From contig NC_083534.1 in NCBI RefSeq assembly GCF_032362555.1, forward strand, positions 3,767,001 through 3,831,000: a stretch of DNA of 64,000 nucleotides, read 5' to 3'. Below, one piece after another: positions 1-64,000 of the stretch (the stretch's first letter is position 1; the number at the start of each line of letters is the position of its first letter). The notes below the pieces were generated by a model. That model was not told where the DNA came from and did no database searches. It saw only the letters and a list, made by a program, of their open reading frames with translations. The stretch comes from Amyelois transitella (Eukaryota; Arthropoda; Insecta; Lepidoptera; Pyralidae). The position numbers and the translations under genes are program-made.

Positions 1-1
1 A

Positions 2-139
2 GCGCCACAAGAGCGCCTCTACTCCACATGGATAGGCGGTTCGATTCTGGCGTCCCTGGACACATTCCGTAAAATGTGGGTGTCTAAGCGCGAGTACGAC
101 GAAGAAGGTACAAGAGCTGTGCACCGCAAGACTTTCTAG
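2..139 (+). CDS. Arp1: Actin-related protein 1 (centractin), C-terminal 45 residues
   Basis: An open frame enters from the left edge and ends at a TAG stop at 137-139. It reads [19 protein letters not shown] and continues to the C-terminal peptide [11 protein letters not shown]. The first part is the conserved end of all actins ([16 protein letters not shown]). The tail ending in HRKTF instead of the actin HRKCF, with [13 protein letters not shown] before it, is typical of Arp1. Arp1 forms the short actin-like filament of dynactin, the cofactor that links cytoplasmic dynein to cargo. Only the last coding exon or part of it is visible; the start lies outside the window. Family call is firm; Arp1 over conventional actin rests on the tail residues. 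Confidence 0.93.
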
Positions 140-1700
140 ACAAACATACACACGGAATATAAGTTGAATCAAAATGGCGGCGATTGATATTTGCTAGATG
201 TTACTGAAATGCGAGATATCTGTGTTAACATCTCGTTTTGGATGTACAAAACTGACACTCGCGTCCTGCTTTTCAAATACCGGTAATTTTGGTATAGGTA
301 CTGCCTTTAGTGTTACCGGTACTTGAGTCTCGATCAGGCTCCGGTAATTACTTGTGTTGTACATTTTGCCTTGTACGGTACCGGTATTTGGAATTTTTTA
401 AAGGAACGCATTTATTCAGTTGTAAAACAGTTTTGTAGGATGTGAGTTTCGGTTTTGTATTTTAATTCTATAACGCTTTCTCTGTAAAATTATTCAGTAT
501 GTCAAAATTAATTCAAAACTAAATAATTAATTTTAAAAAAATTAACCGTTTCTTTATTATATTCTTATACTGAGTCTAATTAAGTCATAAAGCTGAACTG
601 GGCCTTTTAGTGTTTTCAAGACTGTTGGCTCTGACTACCCTGTTAAGGATAGAGACGTGATTATATGTACGTGGAGTCCCATAAAAACTAACGACTTTTC
701 AGATAAGGCTTTGAATAGACTGTATTAGCACAGGAATGGAAAAAAGTGGGCATCTAAAATATGTGCTCATTTCTTTTCATTCTAACAAATTGAGAGCATA
801 AAAATGTTAAATCTAAAAAATGAATTTTCAAAAATCAACCTTAAGTAGTCACTAATAAATATGCTTATCTCGCAATATTGCAATTATGTACATTTTGTTT
901 AGATATGATTTACGCAGCTAATGTATGCAGAGTTATGTGTAAGCACGATAGTATTTTATTGTTTAAAGACAATTTTTTTATCTGTAATAAATTATTTTTT
1001 TTCGTATAATCGGTTGTTATTGCAAAATCCCCACGCTTGAAAAAAATGGCGCTTTTATGGCAGCTGTTAAAATACATAAATCTTGTCTCTTTTTCGCATG
1101 CTTACGTTATTACTTGCTGTCATCAGCGATAACTTTGAGTCTCCCCCAAGATTTTTTTTAGTAAAATTAAAGCCTTATAGTACCGGTACCAATTAAGGTA
1201 TATACTTCCAGGTACAATCGTCAACTAAGGGAATGGCTAATAAACTTTTAATTCTTCATTTGAGCGGAGGGCTATCTACACGTCATTATTTTAATCTCAT
1301 TTCAGTATTCACACGGAATACATCACAGAAACCATACGGCACAATGCAAGCAAATATACAAATATTGCTCGTTTTATTGGATAGCTAGCCGGAAGATCTT
1401 TCAGGATTAAAAAAAACAAAAGAGTTTTCGACGAGTAACATTTATTTACATAAAAATATAACAGTGCATTATACAGAAAAAATACATTTTTTTAATCTAC
1501 ACTGGTTTATTATGGCCCTGTCGTGCAATATAATGGTCCTGCTTAATATTCATCATTTTCGAACGGGTGGTGCTCGTGTCCATAGGAACTGTAATTGGAA
1601 AATAAGTGAAATTAAAACCTCACGTAAAAGTAGCCTTCTTTATGACTATATGGAAAAAGTGCGAACATTTGTTAGCTATTTTCTCTCTCATCTTTACGTG
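140..1700. other. Arp1 3' UTR and AT-rich spacer
   Basis: No coding signal is seen. Candidate plus-strand polyadenylation signals AATAAA lie at 854-859 and 986-991, so the Arp1 transcript probably ends within about 1 kb. The rest is AT-rich with a few GGTACCGG-type short motifs that recur near 2 kb. Confidence 0.4.
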
Positions 1701-1713
1701 TTCCAGATAAATT

Positions 1714-1803
1714 TGAATATTAATATTATGCCCTGGCCGGGATTCGAACCCGGGACCTACTGTGGCACAGACAAGCGCACTACCGCTGCGCCACAGAGGC
1801 CAG
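1714..1803 (-). repeat. tRNA-derived SINE (SINE-T), head only
   Basis: On the minus strand this begins with a tRNA-like A box (TGGCGCAGCGG) and a B box (GGTTCGAATCC), the internal pol III promoter. The downstream body is missing. It is one of eleven SINE-T pieces; 9837-10073 is the best full copy. Confidence 0.8.
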
Positions 1804-1834
1804 ATTTGATAGATTATTTGCAAGAAAAAGACAT

Positions 1835-1883
1835 AAGTTACAAACGCAGTCATAGGCACTAGTCTTCCTTTGGGTCTATCAAA
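1835..1883 (-). pseudogene. Oldest remnant of the aldo-keto reductase last exon
   Basis: The minus strand reads FDRPKGRLVPMTAFVTY, close to the end of the reductase last exon (FDRPNGRLVPMTAYVV). The frame upstream of the Phe is disrupted. It lies downstream of a second duplicate copy, so the last exon has been copied at least twice. Confidence 0.55.
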
Positions 1884-1925
1884 GCGTCCTTTCGGCGCCA
1901 GATACTTTAATATAGTACTTTATTT

Positions 1926-2190
1926 AAATTACCAATCCTAAGCATCACAAGTAAAGATCACGACCATAACAGCGTGCCTCAAAAATTACCGGTACCAATT
2001 AAGGTTCACAAAAATACCGACTGTCCAACAGTTTTTTGAGACGTAAATTCAAGTCAAAATAAACTACATACGCGGTCATAGGAACCAGTCTCCCGTTGGG
2101 CCTATCAAAGCTGTCCAGCAGCAACACGTCTTCCTGAGACAATTTGAAGTCGAAGATGTTGAAGTTGCTCGCAATACATACCTTACGGCG
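1926..2190 (-). pseudogene. Tandem copy of the aldo-keto reductase terminal exon and 3' flank
   Basis: About 265 bp here repeats 2209-2475 almost base for base, including the 3' flank with GTACCAATTAAGG. The minus strand encodes IASNFNIFDFKLSQEDVLLL and on to VPMTAYVV. The copy lacks the acceptor half of the exon (YQIERGNIVLPKSV is absent). The stop of the genuine exon is lost, so the frame runs 23 codons further. A minus-strand AATAAA at 1919-1924 follows, so this copy may sit in the 3' UTR of the transcript. Confidence 0.7.
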
Positions 2191-2344
2191 GCAGGTACCG
2201 GTAATTACCAATCCAAGTAAAGATCACGACCATAACAGCGTGCCTCAAAAATTACCGGTACCAATTAAGGTTCAGAAAAATACCGGTACCAATTAAGGTT
2301 CACAAAAATACCGACTGTCCGTAACAGTTTTTTGAGACGTAAAT

Positions 2345-12745
<10,401 letters not shown>

Positions 12746-13667
12746 TTTTTAAGTATTTCCACTTTTAATGATTTTGTACAATCGAAGATATATGATGCTA
12801 TCGGCTAAGAAAGAATACTACAAATGTACAAATTTATTGGACATCTTAAGGTTATCATAAGACAAGAAGTTATTTAATACTTACCAGATAAACCCTCGTA
12901 AAATAATTTTAATCTTTATTACTTAATTGTTAAGATCGATTATTGCATGTCTCATTTCAAATACAGTTCATGCGCTTAAATGGTGTACGTGCTTTTTGAA
13001 GTTTATCTCGCCTCTCACTCTGATATATTGCAAGAAAGGGAGAGGTACCAATTAAAAATATATGTAACTTTGTTACATTATTATGTCATCGAGGTATGAG
13101 GTATCTATGTACCTATGGCGAAATCCTAAGTTGATTAGGTTGAGTAAGTAGGTATAATCACAAATTTGGAAATATCTTATGATGAACAAGAGAGAGCTGA
13201 AGAGATCGGATCAAATGTAAAGATAAATGGAGGAAAGAGGACCCCAGGGCCCGAGCACTATGGTGGAAAGTGCAACTGGGAATGCACAAATATGAGAGAG
13301 AGAGAGAGAGAGAGAAAGAGACAGAATATAAATGAACCAAAGACAAAGTCAGAAATGTAATTTGGCATTCATGAAATTCTGTTTGTTCGGTAGATTAAGT
13401 ACCTATCTTATGTTGAAAAATAAACTGACATTTAATATTTCTAGGAATGCCGCACATATTTTGAGCGCTTAAACTGTAATATTTATAATATTGTGTAATA
13501 TTACGATTGAATAATATCTTTGTCAGATAAAATGTTACTTTGAAATATAGGTCAAAGCACTTCAATCTTTAACTTAGGTAAATACGGTTGCTTCTCCCGT
13601 GTCACGATTTAAAACAAGCTTTTATTTACGGTTTCGCCTTTTATCACCACTTCAGAATTATTATCAA
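12746..13667. other. Upstream flank of the aldo-keto reductase
   Basis: AT-rich sequence with no coding signal. An (AG)n microsatellite lies at about 13292-13322. The region should contain the distal promoter of the minus-strand reductase. Confidence 0.35.
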
Positions 13668-13934
13668 CTAGCTGTGCCCGCGACTTCGTCCGCGTGGAAT
13701 AGTTATTTTGGGCATCATTGAAGCCCTCAAGGATTTTTTCCAATTTCTTTCTTCACATTCTCCATTATTTCTTCGCTCCTAATAGTTGCAGCGTGATTTA
13801 CTACAGCCTAAAGCCTTCCTCGATAAATGGTCTATTGAACACAAAAAGAATTTTTCAATTCGAACCAGTAGTTCCCAAGATTTGCGCGTTCAAACAAACA
13901 AACAAACTCTTCAGCTTTATAATATTAGTATAGA
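13668..13934 (-). mobile_element. Helitron-like element H1, full-length
   Basis: In minus orientation it begins TCTATACTAATATTATAAAG after an A. It contains GCTGAAGAGTTTGTTTG and ends in a hairpin (CGCGGACGAAGTCGCGGGC) and CTAG before a T. A TC start, a CTAG end and insertion between A and T are Helitron hallmarks. At 267 bp it has no coding capacity. Confidence 0.8.
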
Positions 13935-14789
13935 TTTGAAGTACCTACTTTACAACCAACTGGCCATGAACACTCAATAATTTCAATGAGTCCATTTTTT
14001 TTACACATTCCTAGCTTTTACCCGCTGTTTAGCCAGCGCGAATTTAGCGCCACCTTCGATAGAAAACAGGTTTATTGCAAAATCCCACGGGCACTATAGT
14101 TTTTACCTGATGAACTGAACCTCCTTCAGAACCTTATTAATATAAATAAGCGAAATTTCAAAAAAATTGTTGAATTGGTTCAGAAGATAACGCGTGAAGA
14201 GATAACAAACATACCAACTTACTTTCGCATTTATCCTAACTAATAGTATTAGGTATGATAAATACTGAATTAATCTTCTTGTAATATCATGTACCTACAC
14301 ATGTCCTACTCCAGACTTATTATATAGGTCTTATATGGGAGCGTTCAAGTATTACGAAACGAAATTTTTGAAGATTTTTTAACCGCCCGAAGCCGAAAAG
14401 GCTGTTGAAGGAGCGTCAAGACCTCGCCTAAAACTGTCCCGCTGTAATAGTTAATGCCTTTTAGGTAAACAATGTACACATAGTCCAAAAAAAAAACACC
14501 TATGTAATAAGTCTGGAGAAGAACAAAGGGTATCTTTTATCCCGTTCTTTTGTACTTGTTGCAGAATATAAAATTTTCCATGATAGCACCATTATATTAT
14601 GACCATGGGGCATGAATGTTATTCTGGGACTTCAAATAGATAAGGATTTACTTATCTGAAATGATAAATGAACGGTTGTTTGCAAGATTGTCCATAAATA
14701 AAAAAAGTAGGTAGGTATATTGTAAATAATATTACACAATATTATGTCATTACCTAATTAATTTTAATAAATTTCAAAGAAAAATCATC
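13935..14789. other. Decayed repeat-rich spacer
   Basis: 13990-14250 resembles the interior of another Helitron-like family (GATAACGCGTGAAGAGATAA). No gene is visible. Confidence 0.35.
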
Positions 14790-15000
14790 ATTAAGCCAAA
14801 TAGCTTAGCTTGGCCTATCAGTCTTTTCAAGACTGTTGGCTCTGTCTACCCCACAAGGGATATAGACGTGACCATATGTATGTATGTATGTAAGTATGTT
14901 CAAAGAACTGGCTGTTTTGTCGTGTGGTTCCCAGCACGTTAGAATAGCACCACTGCAGCTCTTTTCCATGGATGTCGTAAAACGCGACTAAAGGCTAGAT
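14790..15000 (+). repeat. SINE-A, 3' end then 5' head of two copies
   Basis: The 3' 105 bp of one copy ends with (TATG)n at 14896. The head of a second copy (TCGTGTGGTTCCCAGCAC) follows at 14918-15000. A short LINE-R scrap lies at 15131-15195. Confidence 0.65.
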
Positions 15001-15249
15001 CGGGTCAACATTCTCGTCCGTTATCTACTGAACCATTTTTTTTTAAATTTTGGTTTGAACCACTTTGGTCACCTGGGTGATAAAAGTCAACAAGATTACT
15101 TTCCACATTTTATGTTTCCTGAAAAAACCACCTGATGAAAGATCGTGGCAAGTGGAAAGATGTAGTCTCTGCCTACCCATTTATGCATGTATGAATATCA
15201 ATATCCACAACATTTAAACTTTAATTATTTTTGTCTTTAAATCACCTGG

Positions 15250-15489
15250 GTTTGCGTATATAAAATTCTCGTGTCACAATGTTCGTTCCCGTACTCCTCC
15301 GAAACGGCGTGACCGATTCTCATGAAATTTTGTGAGAATATTGAGAGTAGAGTAGGTCTGAGAATCAGCCAACATCTATTTTTCATGCCCCTTAGTGATA
15401 AGGGTTGTCCACCCTTAAATTTTTTTTAACTATAAATTACTTACCTAAAATTATTTATATGGCAAAACAACGTTTGCTGGAACAGCTAG
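15250..15489 (+). mobile_element. Helitron-like element H3
   Basis: It shares AAATTCTCGTGTCACAATG, TCCTCCGAAACGGC and CAAAACAACGTTTG blocks with 43841-44074 and ends CAGCTAG before a T. Confidence 0.65.
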
Positions 15490-15639
15490 TAATTAATACA
15501 AAATTAAGTCTGAAAACTTCATCCCGGTAAAATTTAAAGTTCCCACGGAATTTGCGAAAAACCTTTTGTAAGTAGCGATTAATTCTTCGCTTTTTATTGG
15601 TGGCGTTAAATTGCGTTGTTTTTTTTTTGGGCAAACCTG

Positions 15640-15830
15640 CATTCCTGCACCAGGATGTGTAACCATGATCGATCCAATACAGGTCAGGTTAACCTGCAAG
15701 GATTGCGGAGGTAGGTGCTTCGTATAAAAAACCAGACTCACCCAATTCCTGGTCAAAGGCACACCCCGGGCTCCTGTCCAGATTGATGAGGATGCAACCG
15801 GGACTGAAGCCAGGAGGAAGCAATCACTTC
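15640..15830 (+). repeat. SINE-B, 3' part
   Basis: Contains GGATGTGTAACCATGATCGA, CACCCCGGGCTCCTGTCCAG and GATGCAACCGGGACTGAAGC, as in the fuller copy at 17762. Confidence 0.65.
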
Positions 15831-16555
15831 GTGGATCGAGTCTAACTCAATCTTTGAATTTTGTTGGATGCAAAAAAAAAATTTTCTAAATGAATTTTAA
15901 CGGCATTAAAAAAAAACGGGTACAATTTAAGGGCTCACCAAAATAGCTTTTGTTTTCCAAATTTTAGTACCCAGTAAAATAAATTAACTCCATATAAATT
16001 AAAATCAATCTATACTTAGTTTCCCAAAGTAAAACGTATTAAGCTTCAGAATAAGTATACACACGTCAGAATAATCGTACGTTGTGTACAAATATTCTTT
16101 TTGATTGCCAAAATGGATAAATGCTCACCAAATATTGTTTCACTAAAACAGTAACATTGATACCAAAATGTACAGTTCAAATTTGCTTTATTGTAATCAA
16201 ATTATGTAACCAAAATCCAAAATATATTATGGTCAAGCTAAGATTACGTAATATAAACGTAATATATACGTAAAATATAAAGTGCCATTGATTATTTTTA
16301 AGTACAAATTAATCTTATAAGATAAGATTGTATAAGACTGTAATTATTGTGTTCCTTTCGAAGTGCCATTGATTATTCTTAAATTAATCTTATGAACACT
16401 TTAATAAAATTTCTGTTTTAATTTAGATTTTTTATTTCCTCGTCTACCAATGGTTTGTTTCATTGTATACCTTAGTCATTATGTGTTGCAATAATTGACA
16501 ACAAAGTAATTATGTAACTGCATAAAAATATATAATTGAATGCATAATGCATTAA

Positions 16556-16894
16556 TTATGTAACTTGTGTTTGGTGTAATCAATATTATATTTGGTATGA
16601 AAAAAATATTTGCGGTTGACTGTAATTTTTTCCCTCAGCATAGATAACTAAAATGAAAGTAATAAAATAAAATATTGGTAACATCTCCTTAGCGATAATT
16701 TACAAAATTTGGACTCAAATTGACTTTAAAGGTGTGTATTTATTTTTATAGAATGTAATAAAAAGCAAAATAGCTTTATTTCTAGAATATTTTGTGATAC
16801 ACAATTTGGTGAGCATTTATCCGTTATGGCAGGCACTTCGAATTTATTGGAAGTAATATAGGTGCATTTCTGGTAGGCGTTTAAACACAAGCCA
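16556..16894 (-). repeat. Segment duplicated near-identically at 47735-48069
   Basis: About 340 bp matches 47735-48069 in inverted orientation with very few differences. Both copies contain the same short frame (CLNAYQKCTYITSNKFEVPA and on to INTHL), but neither has a splice acceptor in front of it. No family was recognised. Confidence 0.6.
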
Positions 16895-16914
16895 AAAAAA
16901 ACAACCAAAAACAA

Positions 16915-17761
16915 TTCAGTTACTTTATTCTTATATTTGACAAATCACTACAAAATCATTACAATAAAGGCATCCCATGCCTTATTCAGTCACACGTCAT
17001 TATAATTTATAGAAACCGTAGTAATTACTTTATTTACAAAAAATATACAAAAGTTCACCATTACCGGTTCGCTAAGACAAAAAACAAGACCGATGGAATA
17101 CTTTTTTTTTATTTGATATAATTTTAAATGGCATAATTTGATTACTCAAGCACCTCTTTGGCATAACAATCGTTCCGCATAACCTATTAAAAAAATTACG
17201 AGACTATTATTATGTCAAAAAAAATATTATACCTTATATATATCAGCTTACATACAGACTACAATTTACATGCGAGCGATGCCGCAAGAGGTCGCTAGTT
17301 ACTAATTATATCAAAAATAGATCGGCTTTATTAACTTTATACAATTTAAAGATATATTTCTTTTACAAAAAAGCGACCTTTTCTTTACAAAGTATTAGCA
17401 CTTAATAATTTTTGCATGGCGCGTGAGTACAGCCAATCAGAGCGCGCCATTTGAACCGAACTGAATCCGCTATAACGAGCGAGATAGCATGATACGCTTT
17501 GTTTTTGATCTGAAACTTTAATATTCCCGTAATAAGGTCGTTGTTTTATAAAAATTTTATTCGGCGGTAGGTTGCGCTTTTTTTGCGCCGTCGAATACCG
17601 CCGATGTGACTTAGAAAAGTGATAACAATATTTGAGACTGGTAGAGAATGCTATTAGCATTAAGTTCACCTATTGTGTCTAAAAGGCCCAATTAAGTTTT
17701 TAAATAAATTAAAATTTCATAATATGTATTTCTGATTTTGAGATTTTTTTCGAATCTTTGA
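16915..17761. other. AT-rich spacer with an unrecognised minus-strand ORF
   Basis: A 94-codon minus frame at 17385-17669 is rich in basic residues but has no recognised motif, splice context or paralogue here. It is not called as a gene. Confidence 0.3.
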
Positions 17762-18108
17762 GGCCCGGTTAAAATGCGCGATGCGCAGAAAGGCACAGGT
17801 TCAAATCCCACCTCGATCTAAATGATTATTTTGAAAGTTATGTACATTAGTTTGAATACTAACCGGATTCTATTACGGTGAGGGAAAATATCGTGAGGAA
17901 ACCTGCCATTCAGGCAACTGGATGTGTAACCATGGATCCAATACGGGTTAGGTTTACCTGCAAAGGTTGCGGAGGTCAGACGTTAGTCGCTTCGTGTAAA
18001 AACCTGACTCAGACAATCCAGGATCCATGGTCTAAGGCATACCCCGGGCTCCTCTCCAGAGAGGTGAGGATGCAACCGGGACTAAAAACCCAGAGGAAGA
18101 ATATGTAA
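17762..18108 (+). repeat. SINE-B, near full-length tRNA-derived SINE
   Basis: The head GCCCGGTTAAAATGCGCGAT and B box GGTTCAAATCCCACCTC are tRNA-like. A body with ATCGTGAGGAAACCTGCC and CATTCAGGCAACTGGATGTG follows, with CCCGGGCTCC and GGATGCAACCGGGAC near the 3' end. Confidence 0.75.
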
Positions 18109-18264
18109 TTTAGATTTCATCTACGATCAACTAGTGAAATCTTTTATTATTTTTAAATATGTATTACCTATGATATGAATTATTAATGACAAAATCTATT
18201 TCACAGATAATCTATCGACGCCATATTGTTATACTATTGGTACAGTTGTCAGCAGATAAATAAA

Positions 18265-18388
18265 TAAATATATACGGGACCAATTACACAGATTGAGTTA
18301 GCCTCGAAGTAAGTTCGAGACTTGTGTTACGAGATACTAACTCAACGATACTATATTTTATAATAAACACTTATATAGATAAACATCC
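18265..18388 (-). repeat. SINE-T, 3' body only
   Basis: Minus oriented; the tRNA-like head is missing. Family X repeat (18401-18545) adjoins it. Confidence 0.7.
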
Positions 18389-18806
18389 GTCCAACAGACG
18401 CTTCGGAAGCGGCAGTAAACTCGGTTTTAAGTAATTAATTTGACGTCCACCAATGTTGTGAAACCAAAAGCTATGACAATTATTAAATGATATGAAGTGT
18501 CCCAAAATAATGAATGAAAAAAATAATAATTTAAATTATAAAACATAGTTCAAATAACATTGTTATCTTATCCAATCAGTACGCACCTTTACTAACAATA
18601 AGCATATACAATTTATATATATTAACAATGTACATAATTGTAAATAATTTAAATAAGACATCTTTTCATCATCATCCGCGACTCTCAACTTCAACTGCAA
18701 GTTGAAGAGTCAAAGAGAGAGAGAGAGAAGTGAGAGAGAGCGGGTCGGCACACCAGTGCAGCGAAGTACCAAAATTTTATTTATCCCGACTTATTTCCCT
18801 TTTATT

Positions 18807-18966
18807 AAGGGTCATGTCAAAAGTACCCGAAACCGCCGAGCTTGCATGAAGAGAGTTATGAATGTGGAAGAAGCGAAGGAAGTATGCAGAGATCGTGGCA
18901 AGTGGAAAGAGCTAAGTCTCTGCCTACCCCTCCGGGAAAGAGGCGTGATTTTATGTATGTATGTAA
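18807..18966 (+). repeat. RTE-like LINE 3' end
   Basis: Encodes STRNRRACMKRVMNVEEAKE and ends GAGGCGTGATTTTATG plus (TATG)n. A GA-rich microsatellite precedes it. Confidence 0.75.
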
Positions 18967-20260
18967 TTTACCTTTTTTTTTAAGTGACAAACTCATTCAT
19001 TAGTTCATCAATAAACAAATAATCTATGTACAATTTTAATATTACAAAAAAAAAAAAAACAACATTTTGTTATCATATCCAACGATCTTGTTTCACGTCC
19101 CTCCACCATATCACATCATTTCATCATTATCACTCATTTTTATCAATACCTACGACTTTTAATTTCAAACAAAAACATTGGTAGGTACAAACACAAATTT
19201 TCAGCCGACTTTAAAAATGATAGTTATTTTTCAAAATTTTTAAACAAACAAATTTTTTACTTCGTACTTGCTCGGACCATCACAGCGAACAACTATTTCC
19301 ATGGAGGCCAATGTCGGTTTTAAAAAAGAATAGGACCACTCCATCTCTTTAAATAAAGATTATATAAAAGATCTAAAGAATTTAAATAGTGACAGGTTGC
19401 TAGCCCATCGCCTAAAAGAGGAATCACAAGTTTGTAAGCCTATCCCTTAGTCGCATTTTACGACATCCGTGGGAAAGAGATGGAGTGGTCCTCTTCTTTT
19501 TTGTATTGGTTCTGGGAACCACAGGGCATTAATTAAATATAAAATTTAATAATCAGAATTATTAAAAAAAAAGGACTTTTTGAGACTAACATAAGATGCA
19601 AATAGTAGTTGACGTTATTGAAGAAAATGCTGCAGTGTAGTTTGTTACCGCTTCTTCTGCACTGACGCTTTGGAAGCGGCAGTAAACTTAGTTTAAAATA
19701 ATTTATTCGACGTCAACCAATGTTTTGAAACCAAAAGATATGACAATTACCGAGTGATGTTTGAAAAGTCTTATAATAATAAATAAAAAAAAATTAATAA
19801 CATTATATAACGTTATTACAACGTAAACGTTATAACGTTTATTATAACGTTATTCAGTATAGTGACGTTAACATAACATTTGATTATTCCGATAAGAATG
19901 TTCGTTATTTTTTCAGTTACTTATAAATGCAAACTCTTTTAGAGGTGTTTTTAAAAATCCCCTATAAATTTTTATAGGCGATGAACTAGCGACCTGTCAC
20001 TATTCAAATCTCAATTCCATCATTGAGCCAAACGGCTGCACGTGACTTTTCACTCTTACCGAGACCTACTGTCTACCCCGCAACGGATAAACATCACTAT
20101 ATATATATATATATATAAATGCTGTATTTAAAAAAAAACTGGCGAGAAACACCTATAAATAATTATCGATTTTTAAGTTAGTCACTATAATTCTAAAGCC
20201 GCGTCTACATCGCCCGGACCCTGTCTCTAGATACAAAAACATTGTAACACGTGACACATC
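18967..20260. other. Spacer downstream of Gpat4
   Basis: It holds a minus SINE-A copy (19381-19528), a minus family X repeat (19603-19795), a palindromic AACGTTATAACG-type stretch near 19800-19860, a SINE-A fragment (19975-20100) and a TA microsatellite. No gene was found; the Gpat4 3' UTR lies at its right end. Confidence 0.45.
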
Positions 20261-20348
20261 TCACTCTCCCTTCAATCTCCTACTGAACTCTTCCTGTTGT
20301 AGTTCCCGCCATTCCTTCTTCGCTTTCATTCGTTTCAGTTGGCCGTCC
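20261..20348 (-). CDS. Gpat4: Gpat4 exon 11 (terminal)
   Basis: Completes the split Trp of WDGQLKR, continues with MKAKKEWRELQQEE and stops at TGA 20261-20263. The lysine-rich tail is like that of GPAT3/4. Confidence 0.9.
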
Positions 20349-23300
20349 CTGTGTAAAAATAAAGCGTATAAAAAATACGTTTAAGAAGCGCCGTGTGGTT
20401 CCCGGCACCAATAAAAAAGGATAGTAATAGAAGAAAAAACTTTTTTTTTAGTAAAACTATTTTTTATATAAAAAAATAACAACCAAAAACGAATAGGAAC
20501 ACTACATCTCTTTCCCATGGATGTAGTAACAGGTGACTGAAGGATAGACTTATGAACTTGGGATTCTTCTTTAAGGCGATGGGCTAGCTACCTGTCACTA
20601 TTTGAATCTCAATTCTATCATTAAGCCAAACAGCTAAAAATGGTATATTAGTCTTTTCGAGACTGTTGGCTCTGTCTACCCCGCAAGGGATATAGACGTG
20701 ATTATATGTATGTATAAAAGATTACTGATGTTCTCCTCAGTACTTCTAATGACTCAAGGCGTGCTTTGGTTTTGCCCACGCGTTCGTATACAGAATGAAC
20801 CCGTTATTACGATTCACGTGGGAATTTCGGGTAATCTCTCAGTGAGAAACACAATAAACACGTGAGAAACACAATAAACACGTGAGAAACACAAAAAAAC
20901 AAGTGAGAAACAAAAGAAAACAAGCGAGAAACACAATAAAAAAGTGAGAAACATCACAACTCACCACTGCAGATCAACTAGTCCACCCCTCCTCGCTATG
21001 TTCGCCTTCACTCTGTTAGCGAAGTCCACCGCAGACTCGTTTGCAGATCTGTGCATTGGCGGTAAGTACCTAAAAAAATATGAGTACGTAAGTAAGTGTG
21101 GTTCACGGCACAAGAGAATACGGCCACCTCTTTCCCATGGATGTCGTACAAAACGACTATGGGATAAAATTGAGACTACTCTTGTGGGCTATGTCCTGGC
21201 AACCTGTCGCCATTTGAATCTCTATGTCATCATTATCGCTTTCGCATTCTTAATATTAGATGGTATAATGTCTTATCAGATAATTGCCGTGTGATTTCAG
21301 ACACTTTACAAATAGGACCACTCTTTCCCATTGATGTCGTAAAAGGCGACTGAGGGATGGGCTTATAAACTTGCGACTCTTAGTCGATGGGCTAGCTACC
21401 TATCACCATTTGAATCTCAATTCTACACTACACTATTTGAATTTCTGTAATTTCAAGACAGTCGGCTCTGTCTACCCCGCAAGGGATGAAGACGTGATCA
21501 TATCATAACGAGCCTCACCAGACATCGCAGACGATGGCCCACGAACTCATCATATTCAACAGGTAATGAAGCATTCCGTAACGGGAGCTGTTCCAGAACG
21601 CGTCTCCGAAACGTGGGTCGTATCTGAAAAAAAATATATAAATATACATACATACATACGGTCACGTCTATATCCCTTGTGGGGTAGACAGAGCCAATAG
21701 TCCCGAAAAGACTGAATGGCCACATTCAGCTGCTCGGCTTAATGATGGTATTGAGATCCAAATAGTGACAGGTTGCTAGCCCATCGCCTAAAAAAAGAAT
21801 CTTAAGTTTGTAAGCCTATCCCTTCTTGTATACATATATCTATCTTATATATATATATATGTATATAAAAAAATTAAATCAATATGTTTTCTTATATATA
21901 TGGCGTTATGGTAAAACGTAGCAGGTAAGAGAGATGAACGCCGTGTGGTTCCCGGTACCAATGGCAAAAAGAATAGGACCATTCCGTCTCATTCCCATGG
22001 ATGACGTAAAAGGCGACTAAGCTAAGGGATAAGCTTATAAACTTGGGATTCTCCGTTTAGGCGATCGGCTAGCAACCTGTCACCATTTGAATCTCAATTC
22101 TATCGTTAATATTCAAGGTATAAAAATAAATAAATAAATACATATATACAGGACATATTACACTGATCGAGTCAGCCTCGAAGTAAGTTCGAGACTTGTG
22201 TTACGAGATACTAACTCAACGATACTATATTATACACAATAATAAATACTCACACAGAAAAAACATCCAAGACCCATCCCATTCAGAGAAAGTTCTTCAC
22301 TCATCACGCCCCGACCGGGATTCGAACCCGGGACCTCCGGTATCACAGACAAGCGTACCACCGCTGCGCCACAGAGGCCGTCCAGTAAAATAATTGTTTT
22401 TTTTTATTTTTGTTTTTTTTTATTGTTTTTTTTTATATATTTTTTAAGGTCCATCACTCACTTTATAGCGACCGGATATATAGTGCCGCCGACTTCAAAA
22501 CTGCCTTTCTTGAATTGCATGACCGAAGTGTTATTGATGCAGGTCCCCTCAGGAAATATAAGTATGGGTGGATTGTTCGGGTCAGCTATGTGTTCCGCTA
22601 GCCTGAAACATACACACATACATACGGTTCTCTATCTATTAGCATAAAATTTTGTGTCATAATTTTACATGGCATACCTTTGTTTAGCCTAATCATTGTT
22701 ACGCATAATATTATTTGGCATAAATTTTTAGGCATATTTCTTTAAGCATACCTACTATTAGCACAGCCTAACCTAACTTAAGAAGTACTCGTCTTATAGC
22801 ACATTACACTACATCTGCTCCGCGCAAAAAATTAATTAGTCTAAACTATATTTATGCCTATTGAAATAGTATGCCAAAACCAATTAGGCCAAAAAACTAT
22901 TATGACAAAAAATTGTATGCGTAACTCGTTATGCCAAACTAAAATAGGCCAAAAAAAAAAATTAGTCAAAGTCCCGGTAATGAGCCGGCGACTACTGCAC
23001 ATAGTATAAATATCACGTATTTTTACAACCTTACCTTTTAGCAACAGCATGTCTGTCTTTGACCTCCGACCTCTCGAACCAGATGTGGGGCGAAGCCCTC
23101 GCCAGCGCCCTCTGCAGGAGCCCTAGGAAGCCCCCGTGTCTCTGTCCTATCTAAAAAAATCGTAAGATATTTTTATATTAAAGTTTTCTTTTAAAATTAA
23201 TGATACGCCCCAAATTTAGTGAATGTTTAGTGGTTTTGTAGAAAAAATATTTATGAAAACCGAATTATAAAAGTTTTTTATAGTTTTTTTTTGTGAAAAA

Positions 23301-26300
23301 TATTAAAAATAAACAATTTATATTATTGCCTAACAATTTAAAATATCAAATTGATTGAAATTGGTTTAGTATGTGGCGACATCTCTACGCCACAAGTCAC
23401 AACAGCCAATAACAGCGAAGCATCTAAATCGCGCAAGCAAAGATTTCACAGATTATATAATCTCCGACACAACATCGTGTGTCGCGCGGTTCCCCAGGCG
23501 TCACACCAGCCTGCTGGGAGATCTTCCCTTTGGTGGCGGTCGAGCCGAATCATCGCTCACGCTACAAGTAATTTCGGAATCCATTTATGACATAAGTAAA
23601 TCGTGATACGCTTAATTTTTGTTTATAAATTGAATGTCCAATGAAAGATGCTTAAAAATTCTATTTGTTGAAATAATGTAGTTACATAAATATTACTCAC
23701 ATAATTCTTAAAATAACTATAAACTACCCGAGATGCATGCACAGTTAATGCAAAGCCCATATTGAGAATACATTTATTTATACCAAAAGCTTATTTACTC
23801 ATGAACTAAAAAAACCCCTATGAATTAGGTTAAAGTATTGAAATGAATGTTCCCCATGAACGATAGTATAAACGGCTCAAAAGCTTTCCTTCCACATTTA
23901 ATGAAATAATACCCAACGTTTACTTACCAATTGGAATTTTATTTAATAATTGCATTTTTAGTACATGTTGACAATTAAAATTGATTAATAAATTGCTTAA
24001 ATAAAGAGTTATTATTTAAAGTAATTATTGCAGAACTTAAACAGTAAAATTGTAGGCTAGGTATGGGCTAGCAACCTTTCGCGATTTGAATTTAAATTCT
24101 ATCTTAAAGCCAAATAGCTAAACGTGGCCTATCAGTCTTTTCAAGACTGTTGGCTCTGTCTACCCCACAAGGGATATAGAAGTGACCATATGTATGTATG
24201 TAAGTAATTATAGGAATTGTGTGTAAATTGTAGGCGATGGGCTAGCAACCTGTCACTATTTGAATCAATAAATTACTTCATTTAGTCATACAGCCAAACG
24301 TGGAATTTCCGTTTCTTTCTAGACTGTTTGCTCTGTCTATTCCTCATGGGATATAGACGTGACTATATGTATGTGTGTAAAATTGGGAGCGTAAGTAGTA
24401 TGGGACCAAATATAGACCCCTGAGGGGACCCTACGACATTCCATGTATGTTTTGTTCAATAAGTATAAATTATGAACAATGCATAGCCAGATAACTAACA
24501 ATTGATTTACAAATACGACGTAAATATATGATTTTGATTAACGATTCAAAAAAATTATTCAAATATAAAAATAATATTCTATCGAAAGCTTTTAACAAAT
24601 CCTTTTATCAAAAAAAATTATAAGTAACAACATAACTGACTATTAACGTAAAACTAAAACCACTCAATATATATTACTGAAATTTGTAATGTAGACAGGT
24701 ATGATTTTTAAAAGCAAGCAAAAAAAGTTGACAGATTTGTTTGTGCCGTGTGGTTCCCGGCACAAATATAGAATACTACCCGGCATAAATCTTATAGGCG
24801 ATGTGTTAGCAACCTGTCACTATATGAATCTCAATTCTATCATTAAGCCAAACAACCGAACGCAGCCTTTCAGTTTTTCAAGACTATTAGCTGTGTCTAT
24901 ATCGCAAGGGATACAGACTTGCCTATTTATTATATATGTATGTATGTATGTAAAATTTCTCACTAATTACCTAACAAAAGTTAATAAAGAATCAACACGA
25001 CGACGACATCTGAGACTATATACAAAAAAAAAATCCACTCACCAAAGAATAACAGCTGTCGCACATCAAAACGAGCGCGTCAATGGGACTCGTATGATTC
25101 GCGACGCAGATACCACCCCTGGGCTTGTTCCTCGCGTCGTGATACGTGATCACGGCCGATATACAGCGGGAGAGGAAGTTGAAACACATGATCGAAACGG
25201 CGTAGTTCACGCGCTGTTTGAAACGACCGTCCGGCAGGGTTCCGATGCACGCGGTGCAAACAATAAGCCACCAGACCTGTACCCGATGAGATAAAGCGTG
25301 ATGGTGTAACGCGACAATGATTGGGGTGGCTCGCTTTTTTGACAGATATAGGGTGTTAACTTCGGACATTGTCAGGACATTCAAGTGTCATTGAAATTGA
25401 CACCCTATACAGCTGTCAATAAAGAAGCATCTCGATTGCCCGGGAAGCAAATCTGTACATATATATATGTATATACCCACATTATATATTGCGTGTAGAA
25501 GTGACCCATTTTTTTTTAATATGTTCTCTACGTATAAGTCCTTTAGAGATTTATAAGAGGCCAATTCAGGTCACTTTTTAAAATTTTTAAATAACAATAC
25601 TGAAAAAATTCTTTATAGAATACAATTAAAAAAAAAGTGCCACTTCCACCCACATCCCCCCCCCCCCCCCCCCACACATGCTTTAAACACTTCACATTAA
25701 AAATAAGGGGACAAACACAAAAAAACAAAAACCCTGAAAAAAAAAAACTGAATACTACCAAAGAGTAGCAATTGTTAATGCTCAACACGGCAACATCGAT
25801 CGGACTGGTGTGGTTGGCAACACAGAAGCCGTTCTTTTTCGGCATGTACTCCAAGTTGTGGAAGGTCGCCACACACGAGAGACTTCTGATCATAATTCTG
25901 TTGGACATTTTGTATGATATCTCGCCGAAGAACAGGCGTATGCGGCCGCGTGGCAGGCAGCTCACCAGGGTGGTGGTAATTATTGTTGTGTACACCTGGT
26001 GTTGCCATTAGGTAGTTTAAAAAAAAAAGGAAAAAAAAATAAATTGTTAGCGCTAGTGTTATTAAAAAAAAGTCGTCATTTTAGGTAAAGTCTGGCACAG
26101 GCATTCTCTCTGTGGTTTCAAGACTATTTTTTGAGCAATTTTTTATATTTTTATATAAATTCAATACTATGCTAATATTATAAAGCTGAAGAGTTTGTTT
26201 GTTTGAACGCGCTAATCTCAGGAACTACTGGTTCGAATTGAAAAAATATTTTTGCGTTGAATAGACCATTTATCGAGGAAGGCTTTAGGCTATATAACAT

Positions 26301-27810
26301 CACGCTGCAACTATAAGGAGCGAAGAAATAATGGAAAATATGAAAAAAATGGAGGAAATTTTTCATCCTTGAGGGCTTCAATGATGCCCAATATAACTAT
26401 TCCACGCGGACAAAGTCGCGGGCAAAGCTAGTGTGCAATTAAGGTTACATTCGTAAAAGGCGACTCAGTGATAGACCAATTAACTTGGGATTCATTTCGT
26501 AGGCGATGGGCTAGCAACTTGTCACTATTATGAATCTCAATTCTATCATCAAGCCAAAAAGCTGAACGTCTCATATCAGTCTTTTCAAGACTGTTGGCTC
26601 TGTCTTCCCCGCAAGTTAATATTCTATTCAACATCACGAATGCCTTTCGTGCCGACTACCTAAGATATAAATTAAACAACATGTTTTGTTAGTAGATAAT
26701 TAATAAAAAATATAAAAAAAAAATAACTAACCCCAATAACGAAGATGAGTATCCTGAGTGGCAACAAGAACATGTATCTGACGATGAAACCCATCGCCCA
26801 GATTATGGTCAGGCGCCATGTCAGGAACTCATATTGTCTGAAACAAAAGATAATGATATAAACTAATATACAGGGTGACATTTAAATCAACTGCATCCTT
26901 TTAAATATAGACTATACCCATGCTTCTGAGCCGTTTGAGCCTATTTTTATTTAAATTAAACGTCATCATTTTCACATTTAAAAAACCCTCAAGAACTACG
27001 TCACACGCTTTATTAAAGACCAATACTACAAAAAGAAATTAAAACTAAACATGTAAATAAATGTCTCAAAAATAAATTATTTTTCTAGTATCAAGATCAA
27101 GTAAAGTACAGAGTTGTCGAGATCGCTCAGCTGAATGGATCGTAGATTTTGATACTTTTATTTTTTTCGTTATTTCTGAAATATGAACCGATATTTTTCT
27201 TTTAACGTTTTTAAATATCCTTTAGATGAGTACACTTAACAGTTAAATTTATGCAGTTGAATTAAAAGTCACCCTGTATAGACTCAATACTTTTAATCCG
27301 CCATGCCTCTTTGATTATGGATTTTCCTTTTTGTTTTGGTTGACTGGAAGAAATCCCGATTGGGATAAGTCCGCCAGTGTACATATTCTTCTATATCCAA
27401 TGACTGTTCTATTTTTGTTATATTTATTTTTATATGCAATAAAGAGTTTACAAACAAACAGGATTATAACATTATGTACTTACAAAGAGGTTATAACGTA
27501 CTTGTGCCGTGTGGTTCCCGGCACCAGTACAAAAAAGAATAGGACCACTCCATCTTTTTCCCATGGATGTCGTAAAAGGCGACTAAGGGATAGGCTTACA
27601 AACTTGGGATTCTTTTTTCATCATTATATTGAATACCTGTTGGTCCTGGTGAGTAAGTTCCAACTCCTCAACTCTTCGGCTTCGAAGACCGACGTCACCT
27701 GATCCTCAATGATGGACTCCATGCCAGCTTTAACCAGGTCCAGCGAGTGAGACAGGTGGAACTCCAGGTTTACCTGAAAATAAAATAAAAAAAAAACATC
27801 ATATTAATAT

Positions 27811-27855
<45 letters not shown>

Positions 27856-30800
27856 TAATAAATATACATATATTCAAAATAATAAAACGCATAATATAGT
27901 GTTTAAAATAATATAAATATTGTAATTCCCATTGATGTACATAGTTTGTAAGACACTCTGTTACTAACACTATATAGGTTTTTATTAAACCTGAAATAAA
28001 TGATTTTTATTTTTATTTATTTTATAAAGCTATATGTAGCCTTTCGGTATTTCAGAGACTGTTGGCTCTGTCTACCCCGCAAAGGATGTAGATGTCATTA
28101 TTTAAATTTTTGTAGATAAACATCACCAATATCGGAAAAACTTAATTTTCCATCATGACCTGACCGAGGATCGAATGAAAAGAACCTGAGACCTTCTTAT
28201 TCAAAGACTTCGTTTCACCGCGGACGAAGTCACAGGTGTAAGCTAATAAATAAACTGTTTATTGATGAACTTATGCATAGGTTTGTCATACATACATATA
28301 GTCACGTCTATATCCCTTGCGGGGTGGACAGAGCCAACAGTCTTGAAAATACTGATAGGCCACGTTCAGCTGTTTAGCTTACTGATAGAATTGAGATTCA
28401 TATAAAGTGACAGGTTGCTAGACCGTCGCCTAAAAAAAGAATCTCTACGCCTTAGTCGCCTTGTACGACATCCATGGGAAAGAGAGGAAGCGGTCCTATT
28501 CTTTTTCCTATTGAATAGAATAGAATAGAATAAGATTTATTTTCAAAATTGGATACAAGGTATCACTTATTGACGTCACATAACTTCAATCTAATTATAA
28601 CTACTATCGCTTCCAAAGCGCATGTGTAGAAGAAGCGGCGGAACAAACTACACTGCAGCATTTTCATCGGTCGTCAATTTACAAATATATATCTCTTAAA
28701 TCTTAATCGTCGACGAATGCACATTGTCTACATTAAAAAAAAAGAATGAATGTAGAACTAACTTGTTAACGTAGTTGGTGGTGGGAACTACAAGGCGCAT
28801 CAATTATTGGTTTTTCACTTGAATATATATATATTATATGCTCACCTCATTCTTAAGCTCTTTATGACCGTTTTGCATACGCTCTTGACTGGAACTCCTC
28901 TTGTAGTTCAACTCTGGCGATGGACCTAGTATCTCCTCCCTTTCTATCACCGTCATCTTTGTACCTGTAAGAGAGAGATGGATATATATATGTATATTTC
29001 AATATCCCATATTCTATACATTTCATCAATATATACTAACTAGAGGCCGCCCGCGACTTCGTCCGCATGGAAACCCTATCAATCCTGAGGGAAATCTGGG
29101 ATAAAAAGAAGCCTATATGTTTTTCTGGATCTTCAGCTACCTACATACCAAATTTCATCGTAATCGGTTCAGTAGTTTTTGCGTGAAAGAGACAAAAATC
29201 CACACTGCCATCCTGACCTTTTCACAAACTTTCGCATTTATAATATTAGTAGGATATATATACAATTATACCAATAGGAAAAAGAATAGGACCACTCCTT
29301 CTCTATCCCAAGGATGTCGTAAAAGGCGACTAAGGGATAAGCTTATAAACTTGGGACTCTTCTTTCAGGTGATGGGCTAATAACCTGTCACTATTTGAAT
29401 CTCAATTGTAACATTAAGCCAAAGAGCTGAGCGTGGTCTTTCAGTCTTTTCCACAATGCAGTTTCTGTCTACCTCATACATACACACATAAAATCACGCG
29501 TTTTTCCCAGAGGGGTAGTCATAGACTACATCTTTCCACTTGCCACGATCACTGCATACTTCCTTCGCTTCATGCACATTAATAAATCTCTTCTTGCAAG
29601 CTTCGGGTACCCTTGACCTGACCCTTTGCCAGGACGTCCTTAATTTGATCAAGACACGTTCGTCTAGGCCTTCCCACTCCGACCTTTCCCTCCACACTCT
29701 CCTTGTACATCTGCTTAGTCAACCTGCTTTCATTCATCCTCTCCACATGACCACAGGTGCCCATCGGCGCGACCTGTGTCCACAAAAACTTTGAATACCC
29801 TATCTTAGAAAAAAATTAATAAAATAAATAAATAAATATATACGGGACAAATTACACTGATTGAGTTAGCCTCGAAGTGAGTTTGAAACTTGTGTTACGA
29901 GATACTAACTCAACGATACTATATTTTATAATAAATACTTATAAAGATAAACATCCAAGACCCAGGCCAATCAGAAAAAGTTCATTTTTCATCATGCCCT
30001 GGCCGGGATTCGAACCCGGGACCTCCGGTCTCACAGACAAGCGTACTGCCGCTGCGCCACAGAGGCCGTCAATTGCCAACATATGTAATGCTTAAGCATA
30101 TAAAAAAAAAAACCATCTTAACATACCCTACCTCGAGATAGTGATAAACACGTGATTGAATGTGTGATTGAAACAATAAAAAACAAAATCACGCGACGCT
30201 ATCAGTCAAAAGCAGCGAGAAACCTAAATCGCGCAAGATTTCACGGATTGTAGCATATATATTGTGCCGCGTGGTTCCCGGCACCAATACAAAAAAGAAT
30301 GGGGCCACTCCATCTCTTTCCCATGGATGCCGTAAAAGGCGACTAAGGGATAGGCTTACATACTTGGGATTCTTTTTTAGGCGATGGGCTAGCAACCTGT
30401 CACTATTTGAATCTCAATTCTATCTTAAAGCCAAATAGCTGAACGTGGCCTATCAGTCTTTACAAGACTGTTGGCTCTGTCTACCCCGCTAGGGATATAG
30501 ACGTGATCATATGTATGTATGTATGTATCCCAACCCCCTAGTGGTCCAGGCCGCAAACTACACCCCAAGACCAGATGCCCCGTCGCGCCGCCGACGCCCG
30601 AGGAATGTGCTCCATGATCCGGACGACCCCATCACGGTTGCCAACCGCCCCCCCCCCCCATAACCCTGCGCCCGCCAGGAGGCAAGGATATCGACACCGT
30701 CCCCATCGCAACCACCAGAACAGTGAGCGAGAAGTAGCTCGTTCTCCAGGTACCGCAATGTACCTGGGCGCTTCACGCCGACACGATAGGCCCTTAAGGT

Positions 30801-33800
30801 AAGGTTAGTCAAGATAAAACCCTTAAGGTTGAGCGTTGCATCCGCTAAGGACAAATTACACAGATCGAGTTAGCCTCGAAGTAAGTTCGAGACTTGTGTT
30901 ACGAGATACTAACTCAACGATACCATATTTTATTATAAATACTTATATAGATAAACAGGTCAATCAAAAAAACCGGGACCGGGATTTTAACCCGGGACCT
31001 CCGGTGTCACAGACAAGCGTAGGTACTACCGCTGCGCCACAGAGGCCGTCGAAAATAATAATTTTAACGATTAATTCGTCGTATACAAAGAAGGTTGACT
31101 ATAAATGTATATCATTCAGAGATATTGCCTACATAGGTCGGACAAATTGTATTTATTTAACTGTACAGTTTATCGGCCATTACATTATTACAATACATTT
31201 ACAATTTCAAAACAATACAATTACGTTTTTTATTGTTGACTTAAGTCAGTCGAACACGACATGTGACTTCAATTCATGATTATTTATACTAACCGTTGCA
31301 CGAGGAGCTCTTTATACTGTTACGTCTATATACCTTGCGGGGCAGACGGAGCCGACAGTCTTGAAAAGACTGATGGCTGCGGCTTTATGATGGAATTGAC
31401 ATTTACAAATATAGATCTCTTAAATCTATACTAATATTATAAATTTGAAGAGTTTGTTTGTTTGTTTGAACGCGCTAATCTCAGGAACTACTGGTTCTAA
31501 TTGAAAAATTCTTTTTGCGTTGAATAGACCATTTATCGAGGAAGGCTGTAACTATTAAGAGCGAAGAAATAATGAAAATGTAAAAAAAACGGGGGAAATT
31601 ATTCATCCTTGAGTGCTTCAATGATGCCCAATACAACTATATTCCACGCGGACGAAGTCGCGAGCACATCTAGTCTCTCAAATATATAATCTATAACAAA
31701 GTAATACAATGTTATACAGTAGAGTTATGAATGTGGATGAAGCGAAGGAAGTATGCAGAGATCGTGGCAAGTGGAAAGATGTAGTCTCTGCCTACCCCTC
31801 CGGGAGAGAGGCGTGATTTAATGTATGTATGTAAGTAATACAACAAGTTTGATCATTCTTACCGTTACTCCCATTCTCCTTGATGATGGCAGAAGGTGGT
31901 TTATCATCAGGCACTGGCGGTTCCTCTTCATCATCAGAACTGTCGCTCCTGTTCACCTTCCTTGCTACTTCTATATGCTGTCGACCGTACTGTTACAGAC
32001 AAAAATATAGGTTATTATACATACATATATATTTAATTAATAACATCTATTAACCCTCGCGGGGTAGACAGAGTCAACAATCTCGTAGAAATTGAGAGGC
32101 CACGTTCAGCTGTTTGACTTGATGTTAGAATTCAAATTCAAATAGTGACAGGTTGCTAGCCCATAGCTCAGAAGAAGAATCTCAAGTTTATAAGCCTATC
32201 CCCTAGTCGCCTTTTACGGCATCCATGGGAAAGGATGAAGCGAAGGAAATATGCAGAGATCGTGGCAAGTGGAAAGAGGTAGTCTCTGCCTACCCCTCCG
32301 GGAAACAGGCGTGATTTTATGTCTATGTCTATTTTTCTTTTAACGTTTTTAAATATCCTTTAGATGAGTACACTTAACAGTTAAATTTATGCAGTTGAAT
32401 TAAAAGTCACCCTGTATACACACATATACATATATTTATACACATATTTCTCAACGTGAGCCTATTAAATTTATTACGAGAGAACAGTATACATACATAC
32501 ATACATATATTAACTAAGAACACGCACTATCCAACTGCTTTATCAGCGACCTTCTAACGACCCTCAAGATGCAATCCTAAGCATCTAGTTTAATCATCAA
32601 TTATTCTAATAAGGAAATTCGAATCGGCAACTAGAACGCATACTGACTTACATTACATACATACATATAATCACGTCTATGTCCCTTGCGGGGTAGACAG
32701 AGCCAACAGTCTTGAAAAGACTGACTGACTTACTGTTTAAGTATTAGACACCTTCTATACATGTTTACTCTACTAGCTGTGCCCGCTACTTCGTCCGCGT
32801 ACATATATCGATTCGTCGAACAATAAACATCTTTAATTTATCTCCAATACTCCCAACGCTGTATGTATAAATTGTAGTACCTGGGTGACCGATTAAGGCG
32901 ACTGGCTAGCAACCTGTCACTTTATATGAATCTCAATTCTGTCACTAAGCCGAACAGCTGAACGTGGCCTTTCAGTATCTACAAGACTGCTGGCTCTGTC
33001 TACCCCGCAAGGGATATAGACGTGACATTTATGAGGCGTAAGTATTTATTATAAAATATAGTATCGTTGAGTTAGTATCTCGTAACACATGTCTCGAATT
33101 TACTTCGAGGCTAACTCGATCTGTGTAATCTGTCCCGTATATAATTATTATTTATATGTATGTATGTATGTATTAAAAACCTTTTAACTAATATTTGTTT
33201 GTCCATTTAACGCGTGTTTGTCCAAAGATCGCTGGCCCATCGGCTTAACGTGTGTTATCGCGTGATAACAGCCGGAACCGTTTATAATGTCCACCTAAAT
33301 CCAACGTTGTTGATATAACTTATCAATCATTAGCCGGGCCTAAGGTGGATTGATATCTATACTAATATTATAAAGCTGAAGAGTTTGTTTGTTTGATCGC
33401 GCTAATCTTAGGAACTACTACTACTACGGTTGGAATTGAAAAATTCTTTTTGCGTTGAATAGACCAATATATCGAGGAAGGCTTTGGGCTATATAACATC
33501 ACGTTGCAACTATGAGGAGCGAAGAAATAATGGAAAATGTGAAAAATAACAAGGAAAATTATTCATCCTTGAGGGCTTCAATGTTGCCCAAAATAACTAT
33601 TCCACGCGGACGAAGTCGCGGGCACAGCTAGTCACACAGCTAGTTACTCTTTCACGCAAAAACTTCTAAAGCGATTACGATGAAATTTGGTATGTAGGTA
33701 GCTGAAGACCCAGAATAACATATAGATAACTTTTTATACCGGAGTTCCCGCGGGATTTATAGGGTTTCCATGCGGACGAAGTCGCGGGCGGCCTCTAGTA

Positions 33801-36800
33801 TTATTATATAAGTGCGAATGTTTATGTTTGTTTATTGTCTTTTCACGCGTTATCTACTGAATTAATCTTTTTGAAGCATACATACATACATAGTTCACGC
33901 CTCATTCCCGGAGGGGTAGGCAGAGACTACCTCTTTCCACTTGCCACGATCCCTGCACACTTCTTTCGCTTCATCCGTATTCATAACTCTCTTCATGCAA
34001 GCTCGGCGGTTTCGGGTACTCTTGACCTGACCCTTTGCCAGGACGTCCTTAATTATATACATACATATATTCACGTCTATAACCCTTGCGGGGTAGAGAG
34101 AGCCAACAGGCTTGAAAAGACTGAATGGCCACGTTCAGCTATTTGGCTCAACGATTGAATTGAGATTCAAATAGTGACAGTTGCTAGCCCATCGCCTAAA
34201 CAGAATCCCAAGTTTGTAAGCCTATCCCTTAGTCGCCTTTTTCGACATCCATGGGAAAGAGATGGAGTGGTCCTATTCTTTTTTTTTATTGGTGCCGGGA
34301 ACCGCACGGCACTCTTACTTACACGTTACTTGGTATAATGGCGAAAAACACAACCTGCCTTTGTGTAGTCGGATAAATTAATAATGTCTGTGCATTTGTA
34401 AACAGAATGACCTCTAAACTCTAGTCACGTGGCGGGAAACTGATATTACTAATAAGCTAATTGCAGTGTCCAAGTTATGTTTTAGACTTTGAAGTTTAGG
34501 CGATCGGACATACATACATACATATATATATATATAACCACATCTTTATCCATTATATTGCGGGGTAGACAGAGCCAACTGTCTTGAAAAAGAAAGGCCA
34601 CGTTCAGCTATTTCCATGCATATAATCACGTCTATATACCTTACAGGGTAGACAGAGCCAACTGTCTCGAAATGACTGAGATTCAAATAGATCGCTAGTC
34701 CATCGCCTACAAGAGGAATTCCAGACTTTTCGGCCTTCCCCTTAGTCGCCTTTTACAACATTCACGGGAATGATATGGAGTGGTCCTTCTCTCAAGTGCC
34801 GGTAACCACACGACATTAATGAATAAGAGAGGTTAATAAACTCATTTCATTTATTAAAAAAAAGCGAGCAATGACATTTGACTATGGTACACAAAAAACA
34901 ATAGATAACACTAATTTGAAAACTAATTTTAAGCAACACTAATTTTTCGTAACATGATGCCGTGCGGTTTTCGTCACTTCAGAATGGAACCACTCCGTTT
35001 CTTTGGATGTCGTTCCTATGGATGTCGTAAAAGGCGACTAAAAGGATAGTCTTATTAACTTGAGATTCTTCTTCTAAGCAATGGGACTAACAACCTGTCA
35101 CTATTGAATCTCAATTCTATCATTAGCCCTAATAGCTTAACATAGTCTTTCAATCTTTGCAAGACTATTGACTTGACACTATTAATCCTGCAAGGGATAT
35201 ATACGTGACTAGCTGCGCCCGCGACTTCGTCCGCGTGGAATAGTTATTTTGGGCATCATTGAAGCCCTCAAGGATGAATAATTTCCCCCGTTTTATTCAC
35301 ATTTTCCATTATTTCTTTGCTCCTTATAGTTGCATCGTGATATTTTATAGCCTAAAGCCTTCCTCGATAAATGGTCTATTCAAAGCAAAAATAAATTTCA
35401 ATTTGAACCAGTCATTCCTGAGATTAGCGCGTTCAAACAAACAAACTCTTCAGCTTTATAATATTAGTATAGATATAGATTATATGTATGTTTATAAACA
35501 AATACAGTTTTTCACAAATCCCACGGGAACTAATTTTTACCAGGATGAAAGGTATCCTGTGTCCTTCTTCAGAAATTTCAAGATATTGGTTCAGTAGATA
35601 ACTCATGCAGAGGTAACAAACAAACAAACAAACTCACTTTCACATTAACATTATTAGTTGGGTTTATTTGCATAATGTAGGCATATCATATATTTTTATA
35701 TTGATATCTGTTGAAAATGTTTTAAAAGATATAACTGAATTGCTTATCAGCCGAGAGATTAAAGGATTAATGATTATCAAAACAACTGGAGCCCCCAACC
35801 AATACACATTAGTACTACATACATACATACATATGATCACATCTATATCCCTAGCGGGGTAGACAGAGCCACCAATCTTGATAAGACTGACAGGCCATGC
35901 TCAGCTGTTTGGCTTAGTGATAGAATTGAGATTCAAATAGTGATAGGTTGCTAGCCCATCGCTTAAAAGAGGAATACCAAGTTTATAAGCCTATCACTTT
36001 GTCGCCTTTTACGACATCCGTGGAAAGGAGATAGAGTGGTTTTTGTAATGGTGCTGGGAACCGCCCGGCAGGCCCTTCTGACAAAAATATAACAATTTCC
36101 TGATTGGTCTGTGTAATGACTAATGGGTTAATATTTATTACTAGTATTTTTTTTTGTAAAATATTACATTGACTTATTTTATGCCAGTGTGGTTCATTCA
36201 ATATAAAAAAAAATTATTTGATCTTTTGTTATATTACAGAAAACATGGTCATTAAGTCTTGTAACTACTACCTTTGCCTAGCCCTTAAAAAATTAAAATG
36301 TAGGTACATAATCTGTGTGTGTATGTGTGTATCAAATTTAATAAGATAAAAAGCATTTTTCCATTGAGTCTTTTGAAGACAATTGGCTCTGTCTACCCCG
36401 CAAGAGATATAGACGTGATTATATATATATGTATGAATGTATGTATGAGAATATTTCGTATCTTTTTTTTCTAAAAAAATACTTAGATTACTGCATTGAT
36501 TTTTATGAAGTTTTAAACAGATTCCTACAAGAGTGGGCGATTAAGATTTTAGCCTTACTCCTTCGAGAAGGTCAAACCTTCAAGCAGTTTTTAGTGGAAC
36601 TTAAACTTTGAAGCTAAAAGTTGAGAATAAGAGTTCTATTCTTAGAAATATGTTTACAAACACATGTATGATCTGATCGATTTCCGGCGTTTTACGTCTA
36701 ATTCTCAAGATGATGTCACACGATTAACACAAACCATGTTTAACATTTGGAGTTAAAACCAATAACATCGTGCTTCGTTAAATGAGTCATTAAATATTTG

Positions 36801-37142
36801 AAGGAACAACGTAGGGTTTAAATAACATAACCTTATCTTAAAAAGATGTAGAACTCATGATAAGTAAACATAGCTCATAAAAAGCAAAAAAAACAAGGTA
36901 GATAGGAATATTTAGTATGTATTAAATATGGATAATTATTCATAAATTAAAGATATTATTTTATTATTGTAAAAAAAAAAATATCTTACCTCGAATAGCT
37001 TGAGAAGAATGTTTACATAGAGACGCCTTACGCCGAGGGATTTACCAATAGATGCTAGGAAAATAACACATAAAATTAGAAGCAAAAACGGTGTGTACAA
37101 AATAGAAATTGCGACCGACACAATCGGCATGAGTAACGCCAT
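20261..37142 (-). CDS. Gpat4: Glycerol-3-phosphate acyltransferase 3/4, gene span (11 coding exons plus one alternative exon)
   Basis: This ER membrane enzyme makes lysophosphatidic acid from glycerol-3-phosphate and acyl-CoA, the first step of triacylglycerol and phospholipid synthesis. Exons in transcript order are 36990-37142, 31863-31989, 28846-28964, 27637-27773, 26732-26837, then 25759-25995 or 25043-25276, then 23035-23150, 22462-22602, 21519-21623, 20965-21069 and 20261-20348. All phases fit and give 476 or 477 aa, against about 450 in vertebrate GPAT3/4. An N-terminal hydrophobic segment (residues 5-35), a second around 195-225, catalytic NHTSPID (His275, Asp280), PHIWFERSE and FPEGTC (347-352) are visible. 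The conserved AEELRSWNLL precedes the membrane segment. It diverges from ATPsynE. Confidence 0.95.
20391..20715 (+). repeat. SINE-A copy with internal AT-rich insertion
   Basis: The head (GCCGTGTGGTTCCCGGCACC) is separated from the body at 20483 by about 60 bp of A/T runs. Confidence 0.75.
20841..20955. repeat. 20-bp tandem repeat
   Basis: Six units of GTGAGAAACACAATAAACAC, degrading to the right, begin 10 bp inside the intron after Gpat4 exon 10. Confidence 0.85.
20965..21069 (-). CDS. Gpat4: Gpat4 exon 10
   Basis: Reads WYLPPMHRSANESAVDFANR then VKANIARRGGLVDLQW. Acceptor TTTTTTTAG, donor GTGAGT. Confidence 0.92.
21098..21499 (+). repeat. Two partial SINE-A copies
   Basis: A diverged head and middle (21098-21225) is followed by a second copy from GCCGTGTGATTTCAG at 21286 to GACGTGATCATAT, which stops 20 bp from Gpat4 exon 9. 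Confidence 0.65.
21519..21623 (-). CDS. Gpat4: Gpat4 exon 9
   Basis: KYDPRFGDAFWNSSRYGMLH then YLLNMMSSWAIVCDVW, the conserved segment after FPEG. Acceptor TTTTTTTTCAG, donor GTGAGG. Confidence 0.93.
21647..21828 (-). repeat. SINE-A, 3' two thirds
   Basis: (CATA)n tail sits 24 bp upstream of the exon 9 acceptor. Confidence 0.75.
21939..22112 (+). repeat. SINE-A, 5' two thirds
   Basis: Begins GCCGTGTGGTTCCCGGTACC and stops before the GGCTCTGTCTACC block. Confidence 0.75.
22127..22380 (-). repeat. SINE-T, full-length copy
   Basis: Minus oriented, with intact A and B boxes at its right end (GGTTCGAATCCCGG). Confidence 0.85.
22462..22602 (-). CDS. Gpat4: Gpat4 exon 8
   Basis: RLAEHIADPNNPPILIFPEG then TCINNTSVMQFKKGSFEVGG. 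It carries the FPEGTC acyltransferase motif that binds the glycerol-3-phosphate side. Confidence 0.95.
22650..22990. repeat. Fold-back region with GGCATA / TATGCC motifs
   Basis: The left half has repeated GGCATA-type motifs and the right half TATGCC and AGGCCAAAA motifs, in an imperfect fold-back. Related sequence (TTTGGCATAACAATCGTTCC) lies near 17155. Confidence 0.45.
23035..23150 (-). CDS. Gpat4: Gpat4 exon 7
   Basis: IGQRHGGFLGLLQRALARAS then PHIWFERSEVKDRHAVAKR, acyltransferase block II. Confidence 0.93.
23355..23590 (+). repeat. Unclassified repeat, fullest copy
   Basis: Shares TCTAAATCGCGCAAGCAAAG and TCTTCCCTTTG(G/A)TGGCGGTCGA with the interrupted copy at 4735-5140. Confidence 0.55.
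24058..24380 (+). repeat. Two adjacent SINE-A 3' portions
   Basis: Both start at the GATGGGCTAGCAACCT block and end in ATATGTATGTATG-type tails (24204 and 24380). Confidence 0.75.
24743..24953 (+). repeat. SINE-A with central deletion
   Basis: Head GCCGTGTGGTTCCCGGCACA joins directly to the later GGCGATGTGTTAGCAACCTG block. Confidence 0.7.
25043..25276 (-). CDS. Gpat4: Gpat4 alternative exon 6b (acyltransferase motif I)
   Basis: 78 codons, phase 0 at both ends: VWWLIVCTACIGTLPDGRFK, then a conserved stretch to GGICVANHTSPIDALVLMCD and CYSL. Acceptor GTACAG, donor GTGAGT. It is closer to the canonical GPAT4 sequence (ITYHDARNKPRGGICVANHT) than exon 6a. Confidence 0.93.
25759..25995 (-). CDS. 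Gpat4: Gpat4 alternative exon 6a (acyltransferase motif I)
   Basis: 79 codons, phase 0 at both ends: VYTTIITTTLVSCLPRGRIR, then to NGFCVANHTSPIDVAVLSIN and NCYSL. Acceptor ACACCAG, donor GTAGTA. It is an open, diverged paralogue of exon 6b only 0.5 kb away and keeps His and Asp of the NHxxxxD motif. Including both would duplicate half the active site, so mutually exclusive use is likely. Confidence 0.88.
26170..26431 (+). mobile_element. Helitron-like element H1
   Basis: Starts near TAATATTATAAAGCTGAAG and ends GTCGCGGGCAAAGCTAG before a T. Confidence 0.75.
26450..26615 (+). repeat. SINE-A, 3' two thirds
   Basis: Starts at the GTAAAAGGCGACT block; the (TATG)n tail is lost. Confidence 0.65.
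26732..26837 (-). CDS. Gpat4: Gpat4 exon 5
   Basis: RQYEFLTWRLTIIWAMGFIV then RYMFLLPLRILIFVIG, the membrane segment before the catalytic domain. Acceptor GTTTCAG, donor GTTAGT. Confidence 0.9.
26871..27276. mobile_element. TA-flanked TIR MITE (CAGGGTGAC ends)
   Basis: Ends CAGGGTGACATTT and AAAAGTCACCCTG are inverted and flanked by TA. It is almost identical to 44958-45435, which has an extra internal block of about 70 bp. A 3' end piece is at 32330-32414. It lies 33 bp from the exon 5 acceptor. Ends and TA target fit the Tc1/mariner superfamily. Confidence 0.75.
27330..27440 (+). repeat. LINE 3' end fragment
   Basis: Contains GACTGGAAGAAATCCCGATT and GGATAAGTCCGCC, the end of a jockey/CR1-like LINE, judged by memory of the family. 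Confidence 0.5.
27503..27618 (+). repeat. SINE-A, 5' head
   Basis: Truncated at the GGGATTC block, 20 bp from Gpat4 exon 4. Confidence 0.75.
27637..27773 (-). CDS. Gpat4: Gpat4 exon 4
   Basis: VNLEFHLSHSLDLVKAGMES then to AEELRSWNLLTRTN; the AEELxSWNLLxRTN stretch is diagnostic of GPAT3/4. Confidence 0.93.
28286..28508 (-). repeat. SINE-A copy
   Basis: Full except for the last 5' bases; a family X LINE-like repeat (28513-28750) abuts it. Confidence 0.75.
28846..28964 (-). CDS. Gpat4: Gpat4 exon 3
   Basis: TKMTVIEREEILGPSPELNY then KRSSSQERMQNGHKELKNE, a hydrophilic serine-rich cytosolic linker. Acceptor TCTTACAG, donor GTGAGC. Confidence 0.88.
29040..29254 (-). mobile_element. Helitron-like element H2
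   Basis: Minus orientation: TCCTACTAATATTATAAATG start, ATGCGGACGAAGTCGCGGGC hairpin and GGCCTCTAG end. It shares the hairpin core with H1, but the body differs (CAGTAGTTTTTGCGTGAAAG). Confidence 0.75.
29272..29475 (+). repeat. SINE-A without its first 25 bp
   Basis: Ends abruptly where a minus LINE-R fragment begins. Confidence 0.7.
29478..29785 (-). repeat. RTE-like LINE, longest 3' coding fragment
   Basis: The minus frame reads GHVERMNESRLTKQMYKESV, GKVGVGRPRRTCLDQIKDVL and DEAKEVCSDRGKWKDV-type sequence. The GHVxRM...GRPRxxWxDxI pattern is the end of an RTE-type reverse transcriptase. Confidence 0.75.
29836..30068 (-). repeat. SINE-T, full-length copy
   Basis: Well preserved, with CCCGGGTTCGAATCCCGGCC on the minus strand. 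Confidence 0.85.
30263..30527 (+). repeat. SINE-A, full-length copy
   Basis: Runs from GCCGCGTGGTTCCCGGCACC to a (TATG)4 tail and interrupts an unclassified repeat (30207-30255). Confidence 0.85.
30536..30830. other. GC-rich island in Gpat4 intron 2
   Basis: About 270 bp of markedly GC-rich sequence with a C9-10 run, unlike the AT-rich flanks. Both strands have short open frames, rich in Arg/Pro or Gly, with no recognised domain. It could be a transposon fragment. Confidence 0.4.
30847..31049 (-). repeat. SINE-T copy with internal deletion
   Basis: The segment between the body and the B box is shortened (GTTTTTTTGATTGACC). Confidence 0.75.
31425..31673 (+). mobile_element. Helitron-like element H1
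   Basis: Starts TCTATACTAATATTATAAAT after an A, ends GTCGCGAGCACATCTAG before a T. Confidence 0.8.
31722..31832 (+). repeat. RTE-like LINE 3' end
   Basis: Short copy with GAGGCGTGATTTAATG and (TATG)n, 31 bp from Gpat4 exon 2. Confidence 0.7.
31863..31989 (-). CDS. Gpat4: Gpat4 exon 2
   Basis: YGRQHIEVARKVNRSDSSDD then EEEPPVPDDKPPSAI, an acidic linker. Acceptor GTAACAG, donor GTAAGA. Confidence 0.85.
32033..32325. repeat. Chimeric SINE-A (-) joined to LINE-R 3' end (+)
   Basis: The minus SINE-A (32033-32236) switches within ATCCATGGGAAAG to plus LINE-R sequence (GATGAAGCGAAGGAAATATG) ending in GCGTGATTTTATG. Confidence 0.7.
32330..32414. mobile_element. 3' end of the CAGGGTGAC MITE
   Basis: The last 85 bp, ending AAAAGTCACCCTG, is fused to the LINE-R tail. 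Confidence 0.65.
32651..33025. repeat. SINE-A pieces
   Basis: Minus 3' end at 32651-32725, and a plus copy at 32895-33025 from the GGCGACTGGCTAGCAACCTG block. Confidence 0.65.
33036..33142 (+). repeat. SINE-T, 3' body
   Basis: Head missing; ends TCTGTCCCGTATATAAT and is followed by (TATG)n. Confidence 0.7.
33356..33798 (+). mobile_element. Helitron-like H1 (33356-33631) followed by truncated H2 (33640-33798)
   Basis: H1 is complete (TCTATACTAATATTATAAAG to GGCACAGCTAG). The adjoining H2 lacks its 5' end but keeps the hairpin and CTCTAG. Start-like sequence of a further Helitron family (TATAAGTGCGAATGTTT) follows to about 33870. Confidence 0.75.
33878..34055 (-). repeat. RTE-like LINE 3' end
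   Basis: Joined directly to a minus SINE-A, so the two tails are adjacent. Confidence 0.75.
34057..34314 (-). repeat. SINE-A, full-length copy
   Basis: Tail to GGTGCCGGGAACCGCACGGC. Confidence 0.85.
34510..34812 (-). repeat. SINE-A, 3' fragment then a diverged copy
   Basis: Two tails at 34510 and 34617; the second continues to a worn 5' end (GCCGGTAACCACACGAC). Confidence 0.65.
34959..35209 (+). repeat. SINE-A, diverged copy
   Basis: Ends abruptly at ATACGTGACTAG where Helitron H1 begins, so one element inserted at or replaced the tail. Confidence 0.7.
35209..35473 (-). mobile_element. Helitron-like element H1
   Basis: CTAG end at 35209-35212, TC start at 35472-35473. Confidence 0.8.
35816..36070 (-). 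repeat. SINE-A copy
   Basis: Near full length; a 3' fragment of a plus copy lies at 36360-36450. Confidence 0.8.
36990..37142 (-). CDS. Gpat4: Gpat4 exon 1
   Basis: 51 codons from ATG: MALLMPIVSVAISILYTPFL, a long hydrophobic stretch, then GVRRLYVNILLKLFE. This matches the N-terminal membrane hairpin and the GxRxLY motif of GPAT4. Donor GTAAGA. Confidence 0.93.
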
Positions 37143-37566
37143 TTTGACGACTGATTGAAGTTTTTAATTTTGCGTGACATGCTGAATTTTTTCATGTCAA
37201 TGTCATATGGTGCAAAACTAACAGTCTAGATGGCGATGCATGATACTGAAGGAAAGTGGATGAAATGATCAAATGGAATGAAGATCTATTATTCTTCATT
37301 GCACTGTACTCTAAAATTCAATTACTTTAATCAAGTCTTTAATTAAAACGTATAGAATAATTTTGAATTAATAATGAAAACGTTAAAAAGCATTTTGTTG
37401 TTGTTGTCATAATTGTAGTTTCTTTACCTGTACTCTTGCAACACCAATGTAATACTGTCACTGTCTCAATCTCACTCAAAATTAATTTCTTAGGTTTTGT
37501 GGGGGACATTGAAAGAAAAGATTTCTTATAAAATCTTATTTCCCTATTACATTACCAATAATTAAA
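37143..37566. promoter_or_regulatory. Bidirectional promoter region, Gpat4 / ATPsynE
   Basis: The two start codons face away from each other across 424 bp, so both 5' UTRs and core promoters must lie here or in upstream introns. No clear TATA box is placed. It is one of the few stretches without recognisable repeats. Confidence 0.6.
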
Positions 37567-37617
37567 ATGTCTGATCTTCCTTACGGACCCCCAGTGCGAG
37601 TTTCACCACTCATCAGG
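37567..37617 (+). CDS. ATPsynE: ATPsynE exon 1
   Basis: 17 codons, phase 0 end, donor GTAATT. Confidence 0.9.
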
Positions 37618-39322
37618 GTAATTATAATTGTTTTATCAAATAAAATCTATCATTATGTAACACTATTTTTCAAATTGCTCATCAATTATTTTGTGCTTTG
37701 GAACATTATTTTGAGGTACATCAATAATTAGACCGTGTAATCATGCCAATTTTCATATTTCCAGTTAGCACTTAAGTAGTAAATCACCAGAAATAAAAAT
37801 TATGTTTTCTTAACCTTTTTGTCAGCCAGGGTATTGGCAAGTTGAAGCCTTGTGTTTTGTAAGCACTTCACCTCTTTTCGCATGATTATGTAGCTAAGAT
37901 GAAGAAACTTCTTGTATGTTTTACCCACGTTTCACAAACAAACTTAGTAAAGATGGTTGCTATTTGATAGCTGGTGGAAGTATGTTGCTCCATTGGGAAT
38001 TTCAGAGCAAATTCACATTGAAATATAAACATTGCAGAAAAAAGATGAGCAAGCTTGCATGATGAGGTTATTATTGGACATATCAAACAACATATGTCTC
38101 TGGTTTCACAACATTGGTCGATGTCAAATAAATAACTTAAAATCACTTGCAAAGCGTCAGCATAGAAGAAATAGTAACCTAGTGCACTGCAGCATTTTCT
38201 TAAATAACGTCAACTTCACATTAATTTTCCAAACATAAAATTTTAATTGAAATGTGGACTGAGAGAATACATTGTTATGATAATTGTTTTAATTAAATAT
38301 TATATAATTTTATTTAAATAATTAAATGAAATTCCCTTGTCAATTTCAGTTTAGCCGTTACTCCCTCCTTGGTGCCGGCATTCTCTACGGGGCGTTCCAC
38401 CAGAGCAGGCTCTCCAGGAAGGAAGCTAAGTTCCGTGAAATCGAAGCCAAGGAGAAGGTGATCCGCGACGAAAAGCTGAAGAAGGAGAAAGCGTTGGCTG
38501 CTGCCGGTGGGTTTGTTTAACATACATACATACATAAAATCACGCCTCTTTCCCGGAGGGGTAGGCAGAGACTACCTCTTTCCACTTGCCACGATCTCTG
38601 CATACTTCCTTCGCTTCATCCACATTCAGAACTCTCATTCGTATAACATTCATACATATAACGGTTTGTTTAATTTGTTATTTATAATATTCTTGAAGCC
38701 AACAGTCTTAACAAGAATGTTGGCTCTGTCTACCCTGCAATGGATATATACATGATTATATGAATGTATTTATGTGTATAATATTATTATGAATACACTA
38801 GCAGCTTAAAGCTGATGCATGTAAAGTAAATGTCCGTGCAGGAAATTTTTTAAGTGTTGGCACTTGGAGCACTTATCCCTTGCGTGGTAATCAGAGTCAA
38901 CGGTCTTGATAAGCCTGAAAGGCCGCATTCAGCTGTATGACTTAATGATGGAATTGTGATTAAAAAAGTGACAGGTTGCTAGCCCATTGACTACAAGAGG
39001 GATCCCAAGTTTATAAGCCTATCCCTTAGTCGCTTATTACGACAAATGGATGTCGATGGGATAGGAAAGATATGGAGTGGTTCTATTCAAAAGTGACAAG
39101 AACCCCATATCAGTAATTTATCCAATTTCAATGTTAAAACTATGACCTCACACACTCGTTTTTGTCCTGATTGCACCCTCTGTCATCCCGGGTCTTTGGG
39201 TCCTCTACGCTATAATAAGATATATCTGCTATGATTTTGACAAAATTTTCACAAACCACGTTTTTTATTACTTTTCAGCTGAAATCAAGTCATTGGAAGA
39301 GATGGTGGCGCCTAAAAAGTGA
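37567..39322 (+). CDS. ATPsynE: ATP synthase subunit e, gene span (3 exons, 83 aa)
   Basis: This small inner-membrane subunit of mitochondrial F1Fo-ATP synthase supports dimer and cristae formation. Exons are 37567-37617, 38350-38506 and 39279-39322, and phases join as 0 and then 1. The N terminus MSDLPYGPPVRVSPLIR matches the PPVxVSPLIK signature. A single membrane segment follows (YSLLGAGILYGAFHQSRL) with the dimerisation GxxxG motif at Gly27-Gly31. The rest is a charged helix (KEAKFREIEAKEKVIRDEKL) and a short tail, EEMVAPKK. Length agrees with insect homologues of about 80 aa. Confidence 0.93.
38098..38275 (+). repeat. LINE 3'-UTR-like repeat (family X)
   Basis: Contains TGGTTTCACAACATTGGTCG and CACTGCAGCATTTTCTT; a second family member near 7218. 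Confidence 0.55.
38350..38506 (+). CDS. ATPsynE: ATPsynE exon 2
   Basis: Acceptor AATTTCAG. It ends one base into an Ala codon at donor GTGGGT, 14 bp before a LINE-R insertion (38521-38638). Confidence 0.9.
38521..38638 (-). repeat. RTE-like LINE 3' end
   Basis: Short minus copy; a plus SINE-A tail follows at 38695-38775. Confidence 0.75.
38870..39108 (-). repeat. SINE-A, diverged copy
   Basis: Lacks the tail and has a worn 5' end. Confidence 0.65.
39279..39322 (+). CDS. ATPsynE: ATPsynE exon 3
   Basis: Encodes EIKSLEEMVAPKK and stops at TGA 39320-39322. Acceptor CTTTTCAG. Confidence 0.9.
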
Positions 39323-39600
39323 AATGGGACACATACCAACGCTAGTTTTAAGTGAATAGTGAAGACCGCCATTTTGAAAGTGTTGCCAGTGTAAAATTCT
39401 AATTTTCAACTTAGAATTTTACAATGGCGATGGAAACATCCACTTTTTCAGTTGTATTTAATGAAATATAGGTGATTATTGTATGTTTTGTGTTTTATTG
39501 TATTCTTAAATTCTTAATTTGATTTTTATTAGGGTAGGCAGTTCGACTAAAGACGGTTTAGCATTGAAATTCATTTGAATGTATCAAATAATAGAATAGT

Positions 39601-39771
39601 AAAATATATACGGGACAATTTACACAGATTGAGTAAGCCTCGAAGTAAGTTCGAGACTTGTGTTACGAGATACTAATTCAACGATACTGTATTTTATAAT
39701 AAATACTTATATAGATAAACATGCAAGACCCAGGCCAATCAGAGAAAGTTTGTTTCTCATCATGCCCAGGC
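39601..39771 (-). repeat. SINE-T truncated inside the B box
   Basis: Sequence leaves the family at ATGCCCAGGCC, so the tRNA-like head is lost. Confidence 0.75.
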
Positions 39772-40288
39772 CAATTCTGCTATTTGTTAACCGAAACAGT
39801 TCGGCTGCGTTTCGTTTTGGTTACTGTTGCGTTTGTAATGTCAAACGGTATTCCAGTAACTTTACGTTGTTATAAAGCCGCTTAGGAAGGCTTACGGTGT
39901 TGCGACTCAAAAGAAACAGTTGCGCGTACATTGCTGCTTTTGTTATAAATTTTCAAGATTTTTGGCTGTATGAGTATTTTGCTCAGTGTTTAAAAAGGTA
40001 ACGCTTAGTTCGAAGTTGACATTGACAAACAAATATTAAGTTTGTATTGTGATTTGTTTTGAATTCACAAAGCGGCAAACGAAAATTTTTAACAAAGTAA
40101 GCTTTTTTTATCATTATAAATTATAGTTAGTCACAGCACAAAAAAAAATACGTTCTACTGTTGAGACGGATCTTAAAGAGGTTTGTGCTATAGGCTACCA
40201 CCACATAAACCGGCAAATAATAGAACATTGAATTTTATTTTGTAAAATTTTCTTATAAACATCATATTAAACTTCGTTTGTAGATAAA

Positions 40289-40507
40289 ATGTCACAAAAC
40301 TTATCTGCACAAGCTGGCCGTAGCAGAAGAATAACTTCTGTGAGGCAGTTGGAGCTGTTGGTGGATTTCATGGAGCGCCATAAAGATTTGGCACTTGGTC
40401 GTTTACAAAGTAAAGAGGCACGGGCAGTTGCTTCTCGCCTGTGGAATGAGTGTGCCACGATTTGTAATGCTGAGGGCACATATAGGAAACCCAAGGAATG
40501 GAGCCGT
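40289..40507 (+). CDS. Myb/SANT-like gene exon 1
   Basis: 73 codons, MSQNLSAQAGRSRRITSVRQ to KPKEWSR, donor GTAAGA, phase 0. Confidence 0.8.
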
Positions 40508-43500
40508 GTAAGAACCTTAAGTACTTAGAAATAACTTCACCAAAAACTATCCATTTTAGGGCAGGTGGTTGCGGTGTAGTTGTATTTTTATTTCATTTAA
40601 AATTAATCCTCTCTTATATAAGAAACTAGCGACCCGCCCCGGCTTCGCACGGGTGCAAAATTTGGAAAAAATTATACATAAAAACCTTCCTCTTGAATCA
40701 CTCTACCTGTTACAAAAAACCGCATCAAAATCCGTTGCGTAATTTTAAATATTTAAGCATACAGACAAACAGACTAAAATAGCGACTTTGTTTAATACTA
40801 TGTAGTGATGCGAAAGTGGTTTTGTTTGTCCTGTCTTCACGGGTTAAACCACTGAACCTACTTGGATGAAATTTTGCATAGACATAGTCAGGGGTATGGA
40901 GAACTATATAGGATACCCTTCATTCCGGAAGAGAATTGTTCCTGTGGGTTCACGATAACGCTAGTAACACGATACAATAAAAAAAAAGTTGGTGTTGAAA
41001 TATACTTTATAAAAGCTTACTAATTCATAAAATTATTTTAGTTGTAATAATGGTTTCTTACCTTAGCCAATAAAAAAATAATTTTTTACATAATTGTTTC
41101 AGTACTGGAATGATTTTAAAGGCAGGGTAAAATCGAAATTACGTACCATATGCCAAAGTGGGGATGGGAATGGAGGAGGACCAGCAATAGATGTATCTTT
41201 GAGCCCTATTGAGGATAGAGTGGCAGCAATATTGGTACGTGATGTTGTCACTCCATTGCAGGGTGCTCAACAAAATCCCTTATTGTCTCAGGTAATTTCA
41301 TTTTATGTATACACTAGCTGTGTTTGCAAAAGCGGGACATTTTTGCTCTCGCTGGGGACAGCCAGCCTGAAAGCGGGATGTGTGGTCACTTTATACATAC
41401 ATAAAATCACGCCTCTTTCCCGGAGGGGTAGGCAGAGACTACCTCTTTCCACTTGCCATGATCTCTGCATATTTCCTTCGCTTCATCCACATTCAAAACT
41501 CTCATTCATTCATGGTCACTTTATGTATACAACAAATGTTGGTTTGTTATATTAGTTTAACAGTTTCATTTTATCATGTTTTGATTTTCACCGTAGAACA
41601 CTACTGCCAATGAAGCATCCCCTCAACAACCCCAAGAGTTGTCAATTAATATGAGCGAAATCAAAATTGAGTGAGTAATTAAACTATTTTAGATTATATT
41701 TTTTTTTTTGAGACAATTCACACAGATTGAGTCAGCCTCGAAGTAAGTTCGAGACTTGTGTTACGAGATACTAACTCAACGATACTATATTTTACAATAA
41801 ACACTTATATAGATAAACATCCAAGACCCAGGCCAATCAGTAAAAGTTCTTTTCTCATCATGCCCTGGCCGGGATTCGAACCCAGGACCTCTGATGTCAT
41901 TGACAAGCGTACTACCGCTGAGCCACAGAGGCCTTTGAATATATGTAAATGCTTCATTATTACCAATTGAACCAAAGCCAATTTCAGTTGCATGTGATGC
42001 ATTTGTTGACTAGTTTAGTTAGCAAGGCTCTGGCAGAAAAGAGGTCACAAAAATATAGGATGGGTTGCTTTATACAGTAATAATAATTAAAATTAAACAG
42101 TAATAATTAAAATTAAACAGTAATAATTAAAATTAAACAGTAATAATTAAAATTAAACAGTAATAATTAAAATTAAACAGTAATAATTAAAATTAAACAG
42201 TAATAATTAAAATTAAACACGGATTATCCCCCATACATAGCATGCTGGGTTTGCCAGTAACTGGTTGAGCAATTAGAACGAACCTTATTGTATGAATAAT
42301 CTCTGTATTTACTGTTGTATCGACTGTTGGTGAACTGAATAAATAAATAAATAAATACAGGTTAGAGCAGGATTCAACGGACCAAATTCCTATCCCCGAT
42401 AGTCCTGTCTCGAGACAAATGTCTGGCACCGATGACCATGATACACCACAAGACTCAGCACCACAACTTGAGCCTGCAGAATCAGAGCCCAGGCCTCGAC
42501 GTTCTAGACGAAAGCCTAGAGTTCATGCTAGACATAGGTCCTTGTTGAGTAAGTAACAATTGTTTAGCAAAATTTTTCTCATAGAACTTCCAATCAAATA
42601 TTATTTTCACATCACATTCACATATAATCACCTCTATATCCCTTGCGGGGTAGACAGAGCTAAAAGTCTTGAAAAGACTGATAGGCCACGTTCAGCTATT
42701 TGGGTTAATGATAGAATTTAGGTTCAAATAGTGACAGGTTGCTAGCCCATCGCCTAAAAGAGGAATCTCAAGTTTATAAGCCTATCCCTTAGTCGCCTTT
42801 TACGACATCCGTGGGAAAGTGATGGAGTAGTCCTATTCTTTTTTGTAATGGTGCCGGGAACCTCACGGCGCTAACAATTATTATTTAGCAAAATTTTTGT
42901 TTGTTTGTTTGTAAATTCTTTATTGTACATAACAAATTATAAGTAATACATAAAAAAACATTAAAAATAACGACGTACAAGGGCGGACTTATTTCTGTGA
43001 GGGATTTCTTCCAGTCAACCAGGTATTTCAAAGAAATATATTATGTAAAGGGATAGTAGCTGCAGCTGGGTACAATGACAAAAAAAAAGGTTAAAAGAAA
43101 TAAATAAAAATAATTAAATATAGTATGTTTACATACTTAAATAATAAAACAATATACATACTTATACATACATAATATACACATACATATCAACAACTCA
43201 ATGCGTTACACAATCTAAAAATATATTTTTTTCTTAGAACTTCCAATCAAATATTGTTTTAATGTTTGTTGTTTTTTAGCGCAACAAGCAGAAGAGTCCC
43301 TGGATGAGTCACGAAGTGCATTAGCTAGGCTTCAGGAAGCAAAGCTCGCGGTCCAAACTAAGCAAATGGAGATTGAGATTAGAAAAGTAGAGGCTTTGCA
43401 GCAAATAGCGCTGGCTATAAATAGGCTAGCGGATGCAGTGTCATCCACATTTGACCCAGCAGGCTCATCTACACAGCATGGACATCATACTCAAAACGTG

Positions 43501-44371
43501 AGAATCTTTTTTTTGTATAACTGCCTCTACGTATTCTTTGATTATTTTAAATTTTAATTATAATAAATCATGTGCCGTGCCGTGTGGTTCCCAGCACCAA
43601 TACAAAAAGGAATAGGACCACTCCGTCTCTTTCCCATGGATGTCGTAAAAGCCGACTAAGGGGTAGGCTTATAAACTTGGGATTCTTCTTTTAGGCGATG
43701 GGCTAGCAACCTGTCACTATTTGAATCTCAATTCTATCTTAAAGCCAAATAGCTGAACGTGGCCTATGAGTCTTTACAAGACTGTAGGCTCTGTCTACCC
43801 CGCAAGGGATATAGACGTGATTATATGTATGTATGTATAATCTTCTTATATATAAAATTCTCGTGTCACAATGTTTGTCTCCGTACTCCTCCGAAACGGC
43901 TTTACCGATTTTAACCAAATTTTGAATGCATATTCAGTAGGTCTGAGAATCGGCTAACATCTATTTTTCATACCTCTAAGTGTTAAGGGTTGTCCACCCT
44001 AAACATTTTTTTTTTAATTTAACATTACTTAAAGGTTATTTATATGGCAAAACAACGTTTGCCGGGACAGCTACTTATAAATAATATACTAGAGGCCGCC
44101 CGCGACTTCGTCCGCATGGAAACCCTATCAATCCCGCGGGAACTCTGGGATAAAAAGTAGCCTATGTGTTATTCTGGGTCTTCAGCTACCTACATACCAA
44201 ATTTCATGGTAATCGGTTCAGTAGTTTTTGCGTGAAAGAGTAACAAACATCCATACAAACTTTCGCCTTTATAATAGTAGTAGGATCATTGAGAATGTTT
44301 CCGGTTTTTTTAATCATAATAACTTTTTTCAGAGACCTCAAATTTCTTCGAGTGATGATAGTGACTATTAG
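40289..44371 (+). CDS. Myb/SANT-like (zeste-type) DNA-binding protein, gene span (6 exons, 308 aa)
   Basis: Exons are 40289-40507, 41103-41291, 41597-41670, 42361-42548, 43280-43497 and 44333-44371, and all phases agree. The N terminus (RSRRITSVRQLELLVDFMER, DLALGR, WNECATICNAEG, then WSRYWNDFKGRVKSKLR) fits the trihelix/Myb-like fold of zeste-type and Harbinger-associated proteins. The conserved tryptophans are present. The middle is acidic and Pro-rich with a basic patch (PRPRRSRRKPRVHARH). A coiled coil follows (EESLDESRSALARLQEAKLA), and the end is acidic (SSSDDSDY). It probably binds DNA in the nucleus. It may be domesticated or part of a Harbinger element, since a HARBI-type remnant lies downstream. 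AATAAA at 44424. Confidence 0.78.
40626..40812 (-). mobile_element. Helitron-like element H4
   Basis: CTAG end followed by CGACCCGCCCCGGCTTCGCA hairpin on the plus reading. The same sequence recurs at 63303-63485. Confidence 0.7.
41103..41291 (+). CDS. Myb/SANT-like gene exon 2
   Basis: 63 codons, YWNDFKGRVKSKLRTICQSG to QNPLLSQ, donor GTAATT. Confidence 0.8.
41393..41514 (-). repeat. RTE-like LINE 3' end
   Basis: Almost the same length and breakpoints as 38521-38638. Confidence 0.75.
41597..41670 (+). CDS. Myb/SANT-like gene exon 3
   Basis: NTTANEASPQQPQELSINMS then EIKI; acceptor CACCGTAG, donor GTGAGT. Confidence 0.75.
41711..41934 (-). repeat. SINE-T, full-length copy
   Basis: Well preserved but with an altered A-box side (GCGGTAGTACGCTTGTCAAT). 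Confidence 0.8.
42081..42219. repeat. Perfect 20-bp tandem repeat, 7 units
   Basis: Unit TAATAATTAAAATTAAACAG repeated without change; only the last unit differs at its end. Confidence 0.95.
42361..42548 (+). CDS. Myb/SANT-like gene exon 4
   Basis: LEQDSTDQIPIPDSPVSRQM through EPRPRRSRRKPRVHARHRSL, donor GTAAGT. Acceptor AAATACAG. Confidence 0.8.
42617..42870 (-). repeat. SINE-A, full-length copy
   Basis: Short tail (CACATATAATCACC), 5' end GGTGCCGGGAACCTCACGGC. Family Y LINE scrap at 42905-43025. Confidence 0.8.
43280..43497 (+). CDS. Myb/SANT-like gene exon 5
   Basis: Coiled-coil exon from TQQAEESLDESRSALARLQE to GHHTQN, donor GTGAGA. Confidence 0.8.
43572..43838 (+). repeat. SINE-A, full-length copy
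   Basis: From GCCGTGTGGTTCCCAGCACC to (TATG)n; Helitron H3 starts 3 bp later. Confidence 0.85.
43841..44285. mobile_element. Helitron-like H3 (+, 43841-44074) and H2 (-, 44089-44285)
   Basis: H3 starts TCTTCTTATATATAAAATTC after an A and ends in CTAC for CTAG. H2 follows 14 bp later, complete from CTAG (44089) to its TC start (44284-44285). Confidence 0.75.
44333..44371 (+). CDS. Myb/SANT-like gene exon 6 (terminal)
   Basis: RPQISSSDDSDY then TAG; acceptor TTTTTTCAG. Confidence 0.75.
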   Translation, partial: RPQISSSDDSDY

Positions 44372-44487
44372 TAGTGATTAGAGGGCGTAATGAAAGGTGA
44401 ATATTATGGTGATGATAAGATTTAATAAAATTATTGTGAGGCGAGTACACTATCAATTAGGTTTTTAATCAATGCGTGTGAAAATCG

Positions 44488-44751
44488 TGCCGTGTGGTTC
44501 CAGGCACCAATAAAAAAAAAAGAATAGGACCACTCCATCTCGTTCCCATGGATGTCGTAAAAGGTGACTAAGGGATAGGCTTACAAACTTGGGATTCTAC
44601 TTTTAGACGATGGGCTAGCAACCCGTCACTATTTGAATCACAATTCTATCATAATGCCAAACAGCTGAATGTGGCCTATCAGTATTTTCAAGACTGTTGG
44701 CTCTGTCTACCCCGTAAGGGATAAAGACGTGATCATGTGTATGTATGTATG
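44488..44751 (+). repeat. SINE-A with probable target duplication
   Basis: TTTTAATCAATG occurs upstream (about 44464) and directly after the (TATG)n tail. It is consistent with a target-site duplication, with about 14 extra bases at the 5' end. Confidence 0.8.
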
Positions 44752-44785
44752 TTTTAATCAATGTCTCTGTTTCTCTTCCCACAGA

Positions 44786-45560
44786 TGGTTCACGAGGGAT
44801 TTTTGGACTGCCCCGCCTTCTGAAAGTTCCTGATGTTGATGCCTGTTAATGTCAGTCCTTGCTTCAAGCCTGAGCAAAATCAAAATTAGCAGCAAGTTCA
44901 GCTGCTATTTCATCATTGTTTAATGGATGGACATTTAAGAGTGCCTTGTTTGCTATACAGGGTGACATTTAAAACGACTGCATCCTTTTAAACATAGACT
45001 ATACCCATGCTTCTTAGCTGTTTGAGCCTATTTTTATTTAAATTAAACGTTATCGTTTTCACATTAAAAAAACCATCAAAAAATACGTCACACGCTTTAT
45101 TAAAGACCAATACTACAAAAACGAAATTAAAACTAAACATGTAAATAAATGTCTGAAAAATAAATGATTTTACTAGTATCAAGATCAAGTAGGTACAGAG
45201 TTGTCGAAATCGCTCAGCTGAATGAATTGTGTCGTTGACCTCTGAATCTTACGCGTCGCTTTTCCTCCGGCCGGGGTGATATGACGTATTTAGGATCGTG
45301 GATTTTGATACTTTTATTTTTTTTTTCCTACTTTCTGAAATATGAACCGATATTTTTCTTTTAACGTTTTTAAATATCCTTTAGATGAGTACACTTAACA
45401 GTTAAATTTATGCAGTTGAATTAAAAGTCACCCTGTATTGTGTAAAACACAACATGCATTCACTATACGCGCTGCTGAGATGGGATCTTAGTGAAGTTGA
45501 CCAGCAGATAACAGGCATCTGCAACATAATTGATAATAATTTATTGATACAGGATTTTTT
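44786..45560 (-). pseudogene. Harbinger (HARBI1-type) transposase C-terminal remnant
   Basis: The minus frame reads RCLLSAGQLH, a TAA stop, then DPISAARIVNACCVLHN. This is the RCLL...P..AARIV.ACCVLHN signature of PIF/Harbinger nucleases. A MITE (44958-45435) then interrupts it. Beyond the MITE another frame reads ANKALLNVHPLNNDEIAAEL. It carries at least one stop and one shift, so it is non-functional. Confidence 0.65.
44958..45435. mobile_element. TA-flanked TIR MITE (CAGGGTGAC ends), longer copy
   Basis: Inserted at a TA inside the Harbinger remnant. Same ends as 26871-27276, with about 70 additional GC-richer bases (CGTCGCTTTTCCTCCGGCC). Confidence 0.8.
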
Positions 45561-46394
45561 ACGTAATTTAACTGTGATTTCAAAGATACATGTAAGATAT
45601 TATGATTTTATTGTTATTGATTAAAATTTCTTTAGAATATAAGACTTAGATGATTTCAGATAAAAAAAAGAGATTAAAATAGAAGAGCCAAAAAGTAAAA
45701 TAGCTAAATCATTATAAAACAGTTATTACACAACTTTACAAAAATAATAGTACTTTTATTTCATCAATTACTTTAACAAGCAATATACATATATACACAC
45801 CTCAAACGCGCTTTTAGAACTCCAATACATATATGGATGGTGTAGTCGTAAAAGGCGACTATGGGATAGTCTTATAAACTTGGGATTCTTTTTTTGGGGA
45901 TGGGCTAGCAACCTGTCACTATTTGAATCTCAATTCTATCATTAAGCCAAATAGCTGAACGTGGCCATTCAGTCTTTTCAAGACTGTTGGCTCTGTCTAC
46001 CCCGCAAGGGATATAGACGTGACCATATGTATGTATGTATGTAAAATACTTTTAAATTATATTCACGGCGCATACCTCGACTTACGCATGGCGCGTAAAT
46101 ATAAAAAGTAGTAGGTAGGTATTCTATGAGCGCCGAGGATTACAAAAGAGATTCACTTATAGACTGGACGCCCTTTTCTGCTTTTAAGCTACTTATATTT
46201 TGTGTCTTGCTTTATTTTTCTTTTTAAACAATTATGACACTGTCACTCGTACTTAGATGTGACCTCTGGAGAAATAACCCATTTTAATAATTATACCTAT
46301 TTAATCAATCATATCGATAAAATCAAAGACAAAAATAAGTTTTAACTGTAAGTACTTACCTATATATATTAGTAAAAATTGTATTCACCTAAAG
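45561..46394. other. AT-rich spacer with one SINE-A
   Basis: A plus SINE-A lacking its first 60 bp lies at 45846-46042. No gene is seen in the rest. Confidence 0.45.
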
Positions 46395-46643
46395 ACTAAG
46401 CAGATATACAAGGCGAGTGTGGAAGGAAAGGTCGGAGTGGGAAGACCTAGACGAACGTATCTTGATCAAATTAAGGACGTCCTGGTAAAGGGTCAGGTCA
46501 AGAGTACCCGAAACCGCCGAGCTTGCATGAAGAGAGTTATGAATGTGGATGAAGCGAAGGAAGTATGCAGAGATCTTGGCAAGTGGAAAGATGTAGTCTC
46601 TGCCTACCCCTCCGGGAAAGAGGCGTGATTTTATGTATGTATG
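46395..46643 (+). repeat. RTE-like LINE 3' end, well-preserved
   Basis: Open frame GKVGVGRPRRTYLDQIKDVL through STRNRRACMKRVMNVDEAKE to SAYPSGKEA and TGA, then (TATG)n. It best shows the LINE C terminus. Confidence 0.8.
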
Positions 46644-46751
46644 AATTTCCCTGAAAAAAAAAACACAGGCAGCATTCCCGCGTCACCTGTTGCCTCCCTC
46701 GGAGTTTTGAAGAGTTTGTTCTGTGTGTTTTGTGCGGGCCAGCTATCATTA

Positions 46752-47011
46752 TCTATACTAATATTATAAAGCTGAAGAGTTTGTTAGTTTGAACGCGCTA
46801 ATCTCAAGAAGTACAACGCAAAAAAATCATTTTGCATTGAATAGACCATTTATCGAGGAAGGCTTTAGGCTATATATCATCACGCTGCAATTATAAGGAG
46901 CAAAGAAATAATGGAATATGTGAAAAACACGGGGAAAATTATTCATCCTTGAGGGCTTCAATGATGCCCAAAATAACTATTCCACACGGACGAAGTCGCG
47001 GGCACAGCTAG
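46752..47011 (+). mobile_element. Helitron-like element H1
   Basis: Complete, TCTATACTAATATTATAAAG to GGCACAGCTAG. Confidence 0.8.
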
Positions 47012-47538
47012 TGAAAGTATAAAAAGAACTGACTTGCTCGCCTTTGAGTTTACGTGTGCCATAATAAGTCTCATTCCTACCTATTTGTTTAAATTTTACC
47101 ATCAGGCAGATTAAACTCAACCCACTTAAATCATAAGTAAAATAACTTTTTCACAAAGGGATTAATGCCTCTAATCGATGTCCTTCTATTTTGAAGTCGG
47201 TTATAAAATCTTCTCTTAAGCGTAACAAATACTTTCTTGAATAGAATAGATTTATTTTCAAAATTGGATACAAGGTATCACTTATTGACGTCACATCACT
47301 AACTAATCCGCTTCCAAAGCACGTGTGTAGAAGAAGCGGCGGAACAAACTACGCTGCTGCATTTTCACCTAACGTGAAAACCGCATCAAACATACATACA
47401 ATACATACATACAGGTAATGTTACCTTCTGCGCCAAAAGATTTTTCTTTCTTTCAGGTCAAACAGAACACCGCCTTTTTTATTAAGGCGGTAAAAAAAGA
47501 AACCCTTACATAATTAGTTCTCGTTTATATTTCAGAAA

Positions 47539-47673
47539 ATGGGGGTGGTTGGATGCTGTTTTGCGCTCCTTTGGTTATTAGTTTTTTTATTTATATCCTT
47601 CTTCGTGGCGGGCATCAGCGCGTTTTTTTACATTTTAATGCATTGGCTAACGACATGTTTAGAATTTCTAGAG
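47539..47673 (+). CDS. Exon of a small membrane protein (45 residues seen)
   Basis: After a TATATTTCAG acceptor an ATG opens MGVVGCCFALLWLLVFLFIS, continuing FFVAGISAFFYILMHWLT to CLEFLE and a GTTAGT donor. The peptide is almost wholly hydrophobic, with one or two membrane segments. It recalls a family of very short uncharacterised insect membrane proteins, but this is from memory. The next coding exon was not found, so the gene is incomplete here or a fragment. Confidence 0.5.
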
Positions 47674-47734
47674 GTTAGTCAAAATGTTTTAAGCAATTAT
47701 AAAATAGAATAGATTATTCTTTTTTTTATGGCTT

Positions 47735-48069
47735 GTGTTTAAACGCCTACCAGAAATGCACCTATATTACTTCCAATAAATTCGAAGTGCCTGCCATAAC
47801 GGATAAATGCTCACCAAATTGTGTATCACAAAATATTCTAGAAATAAAGCTATTTTGCTTTTTATTACATTCTATAAAAATAAATACACACCTTTAAAGT
47901 CAATTTGAGTCCAAATTTTGTAAATTATCGCTAAGGAGATGTTACCAATATTTTATTTTATTACTTTCATTTTAGTTATCTATGCTGAGGGAAAAAATTA
48001 CAGTCAACCGCAAATATTTTTTTCATACCAAATATAATATTGATTCCACCAAACACAAGTTACATAATA
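47735..48069 (+). repeat. Second copy of the 16556-16894 segment
   Basis: Inverted relative to the first copy and nearly identical over about 335 bp; the match ends where the TIR element at 48064 begins. Confidence 0.6.
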
Positions 48070-48221
48070 GGCTATTTGACTGTATTAAAAATATACATTT
48101 CTTTTATGTCATCAGTCTTAATATTATTTTTTTGGAGCGATTTGTAATAACGCGAGATAAAAATATTGCATTATTTAAACAAAATCCGTCTCAGAAAATT
48201 TGGTTTTTATATGCAGCTGTC

Positions 48222-48267
48222 ACGTGACTAAAAACGAACGTGATTGGCTATTTCTATTATGACGTCA
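48222..48267 (+). promoter_or_regulatory. Promoter-like cluster inside the TIR element
   Basis: An E box (CACGTG, about 48222), an inverted CCAAT box (GATTGGC, 48242-48248) and a full CRE (TGACGTCA, 48260-48267) lie 125-170 bp upstream of the plus-strand ATG. Confidence 0.5.
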
Positions 48268-48391
48268 ATTATCCATAAACAGACTGTGGATCGTACCGTT
48301 CGTACCGTTCCTTAGTGTTCGCTATTATTTTTCAAGATTTTTATAAGTGTTTGATCGCTCAGGATTACTCAGATAACATAGGTATTTAATA

Positions 48392-48501
48392 ATGGAAACC
48401 AATTCCGCGAAAGCTGACAGTCGAAACCTACCAAAAGTGGACGCAATAATGTTTGGCGTCTTCTTCAAAAACAATCCAGATTTCTATGCTGCCGAACTGA
48501 G
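48392..48501 (+). CDS. First exon of a transposon-borne gene
   Basis: METNSAKADSRNLPKVDAIM then FGVFFKNNPDFYAAEL, ending two bases into Arg at donor GTATGT. The NPDFxxxELR start resembles a widespread insect family with SWIM and YqaJ nuclease domains, by memory only. The remaining exons are absent from this copy. Confidence 0.5.
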
Positions 48502-48551
48502 GTATGTGAAAACATCAATGTAAGTATATCTTGGTAACCACTGATCTTAGA

Positions 48552-48743
48552 TACATACATACATACATAAAATCACGCCTCTTTCCCGGAGGGGTAGGCA
48601 GAGACTACCTCTTTCCACTTGCCACGATCCCTGCATACTTCCTTTGCTTCATCCACATTCATAACTCTCTTCATGCAAGCTCGGCGGTTTCGGGTACTTT
48701 TGACCTGACCCTTTACCAGGACGTCCTTAATTTGATCAAGATA
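48552..48743 (-). repeat. RTE-like LINE 3' end
   Basis: Inserted inside the TIR element; ends at the LDQIKDVL codons. Confidence 0.8.
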
Positions 48744-48762
48744 TCTTAGATCTTGATCTGAA

Positions 48763-48874
48763 ACCACTTCTTGGGAATATTCAAATCCATCGGCATAGAA
48801 AAAAACAGTTTCGTAGGAGATTTTATTGTTGTATTAGTGCATTGAGGCACTGCACAACATTTATAGGAACTCAT
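48763..48874 (-). pseudogene. THAP-domain N terminus, truncated
   Basis: MSSYKCCAVPQCTNTTIKSP then TKLFFSMPMDLNIPKKWFQ. CxxxxC after the start and a Phe..P..K.W spacing are typical of THAP zinc-coordinating DNA-binding domains. The second Cys/His pair is missing because the frame ends at the LINE insertion. Confidence 0.55.
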
Positions 48875-49279
48875 TTTAATAATTTTCACACATATGATGT
48901 GGCACAAGTTAAATAAAACAAGAGAAAATAACAACTTTTCGAAACACCAACAAGCTTTGTATGATATTTACACGAAATTTACGTCACTGCATGCCATGCC
49001 CGCCATATTGCTAAAAGTCGCGTTTTGGCGGCATATTTGAATGTTTCATTTTCTTTTTCGATTTTTTAATAAAATAGCTGTAATAAAGGCAGAAAAGTAT
49101 TTTTGTAGGGCTCCTTATAAACAAATAAATACCCTAAGATAGTTTTTAGAACTTTGTCAAATAGCCTATTATCATAAGCGCTGGCTGGTGGCGTGTGAGA
49201 TTCGGAGGCGTCGCCATAGTCTCATCGTGCCTTTCTCAGAGAGAATCTGGTAACATGCTGTTATATTCGACGGCCGAAC

Positions 49280-49504
49280 CGCCTCTGTGGTGCAGCGGTA
49301 ATACGCTTGTCTGTGACATCGGAGGTTCCGGGTTCGAATCCCGGTCGGGGCATGATGATAAACGAACTTTCTCTGTTTTGGGTGTGTTTTGGTGTTTATT
49401 TGTCTAGGTATTTACTATAAAATTTAGTATCGTTGAGTTAGTACCTCGTAACACAAGTTTCGAGCTTACTTCGAGGCTAACTCAATCTGTGTAATTTATC
49501 CCGT
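49280..49504 (+). repeat. SINE-T, full-length copy
   Basis: GCCTCTGTGGTGCAGCGG head and GGTTCGAATCCCGG B box. Confidence 0.85.
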
Positions 49505-49605
49505 ATATATGTCCCGTATATATACATTTATATTGGTATCTTTGATACTTAGTGTGAGCACCAGATTAGAATATTTGGCGAATCGCAACGGGGATAAGCG
49601 AGGTT

Positions 49606-49722
49606 TTCGCTCGATAAAATCCGTCATTGGTACATGGACGAGGTGGGATTCGAACCTGTACCTTTCTGCTCATCACGCATTTTAACCGGCCACCTTACCG
49701 TTTCGACCACCGACGCTCTGAA
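49606..49722 (-). repeat. SINE-B, tRNA-like head
   Basis: Minus strand: GGTGGCCGGTTAAAATGCGT and GGTTCGAATCCCACCTCG. Confidence 0.7.
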
Positions 49723-49762
49723 TCCCGTAAGAGGTAAAAATCCATGATTATAATTATGGACG

Positions 49763-49925
49763 TCCTGGTAAAGGGTCAGGTCAAAAGTACCCGAAACCGC
49801 CGAGCTTGCATGAAGAGAGTTATGAATGTGGATGAAGCGAAGGAAATATGCAGAGATCGTAGCAAGTGGAAAGAGGTAGTCTCTGCCTACCCCTCCGGGA
49901 AAGAGGCGTGATTTTATGTATGTAT
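49763..49925 (+). repeat. RTE-like LINE 3' end
   Basis: Same start as many copies (GACGTCCTGGTAAAGGGTC), complete tail. Confidence 0.8.
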
Positions 49926-50130
49926 GTTTTATGTAATTAAGAACATTTTACAAGAATTTATCGATATGCCATGTATCGATAAGGTAAATCACTACGAGGT
50001 AATAGCTATTAAAACATCAATAGAACGCGCGCATTTAGCGATTTACGCCAAAGCCAAACAAAATAGAGATTTCTTTTTTTAATACGACCGCGGCAGAGCA
50101 AAGGAATCAGTTACCTATTTTTATAAATGA

Positions 50131-50437
50131 CTAGAGGCCGCCTGCAACTTCGTTCGCGTGGAATCAATCCCGCCAGAACTCCGGGGTAAAAAAGAGCGTA
50201 TGTGTAATTCTAGGTCTTCAGCTACCTACATACCCAATTTTATCGTAATCGTTTCAGTACCTACTATTGGCGAGAGTAACAAACATCTAAACATACATAC
50301 TCACAAACTTTCGCATTTATATTATTAGTAGGATTCGAAAATACATACGACTAGTATCCATGCTAATACTCTAAATGTGACAGTGTTATTAAAATTACTA
50401 GCTGTCCCGTCAAACGTTGTTTTGCCATATTATACCT
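50131..50437 (-). mobile_element. Helitron-like H2 (50131-50333) and an H3 end (50398-50437)
   Basis: H2 is complete but diverged in the hairpin. Only the CTAG end and 35 bp of H3 remain. Confidence 0.65.
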
Positions 50438-50470
50438 ACATATTTTAAAATAATTTCTAGAGTAAGAAAA

Positions 50471-50687
50471 TGCCGTGTGGTTCCCATGGATGTCGTAAAA
50501 GGTGACTAAGGGATAGGCTTAGGTATAAACTTGGGATTCTTCTTTTAAGCGATGGGCTACCAACCTGTCACTATTTGAATCTCAATTCCATCATAAAGCC
50601 AAACAGCTGAACGTGGCCTATAGGTCTTTTCAAGACCTCTCCTCTACCCTGCAAGGGATATAGACGCGATTATATGTATGTATGTAT
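50471..50687 (+). repeat. SINE-A with a 5' internal deletion
   Basis: GCCGTGTGGTTCCC joins directly to ATGGATGTCGTAAAAGG. A partial Helitron H1 (minus, 50703-50852) follows. Confidence 0.75.
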
Positions 50688-51162
50688 AAGAAAATATTAA
50701 GGGAATCGTTATTTTGGGCATCATTGAAGCCCTCAAAGATGAATTATATTCCCCGTTTTGTTTCACATTTTCCATTATTTCTTCGCTCTTTATAGTTGCA
50801 GATTAGCGCGTTCAAACAAACAAACTCTTCAGCATTATAATATTTGTATAGATCAGTTTATGAAAAAGCTATAAGCCATAAACTGCCTAAGCACTTACAC
50901 CTTGAGACTAGCGTAGATTATGGTTAACGATGTTTTTATTAGGGTAGAACCGGGTAATACCGGTCAGAAGGTATTACCGGTCATCGCAAAATCTCCCATA
51001 CTACTACGTTCCGCACACGCACACATACACAGCGCGTCGCATGATGTAGCCGAGCGCGAACGCCCCGGCCCCCGCTTCATTCCAAGCCGCCATTTGCAAT
51101 GAACGCACGTCACTTGTTTTCGCGCCCAGTTGAAGTAATTTTTCGGGTTAAAACAATAAGAG

Positions 51163-51392
51163 GTGAGTATTTATTGTTTCACATTTCTAACATTGTTACT
51201 GGTGATTATTGTAGCATAAATGCTAAGCATTCAAAGTAATATTCTTTTTTGAACTAATCTCGACGAGTTTTTAACCTAGAATTTTATTTACGGAAATGTT
51301 TCTAGTCGGGCAATGCCGGTCGCGCTGACCGGTATTACCCGCATGTAAAATAAGTAAAAAATATTGTTATTTATGTTTGTTTATTATTAAAG
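51163..51392 (+). other. Probable 5' UTR intron of the pogo transposase
   Basis: Donor AAGAG/GTGAGT at 51162-51163 and acceptor TATTAAAG at 51391-51392, two bases before the ATG. Confidence 0.6.
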
Positions 51393-51393
51393 A

Positions 51394-53331
51394 ATGCCTA
51401 AAAGAAGAAGCCAACCAGTTTCAAAGGCGTCATGGAGCCAAGATCAACTACGCAGAGGGTTCAACCTGGTGGCGGATGGAAAACCTATTCGAGAAGCAGC
51501 GCGATCTTGTGGTGTACCGTTTTCTACGCTTCAAGAAAGGATAAAGAACAAGAACAGTAATAAACCACAACTGGGACGAAACACTGTCTTCACGAGGGAG
51601 CAAGAAAACGAAATGGCTACGCAGGTTAAGTTCCTTGGTAAAATATTTTACGGGTGCACTTCGCTTCAAATTAGGAAAATGGCATACGAATATGCTGTAA
51701 AAAATAACATTAAGCATAATTTTAATGACACTTTTGAACTTGCTGGCAAGGATTGGCTCAAAGGATTTATAAAAAGAAATCACTTATCTATCAGGAAAGC
51801 TCAAGGTATGAGTCTGAATAGAGCAACTGCTTTTAACAAAAACGAAGTTGGTATGTTTTTCAAACTTCTTACAGAGCTAATGGATAAATACAAGTTTCTG
51901 CCAAGAAACATATGGAACGTAGACGAAACTGGGATTTCCGCAGTGCAAGACCCCGGAAAAATTGTGGCAGAGAAAGGACAGAAACGTGTAGGTTCTATTA
52001 CTAGCGGAGAGAGAGGAAAGACTGTGACAGCTGTGTGTGCTGTAAATGCTACCGGAGTCTACGTCCCACCAATGCTAATTTATCCACGACAGAGACATTC
52101 ATCTGCTTTAGAAACAGACGGCCCTCGAGGGGCAGTCTATCGGTGCTCGAAAAATGGCTGGATTAATGAAGATCTCTTTGTAGATTGGCTTAAGCATTTT
52201 GCAGAATTCACCAAGCCTTCAGAAAACGAGCCCATATTGCTGGTCCTGGACAACCATGCAAGCCACATTTCTTTGAGAGCTTATGAATTTTGCAAAGGCA
52301 ACAACATAGTGATGTTATCATTACCACCACATGGCTCGCATAGAATACAACCCCTAGATGTTTCCGTCTATGGTCCATTGAAAGCAGCCTATAAACAAGA
52401 ATGTAATCTTTTTATAAAGAATCAATTGGGAAAAAAGATAACACAAAATGATCTCGCTTCACTGTTCAGAAAAGCTTTTCAAAAAATAGCAACCATTCCA
52501 AAAGCTGAAGCAGGTTTTGCTGCTACAGGAATATATCCTTTAAACCCCGACGTATTTACAGACGAAGATTTTGTGGCTGCTGAAATTTTAAATAGTAACG
52601 AAGTTGTAGTTTCGACAGAAGAAGTAAGAGACCGGGATAACAAGACACCAGAAGCCCAAATCATATTAGATGAATCAATAACACATGACCCACCAACTCA
52701 TTCTCAGACCATTTTATCTAAATCACCATCTCTTATTGATGTAATTGAACCAGTCTCAACAAATAATACACCAATAATTTCCGCATTTGAGCAGCCGAGC
52801 AATATTTATACAAACCCCATTCCTTCTACCTCAGGAAGTGGTAATACTATCACAGTTAGGGATCTTCTGCCACTGCCAAGTAAGTCGATGGAAAAGACAA
52901 AAAATATACTATCTCGCAAGCAGCATGCATCAGTCCTGACAGGAACTCCTAACAAACAAGCATTGATTGAGAAAGAAAACAGAAAAATTTTAAAAGAGAA
53001 AAAACTTAAAATAAAACCTGAAAAAAAGACAATTAAAAGAAAAGGAAAATCGATCGAAGTGAAAAAGGCTAAAAGAAGAGTGCTTCAAGACAAAAACAAG
53101 CGTAATGATAGTACATCGGACTCGGAAATAGAAATGACAGACTTACGTGAAGATGAAGACACTGATGCTGATGATGATTATGAAAATAAATGTATCATTT
53201 GCGATGATTATGGGCAAAATAACGAGCTGTGGTATAGATGTGTACTGTGTGGCCTCTGGGCACATGCTGAATGCTCTGGTTGTGACTCTCCAGAGGGTTA
53301 TATCTGTGACTTATGCCATAACAAACCTTGA
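51394..53331 (+). CDS. Pogo/Tigger-like DDE transposase with C-terminal PHD finger (645 aa)
   Basis: This nuclear enzyme excises and inserts the surrounding element at TA. Domains in order: a psq-type helix-turn-helix (residues 13-51, SWSQDQLRRGFNLV and REAARSCGVPFSTLQERI), a CENP-B/Tc5-type DNA-binding half (66-150, with FELAGKDWLKGFIKR), then the DDE_1 catalytic domain. The acidic triad is Asp177 (NVDETG), Asp286 (LVLDNHASH) and Asp322 (QPLDVSV). A serine/proline-rich linker and a lysine-rich nuclear signal (about 534-575) follow. A PHD finger (598-642) has CIIC, CVLC, HAEC and CDLC pairs. Start ATG follows a splice acceptor. No stop or frameshift breaks the frame. A zinc-finger tail occurs in some insect Tigger/jerky-like proteins. 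Confidence 0.92.
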   Translation: MPKRRSQPVSKASWSQDQLRRGFNLVADGKPIREAARSCGVPFSTLQERIKNKNSNKPQLGRNTVFTREQENEMATQVKFLGKIFYGCTSLQIRKMAYEYAVKNNIKHNFNDTFELAGKDWLKGFIKRNHLSIRKAQGMSLNRATAFNKNEVGMFFKLLTELMDKYKFLPRNIWNVDETGISAVQDPGKIVAEKGQKRVGSITSGERGKTVTAVCAVNATGVYVPPMLIYPRQRHSSALETDGPRGAVYRCSKNGWINEDLFVDWLKHFAEFTKPSENEPILLVLDNHASHISLRAYEFCKGNNIVMLSLPPHGSHRIQPLDVSVYGPLKAAYKQECNLFIKNQLGKKITQNDLASLFRKAFQKIATIPKAEAGFAATGIYPLNPDVFTDEDFVAAEILNSNEVVVSTEEVRDRDNKTPEAQIILDESITHDPPTHSQTILSKSPSLIDVIEPVSTNNTPIISAFEQPSNIYTNPIPSTSGSGNTITVRDLLPLPSKSMEKTKNILSRKQHASVLTGTPNKQALIEKENRKILKEKKLKIKPEKKTIKRKGKSIEVKKAKRRVLQDKNKRNDSTSDSEIEMTDLREDEDTDADDDYENKCIICDDYGQNNELWYRCVLCGLWAHAECSGCDSPEGYICDLCHNKP

Positions 53332-54309
53332 CCGGTATTATCAACCGACTGACTGGTTTTACCCTCCGTGGTGTCGAATACCAGTCAAAGTAGTTTTTTT
53401 TTTAAGACTAATTATGCCAAAATTGTTTCAGTTATTGATCTCAATTAATGTGATTTAGTTAGAAGATTACCTAAAGTTTTGTTATCGATAAGATTAATAA
53501 AGGAATATTGATTATTATTTGATTTGTGATTATTTCTCCTTAAGCGACCGGTAATACCCATTCTTACCCTACCTACATCTTCATCTCCGTCCAAAGTCAC
53601 CAATATTTTCATGCAGGCATCGGTTAAGATACCCTTCTTTTTTTGATCTTTTTGTGACCGCGGGTTAAAAACGTTTCTGTTTACGCGATCCATCATTATT
53701 TACGACCATCGATCGTAGACTAAACGGAACGTCTTGTTTAAAAGACGTTGATTTACGAGAATACAAAACAGCAATGAAAATTCAGGTTGAATATAATTAT
53801 AATACAAGTTGCATACTGGTGCTTCGCTCTCGTGGGAATTCCGAATGTTATACTGCACAGTAATTAACATAGTCACTGGGTCATAGCCTTGGTGCTCTGA
53901 AATTTGAAAAAAAAAGATTTCTATTCCAAAATCAAAAATAACATTACCTACCAACGTACTTACGTACCTACATAAGAACATTTATCATTTATGAATATGC
54001 ATGCGGTAACGTCGTCTGACCGTGGTATCCTCAGACTAAGTACTTTAATGGTAGTATTAAATCATTTTTTTAAATAACAGAATAGAATAGATTTATTATA
54101 CAAGGTATTACTTATTAACGTCACATAACTTAAATCTAATTATAACTACTGCCGCTTCCAAAGCGCAGGTGTAGAAGAAGCGGCGGACAAACTACACTGC
54201 AGCATTTTCATCGGACGTCAATTTAAAAAAATAGATCTCTTAAATCTAAATCATGGACGAATGCACATTGTCAACATTAAAAAACATGAATGAATTCTGA
54301 AAACATAGG

Positions 54310-54562
54310 TACATACATACCTACATACTTATAATCACGTCTATATCTCTTTAGGGGTAGACAAAGCTAACAATCTTGAAAAGTCTGATAGGCCACGTTC
54401 GGCTTAATGATAGAATTGAGATTAAAATAGTGTTTGAATCTCAATTCTATCTATTCTATATATTCTGTTGAGATTCAAATGACAGGTTGATAGCCCATCG
54501 CCTAAAAGAAAAATCTCAAGTTTATAAGCCTATCCCTTAGTCTCATTTTACGACATCCATGC
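54310..54562 (-). repeat. SINE-A with a small inverted duplication
   Basis: GATTCAAATAG is followed by an inverted GAATCTCAATTCTATC block before the body resumes. Confidence 0.7.
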
Positions 54563-54706
54563 GAAATAAAAAAAAATAATAAAACATAGGTCCTAAAATA
54601 TAATATACCTAATGGATATAGATTTCAATAATCGAACATTGAACCGTTTCGATTTCGTTTTTAAGCCACTTGAGAACTGATTTAGACCATCCATTTACAT
54701 CATTTA

Positions 54707-54973
54707 CTAGCTACGCCCGCGACTTCGTTCGCGTGGAATAGTTATTTTAGGCACATTGAAGCCCTCAAGGATGAATAATTTTCCCCGTTTTTCTTTCACA
54801 TACTCCTTTATGTCTTTGCTCCCTATAGTTGCAGCGTGATGTTGTATAGCCTAAAGCCCTCCTCGATAAATGGCCTATTCAACGCAAATACAATGTTTCA
54901 ATTCGAACTAGAAGTTCCTGAAATTAGCGCGTTCAAACAAACAAACTCTTCAGCTTTATAATAATAGTATAGA
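54707..54973 (-). mobile_element. Helitron-like element H1
   Basis: CTAG at 54707-54710, TC start at 54972-54973. Confidence 0.8.
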
Positions 54974-55451
54974 TACTCGTATCGTCTTTACACTGCTATT
55001 GATTCTATCAGCTTATTTTCCCACAACTTCTCATAAATATAGTCGTCGCAGATAGGACATTATGTCTTAACACCTCTACGTAACACAATGCTAAGAGTTA
55101 ACCCCAAAAATATCTGATACAAGTGCAAGACTGAAAATAAAGTAGATGTAATATTTTCGGCCGATAATATTGACGCATTTGCTGTTTAATACACGCCCCT
55201 TCAATTCTAAAAATACCATGCGTCTTGCTGTCTGCTTCTCCAGTTGCCTGGAGTCACTCATCCTGACAACAAAGGACAAGGATTTCCCGCGTTTTTTTAC
55301 GTCAATTCGCAAAACTTTTTTTTAATGAAAAAATAATAAAGATTTTTAAATTGAGAAGTGCGCGGCATCTGAATTTTATTATTTAGAAAAGGAGTTTTTT
55401 TTTAATTTTTAATGCGGAAAATTTAATTGTGATTTTAAAAAAAACGGTAAA

Positions 55452-55580
55452 ATGTGTTCGTTAAAACTTTTTGTGTTTCTTATGTTTGTGTTTATGTATT
55501 TGGAAGTGAACGCAAAATTGTCGGACGGGGATTCGAGTGAAACCGTGCAGGAACCACCACAGCATCAGAAACAACCAAAG
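55452..55580 (+). CDS. Secreted protein exon 1
   Basis: 43 codons with the signal peptide, donor GTAATC, phase 0. Confidence 0.75.
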
Positions 55581-58500
55581 GTAATCATTATGACCTCTAC
55601 AGGCCTACATACATATGGTCACGTCTATATCCCTTGCGGGGTAGACAGAGCCAACAGTCTTGTAAAGACTGAATGGCCAGCCACGTTTAGCTATTTAGCT
55701 CAATTCTATCATTAAGCGGCTTAATGATAGAATTGAGATTAAATTGTGACAGGTTGCTAGCCCATCACCTAAAAAAGAATCCCAAGTTTGTAAGCCTATC
55801 CCTTAGTCGCCTTTTACGACATCCATGGGAAAGAGATGGAGTGGTCCTATTCTTTTTGTATTGGGGCCGTGTGGTTCCCGGGCCTATATATATTGGAAAG
55901 AAGTTGTATATTTAAGCACATAGCGTAGAAATTAGCGTAGTGACGTAGAAAAACAAATACATAGTGCCGAGGTGGAAATAAAAAAAAATTACATAATAAA
56001 AAATTGCATAACATTTACATTGTAGATGGGTAGGTACAAATACAAATTATCTTTATTGCCCATAAAAAATACATATGTGGTAGAAACATATATTATGAAT
56101 ATGTTGAGCAAAGGTGGGCTTATCGCTAAGCAACCAACTTTACCTACACATCACCCCAATAATCTAGTGATTATTAAGTAAGTAAGTAAGTTAGTAAGTA
56201 ATTGCTTTATTGTTCACTAAAGGAGTACATTACAAATAAAAACGGTACAGTACAAAGGCGGGCTTATCCCTAAGTGGAATCTCTTCCAGCCAACCTGAGA
56301 TAGATCCTAAGATGATCCATAACGATGTGACCATGGTTCAAATCTTTCCTATGCTCTTAAAGCGAGAGAAAAACACCCATGAAACCTGCACATTCAGCCA
56401 ACTGAATGTGAACATTGTCAAAATTGCATGGGATACCGGCAAGATTGCAGATATATGTAACAGGCACAGGAGTCACATCGTAAAACCTCATCAAATCCAG
56501 GGTCGTGGTCAGAGGTTGACCTCGGGCTCCTCCAGACAGGTGTGGACGTAATAGGGATTAACGGTAGATACGTAGGTAAGCCAATAAAAATCTAAATGAT
56601 CATGATCGGTTCAATATTTCCGCAGATTAACCATGGATGTCGTAAAATGTGCGCCGTGTGGTTCCCGGCACCAATACAAAAAAGAATAGGACCATTCCCT
56701 CTCTATTTTTCATGGATGTCGTAAAAGGCAAATAAGGGATAGGCTTACAAACTTGGGATTCTTTTGGGCGATGGGCTGGCAACCTGTCACTATTTGAATC
56801 TCAATTCTATTATCAAGCCAAAAAGCTGAACGCGGCCTATCAGTCTTCAACTGAATTTTGAATGCTGAATATGTGTATTATAATCACGTCCCTATCTCTT
56901 ACTGGATAGACAGAGCCAACAGTCTCGACATTAAAATACTACGTTCAGCTGTATGGCACAATGATGCCATTGAGATACAAAAATTTAATTCGCAATGCAA
57001 ATAAAAAAAATATACACGAGGCGTTCAGAAAAACACTTCGACCGACCGCCGCCGTCATTGTGGCTATTCTAAAATTTTATAACACATTATAAAATTCGAT
57101 AATAACTCGTCTAAAATAATATTCGCTCGTAAAATATGTCACGAGTGGCAGGGTTGGCAAGGCGGATTGACGCGGTAGTTTTTTTTTTTTATTTGTAGAA
57201 AAAAAAGTCCGTTTGGATACCACGAATGTTTTTTTTTAATTTGGTCCACTGACTGGCTGCACAAGAAACAAGGTGAGCGATATTATTAAAAGACGCTTAT
57301 TAATTTTAGACCTTGTCGTACCTACTCATGTTATGCGAATAAAAAATGTAATTTGAATTAGAACATGAAGTTGAAGAACTTCTCGGAGCGAACACAGCGT
57401 ACACATGTCATGTAGCTATCAGGTTAATCATAGATATTGATATCCCATAAACAATAAAAAAAAAAAAAAATACATAACAGTTCTTAAATTAAAATAGGTA
57501 CTGATACAATACTATAATTCCAACACATGCTGGTCTCGTTACGAAGTAAAACCATAGACTGAGCCGCTCTTTCACCTCTTTGTTTAAAAATTACTGAAAG
57601 AGTTCAATCAAGTAACAAACTTGCGATTCTTCTTTTAGGCGATGTTCTAGCAACCTGTCGCGTTTGAATCTCAATTCTATCATTAAGTTATACAGCTGAA
57701 CGTGGCGTTTAAGATACAAACATACATACATGTATGTTTGTATATTCCTACTTAAAATCAAGTATTAAAAAAACTAAAACAGAAAACAAAAGACGTCACT
57801 ATAATAATTGTACCAGTGAACTGTGATAAAATGAAGGACATTCAGAAATAATCGTTATTTTTCGGGGTGCGCCTACGCATCTACGCTGTTTATGTCACAT
57901 AAACATTGCTTATTGTCGACATATTTGTTATTTATTACGTCACTAGCTCTCACCCGCATCTTCCCTCGCAGTCATTGTTTTGGACTTTTCCCTGGATTTA
58001 CAATAAGAAGGTGGTGGAATAGGTAAGGTGCCCGGTTAAATTCGTAATGCGCAGAAAGGCTCAGGTTCAAATACCACCTCGGCTATGTTATTTTCCAATT
58101 TACCAATGACTATTTTCAGACTTATGTACATTAGTTTAAATACTAACCGATGCTCTCACGGTGAGGTAAAACATCGTGAGGAAACCTGCACATTTTTTTA
58201 TTTTAGGGGTTGATTTAAACAAAAGAAAAGTACTTATACTATATGTATTAGAGCGCGAGTTTTAACTATATGCATATCAAATTTCATTCGATTTGCTCCA
58301 GCGGTTTAGCTTTTTTACAATATTTACATACATAGGTACATATGGTCACGTCTTTATCCCTTGCGAAGTAGACAGAGCCAATAGTCTTAAAAAGACTGAA
58401 TGGCCACGTTCAGCTATTTGGCTTAATGATAGAATTGAGATTCAAATAGTGACAGGTTGCTAGCCCATCGCCTAAAAAAGAATTCCAAGTTTGTAAGCCT

Positions 58501-61500
58501 AGTCGCGTTTTACGACATCCATGGGAAAGAGATGGAGTGGTCCCATTCTTTTTTGTATTGGTGCCGGGAACCACACAGCACTTGGGCTAATTTGCGGAAA
58601 TATTGAACCGATCATTTAGGTTTTTATTGGCTTACCTACGTATCTACCGTTAATCCCTATTACGTCCACACCTGTCTGGAGGAGCCCGGGGTCAGCCTCT
58701 GACCACGACCCTGGATTTGATGAGGTTTTACGATGCGACTCCTGTGCCTGTTACATATATCTGCGATCTTGCCGGTATTCCATACAATATTGACAATGTT
58801 CACATTCAGTTGGCTGAATGTGCAGGTTTCGTGTATGTTTTGTCTCTCGCTATAAGATTGAGCATAGGATAGATTTGAATTTATTTAGTTACAGAATCAG
58901 CATTGCCATTCAAATTGGCAATGCTGCCAGCCTTCTAGGCACACTCCCGCATGTTGATGCTATGCAGGGACTGTACAATTTAGAAATTAAAGTTTAGTTT
59001 GTTAGTCATCTTTTTTCTTTATTTTTAGTTACAATATTTATGTGGTTATTTTATGTATGTATGTATGTTTATGAAGGTAAAGCGTGACGATGATCCGGAA
59101 CTATTCGTGCGCGAGTCCTAATCGCACATGGCCGATTTTTTTTTGTAATATCTTAAAAATCAGCCGTGCAGTACGTTACATTCCTTCTTTGATATTTTAC
59201 GTCCACGCCTGTCCATTTCAAAACTAAATAAAATTATCGTCGAGCGATTCTTAGAAACGGTGCCAAGAAAACGTAGGTACCTAGATCAATTTCACATTTG
59301 GGTGAATTAAAATATTTTGTCGCTAATCGTTTTTATTTATTCTTTATTTAAACAGCTGAACGTGGCCTATCATTCTTTTCAAGACTGTTGGCTCTGTCTA
59401 CCCCGCAAGGGATATAGACGTGATTATATGTATGTATGTTATTCTTAATTGTAACAATTACTTAAGAATAGGAGCACTCCATCTCTTTCCCATGGATGTC
59501 GTAAAGGCGACTAAGGGATAGGCTTACAAACTTGGGATTATTTTTTTAGGCGATGGGCTAGCAACCTGTCACTATTTGTCACTGTTATCATTAAGCCAAG
59601 CAGCTGAACGTGGCCTATCTGTCTTTTGAAGACTGTTTCACTCTGTTTACCCCGCAAGGGAAAATCTAAATATTGTTTTTAATGGCTTCAGATGGTAGAA
59701 ACAAGTGGTGCTGGTGGTCCGGCGCTGATGTTTGCTGAGGAGTTGAAGATCACTCTAGAACGATACTTATTCGGGCTATGTCCTCAGACTTTCAAGGTAC
59801 AATTAAATTGTAATCCGAATTTTGTTATAACTATTAAATTGAATGAAACTAATAGAAAGTACCTAAAACATACATAAAAAAAAATTAAATAAAATAAAAA
59901 TCATTTATTTCAGGTTTAAAAACCGTTTGTCGTAAAAGGCGACTATGTCGGGATAGGCTTACAAACTTGGGATTCTTTTTAAGGCGATGGGCTAGCAACC
60001 TGTCACTATTTGAATCACAATTCTATCATTAAACCAAACAGCTGAACGTGGCCATTCAGTCTTTTCAAGGCTGTTGGCTCTGTCTAACCCGCGAGGGATA
60101 TAGACGTGACCATATGTACCTATGTATGTATTTATAACCAATGATGTTTAACCATACGTTTTGACAATTATTAAGCGATATGAAGTATCCTATAATAATG
60201 AATAAAAATGTGGAATTTGAATATGTATGTATGTATGTATAACCAAATGAATAAAAATGTTGAATTTGAATATGTATGTATGTATGTATAACCAATGTTG
60301 TTAAACCATACGTTTTGACAATAATTAATCGATATGAAGTATCCTATAATAATGAATGAAAATGTGGAATTTGAATTTGAATATGTATGTATGTATGTAA
60401 TAATTGCCAGCAATAAAAAACTACAAACATTTCCAAGCGCAGTCTCGTTGGTTTCAGATGCCGCTGGGGAAGAACAAGAACGCCACAGTCTTCACCTGCG
60501 ACCTGGACACTGAACAGCAGGACTTGGCGGGAAGGTAAATACATATACACAACCAATCTCCCAGCGGTGATTCCCATACGTAGACATAAGTACTTAGTAT
60601 AACTTACCTACCTGTATATTTACCTAGAGGCCGCCCGCGACTTCGTCCGCATGGAAACCCTATCAATCCCGCGGGAACTCTGGGATAAAAAGTAGCCTAT
60701 GTGTTATTCTGGGTCTTCAGCTACCTACATACCAAATTTCATGGTAATCGGTTCAGTAGTTTTTGCGTGAAAGAGTAACAAACATCCATACATCCATACA
60801 AACTTTCGCCTTTATAATAGTAGAAGGATAGTAGAAGGATTCCACTTCATTCAACACATAGACAGCCCAACATAAATGCTATGTAATTCCAAGGGTGGGG
60901 CCTAGCTACCTATAGCACAGGTTCCTTCAGGAACCTATAACAGGAACTAGCCTCCAGCCAGAGGTGAACTCTGTTGATACCAAGCAATTAAATAAAATGT
61001 ATAAAACCTAGTTATAAAATGATCTTAAGGCTCACCTTTTTAAAGAGGAAAATAAACGTATTTTTAATTATTATTATTATATATTACGAGACAAAATGAG
61101 TTAGCCGTGCGGTTCCCGGCATCCACAGATAAATAATAGGACTACTCCATCTCTTGCCCATGGATTTCGTTAAAAGCGACTAAGGGATAGGCTTATATAC
61201 TTGGGATTCCTCTTTTAGGCGATGGGCTAGGGACCTGTCATTATTTAAATCTTCATTCTATCATTAAGCCAAACAGCTGTATGTACGTGGCCTTTCAGTC
61301 TTTTGATGACTGTTGGCTCTGTCTACCCCGCAAGGGATATAGACGTGATTTTATGTTATTTAATGTTTTGAGTTAGCCTCGAAGTAAGTTCGAGACTGAT
61401 GCTAACTCAACTACATTATTGAACGTGGACTAATAGCCCGCCCGTAGCGCGACGCCATCTTTATTTTTACATTTTACATGCATTAAGTTTTAATTAGTAC

Positions 61501-62119
61501 CTACCAAAATATAAGTATATTTTCCAGACTGGCAACACTTGCTCTGCGAGCGCACTCCGCGTCGCGCACAGACTGCCTGCGGTTCGGCTCCGCGCTCGCC
61601 AACACGCTCGGCGAACTTGCTCGGACCGCCGCCAACAGGGCCGCTATGAATGCTTGTAAGATCTTGACATTTAAAGTAAAAAAATATATTTATTTCTTCA
61701 CAAAAAACACATATAAGTAACATTAGTACATAGCATCAATCTTAAGCTAGATATTTTCTCACTAATAAAATTCTTATAATCTTTAGTGTCCTATAATAAT
61801 GAATTTGACAATTATTAAGCGATATGAAGTATCCTATAATGATGAATAAAAATTTTGAATTTTAATTTGAATCTAATAATAAAGGCATGACCACGCTTAA
61901 AGCAGGTTATAAGGAGCAAAAGATGAGAATATAAACGTATTCGAACGATTATATATGTATGTTTGTATGTATTTTACAGCATCAAGCGAAGCGAACAAAA
62001 AGCGAAAATTATCCAAGAGTCAAAAAGCGAAAATCCAAGCGAAGCAGCGCACAGCGCTGGCTGTCAAGAAGAAGGCTGCCGCAGCCGCCGCCGCCGCTGC
62101 TGCTAAAATGGCGGCCTAG
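55452..62119 (+). CDS. Secreted protein of unknown function, gene span (5 exons, 192 aa)
   Basis: Exons are 55452-55580, 59692-59796, 60458-60534, 61528-61655 and 61980-62119; all junctions are GT-AG and all phases agree. The first exon has a classical signal peptide (MCSLKLFVFLMFVFMYLEVN-A). A polar Gln/Pro segment and a conserved-looking middle (GGPALMFAEELKITLERYLF, GLCPQTFKMPL, FTCDLDTEQQDLAGRLATLA) follow. Three cysteines lie in the mature protein. The C terminus is strikingly basic, then alanine-rich (KKRKLSKSQKAKIQAKQR, a ten-Ala run, KMAA). Intron 1 is 4.1 kb and repeat-filled. AATAAA at 62131. No family was recognised. Confidence 0.75.
55606..55875 (-). repeat. SINE-A with inverted internal duplication
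   Basis: An inverted CAATTCTATCATTAAGC block sits next to its direct copy; ends GGGCCGTGTGG in opposite orientation. Confidence 0.75.
56195..56300 (+). repeat. LINE 3' end fragment (family Y)
   Basis: ACAAAGGCGGGCTTATCCCT and CTCTTCCAGCCAACC. Confidence 0.5.
56330..56848 (+). repeat. Left arm of a large inverted repeat (SINE-B + SINE-A)
   Basis: SINE-B (56330-56560), a 70-bp unique link (GTAGATACGTAGGTAAGCC) and SINE-A (56651-56848) occur in the same order, inverted, at 58328-58880. Confidence 0.8.
57000..57616. other. Loop of the inverted repeat
   Basis: AT-rich intron sequence with no recognised feature except a plus SINE-A 3' piece at 57617-57740. Confidence 0.4.
58020..58190 (+). repeat. 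SINE-B head and body start
   Basis: GTGCCCGGTTAAATTCGTAA, GGTTCAAATACCACCTCG and ATCGTGAGGAAACCTGCAC. Confidence 0.7.
58328..58880 (-). repeat. Right arm of the large inverted repeat (SINE-A + SINE-B)
   Basis: Reverse complement of the left arm with scattered differences. SINE-A is complete with its ATGT tail on the loop side. Confidence 0.8.
59352..59662 (+). repeat. SINE-A 3' end and a second nearly full copy
   Basis: 3' end with tail at 59352-59438; another copy from AATAGGAGCACTCC at 59466 ends 30 bp from the exon 2 acceptor. Confidence 0.75.
59692..59796 (+). CDS. Secreted protein exon 2
   Basis: 35 codons, MVETSGAGGPALMFAEELKI to CPQTFK, acceptor GGCTTCAG, donor GTACAA. Confidence 0.75.
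59928..60132 (+). repeat. SINE-A without its 5' end
   Basis: Starts at the GTCGTAAAAGGCGACTA block; tail TATGTACCTATGTATG. Confidence 0.75.
60135..60405. repeat. Locally tandem LINE-like 3' ends with (ATGT)n spacers
   Basis: TGTGGAATTTGAATATGTATG recurs three times and CCATACGTTTTGACAAT twice (about 154 bp apart). Confidence 0.7.
60458..60534 (+). CDS. Secreted protein exon 3
   Basis: MPLGKNKNATVFTCDLDTEQ then QDLAG, acceptor GGTTTCAG, donor GTAAAT. Confidence 0.75.
60624..60828 (-). mobile_element. Helitron-like element H2
   Basis: Complete, almost identical to 44089-44285; the TC-start side (TAGAAGGATAG) is doubled. Confidence 0.8.
61104..61352 (+). repeat. SINE-A, full-length copy
   Basis: GCCGTGCGGTTCCCGGCATC to GACGTGATTTTATG; a SINE-T scrap follows at 61370-61402. 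Confidence 0.8.
61528..61655 (+). CDS. Secreted protein exon 4
   Basis: LATLALRAHSASRTDCLRFG to NRAAMNA. GC-rich compared with flanks; acceptor TTTTCCAG, donor GTAAGA. Confidence 0.75.
61980..62119 (+). CDS. Secreted protein exon 5 (terminal)
   Basis: SSEANKKRKLSKSQKAKIQA to the Ala run and TAG 62117-62119. Acceptor ATTTTACAG. Confidence 0.75.
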
Positions 62120-62244
62120 TGTAGAATAATAATAAATAAATAAATCGACACGAGTCTAGTTTATTGGTGTCCACCCAAAGGTTGACTGGAAGATAGCCAT
62201 AAGGAACATAACCATATAAATAAATAAATAGTATATAAGTAGGT

Positions 62245-62473
62245 ACGGGACAAATTACACAGATTGAGTTAGCCTCGAAGTGAGTTCCGAGACTTGTGTT
62301 ACGAGATACTAACTCAACGATACTGTATTTTATAATAAATACTTGTATAGATAAACATCCAAGACCCGGGCCAATCAGAAAAAGTTATTTTCTCATCATG
62401 CCCTGGCCGGAATTCGAACCCGGGACCTGCGGTGTCGCAGACAAGCGTATTACCGCAGCGCCACAGAGGCCGA
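62245..62473 (-). repeat. SINE-T, full-length copy
   Basis: Close to the family consensus with both promoter boxes. Confidence 0.85.
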
Positions 62474-62998
62474 TATAAAGATAAGTAGGACTTTGTATGA
62501 TAGTGTGTTAGTTTGTCTAAGGAGTGAATTGGTTTCGAATGAAAGTTCTAAGTAAGCTATTTTCTGGGTAAAATCATTGGTGTCTACTGGGTTTAAGATA
62601 CATTTTGGCTAATTATAATACATTTGCACGGATCTTATTAACTGTCATTTACCTAAGCCCAAAAATAATAAATAAGAGTTAAAGTAGTTACTACGTTTAT
62701 AAAATAATGAAAAACCTTATGTAATTAGCTATATAAGTATGCTTAATGTATAATACATATATAAAATATAATGTAATTATAAATATCGTTATTTAAAATT
62801 CTTTGTTAAATGTATATTTTTTTGTAATAAAACATTTTTTACATATTTTTGTTATTTTACAATTGTATATCCTACGATTTGGGTGAAATATACAAACATA
62901 TTGTATGGTTTACAGCAAAACCTGATTCCATTTCTTCGGCAAAAAGGCTAAAGCACTAACAACTATCTGCCGTCCATAAGTTTCTTAGTTAATATCTT
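62474..62998. other. AT-rich spacer
   Basis: No repeat or coding signal recognised; may include the end of the secreted-protein transcript. Confidence 0.35.
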
Positions 62999-63248
62999 GC
63001 CGTGTGGTTCCCGGTACCAATGGAAAAATAATAGTACCACTTTATCTTTCCCATGGGTGTCATAAAAGGCGACTAAAGGAAAGACTTACAAACTTAGGAT
63101 TCTTCTTTTAGGCGATAAGCTAGCAAGCTGTCACTAATTAGACCTCAATTAACGTCAAACAGCTTAACGTTAAATTAATCTTTTCGAGACTGTTGGCTGT
63201 CTATCCCGCAAGGGATATAGACATGATTACATGTATGTTTGTATGTAT
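62999..63248 (+). repeat. SINE-A, diverged full copy
   Basis: From GCCGTGTGGTTCCCGGTACC to TATGTTTGTATGTA. Confidence 0.8.
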
Positions 63249-63302
63249 CTTACATTTAAGTTTCTACAAATTAATGTACCACACATTTTTTTTTATTACA
63301 AA

Positions 63303-63485
63303 CTAGCGACCCGCCCCGGCTTCGCACGGGTGCACAATTATAAATGTTATTATACATAAAAACCTTCCTCTTGAATCACTCAACCTGTTACAAAAAACCG
63401 CATCAAAATCCATTTCGTAATTTTAAAGATTTAAGCATACAGACAAACAGACTAAAATAGCGACTTTGTTTTATAGGTACTACTT
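63303..63485 (-). mobile_element. Helitron-like element H4
   Basis: Close match to 40626-40812, including CTTCCTCTTGAATCACTC and the CTAG end. A short direct duplication (AAAAAATTTGGAGTAGT..CACCTTTCTTTATCA) follows at 63507-63652. Confidence 0.7.
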
Positions 63486-63722
63486 ATGTAGTGAAGAACA
63501 AAACTTAGTAAAAAATTTGGAGTAGTTACGTACCTATCACCTTTCTTTATCAATAAATTAATGTACCTACCACACATTTTTTCATTTCAAAAGAATAAAT
63601 CTTAGTAAAAAATTTGGAGTAGTAACGTAGGTACCTATCACCTTTCTTTATCAGACACAGTTTCTTGAATTATTAATGTAAGTACTCAATATTAAAAAAA
63701 ACAAAGTTACACCACAAAAAAT

Positions 63723-64000
63723 TTATTCCGAAGCACAAAAATATTTGACCAACCTTCGCAACGTGCAATGAACATACTTCACCAACTCGAAGCTGGCCGA
63801 TGCAAGATCACAAAATGCTTCATACACATACGTTCTCTTTGAATTATACTCACAGTTTAATAAACAGCCGATTATACAACAGAAGAAACTGATTACTTCG
63901 GCAGTATACTGACATAAGGAGGTACAACAATAGCAACATTTTAAATAAGTGTACGCGAATACGCTGGCGTCGCTGGAGGGAATGTAATTCACTTCGCAAA
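63723..64000 (-). CDS. Cysteine-rich C-terminal coding end, partial
   Basis: The minus frame is open from the window edge to a TAA at 63723-63725: NYIPSSDASVFAYTYLKCCY, a Cys-dense stretch with hydrophobic residues (CCTSLCQYTAEVISFFCCII), then FCDLASASFELVKYVHC and FCASE. It has no internal stop over 92 codons in an AT-rich background. It may be the last exon of a gene lying to the right. No family was recognised. Confidence 0.4.
   Translation of the reverse strand, partial: CEVNYIPSSDASVFAYTYLKCCYCCTSLCQYTAEVISFFCCIIGCLLNCEYNSKRTYVYEAFCDLASASFELVKYVHCTLRRLVKYFCASE

Follow-up and report, generated by a model that had tools for sequence, protein, structure and literature searches.

Two tandem, probably alternative exons carrying the catalytic motif of a GPAT3/4-like acyltransferase gene in the moth Amyelois transitella

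A GPAT3/4-like acyltransferase gene of Amyelois transitella contains two homologous neighbouring versions of exon 6, here called 6a and 6b, each of which carries the catalytic NHTSPID motif. Judging by their sequences, the two exons are probably used one or the other per transcript, and exon 6a has the appearance of an ancient alternative exon kept under constraint rather than of debris. The gene lies in a stretch of 64,000 nucleotides (contig NC_083534.1, positions 3,767,001 to 3,831,000), which was analysed as a whole and is referred to below as the window; all positions are those of the window unless another contig is named.

In the scheme that we propose, exon 6 of a GPAT3/4-like gene was duplicated in tandem long ago, and each copy supplies the end of a hydrophobic segment together with the catalytic HX4D motif (NHTSPID). 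The spliceosome would place only one of the two, 6a or 6b, between exons 5 and 7, the choice probably being set by weak splice sites and trans-acting factors. The gene would thereby make two enzymes that have their catalytic motif in common and differ in its membrane-facing and motif-I surroundings.

The acyltransferase gene and its doubled exon

The gene is located on the minus strand and has at least 11 coding exon positions, which run from about 37142 down to 20261. Exon 1, the first coding exon (36990–37142; MALLMPIVSV...LLKLFE, donor GAG/gtaaga), was read by eye and from its open reading frame, and its join to exon 2 was assigned from phase only. Exons 2 to 11 were joined by script; the frame was kept at every join, with AG and GT borders throughout, and a stop codon closes exon 11. 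On the basis of frame and splice-site fit, exons 2 (31863–31989), 3 (28846–28964) and 4 (27637–27773) were placed upstream of the pair, and exons 7 (23035–23150), 8 with the FPEGT motif (22462–22602), 9 (21519–21623), 10 (20965–21069) and 11 with the stop codon (20261–20348) downstream of it. The common upstream partner of the pair is exon 5 (26732–26837; placed by frame fit, with a single genome match), which has a hydrophobic stretch at its end and ends in phase 0, and the common downstream partner is exon 7 (IGQRHGGFLGLLQRALARASPHIWFERSE...), which starts in phase 0.

Exon 6a, the upstream alternative exon (25759–25995, minus strand; 237 nt, 79 codons; ...KKNGFCVANHTSPIDVAVL...CYSL), is supported by its open frame, its homology and its codon usage. 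Exon 6b, the downstream one, occupies 25043–25276 of the same strand (234 nt, 78 codons; ...NKPRGGICVANHTSPIDALVL...CYSL) and has the donor gtgagt. The positions, lengths, open frames and peptides that the initial annotation had given for the two exons were reproduced exactly, and so were the common borders and phase that it had ascribed to them: both are preceded by AG, followed by GT, and in phase 0 at either end, each starting with a Val codon and ending with ...TCT TTG/GT. Each of them can join exon 5 to exon 7, and since those partners end and start in phase 0, either exon completes the protein, which from exon 2 on has 426 aa with 6a and 425 aa with 6b. In their adjacent internal position, similar length, shared phase and GT-AG borders, and in their homology (31 of 78 residues identical, E 1.3e-10 genome-wide), the two have the characteristics of a tandem exon cluster. 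Their GC content is 49% and 54%, respectively, versus 32–36% in the flanking introns. A stop-to-stop frame of 199 codons, antisense to exon 6b (24695–25294, plus strand), is probably a by-product of the codon usage of this exon.

The spliced proteins from exons 5 to 11 match the Pfam family PF01553 (Acyltransferase) with 98.5 bits in the 6a form and 97.7 bits in the 6b form, where the cut-off is 23, and even the exons alone score above it (25.3 bits for 6a and 24.2 bits for 6b). The HX4D motif, said in the initial annotation to be common to both exons as NHTSPID, is indeed present in each, and either isoform has FPEGT downstream in exon 8. The description of the motif flanks as widely different agrees with the residue identity of 31/78, but the two exons fit the acyltransferase profile equally well. 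Pfam names the family only Acyltransferase, and the GPAT3/4 name is given tentatively, by likeness to the vertebrate proteins. The likeness to GPAT3/GPAT4 of the LPLAT/PlsC superfamily consists in the PF01553 match, the NHTSPID and FPEGT motifs, and an N-terminal hydrophobic segment. Compared with human GPAT4, exon 6b is identical at 39/75 positions and 6a at 31/76, figures that serve as a lead only. The closer match of 6b suggests that 6b may be nearer the ancestral state, and the duplication may be very old. Vertebrate GPAT3/4 genes are not known to have an alternate motif-I exon.

Among solved structures, a two-row profile of 6a and 6b matched only PlsC, and weakly (5kym, E 0.016), and neither exon alone gave a match at E <= 1. 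With the 245-aa spliced segment there were 13 matches, one of which was again PlsC 5kym (E 0.51); the other 12 were to designed or consensus proteins over approximately residues 156–188 and were taken as spurious. A MARVEL match of exon 6b alone was rejected as well, as it fell below the Pfam cut-off (18.9 versus 32.8 bits).

Exon 6 is the only one of the checked exons that occurs twice. When the 6b peptide was used as a query against the 327-Mb genome, a search in which only the best candidates were scored, the only matches at E <= 0.001 were 6b itself and 6a (the latter at 1.3e-10), and the reciprocal query with 6a recovered, besides its own position, 6b at E 2.9e-10 and a match no better than chance (E 0.27, with two stops). 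A 296-aa query consisting of exons 5–11 in the 6b form gave ten genome matches. Six of them were single matches to exons 5 and 7–11, two were 6b and 6a, and the remaining two were weak relatives on contig C10 (1589703–1589879 and 9855138–9855353 of that contig; 36% and 32% identity), probably further acyltransferases from this superfamily. The profile of the 6a/6b pair detected no third copy of exon 6 in the window (next best E 0.18), and no convincing second copy of any of the nine exons 2–5 and 7–11 was found there either, the next best match (E 0.012) being to the acidic exon 2. As exons 5 and 7–11 are single in the genome and exons 2–4, which were checked in the window, are single in it, a tandem duplication of the gene was ruled out. 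An assembly duplication or haplotype artefact was ruled out because the copies have only 50% of their bases in common. Searches of bacterial, archaeal and viral collections for relatives of the exon pair or the gene returned 13, 84, 1, 7 and 24 pattern-matching stretches, and none was confirmed, as expected with collections that are prokaryotic and viral.

Several other features were noticed in the window. Copies of a dispersed repeat (families D1–D4) occur in intron 5 and in the 6b–7 intron (24054–24380, 24792–24940 and 26497–26615). Within positions 20000–38000, which were scanned with RF00005, two tRNA-like matches of 31.9 bits each lie in introns of the gene (22307–22378 and 29995–30066, both on the minus strand); from their repeated surroundings, they are probably the heads of SINE-type repeats. 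A transposase-like gene is represented by a 646-residue stop-to-stop frame with a match to Pfam DDE_1 (90.4 bits; 51391–53331, plus strand), and a frame at 3477–3824 (minus strand), which matches part of the aldo/keto reductase family PF00248 with 29.1 bits, is probably an exon of another gene.

Divergence of the two exons and constraint on exon 6a

Exons 6a and 6b are identical at 31/78 residues and 117/234 bases (50%), and their differences are distributed over the three codon positions as 36, 32 and 49. The proportions of nonsynonymous and synonymous differences are pN 0.42 and pS 0.78. A pS this high means that silent sites are near saturation, which indicates an old duplication and also that a true dN/dS cannot be given. 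All but one of the 31 identical residues are encoded by degenerate codons, and at 21 of these 30 positions the codons differ. The block CVANHTSPID is identical in the two exons even though nine of its ten codons differ, with nine base differences that are all synonymous. Nine changes placed at random did not yield this result in any of 200,000 placements, starting from either exon.

These observations bear on whether exon 6a could be an unused relic of the duplication, open by chance, with 6b alone being spliced in. The open frame is not decisive by itself: when 117 changes were introduced uniformly, about 5% of trials retained an uninterrupted frame (P(no stop) 0.05), and with composition-biased replacement from 6b P(no stop) was 0.022, so that survival in 2–5% of trials makes an open frame alone weak evidence. 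The nearer match of human GPAT4 to 6b (39/75 versus 31/76) and the weak donor and acceptor of 6a, described below, would also suit a relic. The preserved amino acids would not. The observed identity was reached in none of 20,000 uniform trials from either exon, P(identity) in the composition-biased model from 6b was 0.00045, and the motif block has nine synonymous differences and no amino-acid-changing one. Moreover, the codon usage and Pfam score of 6a are as good as those of 6b. Codon log-odds were 0.26 bits per codon for 6a and 0.25 for 6b, versus a maximum of −0.06 among 2000 random overlapping 237-nt draws from the introns of the gene; as the other exons supplied the codon table and these introns the background, the gap between exons and introns is somewhat flattered. 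We therefore consider it very improbable that 6a is a relic. When only half of the divergence is assumed to have accumulated without constraint, the composition-biased model gives P(no stop) 0.116 and P(identity) 0.99; under this assumption neutrality would be compatible with the data, and the amino-acid identity is then not unusual. From these comparisons we conclude that, over most of the time since it arose, 6a has evolved under constraint at the protein level.

The choice between exons 6a and 6b

A transcript with both exons would encode 504 aa from exon 2 on, and one with neither 347 aa, without an internal stop in either case. As the initial annotation had stated, joining both exons duplicates motif I; with neither exon this motif would be missing, and hence neither transcript is likely to make a normal enzyme. 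As both are in frame and without a premature stop, nonsense-mediated decay (NMD) or the reading frame was ruled out as the enforcer of the choice. Incompatibility involving the minor spliceosome was ruled out from the ordinary GT-AG borders, as judged by eye. The intron between 6a and 6b is 482 nt, a length that is sufficient for normal splicing and probably too great for steric exclusion, which was judged unlikely. This intron also contains 18 consecutive G residues as read on the minus strand, or C on the plus strand (25656–25673).

The open frame of the both-exon transcript and an intron of generally adequate length would also allow for a less strict arrangement, in which 6a is a cassette sometimes included together with 6b, giving a repeated motif-I segment. 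This seems improbable to us, as a hydrophobic segment and a catalytic motif would then be duplicated within a compact fold, and as homologous exons of equal length and phase are rarely constitutive or cassette exons in the fly. The same length, phase and splice-site pattern together with homology are the marks from which mutually exclusive exons were predicted by Pillmann et al. (PMC3228551), and in that study only 90 of 16,180 other exons of the fly X chromosome have them. Of the 65 internal exons predicted in this way, only 26 then carried such an annotation, a proportion that tempers the prediction for 6a and 6b. We prefer the reading, already put forward in the initial annotation, in which probably one exon is used per transcript.

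The splice sites of 6a are poor. Its acceptor, with 3 T and 10 pyrimidines among 18 positions, is the poorest of the 11 that were scored, as the other acceptors have 7–15 T and 11–16 pyrimidines; exon 6b has 7 T, and the nine other exons have 8–15. The 6a donor, gtagta, is poor as well. The T-poor acceptors of both exons and the gtagta donor fit regulated exons, but they also count against an efficient use of 6a.

A very stable hairpin in the 6a–6b intron (25330–25425, minus strand), whose 3' end lies approximately 55 nt upstream of exon 6b, is the one mechanistic lead on the choice between the exons. Its folding energy is −34.9 kcal/mol, compared with −15.2 (sd 3.0) for shuffled sequences (z −6.6), and it had the lowest z, about −6, of 468 overlapping windows between 20.2 and 32.0 kb; the whole 204 nt upstream of exon 6b gave a z of −4.3. 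This 204-nt segment matched only itself in a genome search that skips common words, and the left arm of the hairpin had one genome occurrence within two mismatches, as did a control pattern read backward. The hairpin is possibly a candidate splicing element, or possibly the remnant of a small palindromic transposon, and its involvement in exon choice is only a tentative suggestion. Docking and selector pairing among intron 5, the 6a–6b intron and the 6b–7 intron (the first 600 nt of its 1.9 kb) did not clearly exceed shuffles in four comparisons with six shuffles each; the value for intron 5 and the 6b–7 segment was −28.4, against −28.0 for the best shuffle, a margin that is too small.

The devices proposed for exclusivity, as listed in a study of such systems (PMC6071210), are short introns, incompatibility of U2 and U12 sites, NMD and RNA structures that compete, of which the first three do not fit 6a and 6b. 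The insect genes discussed there (14-3-3zeta, Mhc, MRP1 and Dscam) resemble the gene described here in having homologous neighbouring internal exons that are nearly equal in length, agree in phase and are both kept open, and, as in those systems, NMD does not sort exons whose lengths are divisible by three. They differ from it in that one-of-two use is predicted here, and in that no clear docking/selector pair was found, a single strong local hairpin lying before exon 6b instead. Another likeness is to the insect chitin synthase CHS-A, a membrane enzyme with two interchangeable exons (59 aa each, with a transmembrane segment; PMC2561029); unlike in CHS-A, the segment exchanged here also contains the catalytic motif, and the product is glycerolipids, not chitin.

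In the fly, CG3209 is dGPAT4 (PMC5035145), and its exon CG3209:4 belongs to a network of exons whose use fluctuates during development, where it stands in a column of top regulators (PMC4603746); this table does not say that CG3209:4 corresponds to the exon considered here or that its use is mutually exclusive. For the Bombyx GPAT of PMC5389035, the authors use the name GPAT1-like, and it is thus another gene. Alternate exons of insect GPAT4 were not named in the titles and abstract openings among the literature matches listed. The tandem exon layout is already known, and it is found here in a lipid-synthesis enzyme. A survey of mutually exclusive exons in the fly was reportedly published by Hatje and Kollmar in 2013. 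The exon pair may already be catalogued in the fly, and annotated isoforms may well exist.

Possible consequences of the exchange

Exon 6 covers the end of the hydrophobic stretch that begins in exon 5, modelled as helical in a low-confidence model, together with the HX4D motif; the fold obtained for 6a from the two-row alignment had a pLDDT of 51 and was unusable. In the rest of the exon, beyond CVANHTSPID, the two copies agree at only 21 of 68 positions. The residues directly after HX4D differ (VAVLSINN in one exon versus ALVLMCDS in the other), and so do the crude amphipathic moment (0.37 for 6a and 0.68 for 6b) and the net charge (+5 and +3, respectively). The swap may, at less than an even chance, change acyl-CoA preference, the association with membranes or lipid droplets, or tissue use. 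The proposal of the initial annotation that the exchange tunes acyl-CoA or tissue use appears to be a reasonable guess.

It is conceivable, at somewhat less than an even chance, that the exons are mutually exclusive and that the swap alters the association with membranes or lipid droplets and not catalytic preference. The exon begins inside the hydrophobic segment common with exon 5, and the low match outside the motif and the differing amphipathic moment and charge would fit such a role; the fly dGPAT4 was followed by antibody in a lipid-droplet study (PMC5035145). However, the residues after HX4D differ too, which makes a catalytic effect equally possible, and we would give an effect on catalytic preference and one on membrane location a similar, rather low probability each. 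The most far-reaching possibility, an insect glycerolipid enzyme in which the exon with the HX4D motif and its membrane-facing support is exchanged under tissue or stage regulation, alters the acyl chains that enter storage fat or membranes, and is chosen by a hairpin rather than by docking and selector sequences, would be unlikely to hold in full.

Glycerolipid synthesis is committed at the step that GPAT catalyses, and the finding is of interest in that the segment being swapped contains the active-site motif of this enzyme. Exons 6a and 6b represent a natural experiment on the surroundings of a fixed catalytic motif. If a single insect gene swaps the motif-I exon, splicing could determine how fatty acids are divided among storage fat, membranes and, in moths, the precursors of pheromones.
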